A stretch of 64,000 nucleotides of DNA from Heliocidaris erythrogramma (taxonomy: Eukaryota; Echinodermata; Echinoidea; Camarodonta; Echinometridae), in the NCBI GenBank assembly GCA_025617745.1, contig CM046858.1:32868598-32932597 (forward strand). The letters are read 5' to 3'. How positions within the stretch are numbered: the stretch's first letter is position 1; each line of letters begins with the position of its first letter. This document shows, piece after piece, positions 1 through 64,000 of this stretch. The translations under genes were made by a program, and so were the position numbers. The notes under the pieces are model-generated. The model was not told the DNA's origin. It ran no database searches and saw only the letters and a list, made by a program, of their open reading frames with translations.

Positions 1-307
1 GGTAAAATCACTTGTTTCACATTTGATAAAAATGACATGTTTTTGGGAATGCATGATCTCCATGATAATCAGCATTATTATGTGATATATAATGTGTCAG
101 TTACTGATTACAACTAATAAAGACCTCTGTGCTTTTACTCATACAGATACTGAGACCCGTTCCCCACTCGGCTTTCTGTTAACCTCTACAATATTTTCAT
201 TTGTTTTCTTTACATTAACCCGGAAAACTCGACTTATTCATCGGAAGTCGATATTATATAGAGCAGATCAAACATGATATTGCTGTAAAAAGAATCAAGG
301 TAAATGT

Positions 308-868
308 ATGTTAATGGGTGATTTTAACGGATACACAAATTCTTTATCGGATCAGAATAATGTAACATGTAATGAAAATTTTGCGACATTTATTCCACAA
401 GATGTAACCGAAAAAGAGTGTATTTTAATGAACAGGAGAAACCAAGATGTGAGGCCTCCAAATTAAAGAGGAAAAGATATTTCAGAATTGTGTAAAATGT
501 GTGACCTCCGGATCTTAAATGGTCGCAAATTAGGGGACACCACGGGAAACTTTACGTGTTACGGAGCAAATGGTTCAACGCCGAGTGTTATAGATTATAC
601 GATAATAGACAGTGAATTATACGACCAAATTACCCTTTTCCATGTCCTACCTTTAACGATATATTCGGACCACTGTCCAATAGAAGTGAAGATTAGGACA
701 ACTCATTACCGAGACTACCACAATGATTATAATGAAAATGAAAGGATAGAATTAAAACCACCGCCAGACCAATATAGATGGCAAGGGCAGTTTAGTAGAG
801 AACAATTTGAAATGATTCTTAACTATCCGGAAAACAAAGATAAGATTAGAAAAGGATTATGGCCTTGA
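308..868 (+). pseudogene. LINE endonuclease (EEP) domain fragment
   Basis: This is the C-terminal half of an exonuclease-endonuclease-phosphatase domain, which nicks target DNA to prime reverse transcription. The GDFN motif near 320 carries the catalytic Asp and Asn, and SDHCPI near 667-684 carries the catalytic Asp-His pair. A TAA near 464 separates the two parts. The reading frame after 488 is open for 126 codons and ends at 868. The N-terminal catalytic Glu region is not recognisable upstream. Confidence 0.75.
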
Positions 869-1278
869 TGAGAATGGGATCGAAATTGCAGTGAACGAGC
901 TTACTGACTGTCTTCTACACATGCTGCTTCAGCCAGAATACCTAAGAAACCCCGCAAAAAGAAGCGTGATAATGGAAAGAAGCGAAATAGAGTACATTGT
1001 GACAGAGAAACAGAAGCTTTAAGAAGAAGAGTTAAGAAGTTGTGTCGAGAGGTTTATAGGCAACCACTCGATAAATAATTAATAAATACGTATTACGCAT
1101 GTAAGAAGTTATTCAAGAAAAAATTCAAAATAAATATTAAAGGGATGCGAGAAAATTTGTTGAAACGACTGGAAAAATTGCAAAGCACAAACACGAAAGA
1201 GTGGTGGAACATCATAGATGAATTTAATGGGATACACTCAGAAAAACATCGCATTTCTGAAAAGATTCCGCCGATAGA

Positions 1279-2350
1279 ATGGTATACAGTAACTACTTTC
1301 GCAATTCGATGAATAAAGAATATAAATTAGATGATAACCATCGTATAATCGAGGGGCATGTGAATGATAAGAAACTTAAAAATACGTTTAGCAAACTTGA
1401 CTTTTCAATTTCGTCAACCGAGGTGATTGCATGTATTCAAAGACTAAAAACAAATAAGGCGCCCGGATGTGATGCAATCCTGAATGAAATGTTAAAAGCA
1501 GGGAAGTACCACTTTTCACCACCTTTAGCAAGAATATTTAATTTGGTTTTGATAAGCGGAAAGTTTCCAAGCAAATTGTCAATAATACAATATAATTATT
1601 CCACTATTCAAAGGAGGTAAAACCGATCCAGGAAACTATAAGGGAATATGTCTCTCGAGTGCTGTTGGGAAGTTATTTTGCAGTATCTTGAACAGACGTT
1701 TGGTCAATTATCTAATGGAAAATGATATGTATGTTAAAAACCAAATTGGTTTCAGGGAAGGTCAGAGAACCTCTGATCATTTATTCACCTTAAAAACAAT
1801 AACTGATAAATACGTAAGAACTAATGACACCAATGAAAAAAGTAATATATATCTTTGTTTTATTGATCTACGAAAAGCGTTCGACAGTGTGTGGAGGAAG
1901 GGATTATTTTATAAAATGTTAAAGTATGGGTCGGGGGCCATTTTTTCGAAATAATATAATATAATGAATAGTATGTATAATAATTCAAAGCTAAGCGTTA
2001 AACTAAATGAGGGAATTACCCAGTGTTTCAAAACAAACTGTGGTGTCAAACATTACAATGATGCACTATAAGCCCTACCTTATTTAACATATTTGAATGA
2101 TTTATCCAGTGAACTTGGGATAAGTGACACGGAGCCTATAGAACTCAATGGAAAACTAATAAATTGTTTATTATATGCAGACGACATCGTATTAATATCA
2201 AAGACAAAAAATGGCACGCAAACCTTATTAAATAGACTTAATGGATACTGCAGTAAATGGTTATCAGAAGTAAACATAAAAAAAGACAAAGATATTGATC
2301 TGTACCAAAGGTGGACACTTGTTAAAACACCATCATTTTATGATAAATAA
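1279..2350 (+). pseudogene. LINE reverse transcriptase domain, frameshifted
   Basis: Reverse transcriptase motifs appear in the correct order: LKTNKAPGCDAI (1447-1482), a GNYKGICLSS block (about 1630-1660), NQIGFREGQRTSDH (1740-1782), FIDLRKAFDSVW (1858-1896) and YADDIVLI (2173-2196). YADD is the catalytic motif. At least one frameshift lies near 1605-1620 and the thumb region near 1954-2090 is disrupted, so no functional enzyme can be made. These motifs are diagnostic of non-LTR reverse transcriptases. Confidence 0.85.
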
Positions 2351-3235
2351 TGAAAATATAGAAGTTGTTAAGCAGGTAGCATATTTAGGACCTAGCATTA
2401 ATAATTGCGGTACTTTCATTGACACATTGGTGAATTTAGCGGATAAATCAAGAATATCAAAAAAAAGAAATTTCAAAATAGCTAACCGTCTTTTTGATTC
2501 TTTAATAAAACCTATACTCTTATATGGATCAGAGGTGTGGGGGGCTTTTGTTGTTGATTTTGAAAAGCTAGGGAAAGCTACAAAGGGGAACTCTAAAATA
2601 TATTTAAAGAATAACATAGAAAATGTTCATTTGCAATGGCTAAGAAATATATTAGGTGTCAATAAGAAAAGCAGTCAATTGGCAGTGATAGCCGAAGTAG
2701 GAGCATACCCTCTGATCACACAAATCTGCAGAAATTTAGCAAAATATTATTCACGAATGAGGAGTATAGATAACGATTCATTACTATATCACTCTTTTCA
2801 AGAAAAAAAAATGGTAACGAAGAAATCTGTATGTTGGCTAGGGAACGTGTACCAGCTGCTCAGGGAATGTAAATCATATGTAGATGACAATAATAAATGT
2901 TTAGAATTAGAAGATATTACAGATAGTGACAAAATTGGTGGAGAAGAAATGGAAATGAAAATGATGAATTTATATGAATGTCAGTTCAAGATGGATTTAA
3001 ATAGTGATTGTATACATGGTAATGAAAAAAATAAACTTAGAACATAAAAATTATAGATTATTCAAGCAGGATATGAACACTGAAAATCACACAATCTACC
3101 AATAGAAACCGGAAGACATAGGCGTCCAGAAAAAAAATCCCCTTTCATCTACGAATTTGTAATGAATGTAATACGGGAAAAGTTGGAGATGAACTTCATA
3201 CTATAATGGAGTGTACGAGATTTAGTACTGAAAGA
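2295..3235 (+). pseudogene. LINE C-terminal region with CxxC/GDExH knuckle
   Basis: A 250-codon frame (2295-3047) continues the reverse transcriptase C-terminal region. It contains LLYGSEVWG and LRNILGVNKKSS, which are typical of this part of CR1/Jockey elements. After a stop and a frame change, the knuckle CNEC...GDELH...C is read at 3158-3215. Fragments this long show the element decayed by point mutation and small indels rather than 5' truncation alone. Confidence 0.75.
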
Positions 3236-3364
3236 AATACATTTTTTTTACAGAAATGACTGAAATATATGAAGCATTCAAAGGTTCTAATAAGGAAGAG
3301 AAATTTGTAAAAATCATGAAATTGGACAATGAAAATGCAATTGACTGTAAAATATTTCGAATCC

Positions 3365-3690
3365 ATCATAAATATTTGCTATATATATTATATTATATTA
3401 TTGTTTTGACCCACTCATTGTTTAAATCAATATAATATTCCAATTTGATATATTATGTTATATGATTTGTCTCATGTTAGTCCTATTATGATTCTCTATT
3501 GCATTGTTTATATCAATATGATATCCAGTTTGATGTAATGTTATATAATTTGTCACATGTTGAACATGAGTAGTGACATATATATGATTTTCTATTTCAT
3601 TATTTACATCAATATGGTAACCACTCTGATAATGTTATATAATTTGTCACAGGTTCAACCTGAGTAGTAGTATTATGATTTGCTATATTT
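3365..3690 (+). repeat. About 110-bp tandem units in the LINE 3' end
   Basis: Three diverged units share the pattern ATNTCATTGTTTAxATCAATAT followed by TGTTATATxATTTGTC. Units begin near 3412, 3500 and 3595. They lie between the last coding remnant and the terminal AATAAA-containing tail, which is a usual place for 3' UTR repeats in LINEs. Confidence 0.65.
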
Positions 3691-3815
3691 TCTCTCTTTC
3701 ATCCATTTGATTCCATTTGATTGTTACTTTTCTTTATACTTAATGCTTTGTATTGTAAAACAAAATATTGATGTCAATGTCAATGAAGTTTCTCAATAAA
3801 ATACCAATACAAACA

Positions 3816-4480
3816 GGTTTTGTGTAAAAACATATCATCAATTATGATATCTAAGGTGCATGTATAATTGAATATTTTCTTTAGAGAAAATGGAAATTAA
3901 TAATTTTTGGGGGTACAGGACAAATAGGAGAGGAGCTCGCAAGATACGTTACGGAATTGCCAATTTTTGTTTGAAATTCATAACTTTCTTAAAGCTTATC
4001 GTATTTTGTTCATACCTTCACTGATCTGTTTCTTTAATAATTTGTTTCTGCTTCTTTTAAAACCAACTTGTAATCAGGGTGGACTTCCCCTTTTAATGCT
4101 TCATGCGAAATTGACAATCGAAAACGTAAACACGAAGCATAGGCAGATTCTGTAGAAACACAATCGAAACCTGTCCTTAACTTAACACTCAGCCTCGTAC
4201 TTTCTGTACTGTCCATAAGGAAGTTGAAGACCACAATAATGACAAATCACTCTCATCATGCACAAGGACTGAAGATGGTCATAGCAATGGATTCTCCTCT
4301 TGGATTGGTGATGTGCTCAGTCATAATAACAAGTATGTGTCAAAGATTTATTTTTTGTATTCTACATTTCGTATTCTTGTAAGCTTTAAAAAAATATGTT
4401 CAGAAGTATCTTTGTTTAAACTTTGAGGGTTAAACATTATTGTATTCATAAAAATACGGTCGCATGCTAGATTTTGATCA
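3816..4480. other. Intergenic stretch without recognised gene
   Basis: AT-rich sequence lies between the LINE tail and the foldback region. The longest open stretches are about 60 codons without known motifs or splice sites that link to neighbours. I see no supported feature here. Confidence 0.5.
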
Positions 4481-4482
4481 AT

Positions 4483-4765
4483 AGACCGCTTCTGTAATGT
4501 ATACAAATTTATGCACATGTATTCTCTGAGCACCTAGTGACGAGCTATTCCATTAACCTGCTGTTTATAAATGAGCCTCAATGCTTGGAAACCAGTTTGC
4601 ATACATTATTTGTTGCTATGTCCGGCAAGCTTTCAGGTTGTCAAGCACAACTTTTGTTTGAAAGGTATGTATAAAATTTGCATACATTACCGAAGCGGTC
4701 TATGGTCTATGGTCTGTGGTATTCATTTTAGGCAACGCGCTATTGCAGAGTGTACTACGCAATAA
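4483..4765 (+). repeat. Dispersed repeat family A, copy 1
   Basis: The segment begins with AGACCGCTTCTGTAATGTAT and runs through TTGTTGCTATGTCCGGCAAG to an inverted match, ACCGAAGCGGTCTA, near 4690. Related copies lie at 5600-5780, 36612-37150 (split by an insertion), 37300-37530 and 61440-61625. The inverted ends and small size suggest a non-autonomous DNA element. No coding capacity is seen. Confidence 0.6.
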
Positions 4766-4879
4766 ATGTTTTCGTTGAAACTGATAACATAAACATTATT
4801 AACATCTCATTTGTTGTTTATTGATATCTTATTGGCTTTCACTTGTGAAATTGATTGCGAGATCATGTTTTTTATTAAC

Positions 4880-4963
4880 ACCCCAACACTAGCCACACAA
4901 TGCGTCAATTCAAAGGCCAACTGTTGGTCTTTGAATTGACGCATTGTGTGGTTAGTGTTGGGG
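4880..4963. repeat. Near-perfect hairpin inside the foldback left arm
   Basis: An arm containing CCCCAACACTAGCCACACAA is followed a few bases after its end by its reverse complement, giving about 40 paired bases with one or two mismatches. The matching region of the right arm (6445-6485) has only one copy, so the hairpin arose inside the left arm. Confidence 0.8.
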
Positions 4964-6002
4964 TTTGTCTTTTTCATGTGCTGTGTCATTAAGGAATATG
5001 TAATGTCATTGTGCTGTTTGGATGCCCTGCTGACTGGGCCTTATCATATAAAATTTCTTGAAATGAAAACAAAAATGTATTGACAAATACAAGAACATAT
5101 ACAAGGACATGATATATTGAAGAATACGGACATGAACGGAAATGATATCATTGTAAGGGGATACAACAGAACAATAAAGAACCTTAAAAAAATTACTACA
5201 TAGAAGCCCATGGAAATAAGATTTTTGTGTGTGTTTGTGTAAGGGGGTGCGGATGGATTGTGTATGTGTGCTCGTTTTATCGGAAATCACCAACGCTTGT
5301 CCCCCAATGAAATTGATCGATCGGATTCTGAATTTGAAAGCCCGAATATTTTCGCGGGCGTGCCCTGTATGAATTTGAGCGCACGTTCATGAATTGTAAT
5401 GGAAAAAGTATAAAATTGACCGGGAGAACCTATATTATGTCAGTGATTTGAAAGTATCCATAATGGTAACATATGTTCAATTATTGGCGTGATATTGATG
5501 AGGTTATTTATTATTTGTTTTGATTTATAATATAGGTTTCCCCGGTCAATTTCATACTTTTTCCATTCCAATAGACCTGTTTACTAGTGTATTTCAATTT
5601 ATGCATGTTTCTCTCCAGAATCCTTAGTTACCAACTATTTGGTGCACCTGCTATGCATAATGGCGTCTCTATAGATGGAATCCATTTTGCATACATTAGT
5701 TGTTGCTATGTCCGGCAAGCCTCTGGCAAGCTTTCGAGTCGTCAAGAGAAACTTTTGTATAAAATTAGTAAATAGGTCTATTCATGAACGTGCTTTCAAA
5801 TTCACTCAGCGCACACCCGCGAAATTATTCGGACTTTCAAATTCAAAATCCGATCGATCAATTTCATTTATGGCACTCTTATTTCCTTTCCGTAAAATCA
5901 AAATCAGATAAAACGAGCACACATACACAATCCACCGGCACCCTTACACTATGTAGCTTCTATGTAGTTTCTATGTAGTTTCATAGGCTTCTATGTAATA
6001 TG

Positions 6003-6228
6003 CAGTGGCGTATCCAGGGGGTGGCGCAACAGGCGCCCCCCCCCCCATTTGCCGTCGTAAGTTGTTCATTAAATAGGCTTCAAAATTGGTCACATATAGG
6101 ATTATTTTGCATCTCAGCCCTTCTTCAGAAGCAAAAAATATCCAAAGCGGAGGGGGCACCCCCTCCCCCAGGACGGCGATCAATAATGCCTGGCGCCCCC
6201 CTATTGGGAAATCCTGGATACGCCCCTG
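6003..6228. mobile_element. hAT-like MITE nested in the foldback element
   Basis: The ends are CAGTGGCGTATCCAGG on the left and, read inward from the right, CAGGGGCGTATCCAGG. The same end type is seen in the element at 38649-39014, which has a perfect 8-bp duplication. Flanking octamers here (GTAATATG and GTATGCTT) are only partly alike, so the target duplication has decayed or the ends are off by a base or two. It interrupts the right arm and is therefore younger than the arm. Confidence 0.65.
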
Positions 6229-7001
6229 GTATGCTTATTTGTTAAAGGTTCCTATCATGTCCTTATATGTTCGTGTATTCTTCAATATATCATGTTCTTG
6301 TATATGTTCATGTATTCTTCAATACTTTTTTTCATTTCAAGAAACTTAATGATAAGGCTCAGTCAGCAGTCCATCTAAACAACACAACGACATTTCTAAC
6401 TTATACTCCTTGATGACACCACACTTAAAGAAAGAGACAACACTCCAACACTAACCACACAATGCATCAACTGAAAGACCAACTAATAAACAACATGATC
6501 TCACAATCTCAAAAGTGGAGCCAATAAGATATCAATAAACAACAAATAAGATGTTTATAATGTTCATGTTATCACTTTCAACGAAAACATTATTTTATTG
6601 CATAATCCTTTAAGATATTGGACTAAAGCTTGATAATGAAGCCCAATTTATTCAAAACTAAGTGAAAAGACCCACAGAGACCCCAGGCTAAGTTTTAAAT
6701 TGAATGCACTTATTTGGAACATGGTTGCCTTTTCACGTATATGAATGACCAACGAGATTCCGTCGCCGGCTTGAAATGATTTGAATGACCCTAATGAACA
6801 ATTGATTGCTATTTAAATAACCGGATTATGAATTTGAAAGCGGATTCAGTGCTGCGAGCGTGAAATGCGTGAAATTGAATGCTCGGAATATGAAATTAAA
6901 TCACAAAATGGGGAGCAGTTCTCTGGTTTCTTTGGCGTAGTAAGGACTGTCTTTTAATACACCGAGACTGCTAGTGTGACCACCCGTCGACAGTATTCAT
7001 T

Positions 7002-7008
7002 TATAAAA
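7002..7008 (+). promoter_or_regulatory. TATAAAA motif upstream of the first receptor exon
   Basis: A TATAAAA lies 38 bases before the ATG at 7046. That would place transcription start near 7030 with a very short leader. It matters only if the coding region starts at 7046. The competing view is that exon 7086-7430 is spliced to an upstream signal-peptide exon, in which case this is chance in AT-rich DNA. Confidence 0.25.
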
Positions 7009-7045
7009 CTGAAGTGGATGTTTTTTCTCAAGTAAATTTTAGAAA

Positions 7046-7430
7046 ATGTATCTTAAGCTGGTAAGCACAATTCTGACTTTTTCAGGATCCGTTGCTTTGA
7101 GTGTTACGAGTGGAGGACCAGTTACCACCTTCACAGGCGGATCCTCCGAGCTGACATGCTCATTCTCTCCTATCGATTCACAAGGGTCATCGTTTGCTTG
7201 GTCATTCGATGGTCAAAATGGAAACAGCGGACAGATCGGCACCTGTGACATCACACAATGTACGCCGGCAAAACCATTACAACACCAACTGGTCATATCG
7301 ACCGATGATGGCATTGGTATGATGATACTCACGATTACTAATACTCAATTATCGGATACTGGGAATTACACCTGTTTGGTGTCGACTAGTGAGGATGCTC
7401 AGTCAGCCCTGGTGCAACTCAATGTCTCTG
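7046..7430 (+). CDS. Receptor exon 1: V-like Ig domain, possible signal peptide
   Basis: The Ig fold is marked by Cys38, Trp52, Asp104, Tyr108 and Cys110 (numbered from ATG 7046), with LSDTGNYTC as the F-strand signature and a second Cys pair (67 and 72). The donor is G|GTAAGA at 7430. Two starts compete. One is ATG 7046, with an in-frame TAG at 7040 and a hydrophobic stretch LVSTILTFSGSVALSV that could be a signal peptide. The other is an acceptor at 7085 (CTGACTTTTTCAG, with a branch-point-like CTGAC) in phase 1 like the other exons. I slightly favour the acceptor, with an unseen upstream signal-peptide exon. Confidence 0.85.
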
Positions 7431-10400
7431 GTAAGAAAACAATGAAGTAATTATCTGGAGCAGGGTAAGAAATTTCTTTAGCCCAATGATTATAACTTTT
7501 ATATTTGATTCATTATCAAAATACACTGATAGAATAGATGTGTATTTTATTTTGCAAAAAGACAAAAACAAAAACATAAACATAATAATAAACAAATAAA
7601 AAGAATATGACAAATGATATAACAAATATTAAGGAAGTACATATGCTCTCGTTTTAGATATTACGTAATATAATTTGCTGATAGAAAAAGAAAACATTCG
7701 GAAGACATACTGAATGATAGGTAATACTGAAATATTCAGCTGCTGTCCCTGAAAAAGTTATGTTAAACGTAACAACTGAACTGGAGTCGGTATGAGAAAG
7801 CAGTTATTGAAAACACAAGTTTTTCGCTGTAGGATTCTCTCTCTCTCTCTCTCTTTTTTTTTGTTTTGTTGGGGGGGGGGGGGGGGGGGGGGGGGGTCAG
7901 GGAACAAGGGTTGACGAATAGAAATGCTATTATATAAAAGAAATAAAAATTACTGTCGGTCCCGACGAGAATGGGATAATGATAATAATAATATGATAAT
8001 GATGATACTAATACTCCTACTACTACTACTAATAGTCATAGTGCCAATAATAATAATATTAATAATAATAATAGTTAAATATCATAATTGATAGGATTGA
8101 AGTAAATTGAATATGTCATAAAGAAAATGTGAGAAAATTACAATGCCCCGACCGGGAATCGAACCCGGGACCCTGGATTACATGACCAGTGCTCTACCAA
8201 CTGAGCTATCCGGGCTCCCGTCGAAGCAAAGTAACAATCTCACATATAGCCCCTCTCTTTCCATCGAGCGTAGGGGGTACATCCATACCAAGGTCCATCG
8301 TACGCTATAATGGCCTACCAATGAGACAGGTCTTCCCTCTAAAGTCGGGCAAATCTATGCCAACGAATTTCTATAGAGGACAATTTAAATTTGTAATTAA
8401 ATATCATAATTGATAGGATTGAAGTAAATTGAATATGTCATAAAGAAAATGTGAGAAAATTACAATGCCCCGACCGGGAATCGAACCCGGGACCCTGGAT
8501 TACATGACCAGTGCTCTACCAACTGAGCTATCCGGGCTCCCGTCGAAGCAAAGTAACAATCTCACATATAGCCCCTCTCTTTCCATCGAGCGTAGGGGGT
8601 ACATCCATACCAAGGTCCATCGTACGCTATAATGGCCTACCAATGAGACAGGTCTTCCCTCTAAAGTCGGGCAAATCTATGCCAACGAATTTCTATAGAG
8701 GACAATTTAAATTTGTAATTAAATATCATAATTGATAGGATTGAAGTAAATTGAATATGTCATAAAGAAAATGTGAGAAAATTACAATGCCCCGACCGGG
8801 ATTCGAACCCGGGACCCTGGATTACATGACCAGTGCTCTACCAACTGAGCTATCCGGGCTCCCGTCGAAGCAAAGTAACAATCTCACATATAGCCCCTCT
8901 CTTTCCATCGAGCGTAGGGGGTACATCCATACCAAGGTCCATCGTACGCTATAATGGCCTACCAATGAGACAGGTCTTCCCTCTAAATAAGAAAATTAAT
9001 TGATCAATCTACCAGTCATAATGCCGTGCGTTCTTTAGTTCTATATCCCGTATTGATTATTGTGACGGGCTTCACTCTATATTGCCTCGACTCAATTAAA
9101 TCTTGCGCAACGACTCGGGCTGCAGATTGGTGCTTCAGGTTTCTAGGAACCGCCCATCTCAGCCACTCTTGAACCCATTACATTGTCCTCCTTTGAAACA
9201 ACGGACTATTTTTTAATTACTCTTGTTTGTCTAAATCCTTATAAGGCTCCAGAATATTTGGATACCTATTTGAATTTATATACATCTGGTCAATTCCACA
9301 GTAACGGAAGGACAATCACACACAAACTGTATCTAAATGTCCTTCCGTTACCGTGGAATTAATAACCATCTATCAGGAGATTGAGGTCATCCAGTGATCC
9401 TCTCCGTCTCACATATCAGTTACTCGCACCTTGGCCGGTGATAGGACATTCACTGTGTCTGCTTCAAAATACTGGAATGATTTATCAATTACAATTAGAC
9501 AGTCTTCATCAGTCAATGCCTTCATAAAGGTCTTGAAAGCCCATTTCTTTAGCAATTCGTAGTTGTAACGTTGTTTTTCTTACTACATGTATTTATAATT
9601 CTTTAAATGTTTTGGACCTCACGGGAAAAGCGCGGTTTAAGTAATAATAATAATGATAATAATAATTAACGGTGAAAATTTTACAAACATTGGAGACGCA
9701 TAATTTATTGTCATGAAGGGGATTTAGCTAGGTATTAGCTAGCTAGTGGTGAACCTATCCACCCGTTTGCAAGAAAATTAGATTTCTTTTACTTCTTGAC
9801 TGCACATTACTAGGATTTAATTCAGGTTTCCTCATATTATAAAGCCCCTGGAAGCTACAGACATATCCTTTACATTTTGGGTTCGTGGTTTTAACTATTT
9901 TTAATGAAACAGCCAATTTAATTTATGAAGCCTATCTCCGTCATGGTCCCTCTCATGAAATTATATTTTACCACAATCATGACATTCGTGGCGGTAGTTA
10001 TACCCGCTGTACAATTATAAATGTCAGAAAATATTTCGGCGACATATTTGGGTGTGTAATGAAATCGCCAGTAGGGAACCATATTTTTTCATGTCGTCAT
10101 CAAAGTGTACAAATAACTCTATAACGACTAGAGAGCTTATTATATATCTAACACGTATTTATGCATGCACTTTTCTGATACGACGTCGAGACGTAAAAGA
10201 ATACAGGCGGGAAATGTACATGACTTGTTGTTCTTTAAAAGTAGCGCCTGTTGGGTCAGATGCAGTTTGTCATGCTTTTGCCAGTCATTGCTAATGCCAT
10301 CTATACCGATTTCTTGTGTAATATTATAATTATATGCCATATCCTGATCGAGAAAAAGTAATAAGGTTCAGCTGTCGTGGCCAAGTATAGAAAATAAAAC

Positions 10401-13400
10401 AATTTCCTGGCCGTATAATCCATAGGGATGATACTTTAATGAAAGTACAAATATAAACACGAAAGTGAATAATTTTCCACTTTAAATCATAATCTGCGTA
10501 GGTGGAAACATATATATATATATATATGTGTTTATAAAATAACACAATATAAGTTCTGATTCGGAATTGTAAATGTAGAGATTAATAGTAAACAAGTAAA
10601 AAATGATGAATAATTATTACGTGTAAACAAAAAGAGCGCGAAGCGCTAAAGCGCATCTAGCTCTATGGATACCGGCGGAACCATGGTGGAGAAAACTAAA
10701 AGAGAATAGAGCATAAAGAATGACGTCACAAAACGTCATAAAGAAACCAAGGGAAAGTACAGAAGAAGAAGAAAAAAGCAAGAGAGAAGGGACGTGAAAA
10801 AACACGTCATATAAATGAAGAACAGAAAAAGAGGGAGAGAGAAAAAAGGGAAAAGTGTCGAGAAAGAGTAGAGAGGAGTAAGAGTAGAGAGAGTGTAAAA
10901 GAGATAAACGGTGGAGAGAGAGAACAAAAAGTGAAAGTAGGGGGGGGGGGGGGGAGGAGAGAAGAGAAGATGAAAAGGAGGCAGTAGAAGAAATAAAAAA
11001 GAAGGAAAAGTTCTACGAAGTCTTAAATGAACAGGAAGTAACGTTTAAGCCAGAAGGATGTAATGTCCCAAGTTGGAAGGTGATTTTCTCTTCTTGCTTC
11101 TTCCTGTCGGCATCACTCCTCTGCACTTGAATACGCCGCAGACGTTGAAACTGTCCGTGGTGTGTCCGGGTAGGTTGAAATGACGGGCTACCGTTACGGG
11201 AAGTCCTTGCATGTTGAGGTGGATGGATCGGAGGTGTTCGGTGACACGATCAGCCAGTCGACGTTTGGTTTCTCCTACATAGTATTTGTTGCAGACAGGG
11301 AACAGATCCTCGTTCTTTCAGTTTGGTGTCATTGCTAAGATGAGAACGCACCAATATATTTCTTAGGCTCCGGCCTCCTCTGAAAGCTATGCGAGGTGGT
11401 TCTATGAAGATAGTGGAGGTTCAGGGGTTCTCTTGTAGTGACTTCAAGTTTCTTCTTATCATCGACCATGTTACTGCAGTTGTGTGATCATAAGTGAAGA
11501 TGAGGGGTGTCCTTGGGCTGCTTATTTTGGTGCTGGGCTTCAATGTGTCCTCTCTACTATTCCTGGTGATCTTCTCAAGAGACTTGTCAGTGATATCTGG
11601 AGGAGGGCTGGAGGATAGCTTCTGTTCGGAAATAAATTCTTCATTTCCCTGCAACGTCGTTCAAAGTCATCTTGGTTGCTACACAAACGTCGTAGTCTTG
11701 AAAGCTGAGAGTATGGGAGAGCCTTCTTGCAAGAAGGTGGGTGTGAAGACTGATAGTTTAAGTAGCTGTGAGCATCGGTGGATTTGTAGTACACACTGGT
11801 ATCCACGCGTCCTCTACTCGTAGTGATGCTGGTATCCAGAAAAGGTGCCGTTGTGTCAGAAATGGTGTGGGTAAATGACAGTGCTGGATGAGGAGATCAT
11901 AAGTTCCTCCCTAGAGCAAGTGGCTATTCCAAAATAATCGTCGATGTATTTCATCAGAAGCAGAGGTTTAGGACCTTCATAAGTAGATAGCATCTGGTTC
12001 TCAGTATATCCCAGAAAGAGACATGCATAAGATTATTGATCTCGTACAATTTCTATGAGACGCAGAATAGTGAAGTCATCTGGTCTATCCAGTGATGGGT
12101 TAGCCTCTAGGAAATGTCATCTAGCTTGTGGGCCATTTTGTTTAGGTGTGTTGGTATACAGAGATTTCACATCCATCCTATCTGGCGGTAGGGTGACACT
12201 ATCAAGTAGGCCAAGGGCATCGGAGGAATCTTTGAAGTACGTAGGTAGAGAAGAGACACCGGTGAAAAGATGCTGTCCAGATACTTGCTTATCATTTCAG
12301 TAGGACAGTTGATGTTTGAAACAATCGGACGCCCCGGGTGTCTGGTTTATGGATCTTCGGTAGAAGTTAGAAGTTTTCGGGTTCTTCTGGATGAGATTCG
12401 ATGCTGAAGGTGGTAAGTTGTCCTTTCGGATGAGATATCATTGACGTTCTCTTTTACAGTATGTTGATGACTGGGTGTAGGATCCTGATCAAGCCTTTCA
12501 TAAAAATCAGAATCACCAAGATGGCGAAGCTTCGTATAAATCACGCCAGACCACATCAGCACCTCCCATGTCTGCAGGCTTGATAACATGGTCTGGGTTT
12601 GTAAACAAATTTTTAGGCGTTACTCCCAGTGTTAAAGATCGTATGCTCGATCTGTAATGAAACTCACAAGTCAGAGAAAATTGGAACCAGCGGGATTCGA
12701 ACCTGTCATCTACTGCTTGCCGGGCAGCGACTTAAAGGGATACTCAACCGCAGATTGTGGACGTTTTAATGCCGCGAGAGGGCACCGTGATCGTTACCTG
12801 ATCATGCCGTTGCCCCTCGGGGCGCAAACCTCGGATAGACTGGTTGCCGCACAAACATGCACGCTCCGCCTGAGCTCGAGTTCTCGTGCGAGATTCGGTC
12901 GGCTTCGTGCAGTCGGAATGTATTACCACTTAGTCCAACGGACGCGTTCGACGCACAAACTTTGTGTACGAGTGAATGGAGCTTACGCAATCCTGACTTT
13001 CCCGACGGTCGACCGGTGGCGTATCCCTTTAACCACCAGGCTATTCTGGTTCACGGCCAAGTCACGATGAACTGGAAATCAAATACCTGAGATCCTCTTC
13101 TTTCTGACTCATTAATATTCAACGGTCCGCCGTGGACAATTGTTAGTAAATAAATAAAGAAGCTTAATGGGAGGAATTTTAATTTGTAAACAAATTTTTA
13201 GGCGTTACTCCCAGTGTTAATTTTTTCTGACTTGTGATTTTCATTACAGATCGAGCATACGATCTTTAACACTGGGAGTAACGCCTAAAAATTTGTTTAC
13301 AAATTAAAATTCCTCCCATTAAGCTTCGTTATTTATTTACTAATATTCTGGGTTGTTTCTAAGAGATTTCAAAGCGGATTGTTCCTTCTTGGCGAGGTTA

Positions 13401-16400
13401 GTAGATCTAGTGCTAGGTTAGTAGATCTAGTACGAGCTTTGAAATTGATAGTCTCAATAGTCTGAATGAAAATAAACTTGAAAAAGGCCAGCTAGGTGCC
13501 GAAAGCTTGTGAATGCACCTAGTGGCCTGCTTCATTCCGTTCCATCATTTCAGTTCACATATCTCAATTTAACATGGTTCCACCGAACGGTACATACATT
13601 CACCATTCTCTATCTATCATTCTACAAAATAATACACTTTCACTTACCTTTCTTTTGCAGGTGTATTTCATCATGCCTTTGTGAGAAAACACTTGACAGT
13701 GACTATCCGACATAGCAATATCTATTGAAATGTTAATATTTTCTGGATGGTGATTGACAAGTGATGTCACAAGGGGAATGTTGGTTTGCAGCTTTCTTGT
13801 GAGTGGATCCCAGTAATCTGAAGAAAAATACTGAAACTCATTATAAAATATATGTCATGTATATTTTGCCACATAAATGATGATCAGGGTATTATAATCA
13901 ACAAAGGTTAACATGCATTTGCTTTGCATGGGCCCTTTAAGTATCTAAATAGAATCTGTACCTGCAGACTAGAGAGGGCCGGTGGTATTCCCGAAATCAT
14001 GACCCTGGGAAAAGAATGCTGTTGGGGAAAAAACTGCCCCCACACCTTTCGAACAATCCTGCCATCGGCCCCTGATCTGTCTTCCTGATTTTTTTTTAGA
14101 GAGAGATAGGATTTCAGAAAAAACATTTTTATCTTACCCCACTTGATCATGGTTGTCTTCCTCCAACCGACTTGGAAATATAGAAAGTGTGAAAATAATT
14201 ATAAATGGATTAAATAGAAACAAAAACAAAAACAAAAACGATGCGTTTTTAATATGAACGGATTCCAGCTCATGCAATTGTGGCATTTCATTGAGAAGAA
14301 GTATCGTCGTGGTCGAACCTCTTCGTGACGGAAGAATTAGTCTTTGATTTGTTTAATCTCAAGTAATTTTCCTCTGTTCCAGAATGTTCAGTCCAGCAAC
14401 CTACGATAGTTTGTCCCGCCAATGTAGCTATCGGTTCCTTCATGGATCTATCATGTTCGTACACTACGCAACAGTCTCCCGGCCATTACACAAGGATCGC
14501 CAAGATATACCTTACGGACTCTTTGGAAACAGTATCTGCAAACGTACCTAATTTCAATATTGTTGTGAACGTCACCAGGGATAGCATTCCGAACGCAACC
14601 GACGTAAAAACCAGATTGAAACTAACCTCATTATGCTGTAGGAGTGAATCTTCTCTCACATGCAGGGCATCTGATGGAGAAAACTTATGCTCCGACGTCT
14701 GCATTACCAATGTCTTGTGTAAGTTAGCAGAGAATACATTATTTACCGTCTACTGACAGTATGGCATAGTGGTGCATTGAAAGATAATCCCTATCCTAGC
14801 CCAAATCCTAACTTTAACCCTAATGGGACTGTTGAGACATAGGACTAAGTGTAAGTGGGCTAATTAAAAATTACTGTATAAACAAGGTTTAAAAAGATTT
14901 CTCTCCAACTAAAAATGGTTTTTAGTATGTATGAATACATTCAGGTATTATTAAGCTGGATCTAGCTATTTTCTCTTTAGGGACGACGCTGGATGTTACG
15001 TGTAAAAGACTAAAGAGACAATTAAATTAAATATTAAAGCAGAACCCTGTGTAAGGGCAGATTAAAGAACCAGATATCTAAAGATCCAGTAAAGAAGTAG
15101 ACTTTTCATCCCGACCAATATTTCAGATAAGCTTTTACCATCGAATCTACAGATCCGCCTTCTGACCTTGCCTTGACACAGTCTCCACCCGGACCTTGGA
15201 TGGAAGGTTTGCGAGATGCCTCCATCCTCTGCAAGTCGAATGGCTTTCCTTCACCGACTGTCTCCTGGCAGAGAGTTGACGAGGAGGGTTCATCTGGGGT
15301 CGTCCTAGCGAATGGGACAGGATCATCTACGTTGAACTTCTCGGAGGTGCAGCGTCATTATGCTGGAGCATATCGATGTGAAGCTGATAATCACATGGAG
15401 TCGGTAGAAAGAAAAACGGCAAATATATCTGTACAATGTGAGCTCTTGGAGATTACATGCCTCTGTCATATCTCATACGAATAATATTAGGTCCCACTCA
15501 ATTATGCTCCAGTTTTCGTATTTTGCACTAGAGAAAATAAAATAGGGTAACCTTATTACTTTTAGAGCGAGTTGAAGAGAAGGGTGGATTTGTTAGTCAT
15601 TGACTTGTTACAGTCGTCTCAATCATGATAAATGAGGTATTGTTTTAGAAGTTTCTGCGTAAGAATCTGCGATTAACCTTAAGCAACCGCGTAGCCAGGA
15701 TTTAATTTTAGGGGCGGTTGTGAGCATTCGCGTGCTCCCCAGGTGGGTGGGTGCGAAGCACGAAAGCTCTGACGGAACAAATTTGAGAGAAAGATAACGG
15801 CTCGTAGCACCCTTTTTAGGCGGAAAGTTAGTTCGGCGCTCTGACTGCTTTTCAATTATTTTTTGACGCAATACTGCACTGTATGTAACAGGGGTGAGTG
15901 CAGGGAGAGGGAAGTTTTCCCTTTCCCACGCGAAGCGAGAAAACTTTGACATTTTAGCAAATTTTAGAAAGATAACGGCTCATAGCACTTTTTTTCCTCT
16001 CACTTCCCCCACTTTTTCGATCTCGCTTTCTCTCTCTTTTTTTCTTTTTTAGTTGGCGTTTTGGGGAGGGGGGGGGGGGGGGTCGACCGCCCGCTGGCTA
16101 CGCACCTGTAATTAAGCTAAAAAATAACATCGGGACAAGTGGAAATGTTGAAACCTTTGCATCTACGGCTCGTAAGTCACCAGAGCGTGGACCATGTAGT
16201 TACATTACAAACCAATATACATGTATACATTTTTTTTTTTTTTTGGGGGGGGGGGGGGGAGGTGAAAGTTCAGACTCAGCTGAAACTCGGGTGATAAAGT
16301 ATCTGGAAAGTAGTCTTACTGCTGACCTATTTGCATTATGTCAAACTGCACAACAAATATCTCACATTTGTAAATCATACGAGCATAACTTATACGGACC

Positions 16401-19400
16401 TAATTCTTACTCTCTTATTACGTTGATTCGGTTGTAATGTTAGCTTAACTCGTGTGTTTTGCGAACGAATTATAGGAAGCTTTTCAATTATTTTTTGTCG
16501 CAATACTGCACTGTATGTAACAGGGGTGAGTGCAGGGAGAGGGAAGTTTTCCCTTTCCCACGCGAAGCGAGAAAACTTTGACATTTTAGCAAATTTTAGA
16601 AAGATAACGGCTCATAGCACTTTTTTTCCTCTCACTTCCCCCACTTTTTCGATCTCGCTTTCTCTCTCTTTTTTTCTTTTTTAGTTGGCGTTTTGGGGAG
16701 GGGGGGGGGGGGGGGGGGTCGACCGCCCGCTGGCTACGCACCTGTAATTAAGCTTGCACACCACCAGTCGCCATACATACAACAGGCATATGCCTAGCCT
16801 TGAATTTTATATAAGGAATGTAAATTCATTTATTTAGGTTGCATTCCATTTCATATATACAGATCCTCCAAATATTGTTCGGCGGGTATCCGTCGTTCAC
16901 GCCAGTGAAGGAACTGTAGCGAGTCTCCGGTGTATATAGTCGACGCCAATCCAACGACATCAACAATGATCACGTGGTCCACTCCTAACCAATTTTATAT
17001 AAGGAATGTAAATTCATTTATTTAGGTTGCATTCCATTTCATATATACAGATCCTCCAAATATTGTTCGGCGGGTATCCGTCGTTCACGCCAATGAAGGA
17101 ACTGTAGCGAGTCTCCGGTGTATAGTCGACGCCAATCCAACGACGTCAACAGTGATCACGTGGTCCACTCCTAACCAATCACTGATCGCTACCGATGGCG
17201 CCTTCGTTATCAGGCACTCTGCGACCGAACTGGAAAGTCGACTATTGTTTACGAAGAAAGTCCACAAGGACATCTTTGGAAACTACACCTGTACCGCTGT
17301 CAATGCACTAGGGAGGATTTCGTTTGTCATCCAGCTAACTGGACACTGTAAGTTAAGATACATGGACCATATAATCCCTTTCTCTAATTTTGAACGTTTT
17401 ATTCGTCCTACCAGTTTATTTTCATAGAACAATGTCTACTGATGGCTCCTACCATTTTTCACTCACTCTTCAATGCTGCATGGTACTTAGCCAATGCGAT
17501 GGTTTTTACTTAGAATGAAAAAGGGAAACCTGATCACCTGATGCAAGTCGCAACTTATTTTTAACAAAGATGATTCATTTGTACAGGTTATGTCAATTCC
17601 AATTTACATTGACACTGACTGAAGTATTTATTGTTTGATATTTGTTTGTTTGTTACATCATACAAAAATAATGTAATATACAGGGGAAAAATATATAAAC
17701 ACATTTCCAGACATTAACAATTTACTTCTCAATACAAGAAATTGTGTATATGGGAAATTAAAATTTTTACAATTAACAGGATTTGTGAACACAGGAGACC
17801 GTCATCATGAGCGAGTTGCTTTATGTTGCAGGCGGCCGCAAATATTCAGAGGAGAACTAAATGCGAAATTAATGGCAGGAGTTATATGACATAGTTGGGT
17901 TTTTTAAATTTCTTTCACTTAAGGTTACCCAGATGCTCCGTACGACTTGCAAGTTGTCAACTACACAGAGTCGTCTTTAACTCTCTCCTGGACACCGGGT
18001 CAAGATGGCGGCTTACCGATGACCTTCACTGTTTCCTACTGCGTCAATGTCAGTCAGGTAGAGAGGTGCCGTAAAGAAGAGGGAGTAACGAATCCAAAGT
18101 TCACAATCGACGGGCTTAGTAGCTATACTCTGTACAGAATCACCTTGCTCGCGGAAAATAACATCGGGACAAGTGGAAATGTTGAAACCTTTGCATCTAC
18201 GGCTCGTAAGTCACCAGAGCGTGGACCATGTAGTTACATTACAAACCAATATACATGTATACATTTTTTTTTTTTTTTTTGGGGGGGGGGGGGGGGAGGT
18301 GAAAGTTCAGACTCAGCTGAAACTCGGGTGATAAAGTATCTGGAAAGTAGTCTTACTGCTGACCTATTTGCATTATGTCAAACTGCACAACAAATATCTC
18401 ACAATTTGTAAATCATACGAGCATAACTTATACGGACCTAATTCTTACTCTCTTATTACGTTGATTCGGTTGTAATGTTAGCTTAACTCGTGTGTTTTGC
18501 GAACGAATTATAGGAAGCACCCCCCCCCCCCCCCACCCGCTTCTGACCTTTACGAATGCTGAGTCGTATTAAAACGTGACAGGCTAAAACGCTTAGAATG
18601 CGCCCCTTAGCTGTAGATTTTGTAATCATGAGTGCATGTACAGGTTGGACAAAACATCCTATTTACGGGATTTTTTTTTCTTACAGCAGGGACATTGGAT
18701 GCGTTTGGTAAGTTTATGATCATATTTATTTTTTGAAAGGAAAAAAAACCCTATTATTTTAAAGCCAATGCCAAAATGCCTGGCCTCATTTGATAAAATA
18801 GCGCGTTGAGAAGACAAATGGCATAAAGGGTTTCCTTACACAATATTATAGTATCCTGTATATGGCAAAGTGTGAAAGTCACTATGAGGTAAAACTGACC
18901 CATCTTACTGCATTATGCCTTGCACGATTTTATCATATTAACAGCGAAATATAAACAGAAACTATGATATCCTTCCTGATTAAGTGAACGTCAAATGACG
19001 TTGGCAAAACATAAGAAGCTTCAGGAATTTCCATAAGTACATCATACTTTACGTTTCCGCTTCGTTTGTTAAATAAAAAAGTTGTGGAAAATCACGCATA
19101 GCATAGTCTATATTCACATTCTATTCCTTCATCAGGTATTACTGCTACGTATGATATGAAATCCGGAAGACTTGACATCTCGTCGACTGAAAGTGATACA
19201 AGTGACCTTTGCATCCATGCAGAGTTTCATGTTGGCGGATTGCGTAAAAAAAACGAGACGTGCTTACTTCCAGGTCAGACCGTGTACATCCGAAACGGCG
19301 CCAGAGAGCATCAGTTGTGGCTGGTTGTATGTGGGCGTGGCACGTGTAGCGTATCATCACGCGTGACCTATCGGGATAGCAGCGATGGAGGACGGAGTAT

Positions 19401-19567
19401 GTAAACAATTCTTCCAATCATCAATGAAAGAATCAAAAGATTGCTCAGTTCATATCATTTCACGAAAATAAAGACAACAGTTCAGTTCACCAGTTTTGAC
19501 AGTCTTGGACCAGCCCATATAAACGCTCCCACACTTAGAACACATACACGTACACACGTACGCACAC

Positions 19568-19647
<80 letters not shown>

Positions 19648-22600
19648 GCAAACAATAAATGGAGACACTGTAAAATTAGAATACGAATTTTCGCCCCTAG
19701 GGCTAGTATTTGATAAAGCCCTAGGGGCGAAACCTCGTATTTTAACTTGTTTGCGGAGCGTCTTCATTTATTGTTTGCGATTTACATTTCATCTCCCAGC
19801 AGAACTTCTATTTCTGATATATATATAGGTGTGTGTGTGTGTGTGGATGTGTGTGAGAGAAAGTGTGTACATACTTTATAATAATCGGAATTTCCACATC
19901 TTGAAACGGCCTGGGAGTTGTTTTTTTTTAATACTTGCTCTCTTATTACTTAGAAAAAAATTCGATTATTCTGAAACCCTGCTATATTTAGAAGGTATTT
20001 TTCAATGTAATGGTTTTAATAGGATTGTTTTTTTTAAATCATTATTTTCGAAATAATTAATTTTGTGTGATTTTTACCAGGGGTGCTTTTCATCATGGTT
20101 GTTACACTTGGCTGTTGTCTCGGAGTCATTCTGTTGGTAACGCTATTCATCTGCTTGTATCGCCTAACCCGAAAAAGACGATGTAAGAACCAATATCAAG
20201 GTCGCTCAATATAGATGTTGTCGTAAATCTATATTGATATGTGTAATCATTTCTTGCTGAAAATAATCATCTGCTTTTAAACAAAACTAATTCATGTCCT
20301 TTTACGAGACTAATCACTTTTCGATAACGCCTTAAAGAGCTCATATTGAGAAAAGAAATGGTATGCGTTTTTATTTGATGATATTAAAATCTGTGTATCA
20401 AAGAAAACAATCCTTTTAAAATTTTTCAAATAGCTCAACTAGAAATTGCAATTTTTTTTCAAATAAAACTCACCCTTTTGAGGGTTTGAAATTGTCTCGC
20501 AGTCCAATTCGGCAAAATGCTAGCCTGTCTATGCAAATTAGCACTGACGTCATTGGGTAGAGTCGTATGACCTCCGCGGCGTACTGCTGCACAGCATAGC
20601 ATGGACTGGCAACCGAGAGTGAAGAGAAACTTTGCTCGACATGATTTTGATACTTCAAAATTATGTTTCCAAATTTTATTAACCGAAATAGAAAGCCAAA
20701 TGCGATTCAGCGATTGGTCTCCACTTGCTGAACAATCCAGTTTGCGCACAAAACTATGCCGACGATCAATTCTCAATTATGTCCCGGGCCAGAAGCTCAG
20801 CGCATTTACGCTTTCTGGAAGCTGCTTACATTCAATCGCATGAACCTCTTCTGTGCAGACAAAAGGAGTTCGTCCAAGCTTTGCGATTGTTCTGAAATTA
20901 CGGCGTCTAGGTTGCGTCCGGGTTCACCGATTATAATGTAATTTGTTATATACCTGCGTGATAACCTGATGAGTGCAGGTCAAAAAGCTTCGTTATCATG
21001 TCTCTTTTTCGTGCCATATTGAAATAGAAATTATTTTTGCCCAATTGATCGTGGGCCCGGCAGCCACATCGACGTTGCTCTATCCTTTCAATTGTTGAAC
21101 GCCAAAACAATGTAGCCACAACTCCCATCTTTTAACGTCTTTTGGTATGACGCGGCCAAGGTTTGAACCCACGACCTCCCGATTGTGAGGCGGACGCTCT
21201 ACTGACTGAGCCAACACATCGTGTTGTTAAATATTATATGAAAACTAGTTTACATTTTAGCCTTGTATTTCGGGCCAGCTACATCTCCAAAGTCAATCTT
21301 GCAGTGACGTTCGAAGGCTGATTTTTCGAAATGGTCCCTACAATAGTACAAATTCGTGCATGCTTGCTGTGTGTTGCTGCTGGGAAATCTTTTCGCCGAA
21401 TTTTCACAAAATCACCCACAAATTCCGTTGCTTATTGAACAAACACAACGCAGTTTTGTGGCATTTTGCAACAAAACGTAAGGATTCCCCCAAAAGAAAG
21501 CGACTCTCGTTGATGTTGGTTTTTTTTACACACGATTATAATAGCGCGCGTTATGCACCGGATGAATTGACCTGGATGAATTGATCAACTCTACCCAGTG
21601 ACGTCATAGCAGGTCAACCCCGCTTCGACGTTTATCGGTCTGTTTGAGAAATCTGGCTCAATATGTGTCGGATCTAGCCGGATTAGACACAATACATTCT
21701 ATAGGTCCGCTTTGTTTGTGCACAATGGCGGACCCCTAGAATGTATTGTGTCTTACCAGGCTAGATCCGCCACTGTAAGGGCAATAATCAAGGGTACATT
21801 TTAGGCAAAAAAATCTATTTTATTTGCTAAAATTGATGGAACCTTTATTTGAATATGTTTATTATTTATTTAGAAACCATATTTCTTGCAATTGGGGGTC
21901 GGAAAAAATCAACATATGAGCTCTTCTTTAATTTTCTGAAGGTAATCTTGCTTTTATTAAATTTTATATATTTTTTTTGTTATCAAATTTTCAATTGAAA
22001 TTTCACACCTATTTTGGGAGACCAAGTATTATACTTTTACACCTTTGTCTATTTTCTTTAAGCTTGGAATCGTGTGGACTTGGACGGCATGTCGAGTATG
22101 AAACGGGCTCTTCCCGTACTCCCAACCTGTGCCCTTGCGATAGGAATTGGTTCCTCGTCTCTCAGTAAGGATGATGATGCAGAACTTGTAAGTACAATTT
22201 GTTGGATGGAAAAGTCTCCATTTTACATGATCATTATGTCTCTTTGCAACATTACTGCAGTACTCATACTTGTAGGAAATTTACTTATCCTTTATGTTAG
22301 CTTAACTGAATTGCTTCAACGGAAGAGAACGGCAAAGGTTAAAAACACAACGCACACAACAACAACTAAGAGATTAAAAAAAATATTACTTTTTCCATCA
22401 TGCCCAATAAATCAGTGAGCCGATAAGAAACTCGCCTTTACTTATAACTCATGGCAAACGGAAGCTAATACTACATAATAAAATCAGTTGTCTTTTAAAA
22501 TATTTTGTCATGTTTGTCGAGCTAAAATGGCGGGGTAATCTCGCTAGTCATAAGGACCGCTATTCATAAGGACCGCTATCCATAACGCGTGATTAAATGA

Positions 22601-23278
22601 ATACCGGTCCTTATGAATAGCGAGCAAACCATAGACAAATTACCTCGCTATTCATCAGGACCTCCATTCATAAGGACCGCTGGTCATAACTATCCATAAG
22701 GACCGCTATTCATAATGCGTGTAAAATGAATAGCTGTCCTTATGAATAGCGAGCGGACCCCAAAAAGGCTACCCTGTCTAAATAAAACGAAAACAGAAGC
22801 ATGTCATATTAGATAATCACTCTAAATGACCGCTTTTTTCCTATATTGTCAGCAGAGCTATGATGCCATAGAGAACATAAAGGGTAAGGAAATTAGTGAC
22901 AACCAGCATAACTTGAGCATAAATGCCTCTAACAACGCCACCGCTCAATCACCAAAACATTCTCAAGAGGAAGTACGAGAAGGCTACATGCCGATGGATG
23001 CAGCCAAGGCAACCAATGCTCCCGACAAACATGACAAAGGCATCTACACCACTCACTTGCCCCGTGGGCAGAGCGGACCAAATCAACCTGAGGCAACTGC
23101 TTACAGAAACACGATCGACCACACTGTCGTGACTAGCACGGGTGACAAGCCTGTAGATCTGATTCACATTGAAGTAAACGACGACACATACACTGTCACG
23201 GAACGCAACAAGGAAAACGGTTCTGAGTACATGGTACCGACCAGTCCTGGATGCGATATTAAAGACACTGCTCTGTAA
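7046..23278 (+). CDS. Ig-superfamily single-pass receptor, ten-exon gene model
   Basis: The exons are 7046 (or 7086)-7430, 14383-14718, 15153-15437, 17051-17347, 17924-18205, 18687-18707, 19136-19396, 20081-20182, 22063-22187 and 22853-23278. All have GT-AG borders and agreeing phases: phase 1 throughout, until the last junction at phase 0. Joined, they give 2520 nt, 839 residues plus stop. Order: V-like Ig, cysteine-rich Ig, two Ig domains, FN3, microexon, four-cysteine domain, transmembrane helix, tail with six tyrosines and C-terminal TAL. It probably acts at the cell surface in adhesion or signalling. Ig plus one FN3 plus SH2 and PDZ motifs recalls nephrin/Kirrel proteins, but that is an analogy and orthology is not shown. 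The start is the weakest point. Confidence 0.85.
7431..8074. other. Receptor intron 1, first part: simple sequence
   Basis: The intron holds a CT run (about 7836-7853), a T-rich stretch, a run of 26 G at 7871-7896, and TAATAA-rich sequence at 7976-8072. No coding exon was found. Confidence 0.6.
8145..8215 (-). tRNA. tRNA-like core, array copy 1 (Thr-TGT-like, probable pseudogene)
   Basis: It folds as 71 nt: acceptor GCCCGGA with TCGGGGC (one G-G mismatch), D stem GCTC/GAGC, anticodon arm CTGGT-CATGTAA-TCCAG, and T arm CCGGG/CCCGG. The loop places TGT at 34-36, but base 33 is A instead of the invariant T and pair 31-39 is T-T. It has A and B boxes, so it could be transcribed, but as a decoding tRNA it looks defective. 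The T loop reads TTCGATT. Confidence 0.5.
8467..8537 (-). tRNA. tRNA-like core, array copy 2
   Basis: Identical in sequence to the copy 322 bases to the left, including A at position 33 and the TTCGATT T loop. It was duplicated as part of the tandem unit. Confidence 0.5.
8789..8859 (-). tRNA. tRNA-like core, array copy 3
   Basis: Same as the other two array copies except that the T loop is TTCGAAT, the form also seen in the inverted copy at 58815. It is therefore probably nearer the ancestral sequence. Confidence 0.5.
9030..9660 (+). pseudogene. 3' fragment of an L2/CR1-type LINE
   Basis: Broken frames read SRIDYCDGLHSILPRLN (about 9046-9096), then a fragment around YLDTYLNLYTSGQF, then RSSSDPLRLTYQLLAP and YWNDLSITIRQSSSV, and finally FIKVLKAHFF (about 9520-9550). 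These are the conserved C-terminal blocks of L2/CR1 reverse transcriptases. The end is a TAATAATAATGATAAT microsatellite tail, as usual for that group. A hairpin at 9292-9360 interrupts it. Confidence 0.75.
9292..9360. mobile_element. Small hairpin MITE inside the LINE fragment
   Basis: The arms are AATTCCACAGTAACGGAAGG and, inverted, AATTCCACGGTAACGGAAGG, around a loop of about 20 bases. It lies between two recognisable LINE blocks, so it inserted after the LINE. Confidence 0.6.
9661..11088. other. Intron 1, middle part: AT-rich and purine-rich DNA
   Basis: Contains a short TA microsatellite (about 10509-10527), a purine-rich tract at 10740-10990 with GAGAGA and GAAGAA stretches and a G run near 10940-10953. 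Open stretches lack motifs and splice context. No gene is supported. Confidence 0.5.
11089..12596 (-). pseudogene. Penelope-like retroelement with GIY-YIG endonuclease, decayed
   Basis: On the minus strand the order is FYERLDQDPTP (about 12478-12512), PKIHKP (12340-12361), PTEMISKYLDSI (12269-12307), KYIDDYFGIA with the catalytic Asp pair (about 11925-11951), then KYYVGETKRRLADRVTEHL (about 11240-11296), a GIY-YIG nuclease block. A reverse transcriptase followed by GIY-YIG is the hallmark of Penelope-like elements. Several frameshifts break it. The right end is cut by the tRNA-derived element beginning near 12597. Confidence 0.85.
12597..13160 (-). mobile_element. tRNA-derived SINE-like element, split by a MITE
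   Basis: It matches the element at 36815-37096: GTAAACAAATTTTTAGGCG, then ACTCCCAGTGTTAAAGATCG, then a tRNA-like core, then GATCCTCTTCTTTCTGACTC. The tRNA-like core (12684-13052) is interrupted by 293 bases plus a duplicated TTAA. The right boundary is approximate. Confidence 0.75.
12736..13028. mobile_element. TTAA-specific (piggyBac-type) MITE, 293 bp
   Basis: It is flanked by TTAA on both sides (12732-12735 and 13029-13032). The ends are AGGGATACTCAACCG and, inverted from the right, AGGGATACGCCACCG (13 of 15 matching). The uninterrupted relative at 36910-36981 has a single TTAA at the same place, so both the insertion and its target duplication are visible within the window. TTAA duplication is typical of piggyBac transposases. 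No transposase is encoded. Confidence 0.9.
13160..13330. repeat. Inverted pair of SINE-element ends
   Basis: AATTTGTAAACAAATTTTTA and GGCGTTACTCCCAGTGTTAA near 13182-13220 recur in reverse complement at 13265-13310, with flanking CTTAATGGGAGGAATTTT also inverted. The pair consists of end sequences of the neighbouring tRNA-derived element and would fold into a hairpin with 55-60 paired bases. Confidence 0.8.
13331..14382. other. Intron 1, last part
   Basis: A short direct repeat GGTTAGTAGATCTAGT occurs twice (13396-13430). Otherwise it is unremarkable AT-rich intron up to the acceptor at 14382. No exon is supported. Confidence 0.5.
14383..14718 (+). CDS. Receptor exon 2: cysteine-rich atypical Ig-like domain
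   Basis: The acceptor is CTGTTCCAG and the donor T|GTAAGT, phase 1 to 1, 112 codons. The segment has eight cysteines (130, 139, 153, a CC pair, then TC, LC and VC near the end) and no tryptophan. It lacks the DxGxYxC signature, so it departs from the standard Ig fold while keeping the exon size and phase of an Ig exon. NVT and NAT are possible N-glycosylation sites. Confidence 0.85.
14719..15152. other. Receptor intron 2
   Basis: A 434-base intron. It includes CCTAGCCCAAATCCTAACTT and CCTAAT-type simple sequence. No other feature is seen. Confidence 0.6.
15153..15437 (+). CDS. Receptor exon 3: Ig domain
   Basis: A standard Ig domain of 95 codons has B-strand cysteine ILCKS, C-strand tryptophan VSWQR, and F-strand YAGAYRCEA. 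It begins YPPSDLAL and ends ISVQ. The acceptor is ATCTACAG and the donor T|GTGAGC, phase 1 to 1. Its ending joins cleanly to exon 4, which begins YPPN in the same phase, a typical Ig-to-Ig junction. Confidence 0.9.
15680..16117. mobile_element. Repeat family X, copy 1 (intron 3)
   Basis: The ends resemble inverted repeats: GCGTAGCCAGGATTTAATTT on the left, and CCGCTGGCTACGCACCTG on the right, whose complement begins CAGGTGCGTAGCCAG. Inside is a pyrimidine-rich block ending in a G run (about 16066-16082). A second partial copy lies at 16479-16754 and a diverged one near 53262-53410. It is non-coding. Confidence 0.65.
16121..16478 (+). repeat. Copy of the FN3 exon end and its intron (from 18155)
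   Basis: AAAATAACATCGGGACAAGT through the splice donor and on to GCGAACGAATTATAGGAAGC matches 18155 to about 18519 almost base for base, apart from homopolymer length. It carries the last 51 bases of the FN3 exon with its donor but no acceptor, so it cannot work as an exon. Repeat X sequence flanks it on both sides. Confidence 0.9.
16479..16754. mobile_element. Repeat family X, copy 2 (partial)
   Basis: From TTTTCAATTATTTTTTGTCG to CTGGCTACGCACCTG it repeats 15851-16110 nearly identically, with a longer G run (about 16699-16718). Its left end is missing. The near identity suggests it was copied together with the neighbouring exon fragment. Confidence 0.8.
16805..16992 (+). pseudogene. Dead upstream copy of the exon 4 start (188-bp tandem duplication)
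   Basis: Bases 16805-16992 repeat in 16993-17180, covering the intron end, the acceptor and the first 130 bases of exon 4. This copy has TGTATATAG where the intact copy has TGTATAG, so splicing to its acceptor (16862) meets an in-frame TAG at 16937-16939. There is no donor consensus in this copy at the expected exon end. Confidence 0.9.
17051..17347 (+). CDS. Receptor exon 4: Ig domain (intact downstream copy)
   Basis: A standard Ig domain has ASLRCIV, VITWSTP and FGNYTCTA as its Cys, Trp and Cys signatures. The acceptor is ATATACAG and the donor T|GTAAGT, phase 1 to 1, 99 codons. Its first 130 bases and the preceding intron end are duplicated just upstream (16805-16992), where a 2-bp insertion creates a stop. 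This downstream copy is the one that keeps the frame. Confidence 0.9.
17348..17923. other. Receptor intron 4
   Basis: AT-rich intron of 576 bases between the exon 4 donor and exon 5 acceptor. Nothing else is recognised. Confidence 0.6.
17924..18205 (+). CDS. Receptor exon 5: fibronectin type III domain
   Basis: The FN3 fold is marked by PYDLQVVNYTESSLTLSWTP, DGGLPMTFTVSYCV, and the L..YTLYRITLLAENNIG block near the end. The acceptor is ACTTAAG and the donor C|GTAAGT, phase 1 to 1, 94 codons. The last 51 bases of the exon plus the following intron are copied at 16121-16478. Confidence 0.9.
18206..18686. other. Receptor intron 5 (source of the duplicated segment)
   Basis: It begins with the exon 5 donor and carries a T run, a G run near 18281-18297 and a C run near 18519-18534. 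The first 310 bases are the source or sister of 16172-16478. Confidence 0.7.
18687..18707 (+). CDS. Receptor exon 6: 21-nt microexon
   Basis: A candidate microexon lies between TTTTTTTTTCTTACAG and G|GTAAGT. It codes about seven residues (PGTLDAF) in phase 1 to 1, so inclusion or skipping keeps the frame. The acceptor is a tandem CAGCAG, allowing an 18-nt alternative. With or without it, exon 5 and exon 7 join in frame, so only transcript data can show it is used. Confidence 0.6.
18708..19135. other. Receptor intron 6
   Basis: A 428-base AT-rich intron between the microexon and exon 7. No other feature is seen. Confidence 0.5.
19136..19396 (+). CDS. Receptor exon 7: unassigned four-cysteine juxtamembrane domain
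   Basis: The acceptor is TTCATCAG and the donor A|GTATGT, phase 1 to 1, 87 codons. The reading is GITATYDMKSGRLDISS at the start and RVTYRDSSDGGR at the end, with four cysteines in DLCIH, ETCLL, VVCGR and GTCSV. Alternating hydrophobic residues suggest a beta-sandwich. It is neither a standard Ig nor a clear FN3 domain. It sits directly before the transmembrane exon. Confidence 0.8.
19577..19646. repeat. TA microsatellite
   Basis: About 70 bases of TATATA with one TACATA interruption, preceded by CACACATACATG-type sequence. It lies in intron 7, next to a hairpin element. Confidence 0.95.
19647..19779. mobile_element. Hairpin MITE with CGCAAACAATAAATG ends
   Basis: The terminal inverted repeat CGCAAACAATAAATG is at 19647-19661 and inverted at 19765-19779. 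Inside, TTTTCGCCCCTAGGGCT is followed by AGCCCTAGGGGCGAAA. It is flanked on the left by the TA microsatellite, a likely insertion target. Confidence 0.8.
20081..20182 (+). CDS. Receptor exon 8: transmembrane helix
   Basis: The 34-codon exon reads VLFIMVVTLGCCLGVILL, continues hydrophobic to LFICLY, then gives the basic stop-transfer RLTRKRR. This fixes the topology as outside-to-inside, with all Ig and FN3 domains extracellular. The acceptor is TTTTTACCAG and the donor T|GTAAGA, phase 1 to 1. Confidence 0.92.
20545..21612. mobile_element. Inverted-repeat element in intron 8 with tRNA-like segment
   Basis: TGACGTCATTGGGTAGAGT near 20551 recurs inverted as ACTCTACCCAGTGACGTCA near 21585-21604. 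Between them lie a GC-richer block and a tRNA-like segment at 21149-21220. The inverted ends suggest a composite or non-autonomous element. Its boundaries are approximate. Confidence 0.5.
21149..21220 (-). repeat. tRNA-Val(CAC)-like, SINE-type remnant
   Basis: On the minus strand, GGCTCAGTCAGTAGAGC (A box) and GGGTTCAAACC (B box) frame an anticodon loop CTCACAA, giving CAC. The acceptor and T stems carry mismatches, so it is not a credible working tRNA. It most likely derives from a tRNA-based SINE. Confidence 0.6.
21669..21770. mobile_element. Hairpin element in intron 8
   Basis: CGGATCTAGCCGGATTAGAC and ACAATACATTCTATAGGTCC are mirrored to the right as GGACCCCTAGAATGTATTGT and GTCTTACCAGGCTAGATCCG. 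About 42 bases pair with a few mismatches around a short loop. Confidence 0.8.
22063..22187 (+). CDS. Receptor exon 9: membrane-proximal cytoplasmic segment
   Basis: The acceptor is TATTTTCTTTAAG and the donor CTT|GTAAGTA, 125 nt, phase 1 to 0. The frame reads WNRVDLDGMSSMKRALP and ends SLSKDDDAEL. It is the phase converter: exon 8 ends in phase 1 and the last exon begins in phase 0, so an exon of this kind is required. A weaker internal donor at 22163 (TCA|GTAAGG) would leave the wrong phase for the last exon. Confidence 0.75.
22188..22418 (+). other. Open frame through intron 9 with a hydrophobic stretch
   Basis: If the exon 9 donor is not used, the frame stays open for 76 further codons to a stop at 22416. 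It adds FYMIIMSLCNITAVLILVG and NLLILYVSL, a possible second membrane helix. This could be an intron-retention isoform or chance in T-rich DNA. The strong GTAAGTA donor favours normal splicing. Confidence 0.25.
22528..22775. mobile_element. Modular foldback element with ATTCATAAGGACC modules, copy 1
   Basis: The short module ATTCATAAGGACCGCTATTC and its complement alternate several times, ending in TATGAATAGCGAGCGGACCC. Related copies are inside the triplicated units at 29318-29560 and 34894-35135. It lies in the last intron of the receptor gene. Confidence 0.75.
22853..23278 (+). CDS. Receptor exon 10: tyrosine-rich signalling tail
   Basis: The acceptor is TTGTCAG followed by CAG, again a tandem NAG acceptor. 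The exon codes 141 residues and ends at TAA 23276-23278. Tyrosine motifs are YDAI (22859), YMPM (22985), IYTTHL (23045), YRNT (23102), TYTVT (23189) and YMVP (23228). By known SH2 preferences, YMPM suits PI3K p85, YRN suits Grb2 and YMVP suits Crk. The C-terminus DTAL fits a class I PDZ ligand. The region is polar and likely disordered. Confidence 0.9.
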   Translation, partial: QSYDAIENIKGKEISDNQHNLSINASNNATAQSPKHSQEEVREGYMPMDAAKATNAPDKHDKGIYTTHLPRGQSGPNQPEATAYRNTIDHTVVTSTGDKPVDLIHIEVNDDTYTVTERNKENGSEYMVPTSPGCDIKDTAL

Positions 23279-24555
23279 CATTGTTGGAGCCTTCTTCAAA
23301 TCAAGTTCTAAAAAACCACAACCCAGCTGGTTCTGTGTTTAATGAGCTTGAACAGAACGTAACAGTTATTATATGGGAGTCTCCATCAGTTCATTATTTT
23401 GTGCCCCATTTAGACATCACAGTATAATCTGACTAGGTTTTGCTGTTTGTTGGTTCCCATTAACGAATGTACAGTGCGTCCCAGAAAAAAAGGTTATTTT
23501 GCCCACACTATGTGCTCTATAGACAATCAGTATCTATTTTCCATAAACTAGAAGTATTATGCTTAAATGATACATTGATGGCATCCATCCATACATGCTT
23601 TGTCGAGCATCAGCAATTGGGAGATTACATGTAAAAACTCACTTGTGCTATAGATTTGGGTAAAACCGTGAAAACGTTAGGATCACTTGCGAACATGCAT
23701 GTTCCAAATGAAACATGACATTTAAAACCCTATGAGAAGACTGTTTTCATTTGTTGCTTTAATGCCCTCATCATAAAAAGGGATGGTCAATGTTTTGTCG
23801 ATGTTGGGGTAAAGAAAGGAAGTTTTGTATTGAAATGGTACCTGCAATGGAAATGAAAAGCAATTTTTTGCATTTTTCATAACTGCAATTTCTTTTAAGA
23901 ATAAAGCGGACAGAAAGGTGATATTTTTCATAAAAGTAAAGTTTTTGGCACTTTTCATTATGATCAAATTGAAATACAGAGTAAAAAAGGGCACACAAGG
24001 CAGAAAAAATGTCAAGATTATGACGATTTCCCACCTCAGGAGGGGCACCTTTTCCATCAGAGGAGGGGCACTTTTCATCTTTTGAGGGATATTTGTTGAT
24101 TTTAGAAAAAAAGAATGGGGGGGGGGCATAGGCATCTGCCCCCACTTGAAATTGGTATTGATCCGTGTTTTATGAATTTCTGATTGAATGCATGTCATCA
24201 CACGAGGGAATTTCACGTATCATATCTCTTAAAGCTGTATTTCCCTTGCGTCGCGTCATGTTCGCATGTGATACTATATCGGTTTCTCGGTTTTACCCAA
24301 ATCTGGCACAATTAGTTTTCACATGTCATTTTCAAAATGCTGCTGCTAGGTAAAGCATGTACAGTTGGATGCTATCAAGGTATCATTTAAAAGCATAATA
24401 CTTCTCGTCTTGGGGAAATAGATAATTATTGTTTTATTGACATGTTTTAATTCTCCTTTTTATTTGTCTGTATATGACTTTGTTCATTTTTATGAATTGG
24501 AAATAAATACTGAATTGAATTGGAATTGGATAGAGCGAATAGTGTGGTCACAATA
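23279..24555. other. Probable 3' UTR and downstream intergenic DNA
   Basis: The receptor stop codon is followed by AT-rich DNA. The first clear AATAAA is near 23900, so the polyadenylation site cannot be fixed. A G run lies at about 24117-24126. No further coding exon is supported. Confidence 0.5.
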
Positions 24556-25544
24556 CAGGCCTGTAACTAGGATTTTTGCGGGGGGGGGGCGTCAACATTG
24601 GAAAAAGTGGACCTTTCTGAGGGAGCGAAGCGACCGAGTAGGGGTGTCGGGTCAGGGGGTGTGCCCCTGCAAGGGTATGGGCATGAGGGTAGTCAGAATT
24701 ATTTGACAGGGGGTGGGTCAAATGTGAAGCCAGAACATATTGTGTAGGGCAGCGACGTGCCCGAATATTGCAATAACATCCTATGGAAAAAATGGACCTC
24801 GCTGCCTGAAACTATCTCATTTCTAAGATTAGCGAGCGAGAGAAGCGAGCGAAGAAAAATGCACTTTAATTTGTTGTTGCTCATTTCAATATAGAAAGTA
24901 AGGTAACCCTAATTTCTGGGCGTCATGGCGATAAGGCGGTGACGTGCCCGAAAATTGTCATAACATTGAATATTCATGGGCATATTACAAAAAAATACCA
25001 TGGAAATATGCCTGAAACTATCTCGTTTCAGGGTTTTGTGAATGAGCGGAGCGAGCGACGGAAAACGCACTTTACTATCTGCCAAATGCTTCCCCATGTG
25101 TTGTTATACTGGGGCATCTTGTTATTTCCGATTATAGTTTCCAAGAAGTCGATGTTTCATAAAATACTCTCATGGCACTCTAGTTGAACAGGCTGTATTA
25201 GAGGGTCATAATTTAAGGGCCTGAATGACTAGACCGGGTCCGCCAGGAGTACTCCATGCAACTTGAGAGCGGGAAAATTTTCCATTTTAAAGTGAACAGA
25301 CACATTAAAATTAAATACCCCTCTCTCTTTTCCAGTAATATTTGGCATCCTACACAGTGGCAGTATATGTTCGGGCTTCACATTTTGACCCATCCCGTGT
25401 CAAATAATTCTGACTACGCTCATGCCCATACCGTTGGAGGGGCACACCCCCTGAACCCGACATCCCTACTCGGTCGCTAATTCGCTCCCTCAGAAAGGTC
25501 CACAATGTTGAACCCCCGCCCCGCAAAAATCCTCGTTACAGGCC
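24556..25544. mobile_element. Inverted-repeat element with about 180-bp arms
   Basis: AGGCCTGTAACTAGGATTTT starts the left end, and GGCCTGTAACGAGGATTTTT is read inward from the right. The arms continue with matching blocks: GGACCTTTCTGAGGGAGCG, CCGAGTAGGG, GGGTATGGGCATGAG and TCAAATGTGAAGCC, all mirrored at 25355-25505. The middle repeats GACGTGCCCGAA and GCCTGAAACTATCTC twice. No coding capacity is seen. Confidence 0.75.
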
Positions 25545-27231
25545 CGATTATGGTTTCTATATTGCACTTTTATATCCCATTACCACCGATCTCATTTGAG
25601 TCTTCTCATGCTTATCATTGCTTATCTTCCCACGTTATCTATGTATGGTGTTTTAAGCAATCTATTTCGTTGTATTGTCAGGATTTCCTGTCCAATCTAA
25701 CACTCAAAGATCAAAAATTAATGCACTTCATTTTCATCATATAGGCTGATAAGAATCGATAATCATCCAAATGTCAGGTGTCAAAGATAGTTTAATAATT
25801 AAAAATGTCATTCAACAGTTTCAATGGTCAATCAACTTCAACATATCTCCATTCATTTTCGTCAGATTTCATTCGAATTCGTCCGACCTGGCAATCCTGT
25901 TTTTAAAAATTTAACCTAAAAATCACTATTCTGATGTCACCTTAAATGTGTCGCCTTATGATTCTTTTTTGTTGTTGTTCAAGCAGATTTCTGCTCGCCA
26001 GCTTGGGGGCGATACTACAAAAGAATTTAAATAATTCCTTGAATGACGCTTTAAAAAAAAAAATCGATTGCAACATGGCATAATGAACAAAATTCGGAAA
26101 TGAATGGTGAAAGACGACATTGATTAATTATAGATTTGCCAGATTAGGAAGTTACGGGACAAAATCAAAATATAATGTATTAAAATAGACGGAAAGACCG
26201 ATATTTTATCACGTTATTTTCCCTTTCCATCATCTCTCCCCATCATCTCTCCCCTCGCTTCTTTTTGTTTATTTATCTTTTTTTTTTAAGCGGACCTCTG
26301 CTCGCCAACGAGGGGGGGGGGGGGGGGGGGGGGGGTCGTTCGGCACGCACGTCGTCCACAACGTAATCTACAAAAATGTATAGTTAAATGCTCCGACAAA
26401 ATTTCACATTAATTTATTACGCAAATTTATGCATGAAATCAAAATTTTGCTAAATAAAGCTCAAGAAATGCTTATTTTTGGTCTAGACACTCTTTCCAGT
26501 ATTCTTAACAAATATACTTATGTATTTTATTGTATTTAAAATTTCTTATGTATTTCTTTGTTTTTTTTACCTTTTGGTTTTTTTTGGATGAAATTTGTCA
26601 GGGAGACTTTTGCGAACATAAACAGTATAAAATTAATTAATTTTAATCAGCAAATGTAAAAATATTCATATATTTCTAAATTTTGGCTGAAATTTGTCAG
26701 GGACACTTTTGCGAACATAAACAGCATAAAATTTATTAATTTTTATCAGCAAATGTAAAAATATTCATAGATTTCTAAATTTTGGCTGAAAACACATTTT
26801 GTATTGAAATGAAATCACGTTTTTCTGAAATTTTTGGTCTGACGTGCAAGTACGAAATATTGAGTAACTTTGGAACCGCATGCCCGGACATCGCGAATTT
26901 GGTCTCAAAAGATGCGTGAGATTCGAAAGAAAAAAGTCATGAAACGCCCCGGCGACTGCTTTGCGCGTTGCGGACATATCGCGAGAAACGTCTAGGGGGT
27001 GGATTCCACCCCAGGCCCTTTCAGGGTTAATTAATTAGTGTGTGGAAGAAATAAATGAAGCCTTTGTCAAGTATAATGGCCATTTTTTCTGACATATGAT
27101 GTTCATCAAAGGCTTTACAAAGTCGATTTCGGTGTAATCAAATGGGACTATCTACTCAATTTGTGCAATAAGTGGGCTACACATTTTGAATACTTAAAAT
27201 TTAAAATCATGAAGACAGATAAGGAGGCATT
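25545..27231. other. Intergenic DNA with simple repeats
   Basis: It contains a long G run (about 26310-26335) and a two-copy tandem repeat near 26590-26790. No gene is supported. Confidence 0.5.
26590..26790. repeat. 99-bp tandem duplication
   Basis: GAAATTTGTCAGGG starts at 26590 and again at 26689. The two units share TTTTGCGAACATAAACAG and TCAGCAAATGTAAAAATATT with few differences. Confidence 0.85.
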
Positions 27232-30200
27232 CCAGAGCGTATAAAGGGCCGTTCCAGATTGCTCTCCAAGGAGTGATAAATAAGTAAGCAACGCTGTTCA
27301 AAACAAATTTGATGTTAACATTTTATTTCATATATACATGGTATGTACATCAATATTTCACACACGACATATTACTGACGATATATATTTAGCACTGTTT
27401 GAATTATTTAGAAAGAGGTTTTCTCTGAGGTATATTATGAACTGCAATATTATTGCATTATTATTACTATTTTTTAATATATTCTATCTATGTAAATATG
27501 TATATATCATTTTGGTATCCCAAGTGGGGGTTTATGTTAATCCTAGATCATCTCTTTACTTTCTTTATGAGCTTTCATAATATTATTATAATTTCAGGGG
27601 ATGTCAAAAGTATTAGCTGACATTTCGTGTCCTTTAAAAACCAATCACCGAGTGTATAATGATTCTCGAAATATGCACTAAAAATGAGTATATTTTTGAA
27701 CATTTCCGTTTATTACGAGGAAACCAGATAATATGTATATATATTTGAATATTTTCTGTATTTTGTTTTGTTGGTGTAATGAGTTCATGTTGTTACTTAA
27801 TATCTTTGTTATCAAACAGGGCCTCATGGAAGACCATCACTATCGGTGAAAATGTGCTACCCTGTATAAATATCAGAAATAAATAAATAAATAAATGATC
27901 ACTCTTTGCGATGAAAAAAGTACGGAAATCTGAATTTTATATTAAATGTTACGACTTTAAAAGTTACATGCATGGATAGGGGACTTCTTTGAATAGATTT
28001 CTGTGGACATGGTCGGGGACTCGGAGACGAAATTGTATCATAGAGAGAATAGTTTGTTCCTTCTTTCAGACCAAGTCACTATCAAAATTTATTTTAGCTA
28101 TATTTCCACGTCTTGCTATTACGGTCGATATTTTTTTATTCATTTTTTAAAAAGAAGAAAAAATGCTATGATAGTGTTGATTATTACTCCAATAATTCTA
28201 TACAATATTTCAAATGTGTTATATATTAAATGCACATAAAATATTGCTTGTATCGGTATAATTCAATTTTGAATGAATTAAGTACATGTACAGTATTTAA
28301 TAATCAAAATTCAGATATTTGGTATGAAATTGAAATGTGTCAGTCAATGAATCAATATTCCGGTCTTTCCTGTTAACATGTGAGCCATTAGGAAATAACC
28401 ATTTTTTCTTTAAAAATAATATTTCTAACCTAATAATAGGTTTGTGCAATACGAAGTCAGCTTCATTAACCTTATTCGCACATATATTATGGACATATAT
28501 GTCCCAAAAAAGTACAGTTCGACTTTCAGCATCGATAACTTTCAAAATGATGAATTAATCAAAATATGGTTCGGGGTGTGATACTACAACTAATCATTTG
28601 TATTTCAGCGAAAACCCCATCCGATTTGGTTCACTCGTCAAAAAAGAAATAGGGATTTTTTTGAAACGTATGTCATAAGTCCCTTTTGACACGAAGGAGA
28701 CGCACGACGCACCATTAACAATCCCACACTCCTTTCAAATGGTTTGAAAGGAACTTATACTGTTTTGTTTCTGTCCGCTATAATTTCTATGGCAATGCTT
28801 CATTTATCACCATAATTATCATTGTTGTTCTTGTTATTTTTTAAAAATATATTTGGATATTTTGTCCAAAACGAATTAAAAATCATGACTGTAATGAGAT
28901 AAGCAGTTTTCAGAGCCTTAAACATGCTGCATACCTGCCAACCCTCCTTAGAGAAAAATAAGAATCTTGCGAGCCAAAATTAGAAGTACAGTGTATATTG
29001 TATGCTTTCACACAGAAGTTTTACAGAAAGAGGGGAATCTAGAGCTCTTCACATTAGACTGAAGGTGAAAGATGGAATCATTCCTCTAAAATAGGAATGG
29101 TTGGCATTGATGATGTTGGTCATTTGGAATTGAAAGTGAATGATTCAACAAAATTATGATCCTGTTCTATAAAATGACATGTCTTGATCTTTTTAGGAAA
29201 ATATTCTTTACATTATTATTTACCTTTGTTAACTTAAATTGTTATGCAAAGAATTTGAATATGTTAGTAAACATGTCTGTTGGGAACAAAAAAACTCCCA
29301 TTCATGTGGATGCTAAGAACGGGGTAACCTTGCTAGTCTTAAGGACCTCTATCCATAACGCGAGACTGAATGAATAACGGTTTTCTATGAATAGCGGTTC
29401 TTCTAAATAGCGAGCAAACCATAGACAAATTACCTCGCTATTCATAAGGACCTCCATTCATAAGGATCACTATTCATAAAGCGTGTTAAATGAATAGCGG
29501 TTTTCTATAAATAGCGGTCCTTAATTCCTTATGAATAGCGAGCGGACCCGCCAAGGGGGAACATCCAAGCGACAGAAGATGTAAGAAAGGGACCCATGTC
29601 ATGCTTTACATAATTCCCTATTTCTTCGTGACTTTTGGATAAAATCGGAAGGGGTCTTTTGTATCGATATCCAAAAGCCGATTGTAATTTTTTTCTGGGA
29701 CAAAGTTCTATGGACATACTGTACAAATATTATTTCTCGTTTCCATTCTCGGCAGTCCAGTGCTGTCGAACGTCAATATTGTCGTTATTTTAACTTCATG
29801 TTTTACTGCAAATTTTCCTTGTATTGCCATTCATTTCCAAGGCTGTAACAGGGTTATGTTTTCTCATAAGGTTTTTCTAAGGAATGAAACATGTATGAAA
29901 AATATTCACAACCTATGTTAATTGGTGGCCACTGAATGGTACAGTAAGTGATCTTTTTTTTCGTCTCTCAATAGTTTTCCTAAATATAGTACTAATTATT
30001 TGAAAGTCTGCTACTGTAGTTGTCTTTAATTTTGTTTTGTAGATCTTTATTTGAAAGTGACAAAAGTAAAACGTGACAGTGAGAGGCACAAAACCACACG
30101 TAGTGAAATTTGCCTTTAAATTTCTGAAGAAATATTCGACTGGAATAGTTTTTCATGACTTCTGCAGCTCCTAACACTGTTTACAGTTTTATGTCGTCAG

Positions 30201-30352
30201 TGGCTTAGATACAGGGGGCAAAGGGCTCGTTTAGAACGGATGAACTTTCCGCCGTGTACGATGTAAATCCGCGACATTTACGATCAACAAAACGTTCTAT
30301 GTCCATTATAATCCGTTAAACGTCCGCTGTATCCTCGCTGCATCCTCTGGCA
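27232..30352 (+). repeat. Triplicated unit 1 (3.12 kb)
   Basis: It begins CCAGAGCGTATAAAGGGCCG and repeats at 30353 and 32793. Inside are a LINE-like 3' tail (CTGTATAAATATCAG then AAATAAATAAAT near 27860-27895), a conserved 78-codon open frame (28003-28239) and the ATTCATAAGGACC foldback (29318-29560). None of the open frames resembles a known protein, so I treat them as incidental. Confidence 0.9.
27818..27898 (+). repeat. LINE 3' tail remnant inside the triplicated unit
   Basis: GGCCTCATGGAAGACCATCA, then CTGTATAAATATCAG and four AAAT repeats, looks like the end of an L2/CR1-type LINE. Counterparts are at 30954-31032 and 33394-33472. No coding remnant precedes it. Confidence 0.5.
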
Positions 30353-32792
30353 CCAGAGCGTATAAAGGGCCGTTCCAGATAGGAGAAAAATTGCTCTCCA
30401 AGGAGTGATAAATAAGTAAGCAACGCTGTTCAAAAACAAATTTAATGTTAACATTTTATTTCATATATACATGGTATGTACATCAATATTTCACACACGA
30501 CATTATTACTGACGATATATATTTAGAAGCACTGTTTGAATTATTTTGAAAGAGGTTTTCTCTGAGGTATATTATGAACTGCAATATTATTGCATTATTA
30601 TTACTATTTTGTAATATATTCTATGTAAATATGTATATATCATTTTCGTATCCCAAGTGAGGGTTTATGTTAATCCTAGATGATCTCTTTACTTTCTTTA
30701 TGAGCTTTCATAATATTATTATAATTTCAGGGGATGTCAAAAGTATTTGCTGACATTTCGTGTCATTTAAAAACCAATCACCGAGTGTATAATGATTCTC
30801 GAAATATGCACTAAAAATGAGTATATTTTTGAAAATTTCCGTTTATTACGAGGAAACCAGATAATATGTATATATATATTTGAATATTTTCTGTATTTTG
30901 TTTTGTTGGTGTAATGAGTTCATATTGTTACTTAATATCTTTGTTATCAAACAGGGCCTCATGGAAGACCATCACTATCGGTGAAAATGTGCTACCCTGT
31001 ATAAATATCAGAAATAAATAAATAAATAAATGATCACTCTTTGCGATGAAAAAAGTACGGAAATCTGAATTTTATATTAAATGTTACGACTTTAAAAGTT
31101 ACATGCATGGATAGGGGACTTCTTTGAATAGATTTCTGTGGACATGGTCGGGGACTCGGAGACGAAATTGTATTATAGAGAGAATAGTTTGTTCCTTCTT
31201 TCAGACCAAGTCACTATCAAAATTTATTTTAGCCATATTTCCACGTCTTGCTATTACGGTCGATATTTTTTTATTCATTTTTTAAGAAGAAGAAAAAATG
31301 CTATGATAGTGTTGATTATTACTCCCATAATTCTATACAATATTTCAAATGTGTTATATATTAAATGCGCATAAAATATTGCTTGTATCGGTATAATTCA
31401 ATTTTGAATGAATTAAGTACATGTACAGTATTTGATAATCAAAATTCAGATATTTGGTATGAAATTGAAATGTGTCAGTCTATGAATCAATATTCCGGTC
31501 TTTCCTGTTAACATGTGAGCCATTAGGAAATAACCATTTTTTCTTTAAAAATAATATTTCTAACCTAATAATAGGTTTGTGCAATACGATGTCAGCTTCA
31601 TTAACCTTATTCGCACATATATTATGGACATATATGTCCAAAAAAAGTACAGTTCGACTTTCAGCATCGATAGCTTTCAAAATGATGAATTAATCAAAAT
31701 ATGGTTCGGGGTATGATACTACAACTAATCATTTGTATTTCAGCGAAAACCCCATCCGATTTGGTTCACTCGTCAAAAAAGAAATAGGGATTTTTTTGAA
31801 ACGTATGTCATAAGTCCCTTTTGACACGAAGGAGACGCACGACGCACCATTAACAATCCCACACTCCTTTCAAATGGTTTGAAAGGAACTTGCTGTTTTG
31901 TTTTTGTCCGCTACAATTTCTATGGCAATGCTTCATTAATCATCATAATTATCATCGTTGTTCTTGTTATTTTTTTTTAAATATAGTTGGATATTTTGTC
32001 CAAAAACAAATTAAAAATCATTAATGTAATGAGATAAGCAGTTTTCAGAGTCTTAAACATGCTGCATACCTGCCAACCCTCCTTAGAGAAAAATAAGAAT
32101 CTTGCGAGCCAAAATTAGAAGTACAGTGTATATTGTATGCTTTCACACAGAAGTTTTACAGAAAGAGGGGAATCTAGAGCTCTTCACATTAGACTGAAGG
32201 TGAAAGATGGAATCATTCCTCTAACATAGGAATGGTTGGCATTATGATTGATGATGTTGGTCATTTGGAATTGAAAGTGAATGATTCAACAAAATTATAA
32301 ACCTGTTTTATAAAATGACATGTCTTGATCTTTTTAGGAAAATATTCTTAACCTATGTTAATTGGTGGCCACTGAATGGTACAGTAAGTGATCTTTTTTT
32401 TCGTCTCTCAATAGTTTTCCTAAATATAGTACTAATTATTTGAAAGTCTGCTACTGTAGTTGTCTTTAATTTTGTTTTGTAGATCTTTATTTGAAAGTGA
32501 CAAAAGTAAAACGTGACAGTGAGAGGCACAAAACCATACGTAGTGAAATTTGCCTTTAAATTTCTGAAGAAATATTCGACTGGAATAGTTTTTCATGACT
32601 TCTGCAGCTCCTAACACTGTTTACAGTTTTATGTCGTCAGTGGCTTAGATACAGGGGGCAAAGGGCTCGTTTAGAACGGATGAACTTTCCGCCGTGTACG
32701 ATGTAAATCCGCGACATTTACGATCAACAAAACGTTCTATGTCCATTATAATCCGTTAAACGTCCGCTGTATCCTCGCTGCATCCTCTGGCA
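30353..32792 (+). repeat. Triplicated unit 2 (2.44 kb, with 0.7-kb deletion)
   Basis: Very similar to units 1 and 3, but about 701 bases matching 29209-29909 are absent. The join near 32350 lies at AAAATATTCTT, next to a shared AAAATATTC that bounds the deleted segment in unit 1. The modular foldback is lost with it. Confidence 0.9.
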
Positions 32793-35700
32793 CCAGAGCG
32801 TATAAAGGGCCGTTCCAGATAGGAGAAAAATTGCTCTCCAAGGAGTGATAAATAAGTAAGCAACGCTGTTCAAAAACAAATTTAATGTTAACATTTTATT
32901 TCATATATACATGGTATGTACATCAATATTTCACACACGACATTATTACTGACGATATATATTTAGAAGCACTGTTTGAATTATTTTGAAAGAGGTTTTC
33001 TCTGAGGTATATTATGAACTGCAATATTATTGCATTATTATTACTATTTTGTAATATATTCTATGTAAATATGTATATATCATTTTCGTATCCCAAGTGA
33101 GGGTTTATGTTAATCCTAGATGATCTCTTTACTTTCTTTATGAGCTTTCATAATATTATTATAATTTCAGGGGATGTCAAAAGTATTTGCTGACATTTCG
33201 TGTCATTTAAAAACCAATCACCGAGTGTATAATGATTCTCGAAATATGCACTAAAAATGAGTACATTTTTGAAATTTTCCGTTTATTACGAGGAAACCAG
33301 ATAATATGTATATATATATTTGAATATTTTCTGTATTTTGTTTTGTTGGTGTAATGAGTTCATATTGTTACTTAATATCTTTGTTATCAAACAGGGCCTC
33401 ATGGAAGACCATCACTATCGGTGAAAATGTGCTACCCTGTATAAATATCAGAAATAAATAAATAAATAAATGATCACTCTTTGCGATGAAAAAAGTACGG
33501 AAATCTGAATTTTATATTAAATGTTACGACTTTAAAAGTTACATGCATGGATAGGGGACTTCTTTGAATAGATTTCTGTGGACATGGTCGGGGACTCGGA
33601 GACGAAATTGTATCATAGAGAGAATAGTTTGTTCCTTCTTTCAGACCAAGTCACTATCAAAATTTATTTTAGCCATATTTCCACGTCTTGCCATTACGGT
33701 CGATATTTTTTTATTCATTTTTTAAAAAGAAGAAAAAATGCTATGATAGTGTTGATTATTACTCCAATAATTCTATACAATATTTCAAATGTGTTATATA
33801 TTAAATGCGCATAAAATATTGCTTGTATCGGTATAATTCAATTTTGAATGAATTAAGTACATGTACAGTATTTAATAATCAAAATTCAGATATTTGGTAT
33901 GAAATTGAAATGTGTCAGTCAATGAATCAATATTCCGGTCTTTCCTGTTAACATGTGAGCCATTAGGAAATAACCATTTTTTCTTTAAAAATAATATTTC
34001 TAACCTAATAATAGGTTTGTGCAATACGATGTCAGCTTCATTAACCTTATTCGCACATATATTATGGACATATATGTCCCAAAAAAGTACAGTTCGACTT
34101 TCAGCATCGATAACTTTCAAAATGATGAATTAATCAAAATATGGTTCGGGGTGTGATACTACAACTAATCATTTGTATTTCAGAGAAAACACCACCCGAT
34201 TTGGTTCACTCGTCAAAAAAGAAATAGGGATTTTTGAAACGTATGTCATAAGTCCCTTTTGACACGAAGGAGACGCACGACGCACCATTAACAATCCCAC
34301 ACTCCTTTCAAATGGTTTGAAAGGAACTTACTGTTTTGTTTTTGTCCGCTACAATTTCTATGGCAATGCTTCATTAATCATCATAATTATCATCGTTGTT
34401 CTTGTTATTTTTTTTTAAATATAGTTGGATATTTTGTCCAAAACGAATTAAAAATCATGAATGTAATGAGATAAGCAGTTTTCAGAGTCTTAAACATGCT
34501 GCATACCTGCCAACCCTCCTTAGAGAAAAATAAGAATTTTGCGAGCCAAAATTAGAAGTACAGTGTATATTGTATGCTTTCACACAGAAGTTTTACTGAA
34601 TGAGGGGAATCTAGCTAGAGCTCTTCACATTAGACTGAAGGTGAAAGATAGGAATCATTCCTCTAAAATAGGAATGGTTGGCATTGATGATGTTGGTCAT
34701 TTGGAATTGAAAGTGAATGATTCAACAAAATTATGAACCTGTTTTATAAAATGACATGTCTTGATCTTTTTAGGAAAATATTCTTTACATTATTTACCTT
34801 TGTTAACTTAAATTGTTATGCAAAGAATTTGAATATGTTAGTAAACATGTCTGTTGGGAACAAAAAAACTCCCATTCATGTGGATGCTAAGAACGGGGTA
34901 ACCTTGCTAGTCTTAAGGACCTCTATCCATAACGCGTGACTGAATGAATAACGGTTTTCTATGAATAGCGGTTCTTCTAAATAGCGAGCAAACCATAGAC
35001 AAATTACCTCGCTATTCATAAGGACCTCCATTCCTAAGGATCACTATTCATAAAGCGTGTTAAATGAATAGCGGTTTTCTATACATAGCGGTCCTTAATT
35101 CCTTATGAATAGCGAGCGGACCCGCCAAGGGGGAACATCCAAGCGACAGAAGATGTAAGAAAGGGACCCATGTCATGCTTTACATAATTCCCTATTTCTT
35201 CGCGACTTTTGGATAAAATCGGAAGGGGTCTTTTGTATCGATATCCAAATGCCGATTGTAATTTTTTTCTGGGACAAAGTTCTATGGACATACTGTACAA
35301 ATATTATTTCTCGTTTCCATTCTCGGCAGTCCAGTGCTGTCGAACGTCAATATTGTCGTTATTTTAACTTCATGTTTTACTGCAAATTTTCCTTGTATTG
35401 CCATTCATTTCCAAGGCTGTAACAGGGTTATGTTTTCTCATAAGGTTTTTCTAAGGAATGAAACATGTATGAAAAATATTCACAACCTATGTTAATTGGT
35501 GGCTACTGAATGGTACAGTAAGTGATCTTTTTTTTCGTCTCTCAATAGTTTTCCTAAATATAGTACTAATTATTTGAAAGTCTGCTACAATAACTGTAGT
35601 TGTCTTTAATTTTGTTTTGTAGATCTTTATTTGAAAGTGACAAAAGTAAAACGTGACAGTGAGAGGCACAAAACCACACGTAGTGAAATTTGCCTTTAAA

Positions 35701-35812
35701 TTTCTGAAGGAATATTCTGCTGGAATAGTTTTTTCACGACTGCTGCAGCTCCAAACATTGTTAACAGTTTTATGTCGCCAGTGGCTTAGATACAGGGGGC
35801 AAAAGGGCTCGT
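32793..35812 (+). repeat. Triplicated unit 3 (about 3.02 kb)
   Basis: It retains the segment that unit 2 lost. Similarity to the other units ends at GGGCTCGT near 35812. The 128-base end segment of units 1 and 2 (starting TTAGAACGGATG) is missing here. Confidence 0.9.
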
Positions 35813-36538
35813 GCCCCGTATCTATCAAATAGAAGAGAAAAACGCTGATGTCATCGCCTCCTCAATGGCTCGACCCATGGACACTACATCACTTTGTTTT
35901 CAAATTCTTTCTTTTGGTTTCGCTTTGACTTTGTGAAGCTTCCCTTTTACGGGGTGTCTGCAAATAAAAATACAACGAAATTTTCATTGGTAGTATCTTA
36001 AAAAGTACGCATTGGCGGATCCAGGGGGGGGGGGGGCACTTCCGGCCCGTGCCCCCCTATAACCCCCTACTGAGCTAATTTTGAATGTTTGGCATGATTT
36101 TTTTTGTGTCACTTTAGGTTTCTTCCCATACTTTGATTATATTTATTATGGCCACCATTCCTCTGTAATAAAAGATAACTAATGATACTAAATTACGTGA
36201 ATGTTTGTGTAAATGACATAAATTTTAATGTTCACATCCCTTTCGTAACAAGGACTGAAGTTACTTTGAGAACAGGTACCGGTATTTGAAAAATGTACGT
36301 CATACAAAAACAATCATAACTTTGTGGTTTTGTCTTAGATCCTTATAAAATTCACAAGAAGTTTAGGATATACTCGGAATACTCCTATAACACTACTGAT
36401 GAAATTTCATTGAGTATGGTTCCACACTTTTAAATATATTAACAATGAATATCTCGTTGCATTTTTTTAGACACTCCGTATAATCATGCACCCCATCAGC
36501 CTATACACACCGCGTTATTATAGTTTTCCCGGTCAAAT
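35813..36538. other. Intergenic DNA with a hAT-like end
   Basis: CATTGGCGGATCCAGGGGGG near 36010 resembles the CAGTGGCG ends of hAT-like MITEs elsewhere in the window. I could not find a matching opposite end. Nothing else is recognised. Confidence 0.4.
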
Positions 36539-36814
36539 TCATCGAAACAGCAGCCAAACTAATGCACAGTATCTAGATTCATTTGAATTTGAATGCTCAT
36601 CAAGATCAACATGCAACAGACCGCTTCGGTAATATATGCAAATTTTATACATACCTTTCAAACAAAGGTTGTTCTTGACAACCTGAAAGCTTGCCGGACA
36701 TAGCAACAAATAATGTATGCAAACTGGATTCCAAGCAATAAAAAGCATTAAGGTTCATTTATGAAAAGCAGGTTAATGGAATAGCTCGTCACTATGTGCT
36801 CCGAGAATATTATT

Positions 36815-37096
36815 TTTTTAATTTGTAAACAAATCTTTCGGCATATTACTCCCAGTGTTAAAGATCGTATGCTCGATCTGTAATGAAAAACACAAGTCAG
36901 AAAAAATCGGAACCAGCGGGATTCGAACCTGTCATCTACTGCTTGCCGGGCAGCGACTTAACCACCAGGCTATTCTGGTTCACGGCCAAGTCACGACGAA
37001 CTAGAATCAAATACCCAAGATCCTCTTCTTTCTGACTCATTAATAGATTTGTTTACAAATTTAAAAAATTCCTCCCCAGTCAAGCTTCTTCGTTTA
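36815..37096 (-). mobile_element. tRNA-derived SINE-like element with 13-bp target duplication
   Basis: It is flanked on both sides by CGAGAATATTATT (36802-36814 and 37097-37109), so the unit is 282 bases. It holds a tRNA-like core (36910-36981) and ends with ATTTGTAAACAAAT-type sequence on both sides. A 13-bp duplication fits LINE-driven insertion. The core is not at the 5' end, which is unusual for a SINE. Confidence 0.85.
36910..36981 (-). tRNA. tRNA-like core of the SINE-like element (not a working tRNA)
   Basis: A perfect seven-base acceptor stem (GAACCAG/CTGGTTC), an anticodon arm GCTGC-CCGGCAA-GCAGT and a B-box-like GGTTCGAATCC can be read. Position 33 is C instead of T and the T stem is imperfect. 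It holds the uninterrupted TTAA (36958-36961) that the MITE at 12736 used in the other copy. Confidence 0.5.
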
Positions 37097-37299
37097 CGAG
37101 AATATTATTATGTGCATAAATTTGTATACATTACAGAAGCGGCCTATTGCCTAAAATGAGCATTCAATTTGATTTTTAGGGCAAGCGATCGCATACTTTC
37201 ATCATGCATTTTAATAGAATAAGCATTCAAATTAGAATTTTACCCAATGAGCATTCAAATTCGCGGGAGCTTCGGATCCCGAACATTTATGAATAGACC

Positions 37300-37530
37300 T
37301 GTTTACTAAGTTATTCAAATTTTATGCATACTATTGAAACAAAGGTTTTTCTTGACAACCTGAGAGCTTGCCAGAGGCTTGTCAGACATAGCAACAAGTA
37401 ATGTATGCAAACTGGATTCCAAGTATTGTAGTTCATTCATTAATAACAGGTTAATGGAATACCTCGTTACTAGGTCCCCAGGAAAGAAACGTCCATAAAT
37501 TTGAATCACTTTAAAACAGGTCTATTCGAT
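37300..37530 (-). repeat. Dispersed repeat family A, further copy
   Basis: TTCTTGACAACCTGAGAGCTTG, the CAGACATAGCAACAAGTAAT block and TGCAAACTGGATTCCAAG match the other family A copies. It lies only 150 bases from the interrupted copy. Confidence 0.65.
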
Positions 37531-38071
37531 TTCATCAATAGACAAGCATGTTCGCGATTTAAGCAATGGATTTAACAATGCACTACTAGCCTTCGAATTT
37601 TCAATTTGTTTTTACAAGGTAAGATTTTGAAAGAATATGCAAAGTCGTGTTCTTGCAGTCATAAATCAGGAATAAATGATGATGAAATATGACATATACT
37701 CTATACCAAAATGTAAGATCATGGAACATAACAAAGTTGATAAACAAACGCAAGCGCCGCAGAGCGACTTCTGACTAAGAAGCTGGGTTGCTCGAGCCCC
37801 GTTTAGCATCCCTCCTATTTCGGGGGCCTTGTGATTATCAAAAACAGAAATATAAAATAACAGAGCGAATGGTCAACTGAAAAAAAACTCAAGATTTATA
37901 ACAGACAGGCAATATGATGTGAAATGCTACTTTGGATATGCTGCACACATTCCGAAATGATACAGTATATGAAAAATTAAGGGGAGCCCCAATAATCCGT
38001 TTTTACACAATATCCTTAGATGACATCATTTTGCAACAACAAATTGCATTTGAAAACATTATAATGCTTAA

Positions 38072-38345
38072 AGGTCCACTGCAATCCAAATGCAAGTTGA
38101 TTTATGTTGATGTGCAGGGATGCATACAACTCATATTTTGTCATTCAAACATCCAAATATGTTTCATAGATTTTTGAATATGTTTTAAAATCATATTCTC
38201 AAACATGCTAAGCTCCACCCTTAAAAAATGCTCCAGATCTCATTCCTGCAATGATATCGTCTGTCAATCATTAGTGAGCTAAGGAGAGACAGTGAGCTTT
38301 GCCAGAGATGACCATCTGTTCCAATAGACCAAACAATGCCTACAA
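38072..38345. mobile_element. Solo arm of the TTAA foldback family
   Basis: Starting after TTAA (38068-38071), AGGTCCACTGCAATCCAAAT and ATGTGCAGGGATGCATA match one arm of the full element at 62908-63540, through GACCATCTGTTCCAATAGAC. The second arm is missing. Confidence 0.75.
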
Positions 38346-38648
38346 CAACAAAATAAAAACACCAAAAAGAAAAAAAACCCAAAGGTACATGTATTTGTAA
38401 GTATAAGTCGATTGTAAATTCATAATTTGACTGTACAGAAATGGGATAGTTGTCCCTAAGTATGTCAGTGTAGAGATACCAATTCTCCAATTTGATATTT
38501 ACTGAGATATGGTGATCTCATCTTTGAAACAGTATATCTTTCTTATGATTTGTCCATTTTTTTTATATAAACTTAACTGTTTCTTTGACGTTCTGCTTTC
38601 ACACAACTCAATTTGTTACAATGACTTGTTTTATAATATCGCCCTAAT

Positions 38649-39014
38649 CAGTGGCGCATCTAGGGGGCAGGGAGGGCACGTGCCCCAGTCTGCACTTTGA
38701 GGGGGAGCAAAAAACGCAAAAGAGAGAAAGAAAAAAGGAGGGAAAATGAAGAAAAAAGACAATCCTTAAGGATTATGCCCCCCATCGGTAGGATAAATGC
38801 ATTATAAATGCAGTTTTTGAGGGTTTAAAATGCGAAAATTTTCTAAAGCTCAGTCGTTTTGCTCACTCGCATAATTATTTTCTTTTAGGATCTCGTAATT
38901 TCGCGCCCCCAGTATATAGTTCTTAAATAGCTTTTTTTGAAGGGTTCAAAATTTCAAAAATAAAGATGTACATGTAATTGTCGTTGCTTTGCTTAATCCC
39001 TAGATACGCCACTG
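38649..39014. mobile_element. hAT-like MITE with perfect 8-bp target duplication
   Basis: GCCCTAAT flanks it on both sides (38641-38648 and 39015-39022). The ends are CAGTGGCGCATCTAGGG and, inverted, CAGTGGCGTATCTAGGG. An 8-bp duplication with CAGTG ends is characteristic of hAT elements. The 366-base body has no transposase. Confidence 0.92.
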
Positions 39015-39022
39015 GCCCTAAT

Positions 39023-40100
39023 AACTTCTTATGCTCATCAAAAGCCTTCCTATAAAAACGTTGGCACGAAGGGTCATTAATTTTTTAATATTTAAGTTTC
39101 TAATAGAATTTCTTTGAAACAAATGGACTCAATAATCTGCAAAGGCATGCATCAAAAACAGTCCACGGATTATTGTAAAATAAATTGGGTTTCCCTTTTT
39201 AGTCCTCTATGTCTCTCTTTGCCATTTGTATATCATGGTTCAATAGTAAAGTGAGGAAAGATCTTGTAGGAAAAAAATCTGCAATTTTCTCAGTAAGATT
39301 TTATGGTAATATGGTATAACATGGAAAAAAAGAGGGCACCGTCACCACCGTCACAAAAGGCCTGTCGCCCCCTGTCGTCGCCAGTCTTTATCAACTTTCC
39401 ACTTTCTAAATTTTGCGTGTGAGCGAATCATACACTTTACTATGATTACTGAGGTCTAGGTTTGTCGAAAATTTAGATTAGCGACAAAAAGGACTCGTCT
39501 CGTAAAGTTGGCAAAATTAACAAAAGCCTTACTTTGGTAAAAAAAGAAAAAAAAAATCCTTTTATTTTTCATCAAAATACAAGAGATAGCCTACCACCTC
39601 GCTGCCGGAATATGAGGATGTTTGGGCACCTCACTCTCTTCATTTCGTTCCGCTAGCAATATGAGGATGTTTGGGCACCTCACTCTCTTCATTTCGTTCC
39701 GCTAGCAAGGTGACAGTGCCCCCCCCCCCCCGGCCCGGGCCGCCACTTGGCAACTGGCCCTTAAAATGACCGGACCGCGGCTATGCCATCTGTCTCATTT
39801 CAAGATTAACTGCATAGTATCCTACGTGTCAAGATGTCAAAAACAAAAATGAATTAAATATAGGTCTATAACCCCCCCTAAAAAAAAATAAATAAATAAA
39901 TAAAATAAAATAAAATAAAAAATAAATAGGGCCGACATGTAAATTAAATTCACATTTTGTGAGTGCTGCGCAAACACAGGATTGAATATCCGGTACTTAG
40001 GGTACCAAAATGTTTGACTCGAGACAGAAAACTAGTTTTTCTCATTTCAAATATAGACAAAACATTGGACTTGGAGGGCAACGATCGGCGCGCGGGGGAT
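39023..40100. other. Intergenic DNA with a 49-bp tandem duplication
   Basis: TATGAGGATGTTTGGGCACC starts at 39611 and again at 39660, a perfect or near-perfect 49-bp tandem. An AAAT/AAAAT microsatellite is at 39883-39927. No gene is supported. Confidence 0.6.
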
Positions 40101-40336
40101 GAGTCACCAAGGAGTTACTCCTTGGAAGATGGAGTCGAGTTCAGATAGACTAGACTAGCTAGCTCAGAGATCAGGTGATGATGGTCACATGATCAAAACT
40201 CTCTGATCTATTTATTGCGCAATCGATGGCCACTTGATAGAATGAGGAGAACGGAGAAATAAGCAGCTGATCACCCCTCACTCATCAGGCTCAGACTCAG
40301 TCAGAGTCAGATACTAAGAGAGGAAGTTTGGCAGGT
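40100..40336 (+). promoter_or_regulatory. Possible promoter or 5' non-coding exon
   Basis: A less AT-rich block has an M-box/CLEAR-like GGTCACATGATC (40181-40192), a TATTTATT, and AGTTTGGCAG|GTAAGG (40336-40342), which would serve as a splice donor. It could be the first exon of the gene with coding exon 48719-49001. The link is speculative. Confidence 0.25.
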
Positions 40337-40884
40337 AAGGAAAGGTTCATCACTGTCTTTGATATTTTTTCTCGTTTACTAATAATATACCAGGAATGCC
40401 GCATTCTCTAATATAAATTATAACTAAGGAAGTTAAGCCACCAGTCCAGGCACCACTCGCTCACTCACCGGAGCTTCACCATCAATTCATTCATGTTTGA
40501 CTTCGGCGCTGGCATGCAGCGAAGGACATGAAGGAGTAGCCACATGCATATACATGTACAATCTTATCTGAAGATAACCTTGTACTCCAGACTAGCTTTT
40601 ACCTGTTTACGGGTGAATTGGCTTCAATAGCTTTTGTGTGTATCAGCAGGCCCTTTTCCAGGCTAGATCATTCCACTCATAGCTACATTCCTATAGTATA
40701 CTTCGTGTGTATAATGTAGGCAGTCATAGTATACACCTCAACTTTTTAAAACACCACTGCACAAAAGTCACAAACATTCACTCAAAATCGGCATTTAATT
40801 TACAAAAACCGACCACTAAATATCCAAGAAATACAATAAATTCAACTCACCGATGTTGGAAAAGATATTTCCAAAAATCAAATC

Positions 40885-41245
40885 CGTAATTTAGTGTTGA
40901 TTCTCGCGAAACGAGCTATCGGAGTCATTGTGTACATTTCCTGGTCGCCGCGGGCGCTGACATCTCCCCAAAAGAGTTTTGTCCTTAAAAATTCGGTCCC
41001 TATGTGGCATACACGGAAAGTCCCGATTTTCTGTGTGCGCGATCGTAAAGATCGATGTGCGCTTGCGATCCCGAGTTTCTTCGTGGACAAAAATTCTATT
41101 GGCCGATTTTAGTCTAAGACATCGGCAGTATGTAAACAACATGCGATCGCGAAACAAATCGGCGGGGATTTCTCCGGTTTTGGACAAGATTTTGACTTTG
41201 GATTTTGCTGAAAATATCAAAAGTTCTTTCTAACGGCCATTTGAG
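40885..41245 (+). promoter_or_regulatory. CpG-rich block with inverted CCAAT box, possible promoter
   Basis: Many CG dinucleotides stand out from the AT-rich surroundings. Features are CTATTGGCCGA (inverted CCAAT) near 41096 and TTTGAG|GTAGGAGT near 41243 as a possible donor. Open frames of 70-110 codons exist on both strands here, as expected for CpG-rich DNA, and none resembles a known protein. Confidence 0.3.
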
Positions 41246-41910
41246 GTAGGAGTGAGATTTTTAAGGGCTGAATATGAAAGCAAGTATTTAAAATATTTAT
41301 CTTATTTTCCCCCCATACCTTTACTACACGCGACAGAAAATACCAACTATTTTTGCATTTTGTATTCGCAGTGGTCAATATGACCACTATTCGTGGTGTG
41401 GATCATTCATACAGGAGAGGAAAATAATTATTTAAAATTTCACTTTCAACAGTTCAACTAAGTTCAAGTCTGAATCCCTACAATTTGTGGCAAAGTACTA
41501 AGACAGAGTAAGAGTTGAAGAGTCCCTGAATCAGGTCAGGTAATCTAGCAAATTTAAGAAAATTAAATCTTGTTTAGAGCAATTTTGTTGTCTGCTTTTG
41601 ACTGCTGCAACAGTGAATGTTGGACACAGTCCCACATAGGCAAAGGCCTAGAGTGCATTCGAATGCAAGCAAAATCTAATTTGGGGTCATAATCATCTAA
41701 AAAAAAAATGGCAGTTTCCATGGAAACGGTAAAATTTCTGAAAACCTGAAACTAATCAATACAAAATATGAAAAAGTGTCTCCCCATGATGTCAGCAAAT
41801 ATATTGGCATAAAGTTGAGGGTGGCCGTGACTGCTCGAGCCTTTACCAACCACGGTTACACATAAGAAAATACTGGAATTTTAAAAAATACCATGTGAAA
41901 TTGGAATATA

Positions 41911-43068
41911 ATGCACTTATCAATTGTAAGACGCACCCCTCGACCCCCGGGAATGGTGCGTCACTTGTCAGATGTGAGTCGGATTTTCCTATACCATGAC
42001 GCACCTGTGTGTCTCGACTATGACGGACCTTTTCTTACAATGACTGTGCCTGGACGAAAAAATATGACGCACCAGTTCTAGACTTTGACTTACCATTGTG
42101 ACGCACCCCGTCATGGTAAAGCTCCGCGCGCACGTGGCACGCTATGCATCGGCGCGGCGCTAGTATACTTTCGCACCGGGCGCCCAAAATCGAGTTTGAC
42201 GACATCAAATGAAACGGAAATCCCCAAATAATCGTTAAACCTGTTTCAAAACCTCTCTCGAGCTATCTTCCGTCTAGGTTCTTTAGAAAAGCGAAGAAAT
42301 AAGGTACTTTTCGTCACTTTGCAACCCCGGTCGTTCAAGCACTGGACTATGTTCAGTTTCTGCTCGCAATGATCGTGATTGGTAGCATTGGTGCTGTGCT
42401 GGATTGAGACATGAATATTCATGAAGTGACGTCATTAGATTATCGGCGATGACATATGAAAATGTGCAGAAGTCACACAGTGCAATCGCTGACATTCTTG
42501 TGACGTCAACACATGAATATTCATGTCTCAATCCAGCCTAGCACAAATGCTACCGATCGCGATCATCGCGGCAAGAACCGAACCAGCCAACGCAGTGCAG
42601 TGCTGGAACGAACGGGGTAAAAATAAACAAAGTAACGAAAAATACCTTATTTCTTCCCTTTTTTGAGAACCCAGACAGAAGACAGCATGAGAGAGGATTT
42701 GAGATCAATTATTATTTGGGGGTTTCCATTTTATTTGATGTCATCAAACTCGATTTTGGGCGCCCGGTGCGAAAGTATAGATTCCATGTCAATATATTTT
42801 TTTTTATATTCAAGGAGTTTGCATGTTTAAAAGCCCGGTACGCGGTGAGTATTGCGCGGACAGACCCGTTTGTAAACATAGCGAGGCATTATGACGCACC
42901 CATGTAAAATGACCGACTATGACGCACCCCATTCTCCATGCTGTGACTGACCAAATGCTTCCATGACCATACCCTGCGTCATTCATTTGTTGGTAAATTA
43001 CCCAACCATGACGCACCTTTCCCGGGGGTCGAGGGGTGCGTCTTACAATTGATAGGTGCATAACAACG
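41911..43068. mobile_element. 1.15-kb foldback palindrome with GACGCACC motifs
   Basis: The ends match for about 50 bases: TATCAATTGTAAGACGCACC then CCTCGACCCCCGGGAA, inverted at 43018-43065. Inner blocks also mirror: GGGCGCCCAAAATCGAGTTT (42178) with 42750-42770, and CATGAATATTCATG near 42410 with 42510. The module ATGACGCACC recurs in direct orientation in both arms. No protein is encoded. Confidence 0.9.
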
Positions 43069-43959
43069 GGAAAATATGTGGGAGGCTCCTAGTCCTAGTA
43101 TACGTATTTCAAGCTGCCCAGTTGATTGCAAGTTGATATGCCCAGTTTATGGAAGTAAGTAATGAATTTTCTGTTTGTGATGTAAGGCCACAGCCTACAA
43201 GCCCTTGAAAAATGGCCCACAAGACCGAAAGCCCAAATGAACCTTTTGACAAATTTCCAAGTGTTCACTAAAATAGACTAAACTGATGGGCTGTCGTCTG
43301 TCCACCTATCCCAGTTCGGATGAAAATGGTACAAAAATTATGCCTTTTTTATACGGTAGATCCTTGTTACAACAAACTCTCTTGGACCAAAAAAATTACT
43401 GTGTTATACTGAGATATTGTTATATCAGGGCTTAAAAAAAAAACCCAGAAGACAAAGAGCTATGACTGTGACAAGAATATAGTGCGTAACAACTACATCT
43501 GGCGTTTTTATAATGATAAAAGAACCTATTTATAATAAGGTTGCAATGTAGTATACTGTACCTGCTCCGCACTATTTAATTACCAAATTGTCAACTGAAA
43601 TTTGTTCGAGATCTATGTGAGAGAGTTAATCAGAGAGCTAGGAGATGGGCAGTAGAATGACTGGTATGGGGTTGTGTTTCCGGACACTTAAAAAAAAAAT
43701 AACAATGTCAATTTTGCCCTCGGGATTTTTTGAAAATATGCATCAGGTAACACTAAAATCAGTGAATATTATTTTGCAAGTCATACAATAATTGTCAAAC
43801 AGTTGTTTGATTTACTGTTTGAAAGTGATCTGTCTGGATGACCTGTCTAGATCTGCACAACGTGTGGGTATACTTTTAAAAAAAAGAAGGAAAAGCAACA
43901 AATCTTTTTCTGTCTAAATTATTGTTTAGTACCCAATTTAGTTAGAATCTAGTGTAGAG
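43069..43959. other. Intergenic or intronic DNA
   Basis: AT-rich sequence without recognised repeats or exons. Confidence 0.4.
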
Positions 43960-44330
43960 CCAAAAAGGCCCAAATGGCAAAGCCAAAAGTAAAGGACTCT
44001 TTCAAAAATGTTTTCTTAATATAATGATTTCCTTTCATTTACCCTCTTCTCTTTCCTTGTATTTCTTTGATTTCCCTCTTCTATATCCTCACCCCTTTCC
44101 TTATGCATTTCTTTGTTTTTTCCTTCCATCTGTCCCCTTCCCTTTCCTAATGTATTTCTTTGTTTTTCCTTTCATCTATCCTCTTCATTGTCTTTGTGTA
44201 TTTCTTTGGTTTTCCCTCTTCTATATCCTCTTCTCTTAATTTTTCTTTGTTTTCCTTCCATCTTTCCTCTTCTCTTTCCTTATGTATTTCATTGTTTCCC
44301 CCTTCGCACTATCATCTTCCTCATAATTAT
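43960..44330 (+). repeat. Pyrimidine-rich tandem repeat, period about 46 bp
   Basis: TATTTCTTTGTTTTCC-type motifs recur near 44060, 44107, 44153, 44199, 44243 and 44285 with CCTCTTCTCTTTCC between them. Open frames on the plus strand are low-complexity products of this. Confidence 0.8.
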
Positions 44331-45569
44331 AGTACATGTAGTGCATAGAGTACTTTACATACACACTCGTCCGCGTATAACTTCAACAGATCGACGTAGT
44401 GCTGCTGGGCAACTTAGGTGTGCGCTGACGTCTCAGACTCTTTCACCAGAGCACTTGTATGAATTTTATCGCGGAGAGACAAGTAAGCAACAAAAATAAT
44501 CAGTGGGCAAGATTCATCCATTTCCACGTACCATATGGTGAACCTTGCAAACTATTTTTGGAATTTGCTAAAAACTCTTCCTCCTCGTGCCCGTCTTACC
44601 ACTTCAACGATCGGATCATGAGAAACATGATAAAATTACAATTATACTTATAGCGTAACTAGCAACATTGATGTGGATATCCTCAACATGTAGCTTGTGC
44701 TGTGCGAATAGCATTACAAAGACGCCGAGATGTGCCGAGATGTGACGCCGGAATGTGCGCTGTAGATGAACGGAGTATAAGGCAGTGCAATGCTGAGCAC
44801 ATATCGCACATATTACACGGCAGTATGTCTTGATGTTCAATGTCCAGTTTTATAAAACTTCAAGCCAGTGTGACTTTGAAGGAGTGGTATCTACTGCCAA
44901 TAGTTTTAAATTACTAATTACCAACGGTGACTGAGGAAGAAAGAGGAGGAGGATGAGGAGGAGAAGAAGGCACACGGCCAACATTGGAGAATTTTTCCTC
45001 TATTGTCAGAGACATTTGATGATTTATCAAGAATTTTGATATTCTGATTCGGAGACAGTCTCCCATTTCGGATACTAATGTTCTTTGTTTACATTTGCTG
45101 CAAAGGGATCACCTTGTCCTTGGCTCAACTTGAAAATGTGACAAACAGATTTCTCATGAAAGTTACTACGTCTAACCATCTACTTTAAGGTTGCCTAATC
45201 ATGGAATAAGACTCCTCTCATTCAGTGGGTACGCACACACTTGCGTGTTGTCTATTTTGGGGGGAATGAAGACCCATACTAGCATTGCACGCAATAAACA
45301 GACATTGTGCGGAGTGCATGAGGGGGGACCTATTTCATGATAACGCCAAAATTTCACCATCTACTTTTGTTTTCATAACATTTTTTTATTGTGATCCACA
45401 CACAAAGCAAATGCACTTCAGAACTTGAGAGGAAAAAAACTGGCTGAGAACAAATGCCTTGTTGGTGTTGTTCATACTGTCCTTTTCATTTGTAAGGAAG
45501 TCTCCACTATCAGATCGAGACTGTCTCGAAAGTGGGAGAGAGTCTCCAAAGTTGGCTGTGTGTGTCTCT

Positions 45570-45830
45570 AAAGATGAACAAGAAAGAAGAAGATGAAAGA
45601 AAGAAAGAAGGAGGAGAAGAAAAAGAAGGAGGAGGAAGGAGAAGAAGAATAATAAAGAGAAGAAGGAGAAGAAGGGGGAGAAGGGGATGAGGAGAGGAGG
45701 AAGAAGAAGAAGAAGGAGAAGAAGAAGAAGGAGGGTGAGGAGGAATTAGAAGAAGAAGAGAAAAGGAGGAGGAGAAGAAGAAAAGGAAGAAGAAGAAGAA
45801 TTAGGAAGAAGGAGGGGAAAATAAGAAGTC
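45570..45830 (+). repeat. Polypurine tract (GAA/GGA-rich)
   Basis: About 260 bases are almost all A and G on the plus strand, mainly GAAGAA and GGAGGA. The mirror-like composition could form triplex DNA. The minus-strand open frame here is a serine/phenylalanine artefact. Confidence 0.9.
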
Positions 45831-45913
45831 CATGCATGCGTACTGTGCAGTCTTCATCCTAATATCATTGCCATGTCTTGTCATTAGATGGAGTACTTTA
45901 GGCTTCATTTCAG

Positions 45914-46180
45914 CTTTTTAAAGTAGAACGTTAATGATTTTAAATATTGGCTTAATACTTATTATTGCATAGATGGCATAAATTAAACAAGGTTATCCAA
46001 ATTCAACGCTTGGAAACATTTGAAGTAATGATTATTATCAATTATAAAACGGTAAAATACAGCTCCCGATATAGCAGCTGAAGAGCTCCTCGAACGCTGC
46101 TGAGATATGTGACGACACACCCTGGACCAGTCCTGTCTAAGCAGACGATGTCCCATAACATCTTACACATTTTTCAGAGC
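45914..46180 (+). repeat. Direct repeat P, copy 1
   Basis: From TTTAAAGTAGAACGTTAATG through GCAGACGATGTCCCATAACA it matches 63743-64000 in the same orientation, with scattered differences. The second copy runs off the window end, so the full length is unknown. Confidence 0.9.
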
Positions 46181-46887
46181 CTATTTTGTCATCTCCTCTT
46201 CACTTATTTCTCTTCCTTCACTAGCGTCAGTCTTAATGTTAGTCTGTTGCCTCACTCTTAACTTCGTGTATGGTATTATTTTGATGAAAAATGCAGCGTT
46301 AAAAAAATAAAGGAATCAGTCACTTGTAAACAAAATAAGACGCCATTGTATTTTCAGCTGCTTGCACCGGGGCATGTTCGGCGTTTCAAGAGGGAACGAA
46401 TACCATCCTGCTATTATTCGGAGGGCTTTTCAATTTGAAAGTGGGGTTTATTTCATTGATCATTGACCCTTCTCCTATGTATTTACAATCAAACGGTTTT
46501 AGCTATCAGAATCAGTTTCACTTTCCCTTTATAATGGTGTGAAATAAGGTCATGTTTAAATGTACCAAACTCTTTATAATTTGATAAATAATTGCATTGC
46601 AATTACGTTCATTCATTATAGGACGTCGTCTGCTTAAGCAGGATCGATCCCGAGTGTGACGACATCAAAACATCGCTATATTTCTGGCGAATCCTCGGAT
46701 ATTCCAGATGCTGAGAAGAGCTTTTATTTGTGTTGTTTTTATAATCACCAGATACGCAGTTGACATAAAACTTATACGATTGCCATCTGTAAGCTTCCCA
46801 GTTTCTAGTGATACATTAATTGCCATATTTGTGATTTTCTTTGAATATCTACTTTAAATAACATGCACTATGTATTGTATAGTGCAT
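46181..46887. other. Intergenic or intronic DNA
   Basis: AT-rich stretch without recognised repeats or exons. A TCTAAGCAGACGATGTC-like motif from repeat P recurs inverted near 46625-46640 as GACGTCGTCTGCTTAAGCAG, so repeat P may have a longer inverted structure. Confidence 0.4.
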
Positions 46888-48425
46888 GTCACATATGGAG
46901 GGTCACCCTCCATATGTGACCCGACGCCTCAAAACCTACAATAAGTCGCCAAAATTATTTTTTTGTTTTATACATTTTCTGAAAGTAGAGATTCTCAGCT
47001 TTCCAATGGTATATCACTTGCCTAGTTTACTCAATGATAACACCTTTAAATATCACATTTAGAATCAGTATGTAACCAGCAATCAACTAGAATTGCAATC
47101 GTATCAGAACGATGTGCATAGATTGACGTCTGTATTTTGCATGTAATTGAACAGTAAAATAAAAAGCATTTCTTAAACTATCTATAGCAATTTGTTTGAA
47201 GTCTGTAGTATCTAGAATAGTGGAGATAGGCAAAATCGAACAAAAGGTACGAAACACGGACAAAATGGCGCCTGGACGGTCATGCATGAGTGATTCCGGA
47301 AAATGAAGAATTCAGAGCATTACATGGCATGCCAAGGAAGATGCATACGAAATTTGAATAGAAATGGGAAAGGACCTAGACAGTGATCACAAGCACTGCA
47401 TGCAAAACAAATTGGCCACAATGGAAATATTGCCCGGATGGCATGCCATAGTTCCGTAGGTAGTGGCATCTATGCAGGATATAAAATTGCGATTAAAACA
47501 AAGCGCTTAGATAGATATTAAAAATCTGGCTTCGAGAGTCTCATTTTGCCTCGAAGCATGTACCTGCAAAATTTTAAGAAAACTATCAATCGTTCAGGGG
47601 GCCAAATGCGGGAAACCAATTTGCCCCATAGACAATACGTGTAATACATGTGCAGGATCCGTATAATGACCCGACTTCAATCGCGATTTACTCAAAATAT
47701 TCTGTGAGACCATATATCTTTTTTTGCATCCCTGACAAGGGAATTTCATTGCGGTCATTGTGAGCCAACTGCAACTAGCGCGCCATTTAAAATAAGCATA
47801 TTATGCAATATTATGTAATGCATAGTAAATTAAGGTTTTTATGTAATATCTTCGCGATGACGTCATCGATTTCAACGAAATTAAGTTAACAGTTGTCACA
47901 TACCCAGTTTTACTTGGGCGCACACAGAGAGCGAAGGTTTAGCACTCTTTTGTGGCCATTTAAGTTCGGAACAAAAGAGTGCTAAACATTCGCTCTCTGT
48001 GTGCGCCCAAGTAAAACTGGGTATTCAAATGGTCATAGCAACCGGTATGAAGGGATTATCAGATTAGGCTGAATTTTGGCACCCTGCTCCAGGAGGACCT
48101 ATTCATTACTCACTCCAAAAATCAATTTAATACCTTTGGAGGGAAAGTAGTAATTTGGCATTGAATGAAAGTATTACAAAAGCTCTCCAAACATTCATTA
48201 GATCGACAGGTGAAAAAAGGAGTCATTTTAAAATGCCCCAAAAACGTATTTCTAATTCGAATTACGACTCCGAAACTTGAGACATGATAGAATGATAATG
48301 AAACTACCCATTTCTATCAAAAGCAGAAAATCAACTGATCCAAGCAAATTTACGATTTTGGGCTGTTTGCTACGTTGTGGTCTGTGCGACTTATTGTAGG
48401 TTTTGAGGCGGCGGGTCACATATGT
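46888..48425. mobile_element. Inverted-repeat element, about 1.5 kb
   Basis: GACCCGACGCCTCAAAACCT and ACAATAAGTCGC (46917-46950) are mirrored at 48386-48417 (GCGACTTATTGTAGGTTTTG, then AGGCGGCGGGTC). The left end also holds a short hairpin, CATATGGAGGGTCACCCTCCA. The interior is AT-rich and non-coding. Confidence 0.75.
47901..48023. mobile_element. TA-flanked hairpin MITE nested in the 1.5-kb element
   Basis: Both ends are TA followed by CCCAGTTTTACTTGGGCGC. The arms of about 50 bases (to GCACTCTTTTGT) are nearly perfect around a loop of roughly 20 bases. TA flanks suggest a Tc1/mariner-type mobiliser. Confidence 0.85.
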
Positions 48426-48718
48426 GTGTTCAGACAGGTTGGTGAGTGTGTAATTTAAACAAGCTTGCATACAATATTTCATGAAGACAATGTTGTAAAA
48501 TTAGCGATATTCATGGTGGTAAGTCCTTTTTCCTTGAAATCCAATCCTCAAAGTGAGGCTCCCGCAAAATTCAACAGAATCAATGACAACTTTGTTGCAC
48601 TGTGATCTTACAAAGAAACTGCATTAGAACACTGCAATCTATGCAGTCGCAAAAATCTCAGAATTATATTAATATTTTGTTGTTTTGTTTGCTTAAATTG
48701 TACGTTTTTACCCTCCAG

Positions 48719-49001
48719 ATGTTAGACAACATACATCCATCCAGAATGATACTATCAGCATGCAACAAGCGATTGTGCAAGAGACACTCAACTAGTCAAA
48801 AAGTGTGCATGCTCACCCTCGTTATCATCACCTCAGTATATATTCAAGTGACCTCAGGGTTCATGACACCTAACATGATACAGAGGATGGCTACTGCGGG
48901 ACGCCCTCCTTTGACACCTCATGTCCAGGGTGAAGTCTCTAGCAAGTGTGAGGCTGATCTGGCTGAAGTCATTGCAACGGAGACCAGTGAACTTCTGCAG
49001 G
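48719..49001 (+). CDS. Candidate first coding exon of an unidentified membrane or secreted protein
   Basis: After the acceptor TTTTTACCCTCCAG the exon opens with ATG and codes 94 residues to the donor CAG G|GTGAGC (phase 1). The protein starts MLDNIHPSRMILSACNK, has a basic stretch, then a hydrophobic segment CMLTLVIITSVYIQVTSG, and continues with VSSKCEADLAEVIATETSE. This suggests a long signal peptide or type II signal anchor. The single-Cys tail loosely recalls N-terminal domains of NRF-6-like proteins, but I do not claim that. No following exon was found in the window. Confidence 0.55.
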
Positions 49002-49149
49002 GTGAGCAGTGTTGATATTGTGGATAATTTATGTGAATATAATCAGAAGACATGATAGCTTTAGTAGTAGAGCAGTGATCTCATAACCTGGAGGTCTGAG
49101 TTCAAACCAAGTCTATGTGCTTGTGCTCTGTGTTGATTACAGTGAACCC

Positions 49150-50220
49150 ATTCCAAACAAGAATTAGACTTTCTATAGAAGTCTAAAAAATATGGCAGAT
49201 TTCCTAAAAATCAGGTCCCCCTAAATACAAAAATTCTTCTAGCAAGTTTGCAAAGGAACTATTTTAAGTTTGAAATAAGGCCTCCAAGTTTGCAATATTT
49301 CAGGCCTGCTTTCATAACCTTTAGATTAAAATAAGAGAATTTGTCAGAAGCTTTGACATATTTTAACATGCCCCAAGTCGCATGGTTTGTAAATTTGTTA
49401 ACCTGAAACAATCCTTCCCTGATATCGAGGTGTACAAATTTGTAAACCTTCTTGACATAAAGTGTGAACATTTGTAAACTATTCCCAACATTAAGGTGTG
49501 CGAATTTTTAAACCTTCCCAACATCAAGGTTTGCAAATTTGTAAACCTTGCCAACATCAAGGTGTGCAAATATGTAAACCTAGCCAACATCCAAGGTGTG
49601 CAAATTTGTAAACCTTCGCACCATCCAAAGTGTGCAAATTTGTAAACCTTGCCAACATCAAGATTTGCATTATAAATCTTCCCAACATCAAGGTGTGGAA
49701 ATTTGTAAACCTTCTTGACATAAAGTGTGAACATTTGTAAACTATTCCCAACATTAAGGTGTGCAAATTTTTAAACCTTCCCAACATCAAGGTTTGCAAA
49801 TTTGTAAACCTTGCCAACATCAAGGTGTGCAAATTTGTAAACCTTGCCAACATCAAGGTGTGCAAATTTGTAAACCTAGCCAACATCAAGGTTTGCAAAT
49901 TTGTAAACCTTGCCAACATCAAGGTGTGCAAATTTGTAAACCTTGCCAACATGAAGGTTTGCAAATTTGTAAACCTTCCCAACATCAAGGTGTGCAAATT
50001 TGTAAACCTTCCCAACATCAAGGTGTGCAAATTTGTAAACCTTGCCAACATCAAGGTGTGCAAATTTGTAAACCTTGCCAACATCAAGGTGTGCAAATTT
50101 GTAAACCTTCCCAACATCAAGGTGTGCAAATTTGTAAACCTTCCCAACATCAAGATTTGCATTGTAAATCTTCCCAACATCAAGGTTTGCAAATTTGATA
50201 GTTGTGTAGTAATCAGCATG
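49150..50220 (+). mobile_element. Minisatellite-bearing element, copy 1
   Basis: The left flank (TAGACTTTCTATAGAAGTCT, AAATCAGGTCCCCCTAAATA) is repeated in reverse complement at 62770-62860, to the right of the second minisatellite. The 33-bp array is therefore part of a larger mobile or duplicated element. Confidence 0.75.
49480..50195 (+). repeat. 33-bp minisatellite, about 21 units
   Basis: The unit is CCAACATCAAGGTGTGCAAA followed by TTTGTAAACCTTC, with variants at a few positions. Because 33 is divisible by three and stops are rare, both strands stay open and give 11-residue repeats such as KVCKFVNLPNI. I regard these as incidental. Confidence 0.95.
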
Positions 50221-50538
50221 TTTAATTCAATGAACACAAAGCTTACATTGACATCATAATTGACATAAAGGTTTCTTGTAATAATACCCAATTTCCTCAA
50301 CTGTCCTGGCCCGTATCTTATTTCATCACAGCATTAATACCATGGTAAGGACATATTTCAACAAATTAAAAAAAAAAAAAATTGGGACCATAGTGTCAAT
50401 TCAATTAAATTTATTTATTTTGTTTATTCACGGAACTTACATCAGCCAGATGCTGTTTTACAGTAAAAACATAAAAGTCATATAACAACACAATATAAAA
50501 ATACATGGTAAGAGAATAAATGAGGATAAAATTTACAT

Positions 50539-51020
50539 CTATAAAGAGATATAGAATCATACTGCATGATTGCTACCTGGACGATTGGCTTCTCCTAGCG
50601 GAGTCGCGCGATCGTTTGTCAGACGAGACTCGTTTGCTCGTCAATCTTACTCAAGACTTTTCCTAATAAATTGGGAAAAGTCAGAGCTCCTACTCGCAGC
50701 CGTTTTTCTGGGGGCTGTGTTAGACATTCGGAATCAGTTGACTCGGCCCAGTCGAGACAATTCTCACCATTGTCTCGGCGGCTCGCAAGCTCATGCTGGC
50801 CAGAAGGGTCAAGGCTAGACAGTGGCTTCAGTTCTTGGGATATCTAGCCAGTCTAGTCGATGTTCTGGAGGATTGCCGGCTCCTTATGAGACCGTTTCAG
50901 AGACATCTCCTCAGGTTTTACAAGCCGGGCAAGGATTCTCTGTTGGTCTGGATTCCAGTACCAATAGGAATCAAGTCTCTTCTCTCTCTCTATAAAGAGA
51001 TATAGAATCATACTGCATGA
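50539..51020 (+). mobile_element. DIRS-type retroelement fragment between 31-bp direct repeats
   Basis: CTATAAAGAGATATAGAATC through CATACTGCATGA occurs at 50539-50569 and again at 50990-51020. The 420 bases between are foreign in composition (GC-richer) and code a DIRS-like reverse transcriptase fragment. Confidence 0.85.
50572..50989 (+). pseudogene. DIRS-like reverse transcriptase/RNase H fragment
   Basis: YLDDWLLLAESRDRL (from 50573) is the catalytic YLDD block in its DIRS form. It is followed after a frameshift by LINWEKSELLLAAVFLGAVLD (cut here: INWEKSE, VFLGAVLD) and RPSRDN. YLDDWLL...NWEKS...FLG is characteristic of DIRS-type elements. One frameshift near 50655 and missing flanks make it inactive. 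Confidence 0.8.
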
Positions 51021-53240
51021 CAAAAAAAAACTATAAATCTATTATTAACCCATTGAAAGTGATAACAAACAATTGACAATTACACATACAGAGATTGTAA
51101 GATTGAGATATGAAATGACTTCAAGTGTCTGAATGTTCATACAAGGATGCATTTTGTGCTACTTTTTTACTTCTATGAACAAAAGTCAAGCCTGTGGAGG
51201 GAATTAATGCATATATTTAATGGAAAGAGAAGGAAAGAGATAGGGGAAAGAGAGACAAGGGTAGAGAGAAGAGAGTGGGAGAGAGAAAGAGAAAGGAAGA
51301 GAGATAAAGGGAAGAGGGAAGAGGCGGGGACAGAGACAGAGGAAGACGGGAAGATTAAGGACCAAGATGAAGGATGGAAGTAGGGGAGTCACATGAATGT
51401 AGGAGGATGTATAATGAGAGGAAAATGAGAGTAAAATGATGAAATGACAAAATGAGAATGGCACAAGTTAGCTTACAGTTACAAATTAAATTTTTGATAC
51501 ATTTATCAGAATAAGAATTATCGTTCTTACCTCAAATTCTCAATTGCTGAAATATCGGGCTGACAAGGAATTTGTAGATTGCTTCTCACACAATTGACTA
51601 AATCAACAATAGCTACACATCTAACTTATTCTTCCAAGTAGCTTTTAGAGTCGTCTTACAGCTTGTCTGGAAGGATGAAGTTCTGTTTTATGGAGCTACA
51701 TGTATGTGCTGTCCATTTATATATGGGCATCCTTTCCTCTTTCTGACAAGTTGTGGCCACCACAGAGGTGGCTTTGTTTATTTGATCAGTGGATTATAGA
51801 GATTGTGAATGCAAACAATAGCTGTAGTCTGGAGAAACAGCCATAACATGTTCCAATAAACAGCAGTACAAACACAAACTGGATGCAAACACAGGCACAG
51901 AAAAGGTCAATGACTTGTTCAGTTGGCTTGTATACATGTAGCAGAATAATTTCTTAGCTGAGGATGATGAATGCATCTTTTCCAAGTGATAGCCATTTAG
52001 TATAGGATTGGTATTAATTTTTTTTTTAAAGAGAACCCAAATTTTCCCATTAATTATACTAGAAAAAGATTATGTCCTGTTGAATTATTATTCACGAAAA
52101 AGTTTGATTCATTCTCTTTCATATCATGACAAATATGTTATGATATTGTCATGCATGAATGAATTTGGAAAGTTTTAATTGCGTGATTTCAAAAGTAGTT
52201 TGCACTAAAAAATAATGCATGGTGTAATTTTGTGAAGTACAAATAAAAGAACAAATGATGAAGACACAAAGAAAAGATAAGTGATATTTAATGTTTCCTT
52301 ATTCATCTTTCAACATGTATGCATATGAGTCCAAAATTAGCCCCCACTGTCCTTCCATATGAGCACCTTGTCTGTCCATGAAAGTGTGTGCTTGAGTCAG
52401 GACAAAATGAAAGCAGATTGAGGTTCAAATGGCCATTCACTGTGTTGATGCATAGATCCCACTCTTGTGCGCAAATCAAGTTTTAAGTTGCTGGTTTAAA
52501 GTTGCTTCAGTTCGATGATCCCATGCTCTATCATCACAAATGTATCATATGAAAGGGGATAGAATTTTAATTTTTGTGATGTATTACAATAAATCTAGTT
52601 ATGATTTTGGATGAGATTTTGCTAGAGAAAAAAACAATGTAAATGGGAAAGTTACATGCTTACTGATAATTTCGATCAGAAATCTTGAAATCATATCTTC
52701 TTTAATGGCTCGTCAATATACAGTTAAAAAGTGATAACTCCTTGGTCATATCCAGCATCACACTACAAATGGGTGGTGCTGTGCTTGCTGGCTAGGAAGT
52801 GTGACTGGACTACATTTTACTATCTGAAGTTTTGACTATTCTTGTACTTTTGTAGGTATATGGTATGCACAATCCACATGCTTCCCATCTGTAAATCCTG
52901 TCAAATGTATGAAATAACAAGAAGTCTTTTTTGTACAAGTCACATTCACATAAAGAGAATATATAAGGTACAGGTGTATGTCACTGGAAGTAATACAAAC
53001 TAAGCACAAAGTAAAAATGTTAAAAAATGAAAAAAGATTGAGCAATGAAAAAAAAATCTTTCTGTCAGAAGGATTTCTAATGCTAGAAATTTGATCCTGG
53101 CATTTGCCAAGTTGCTTGCCTTATGTTGCTATAATGGTGACTGCAAAATAGATGAAAGGTTGAAATGGCTTCATGAATGCTCAAGCAGAGCAAAGATAAA
53201 GGCCTATAGGGTGGGTTTCGAGCATGTGATTGTAACTGTC
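51021..53240. other. AT-rich DNA with a GA-rich tract
   Basis: A purine-rich tract of GAGAGA/AAGAGA lies at 51222-51345. The remainder is AT-rich without recognised exons. It may be an intron of the gene with exon 48719-49001, but that is not shown. Confidence 0.4.
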
Positions 53241-53254
53241 TTGTAGTTATGAGT

Positions 53255-53410
53255 TTTAGTTATTTGGACGTAATACTGCACTGTAATAGGGATGGTTGCA
53301 GGGAGGGGGTGTTTCCCCCTTCCCCCACTTTTTCGCTCGTGCTTTTTTTTTTTTTTTTAGTGCTGAATAGGAGGTGCCATGGCCCCCTGTACTGCCTGTC
53401 TACGCCAGTG
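53255..53410 (+). repeat. Repeat family X, diverged copy
   Basis: GTAATACTGCACTGTAATAG, GTTGCAGGGAGGGGG and CCCACTTTTTCGCTCG match the inner part of 15866-16030 and end in TGTCTACGCCAGTG. Confidence 0.6.
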
Positions 53411-54287
53411 AGTCTATGCACAGAGTTAGAGGGAGCGATTTGATCTTACCATGTTTCTGTGGTTTAATACTCGAGAGAAATTAAGGCCATGAAAACATAA
53501 CATGCATAATTAGCAGTATACGTCCCTTATAAAGGATACAAAAATGAGAAACAATGAATTTATTGTCTTTTTCTTTTCAGGGGGATTATGGCTTCCTTAT
53601 ATGGGTCTTGGGAGGACCAACTGATTGTCTTTGCCCTATTCCCCCCCCCCCCATTGGCTTCCCATTGGTCACCCCTAGCGCTAGGGGAGACGGGAGCATT
53701 ATCCTATACGTATTCATATCATAGTGGAAATATTTTCGAAAAATGGCAACTGATGATCTCCTACACCTCCCCTCCCCGAATGATGTCTGTCTACAGATCG
53801 ATTTAGTCATGAGGGAATGAATAATATATTTCAGGCGATATATACAATAACTTTATGAGGCAGTGGCGTTTTTATGGGGGGGCACTTGAAGGGGGGGGGG
53901 GGGGGGGGGCAAAACGCGCAAAAAGAGAGAAAGAAAACGGCGAGAAATACAATAAATGTTAATGGTCTTTTAGGGTTATTTGCGCCCCAGTCAAGGACAA
54001 AAGGCGTAAGAAATTTTATAGGGTTTGTAATGCGGAAACTTTCCAAAACTCGGTCACTTCGCTCCCTCGGATAATTAAGTTAAAATTCCAATGGACTGTA
54101 GTTGCTTTGCCCCCCCCCCCCCCATTCCCCGCATTAGGCAGGAGCTTGTGCCCCCAGATATAAGTGCATAAAAAGCACTTTCAAGGCCTATGGAACATTC
54201 TAAAGAAATCATAAATTTGCCTTGCAATTGCCTTACTAATTTCCTCACTAATTTCCTCAAATGTATTTCTTCAGGGATTTCATTACA
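53411..54287. other. Intergenic DNA with G and C runs and a hAT-like end
   Basis: CAGTGGCGTTTTTATGGGGG near 53862 resembles hAT-like ends, but no partner end is clear. Homopolymers lie near 53641-53652 (C), 53891-53909 (G) and 54108-54122 (C). Confidence 0.4.
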
Positions 54288-54768
54288 CCCCCGCCAAACA
54301 AAGTTTGAAGGGGTATATATATAGGAATCAGTCAACGGTTGGGCTGTCGGTCGGTCGGTCGGTCTGTTGCAAATCTTGCGGATCGAACTACTTTCTCAGT
54401 TTTCGACCAAAGCTCATGAAATTTGGTACACACATTGGTCTTGGTGGGAAGATGTGCAAGACATTTTTCGGATGAGTCTGAATCTGCATTGCCATGGTAA
54501 CGGTATATTTATGGCAGAAAATCAAGGAAACACCTTGCGGGATCGAACTACTTCCTCAGTTTTCGACCAAAAGTCAAGAAATTTTGTACACACATTGGTC
54601 CTGGTGGGAAGATGTGCAAGACATAATTTTTGGATGTGTTGGAAGCTGCGTTGCCATGGAAACGGCATATCTATGGCAGTAAATCAGGGAAAAATCCTGC
54701 GGATCAAACTACTTCCTCAGTTTTCAACCAAAAGTCAAGGCTTTTGTCACGGGGCGGGGGTATTAATC
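54288..54768. mobile_element. Element with CACCCCCGCC ends and about 160-bp tandem units
   Basis: The left end is TTACACCCCCGCC and the right end GGCGGGGGTATTAA, inverted. GATCGAACTACTT...CTCAGTTTTC recurs near 54382, 54542 and 54704, giving units of about 160 bases with TACACACATTGGTC and GCCATGG. A GGTC microsatellite is at 54348-54364. Confidence 0.75.
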
Positions 54769-55647
54769 ATCATCTTCAGTGATATTTCTAGTTTAGTTTG
54801 CACCCCCAAAATAGGAATGTTCAAAATTAAAAAAAAAGAATCTATTGCTAGGTCGCTCAGTTTGAGGGTTGGAAATTAGGGGGGGGGGGATCTGCCGCTC
54901 GGTCGCTCCCTTGCTTATACAATAACCCCGGGTTATGTGCATCAAAACTCACTTTCACATTGTGTCAACATTTCTAAATCTGAGTTTGGGTACGGTCGGG
55001 GGGGGGGGGGGTGCCAGAATACCTAGATACGTCATTGGTATGAGGGCCATTTTCCCCTTTCATGTCACTGTTGTTGTTGATAACTTATGCAACAGCCACC
55101 TAAATGCGCTGTTTCGTAAACACTAAACCCTGACCCCAACCCTAATCCTATACATTGTCTTCATGTTGGGTGGCTGCCGTAAAAGGAAGTTTACCCTAGT
55201 ATAAATGCTTCCATGATATAAATAAAAAGTAGAAATAAATCAAAATGATTATAAAGAGTCCTAAAATATGACCGAAATCCCCCTCCTCTTTTTTTTTTTT
55301 TACATCTACCAGTTATAATTATGTTCCTTCCCTTCACCCCTTCATCCCCAAAGATAAATGAATAAATAAATTAATTTAAAAAATAAATAGATTATTTTTT
55401 GTTTAACCTGTGGAAAGTTCAATTTAGAAAGTAATGGAATGCTTACATAAAAGAAAGTTCCAAAGGAGCTGAATTTTCACAAATAAAGGGCAAAATTGTT
55501 TACAGGCTTCTGGATCAATCCGAATCGATCGTGACGACGGCCCCAGGGGATGTCTCACTGAGACCTGTATTTTATCTGCGTAAATGACTTGCTGAATTAA
55601 AAAGCAGATTAATATAGGATTTGAAGGTTTGCATGGTGAAGTTGTAA

Positions 55648-55722
55648 TTCAGAAAAAAGGTTTGCGGTACAACCATGTGAGTGGACAACTCACATGGTTG
55701 TACCGCAAACCTTTTTTCTGAA
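55648..55722. mobile_element. Perfect 35-bp-arm hairpin
   Basis: TTCAGAAAAAAGGTTTGCGG then TACAACCATGTGAGT is followed by a 5-base loop (GGACA) and its exact reverse complement. It could be a very short MITE or a source of hairpin RNA. Confidence 0.9.
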
Positions 55723-56741
55723 AAAGCAGATTGAAGTAGGGGCAGATTTTGATACCCTAAACAGGGAAACCGGTCTATCTCTGATTTTTATACCATTAAC
55801 GGCGATTTTACATCTTGCTTGGCATTTTACATCCTATATTTGAGGATTAGGCCTACATCATCATTATAGACCTCTCTTTAGCCAAAAAGGAACCGTGAAA
55901 GAAATGTAACCTAATTTGGAGCACATTACGGAAGTATACACCCCCCCCCCCCTCCTTCCGCGGATCTTCTCTCTATCAGTCTCTGAATTTGCTACCCTTT
56001 TTCTTGATTTTACTTTCTTATACCCTAAACGCGTTACCTGGGTTATGCGCTTATCGCTGAAAAGGTACCCTTTTTATCCGTTTGCACTTGGATGATGTAC
56101 CAGCTTCAATGAGACATCCAACCCCGCCACCGGTGAACACCGTGAAACCATAAAGTTACATACAAACTAAACTGTGTGTATGAATAACTCTATGCATGAA
56201 ACATAGTACTGTACCGGCTGTACATATGCGCTGTGCGAACGACACGTGTGTTGTGTGTTGTGTCGTATACATTGAAGCCATACATGCGGACATGCATGGC
56301 CTTTGAGTATATACACCTCACGCTGTTCTAATTTGGCAATACACCAACTGAGGTTTCTCCCCTTCAGAGGTAAAGGGTATGGGTTGGGTATGAAGCTACA
56401 AACCCACTTCATGGGTTGGCAGAATTATTACTCCCTCCGGAAATTCAATGTTTAAAAATGAATTTATGAAATATGGACGGCACGTCAGCCCTTAAGGAGT
56501 GCCTCCCATTAAGAACCATTCCCCGCCCGTGGGTACCAAAAGGCGGGGACCGAAAGGGCCAGGGGAGACGCCTATTCAAACAAAAAAAAAGGCCCCAAAT
56601 CCTTAGCGTAATATATAGATAGATAGATAGAAGATATATATGTACAGTATATACCAAAAAATGTGTATACATGTATATACAGATTGCCAGAGGTTAGTTT
56701 AGTGGAAAGAATTTCCTTGCAACATTGAATGGTCTGCTGCA

Positions 56742-56802
56742 TTATTATGTCTTATCAATTAAATGGAACATTATGTTCCATTTAATTGATAAGACATAAT
56801 AA
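56742..56802. repeat. Perfect 30-bp palindrome with 1-nt spacer
   Basis: TTATTATGTCTTATCAATTA then AATGGAACAT is followed by one T and the exact reverse complement. So short a spacer with no mismatch implies a recent origin. Confidence 0.95.
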
Positions 56803-56999
56803 GGATACTTTCTAGAAATTAGTGGAATATGAGGGTTTAATTTGTTGTTAATTGCGATAGAATTCTTCTTAATCTTAATTCTGAATTTGTAGCTAAAATA
56901 TTTTCCACCTGAACAAGGGAAAGGTTATCCTCCTCCCTCCAAAATAACCTATTATTGTAGTTTATTGTCACAAGGCCATTAAAAAAGAACCAGCTAGAT

Positions 57000-58115
57000 T
57001 TACAGGTCCAAGCTGTGCTGAAAATCCTTGAGAAAGGTAAACAATCTCTACCCAGATGTGAGATAAGCCCAAATCATTTCCCTCTATGTACAGTATTGCA
57101 AGGAAGTGTAAGTTACTCAAGGAGGCTTGGTTACAATACCAGAATACAGTGTGGTATTGAGAAGTGTGTTCATTTCAGCTTGCTAGCTCTTCTCATACAT
57201 GTACGCAGATTTTGCAAGGATGTCAGTCATTATCAAGGAACAGTGTCTTGATATAGAAATGGCTGAAACAGTCATCACTGATCAGGACAGAATTGAGTTT
57301 AATGATAGTTTGTCTTCAGATATTGTTGACTTTTCTTTTGAATAGATTTTGGACATTTCGAAACTCAGTATCATCAAACTGGCTCTGGTGATGTACTTTC
57401 TGTCTTCTCGTTTACTAGTGAAGATAGTACAGGGGGTCGGTTTCCTTCCTCTGATGTAGTTGCCCGCCCACCGGACATATCTGCTTCTCTACAGAGTTTA
57501 CTCTAGAAAAACTGGCAAGACTTCAATGAAGAAAGCATTTCATGTAAAATGTAAATGTCGAACAAAGTGAAAAATATTACTATAGGTGATTTGAAAGCTG
57601 CTCGTCAAGAATATTGAAGCAAGGCTCCTCATCAAAGGAGAGAGTGGCTTTATGCGGGACAGTTCCAGTCTCCACAGGATTTTTACCATTTTCGGCTACA
57701 AAATGGATCCAAAATATGTCAGGTAGCATTTTATACCCATTTGGGTATTAAGCAGAGCGACCTTTTTCAGTGTGAAATCAGCTGCAGTTAGGTTGGAAAA
57801 CAATGGATCAAGATATATATCACAGCAGACCAGCGGTCTCAGGCCACAATGATGTGCCTAAACTGGCTGGAATGATACATTTCCAAAAGAGGAGACTGCA
57901 TGCCACACAAGGACGAAGTCTGTCTGCCACATGGCTATTCAAAGGGAGATATTTACCAAGAATATCAAAGCCAGGTGGCAGAATCCTTGGAACCAACTAT
58001 AGCCAAATCACAATTCTACAAGTTGTGGAAAGATTTCTTCTCTCATGTTAACCCTTTTAAGACAACTGACCACATTTTGTGGTTTGGCTCAATAACTTTT
58101 GATTCAGAGCTCTAA
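57000..58115 (+). pseudogene. Decayed transposon-related (integrase/KRBA2-like family) gene
   Basis: Broken frames read REWLYAGQFQSPQDFYHF (about 57640-57700), NGSKICQVAFYTHLGI, and then LPHGYSKGDIYQEYQ with SQFYKLWKDFFSHV (about 57918-58050). This order (an N-terminal C..xF..HGI block, then LP...K...Y, then S.F..LW...F.HV) is what I recall from an invertebrate transposon-derived family. Many stops and frame shifts make it non-functional. The family name is a memory-based inference. Confidence 0.5.
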
Positions 58116-58533
58116 AAAATATACCAGATGCATGAGTGGAAAGAGCAAAAATTTCTGCATATACTATGTCCATTTTTGTTGCAAGACCATATTGCGTTTG
58201 ATTCCAGGAATTTTAAAAACGAGAATAAGCTTTAAAATCCTTAAATTGGCAATTTTTTCAACTTTGACAAAGTTCTCAACTGTGTATGTTGTTTTCAAAG
58301 ACATTACATTTCATTGGAACCATGTAGCACTAATAGAAAAATATCATTGTTGCCAATTTGAAGAACGAAATGTGATCAATTTAGCCCTTAAATAATTCCT
58401 GTCCTGAAAGGGTTAAAGTCAAGAAAGCAAGTACATGTATGCCTACTATAAAAGTTCACTTTTGAGAATATGCTCTTTCACTTTTCAGTAATGTTTTTAG
58501 CCTTCAAAGGGCTAAAAGAGACATTTGTAGAAT
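58116..58533. other. AT-rich spacer
   Basis: No feature is recognised. One open frame of 98 codons is basic, hydrophobic and motif-free. Confidence 0.4.
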
Positions 58534-58886
58534 TAAATATCATAATTGATAGGATTGAAGTAAAATTGAATATTTCTCACATTTCTTTATGATATATTCA
58601 ATTTTACTTCAATCCTATCAATTATATTTAATTACAAATTCAAATTGTCCTCTATAGAAATTCGTTGGCATGGATTTGCCCGACTTTAGAGGGAAAACCT
58701 GTCTCACTGGTAGGCCATTACATAGCGTACGCATGGAATTGGTATGGATGTACCCCCTACGCTCGATGGAAAGAGAGGGGCTATATGTGAGATTGTTACT
58801 TTGCTTCGACGGGAGCCCGGATAGCTCAGTTGGTAGAGCACTGGTCATGTAATCCAGGGTCCCGGGTTCGAATCCCGGTCGGGGCA
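58534..58886 (+). mobile_element. tRNA-like unit, fourth copy, inverted relative to 8075-8987
   Basis: It matches the 322-bp array unit in reverse complement. Its left end is a hairpin: TATCATAATTGATAGGATTG then AAGTAAAATTGAATAT, mirrored at 58585-58625. The unit ends at the tRNA-like core. A single copy far from the array shows the unit is mobile or was duplicated. Confidence 0.8.
58815..58885 (+). tRNA. tRNA-like core, fourth copy
   Basis: Same 71-nt fold as the array copies, with the TTCGAAT T loop, A at position 33 and anticodon read as TGT. It is followed by A at the discriminator position and then ATTGTCCC, with no T run directly after it. Confidence 0.5.
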
Positions 58887-61439
58887 TTGTCCCGGGGGGG
58901 GGGGCACTCACAATTTATATGTCACACATGTATGTGCCGCTGTGACGTCCCCCATTTTCAACCTTCTCGGGTCGCTCCCATGATATGCGATTTTCAGATT
59001 GTCACTAACCGCACCTCGATTGGCTTCCGACTCGCTCCCTAGAATATGCGAAAACAATGCGCACAGCCCATTGTCCGGAAACGGTCGCTCCCCAGCCTCC
59101 CAGGCCAGCGCAGCGGGGGAGTATTACTAGTGCTAGTGGCGGCTCAGCGAGATACATTTGAAACAGGTGAAGAAAGTAAATAGATAAAAGTTGTGCAATT
59201 TTTAGCATGATACTGAAAATCAGATGAGATTTGTGTGAGAAAAAAATACAATACTTGATAGACTCTCTCATTCATTTACAGTGCCCAGTATGAAAAAAAA
59301 AATGTTTTTGTAGTTTTAACATTTGTATTTTATAGGTCAAACAATTCCTGTTTAGTAATAATGTAATAGCACTAAAGCCTTTAAATGCAATATGCACAAT
59401 ATTTTATAAAAGTTAGTTTAAAATTTAATTAGTAGTGCTACATATATTTTCATCACAAGGAGTATGTGACATATTTTAAAATTCAAAAGATTCTATTTAT
59501 TTAATACTATGTTTGAATACTAGTATGGCCAAGGAGGTACTAGGCAAGCTGGCCCAGTACCTCCTTGGTACAGTAGGTGCAGGCCATACTCTTTTGATGC
59601 ATTGATAGCAGTCACCTTCTTCATCATACACAAATCCATTATGGCAAAAACAATCCCTAACAGACCATGTAGGCCTACATGTATAGGATAAAAGGGGAAT
59701 GGAGCTGTGAAATGAAGATGCATTCCAATGTGTTATGTAATGATGCAATATCAGTAACAGCAATTTGACCTCAGACTCAGTGGGAGGCAGCCAGCCAGCT
59801 CTGACAGTGAATGTCAGCCGTTGTCAGAGTGACCAGTGATAAAAATGGAATTATGCTAGGGAGCACCGCAAAATTCTGCTAAATCTATAAAAAAAATCTG
59901 CCATAGAAAGAAAGGTTTTTAAAGCATTTTTGGGGTGTATTTACTCAAAAACCTCTTTGACAAGCAAAAAAAAAAAAAAACAGAATTATGCTAAAATTAT
60001 GCTAAATTTTGTCAAATTATGCTAAGCATAATGCTATAGATGCTAAAGCGGTCAAAATACTGCCAAACAGCAGAATTCTGTTAACTCTGGCAACTTTGGT
60101 CATTGTAACCATGATGATCCCTCTCAGAGCTACACAATGTAATTAGCTCCTCCTATAACAGTATAAGCAAGGAGGTACTAAGCAAACAAAAAATGCTTGT
60201 GAGCTCACTTGTTTTACAAACCATCCATCAGAAACAACTATAGCATAGTCTGCAGGCACAGACCCTAATTTGGCACTTTATCAGAAAAATCATTGTCTTG
60301 AGAGAAGCCAAATGCAGCTACTTTCTGGTCTTGTCAATATACCTGTCTCGGAGCAGCTCCAGTACGTGGCCTATGGTAGTTATACAGCGCAGACTCTCTT
60401 TTACGACTGAACAGGGTTTGTGCCTGCAAACTAGCTATAGCACAGGGCCTATGGTAGTCTTACAGTGCAGACACTCTTTTACCGACCGACCAGGGTTTGT
60501 GCCTGCAAACTACAATGCGGTAGTCAGCTTTACAAATCTGTTTGCCAAAATTCTGTGTACAGGCTATGTACAGAGGAGGCTTCATATAGCAGACTATCTG
60601 GGAACAGCACTCTTTATCAAAATTTTGAGTCTCCTGTATGTACAGTACATGCAAACCATATAGGATGATAAAAAGAAAATCTGATCACATAGGCCTACTC
60701 TTTCCAATTTCTGAACTGCACTTTACCCTTTTGCATTTTTTTTAAAACCTTTGCCACATGTCCATGTAACACAGAGGAGACATCAGCAGCAATTATATGA
60801 TTTTGGATGGTCGAGTTGGTATGAAGTTTAAAAATTAACTGTGGAATTAGATATTTGACTTACTAGTATTCAAAAAACCTACATGTAGTAGCCTTTGTGA
60901 TTTGTATGTTGTAGCTGAACATTTCAGAATGCATTCTGCAATATATTTATATTGTTGAAAATTTTGGCTATATCTTGTACTTAAACATGTATGTTACAAC
61001 AAATTGCTATGATGAGAACATGTGCATGTACTATCAATACATGTACTAAAACTACTGCTTGTACTACGGGAACTGCTTCTGCCATCTCCGTGTACATGTA
61101 TGTAATATACTACAATGATTAATAAATATTCAGAAGTTATGATATTGGACTTGGTTGATAGATTTGTGTGAATTTATAGTAACACATTTTATATGCACGG
61201 TTTATTTCACTCTGTCCTTAGACGACATATATCTGACATCAATTTACATTACTGTATATGACCCATACCTCCTATGATTAAGGGTAACTGTAAGTTATAA
61301 CTATACTACAGAGATGAGTTGTGGAAATTAGCAGGAATTCTATTTTTTTTTCATCTGTGGGAGATCATGTAAAGAAAATCTTCTCTTGCATTTCCACGTT
61401 TCGTACCCCACATACGCAAGTAAGATTGCTGTTATTCCT
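58887..61439. other. Intergenic or intronic DNA with short recurring motifs
   Basis: CAAGGAGGTACTAGGCAAGC recurs near 59528 and 61687, with a diverged copy near 60168, and the first copy is mirrored by GTACCTCCTTGG just after it. An imperfect tandem of about 81 bases (GGCCTATGGTAGT, TTTGTGCCTGCAAACTA) lies at 60366-60515. No exon is supported. Confidence 0.5.
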
Positions 61440-61625
61440 CCCAATTAATAGACTGCTTTAGTAACGTATTCAAATTTGTACATAGCTTTCAAACAAAGGT
61501 TTGTTCTTGACAACCTGAAGGCTTGCCGGACAAAGATAAAATAATGTAAGCAAACTGGATTCCAAGCATGAGGTGCTCAGAGCAGAAATGTGCATAATTT
61601 GAATACATTACAGAACTGGTCCAGG
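61440..61625 (-). repeat. Dispersed repeat family A, copy near the right end
   Basis: TTTCAAACAAAGGTTTGTTC, TTGACAACCTGAAGGCTTGC and GCAAACTGGATTCCAAGCAT match the other family A copies. Confidence 0.75.
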
Positions 61626-62099
61626 GAGTAATTCACAAGCAAGGATAAGAGGAAAATGTAAGCAAACCCACTTTTCATGTAACATACCAAGGAGGTACTA
61701 GGCAAGCTTGCCTCTTGTATCTTCTTCAGTTTAAGGAAAATAAATGAAGCCATTATTAGTCTTAATGTCAAAGCTCAGCTCTTGAGGTTTTTACAGGCAT
61801 CATATGACACTAATGGAAGAGAACTTGTTCAGTGAAATCTTGTTATAAGTATTAGAGCTTTAAAAAAAACAGTGGAAAAAGAGTTGGGACCAACAGATAC
61901 CATTTATGACGATAGATTGTTATATCAGTGTTCCACTCTATCACAATGTTGTGCATTTTTCACTTCTTGAATTAAATAGTTTTAATGAGTACATGTAAAA
62001 AGAAATTTTTTAATGTCATTTTCAAGATTTCAGTCAATAGTACACAGGTATGCTCATAAATTCTAAATAGGCGGATGAATGATCACTGTAAACATAACA

Positions 62100-62860
62100 G
62101 AGATTTTACATACTATTAAATGTGAAGGTGTACAAATTTGTACACCTTGATGTTGGGAAGGTTTACAAATTTGTACACCTTGATGTTGGGAAGGTTTACA
62201 AATTTGCACACCTTGGATGGTGCGAAGGTTTACAAATTTGTACACCTTGATGTACAGAAGGTTTACAAATTTGTACACGTTGATGTTGGGAAGGTTAACA
62301 AATTTGCACACCTTGGATGGTGGAAAGGTTTACAAATTTGCACACCTTGGATGTTGGGAAGGTTTAAAAATTTGCACACCTAGGATGGTGCGAAGGTTTA
62401 CAAATTTGTACACGTTAATGTTGGGAAGGTTAACAAATTTGCACACCTTGGATGGTGCAAAGGTTTACAAATTTGCACACCTTGGATGTTGGGAAGGTTT
62501 ACAAATTTGTACACCTTGATTTCGGGAAGGTTTACAAATTTGCCCACCTTGGATGGTGCGAAGGTTTACAAATTTGCACACCTTGGATGTTGGGAAGGTG
62601 TACAAATTTGTACACCTTGATGTTGGGAAGGTTTACAAATTTGCACACTTCGATGTTGGGAAGGTTAAGAAATTGGCAAGTCTTGATGTTAAATGTACAA
62701 ACTACGGATGAAATATGACACACATGGAGACCTAATTTCAAGCTTGAAAGTGTACTGTTGTAAACTTCCTGGAAGTATTTGTATATTTAGGGGGTCCTGA
62801 TTTACAGGAAATTGGTCATTTTTTTTAGACTTTACTAGAAAGTCTATTTCTTGTTTAGAA
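62100..62860 (-). mobile_element. Minisatellite-bearing element, copy 2 (inverted)
   Basis: It has the same 33-bp array and outer flank as the element at 49150-50220, in opposite orientation and more diverged. The flank matches around ATTTACAGGAAATTGGTC and TAGACTTTACTAGAAAGTC. Confidence 0.75.
62128..62690 (-). repeat. 33-bp minisatellite, about 17 units
   Basis: Units read GGTTTACAAATTTGTACACC then TTGATGTTGGGAA on the plus strand, the complement of the first array. About half the units have an extra G (TTGGATG), making 34 bases and breaking the frame in places. Confidence 0.95.
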
Positions 62861-62907
62861 CATGTTAGTATTGATTTTAAAGGCCAATTCCCTCTAATAT
62901 GACTTAA

Positions 62908-63540
62908 AGGGCTCCTGCACCCCAAATGCAACCCAAGTGAAAGTTTATTCCTGTTGATGTGCAGGGATGCATAAACTAATATTCTGTTATTCAAACATAT
63001 AGATATGTTTCATAGATATTAAAATGTTTTTTTAACTAGTTTTCCCAATTTCCTAAGCTTCACCCTAAAAAATGTTCCAGATCCCATCCCTGCAATGACA
63101 TCATCTGTCAATCATCAGTCAGCTGCATGAACATTCTACAACAGACAATGGAATGTAACTTCCCCCACCTCAACACATGCTCACAATAGAATTGCATGCT
63201 TTCAAACAATACCTCCTCATTACCATTCTTTTCCTGATGATGCTACAGCATATCTGGCATAGCAACTCCTGTGTAGGCATTGTATAGTATATTAGAACTG
63301 ATGGTCATCTCTGGCAAAGCTACATGCCACTGTCTCTCCTTAGCTCACAAATGCTTGACAGATGGTGTCATTGTAGGAATGAGATCTGGAGCATTTTTTT
63401 AGGATGATGCTTGGCATATTTTTAAAATATTTTACAAATTTATGAAACATATTTACATGTTTGAATAACAAAATATAAAAAGTTGTATGCATCCTTGTAC
63501 ATCAACAGGAATCAACTTGCATTTTGGTTGCAGGGGACCT
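62908..63540. mobile_element. TTAA-flanked foldback element, 633 bp
   Basis: TTAA lies on both sides (62904-62907 and 63541-63544). The arms begin AGGGCTCCTGCACCCCAAAT and, inverted, AGGTCCCCTGCAACCAAAAT, and continue matching through CCTGTTGATGT...GGATGCATA to the middle. The TTAA target and the AGGG-type start match the MITE at 12736, suggesting the same class of transposase. Confidence 0.85.
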
Positions 63541-63742
63541 TTAAAACAATTTAGTTTTCATTTACATTAGAAGTTATTATCTTCATCATCATCATCAATA
63601 ATATATATTATGTTTCAAGTAGATTTCAGTATTCAATAGCCCAGTAGATAAGACCAGTAGTCTTGTATCCATCCTGTTGTTTGAAATCAGACTTACAAAG
63701 AGCTTTCACATTTACCATTATTCTATTCAGTGCCACAAGCAG

Positions 63743-64000
63743 TTTAAAGTAGAACACTAATGATTTTAAATATTGGCTTAATACTTATTATTGCATAGAT
63801 GGCATAAATTAAACAAGGTTATCCAAATTTAAAGCTTGGAAACATTTGAATTAATGATTATTATCAATTATAAAACGGTAAAATACAGCCCCCGATATAG
63901 CAGCTGAAAAGCTCCTTGAACGCTGCTGAGATGTGTGACGACACAAGAGGGGCGAGTCCTGTCTAAGCAGACGATGTCCCATAACATTATACACATTTTT
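63743..64000 (+). repeat. Direct repeat P, copy 2 (runs off the window)
   Basis: It matches 45914-46173 in the same orientation. The later part differs around GACACAAGAGGGGCGAGTCC. No function is recognised. Confidence 0.9.

Follow-up and report, generated by a model that had tools for sequence, protein, structure and literature searches.

The window analysed here, a 64,000-nucleotide stretch of the Heliocidaris erythrogramma genome (C6:32868598-32932597), contains a gene predicted to encode a type I membrane receptor that combines a V-like Ig domain, a Cys-rich Ig-like domain, two I-set Ig domains, a fibronectin type III (FN3) domain and a four-Cys domain with a transmembrane (TM) segment and a tail; taken jointly with the family membership and the signalling mechanism proposed below, this is a reading that we favour with moderate confidence. 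By itself, the gene looks like an ordinary Ig receptor whose docking sites form an unusual set, and it is the surrounding family, rather than the window gene alone, that raises its interest. Sequence comparison across the 1.06 Gb assembly (26 contigs) places it, as a divergent member, in a larger receptor family, part of which forms a tandem array on another contig. COX1, carried by contig C24, is open over 541 residues under translation table 9, with AAA at the generally invariant Asn of QIYNVVVTAHA and of PRMNNMSFW and ATA at an Ile; this mitochondrial code, used by echinoderms and flatworms, agrees with an echinoderm origin without singling it out.

Gene model and domain architecture

Nine exons, all with GT-AG ends, extend from 7046 (or 7086) to 23278 and join into a translation of 832 residues without internal stops. 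The first seven junctions are in phase 1 and the eighth is in phase 0, and removal of the exon at 22063-22187 breaks the frame with 13 stops. The number of exons, their GT-AG ends and their consistent phases bear out the original prediction of a single receptor gene whose exons join in one frame; its length of 839 residues fits a weaker alternative donor after position 20200 (CAAG/GTCGCT, with the slash marking the junction), which adds six residues to give 838 plus the stop, but not the GTAAGA at 20183, which we prefer as the exon 7 donor and which yields the 832-residue product. The exons and their contents are as follows.

7046..7430, forward strand: exon 1, V-like Ig domain (Pfam V-set, residues 25-127), possibly with the start Met
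14383..14718, forward strand: exon 2, Cys-rich domain of Ig-like character, unmatched in Pfam
15153..15437, forward strand: exon 3, Ig_3/I-set domain (Pfam and paralog matches)
17051..17347, forward strand: exon 4, I-set Ig domain (Pfam and paralog matches)
17924..18205, forward strand: exon 5, fibronectin type III domain (Pfam fn3, E 1.1e-10)
19136..19396, forward strand: exon 6, four-Cys domain (alignments and structure model)
20081..20182, forward strand: exon 7, transmembrane segment plus the basic residues RKRR (translation)
22063..22187 (125 bases), forward strand: exon 8, class I SH3-type motif RALPVLP, entered in phase 1 and left in phase 0
22853..23278, forward strand: exon 9, tail with YDAIEN, YMPM, IYTT, AYRN, DTYTV and EYMVP, ending in TAL, phase 0

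The Ig, V-set and fn3 models score above the Pfam cut-offs on the window product, and the predicted series of V-like Ig, Cys-rich, two Ig, FN3 and four-Cys domains was recovered in full, with both later Ig domains being of the I-set type. With the phase 1 acceptor TTTTTCAG/GA, exon 1 would begin at 7086, and the true signal peptide is therefore likely to be encoded by an upstream exon; a scan of positions 1-7087 gave only two overlapping weak candidates, near 4275-4333, and no convincing signal-peptide exon. The order of the cysteines in exon 2 (C..C..C..CC..C..LCSxxC) is, by eye, common to the window gene and its counterpart at C2:35.4 Mb (L041), and because the structure model of this exon is useless at a pLDDT of 32.6, we make no claim as to its fold. 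Identity of the exon 5 FN3 domain to its relatives is 33-47%. As for exon 6, all four Cys columns are kept in five of five sequences of one alignment (A2) and three of the four in seven of seven upon addition of two array members (A3); its model, which is of moderate quality, is a β-sandwich, and most, albeit not all, of the matches listed in its structural comparisons are of FN3 type; the four-Cys domain may perhaps be a divergent FN3.

Two truncated but near-identical duplicates lie inside the gene, one derived from the 5′ part of exon 4 (16803-16993), the other from the FN3 exon's 3′ end together with its intron (16121-16480), and intron 1 holds three tandem copies at 8072-9015, spaced by 322 bases and 92-100% identical over 300. 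The same intron also contains a reverse-strand open reading frame (11045-11317) that by eye resembles the GIY-YIG endonuclease of a Penelope-like element (Pfam E 0.11 only), and remains of a LINE-type element at 467-3047 of the window match reverse transcriptase (E 3.5e-10) and, weakly, endonuclease. In viral contigs, five stretches fit a pattern, none of which (0/5) was confirmed by tblastn.

Family plan and cytoplasmic tails

A genome search with the ectodomain, from exon 2 through the TM segment, gave 80 matches, eight of them in the window's own stretch and others at, among further places, C11:27.39-27.64 Mb, C2:29.9-31.2 Mb, C2:35.4 Mb, C2:36.4 Mb, C2:42 Mb and C19:31.9 Mb. The domain order, which the original prediction could not match, is not singular: L041 shares the nine exons and their phases with the window gene, with an open product of 838 residues, and the order is therefore a family plan. 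For L041, no first exon was found. L041-related V-like Ig domains occur at eight places in the C2 array. In an FN3 tree, from which the empty rows L018 and L021 were absent, the supports around the window gene are 0.705 and 0.001, so that its placement stays loose.

The tail of the window receptor, ~180 residues long, contains six tyrosines, in YDAI near its start, YMPM, YTTH, YRN, YTVT and YMVP, before the terminal TAL; the ITIM pattern has no match in it. YMxM or YxxM sites bind PI3K p85, YxxP sites Crk/CrkL and YxN sites Grb2, and the consensus of class I SH3 ligands is RxLPxLP, to which the exon 8 peptide MKRALPVLP conforms, a feature of the tail that the original prediction had not mentioned. 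When the tail was shuffled, the individual tyrosine motifs recurred with P values of 0.157 (YxxM), 0.30 (YxxP) and 0.36 (YxN), the presence of all three with P 0.016 and the SH3-type motif with P 0.0006. Because each tyrosine motif alone is unremarkable by composition, the evidential weight is placed on recurrence among paralogs. The window tail has itself as sole match in the genome (E up to 10), and the gene is thus single copy as to its tail.

At the position of exon 8, L041 has a phase 1-to-0 exon encoding SSRKLPTLP (motif RKLPTLP). Copies on C11 were examined piecewise, with products not joined, and three of the four contain a proline-rich open stretch (RPLPLPP or RQLPLPP; splice phases unchecked) between the TM and tail regions; none was found in the copy of L043, and the pattern applied did not pick up the TM exon of copy A. 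The L041 tail includes YDGLEL, YMHP, YLPM, YTDV and YSVP among others, and the C11 tails (L040, L043) include YASIDN, YYQM, DTYNVNT and YMTP or YLKP. In the same C11 cluster, the tail exon of L044 (C11:27.385-27.394 Mb) is disrupted, with YYQ followed by I and a stop and hence loss of the Met of YxxM; the tails of L040 and L043 are open.

Both YxxM and YxxP are present in all eight non-ITIM tails considered, namely those of the window gene, L041, L040, L043 and the array genes L046, L048, L057 and L058, with the assignments for the last three taken from translations instead of the shuffle script. This set leaves out the disrupted L044; L060, which has lost the Tyr of YxxM and keeps YASP, YVN and YVSP; L042, L050, L051, L059 and L061, for which no tail was found in the stretch fetched; and three weak array matches at 30.021, 30.097 and 30.143 Mb. 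The PI3K- and Crk-type motifs of the original prediction thus stand, as both recur in paralogous tails. Its Grb2-type motif fares less evenly, since outside the window YxN recurs in one subfamily only, as YTN or YIN in the YMxM class of the C2 array, and is missing in L041, L040 and L043. The PDZ-type end is not a family feature, with L041 ending in AVY, L040 in FRK and L043 in PCS.

Close copies keep most of their tyrosines, which favours the docking reading: five of six tyrosine columns are common to L040 and L043, the odd one lying outside the YxxM, YxxP and YxN motifs, and seven of nine are common to L046 and L048, where YVGP of L048, a YxxP match, is one of the two that differ. Less favourable to it are the dN/dS ratios of these two tail pairs, 0.60 and 0.68, respectively; those of three ITIM-type tail pairs are 0.21, 0.22 and 0.36. 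Out of 500 shuffles, the score of the tail alignment was reached by 49 for window/L041, 9 for window/L040, 98 for window/L046 and 53 for L041/L040, and in cross-class alignments by 16 for L040/L045 (ITIM-type) and 71 for L046/L045. Alignments between subfamilies are thus weak and unspecific, and it is the position and phase of the exons that argue for homology of the tails.

A tandem array with two classes of tail

The array at C2:29.93-31.24 Mb contains at least 16 FN3 relatives. Within it, genes L045-L049, L057 and L058 (C2:30.28-31.24 Mb) have near-identical ectodomains and tails that are either ITIM-like or of the YMxM/YxxP/YxN type, with tails having been assigned to ectodomains by position (same strand, downstream, within a few kb). 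Tails of the YMxM class (L046, L048, L057, L058) display YAEL, YEPL or YQPL, YMDM or YMNM, YVSP, YASA, YMEI or YMDI, YTN and YIN; in L046, an in-frame TAA follows VYTNTE and YIN lies beyond it, and a 71-base exon with the phases of exon 8 is without the SH3-type motif (RRETTSNTTTIPPVTTSKPPSQQ). Searching the genome with a YMxM-type tail returned eight matches, consisting of four strong ones, the continuation of one of these and three weak ones. An ITIM-type tail query gave 24 matches, five of them full-length in the C2 array. Two further array places (L052:190-1506 and L053:195-1718) each consist of a single open frame, 439 and 508 residues long, built from a repeat unit of the form DGLVYxxV/L...TVYASL, with 10 and 8 matches, respectively, to ITIM/ITSM-like patterns.

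Members of the two classes can be close in their ectodomains: between the ITIM-type gene at 30.858 Mb and the YMxM-type gene at 30.630 Mb, identities are 92/100 in Ig4, 92/96 in FN3, 69/81 in the four-Cys domain and 43/46 in the TM region, and among 12 cross-class pairs compared the FN3 identity ranges from 69/96 to 92/96. Tails of the two classes are identical at only 28/132 positions (31.231 versus 30.630 Mb). The reverse also occurs: the tails of two YMxM genes, at 31.217 and 30.630 Mb, are 74 and 80% identical to the query, yet these genes agree in only 43/94 positions of Ig4.

On the 3′ side of three YMxM tails are weak, 21-residue matches to the ITIM-type tail (L048:5702-5764, L057:5034-5096 and L058:5394-5456), with E values of 0.0006-0.006 in a small database and stops in two of them; these may be remnants of a tail that was lost or exchanged. 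Because like ectodomains carry unlike tails, like tails accompany unlike Ig4 domains and ITIM-type matches lie by YMxM tails, we infer that tails and ectodomains have probably been re-combined in the C2 array, as in paired receptors. As far as sequence can tell, the array thus has the anatomy of paired activating and inhibitory receptors, a description that applies to the array only, the window tail being without a copy.

Proposed function and relation to known systems

In the mechanism that we propose, binding of a ligand or a neighbouring cell by the Ig domains would cluster the receptor, and a Src-family kinase docked through its SH3 domain on RALPVLP would phosphorylate the tail. YMPM could then recruit PI3K p85, YMVP Crk/CrkL and, possibly, YRN Grb2, with the docked adaptors driving actin change, adhesion or activation; ITIM-type members of the array would oppose activation by recruiting SH2 phosphatases. 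Since one array of the family has a paired-receptor layout, an immune-type (activating or co-stimulatory) role appears more likely, by analogy, than a junctional one.

The principal alternative is a developmental adhesion receptor working in the manner of nephrin, Kirrel or sidekick, whose Ig domains make junctional contacts and whose SH2 adaptors remodel actin, with the array relatives representing a separate, later use. That the window tail is single copy and lies on another contig than the array agrees with this, as do the ectodomain of I-set Ig domains plus FN3 and the best PDB relatives, which are adhesion molecules and others, among them MDGA1, Dscam, titin, NCAM2 and RPTPs (60 of 225 matches listed). 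These PDB matches are, however, generic I-set domains, and the exon plan and some tail motifs are common to receptors of an expanding array, so that we regard an adhesion receptor as rather unlikely, if the most serious contender.

It is improbable that the receptor is real and its tail motifs coincidental, with tyrosines that do not serve as SH2 docking sites. Shuffles do yield all three tyrosine motifs in 1.6% of cases and each alone in 16-36%, and the tail alignments are weak and unspecific; but all eight quoted non-ITIM tails have both YxxM and YxxP, and RALPVLP, with its shuffle P of 0.0006, recurs in an L041 exon of the same position and phases. Less credible still is a decaying gene, in which the intronic duplications and repeats would mark a locus on its way out: the truncated duplicates of exon 4 and exon 5 sequence (16803-16993 and 16121-16480, respectively), as well as the disrupted tail of the C11 relative L044, would suit such a gene, but nine of nine exons are open and have GT-AG ends.

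With an activating or co-stimulatory receptor as the preferred reading, the family allows a broader proposal, which we advance tentatively and consider somewhat less likely than not to hold as a whole. Echinoderms may carry a germline-encoded paired Ig-receptor system, with a logic like that of KIR/CEACAM or of the Fester co-receptors (FcoR) of Botryllus, in which near-identical Ig-FN3 ectodomains encoded in a megabase array are combined with one of two kinds of tail: ITIM/ITSM-like ones, in some of which a motif pair is repeated many times in tandem, or ones with hemITAM-like and PI3K-, Crk- and Grb2-type sites. The window and C2:35.4 Mb genes, which share this exon plan and have an SH3 site in addition, would be divergent members situated outside the array, and the allograft responses of sea urchins and sea stars are a setting in which the family may act. 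Allorecognition loci of Botryllus and Hydractinia are described as encoding activating and inhibitory Ig receptors with SH2-docking tails in other forms than those of vertebrates (PMC12065747), and graft rejection has been reported in sea urchins and sea stars (PMC2248247). Among the literature matches listed, to the extent that their text was available and with subscription literature and preprints outside the scope, no echinoderm Ig-receptor family of this kind is named and no account was found of the receptors behind these allograft responses. If correct, the proposal would add a third invertebrate lineage with paired-receptor logic and provide candidate receptors for echinoderm graft rejection.

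Among known systems, nephrin has an ectodomain of eight or more Ig domains and one FN3. The likeness to nephrin/Kirrel put forward in the original prediction holds for the way of working, all being Ig receptors (nephrin also with FN3) with tyrosine-based SH2 docking, but not for the family: membership was rejected on domain counts, here four Ig-like exons, one FN3 and one four-Cys domain. The 60 PDB matches listed, out of 225, include neither nephrin nor Kirrel. CD28 and ICOS have a tail site of the YMNM/YMxM type, comparable to YMPM in the window gene and YMNM in L048; CD28, however, is a single V-type Ig domain with a short tail, and the four Ig-like domains, FN3 and four-Cys domain of the window product led us to reject membership of that family.

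The vertebrate paired receptors KIR, CEACAM and FcR-like resemble the C2 array, where a single cluster likewise combines near-identical ectodomains with tails of different classes. Their activating partner usually has a charged TM residue and an ITAM adaptor, whereas the hydrophobic stretches of L046, L048, L057 and L058, as read, are without any charged residue.

The nearest published analogue found is the FcoR family of Botryllus schlosseri, which is described as having 53 loci, with a V Ig domain, a sushi domain, two C2 Ig domains and tails with ITIM, hemITAM or core tyrosine motifs (PMC12065747). Both are multigene families of Ig receptors with tyrosine-motif tails in invertebrate deuterostomes. 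FcoR proteins have sushi domains, with FN3 not mentioned in the passages that describe them, whereas the window family has FN3 and four-Cys domains and the window tail is without an ITIM match; a sushi domain is missing from the Pfam families listed, 14 for the window product and 13 for L041, and membership of the FcoR family was rejected on these grounds. Tails of ITIM or hemITAM type within a clustered family, which characterize FcoR, were found by pattern in the C2 array relatives only; the window tail does not have this character. By analogy, the family to which the window gene belongs may nevertheless work along lines similar to those of FcoR.
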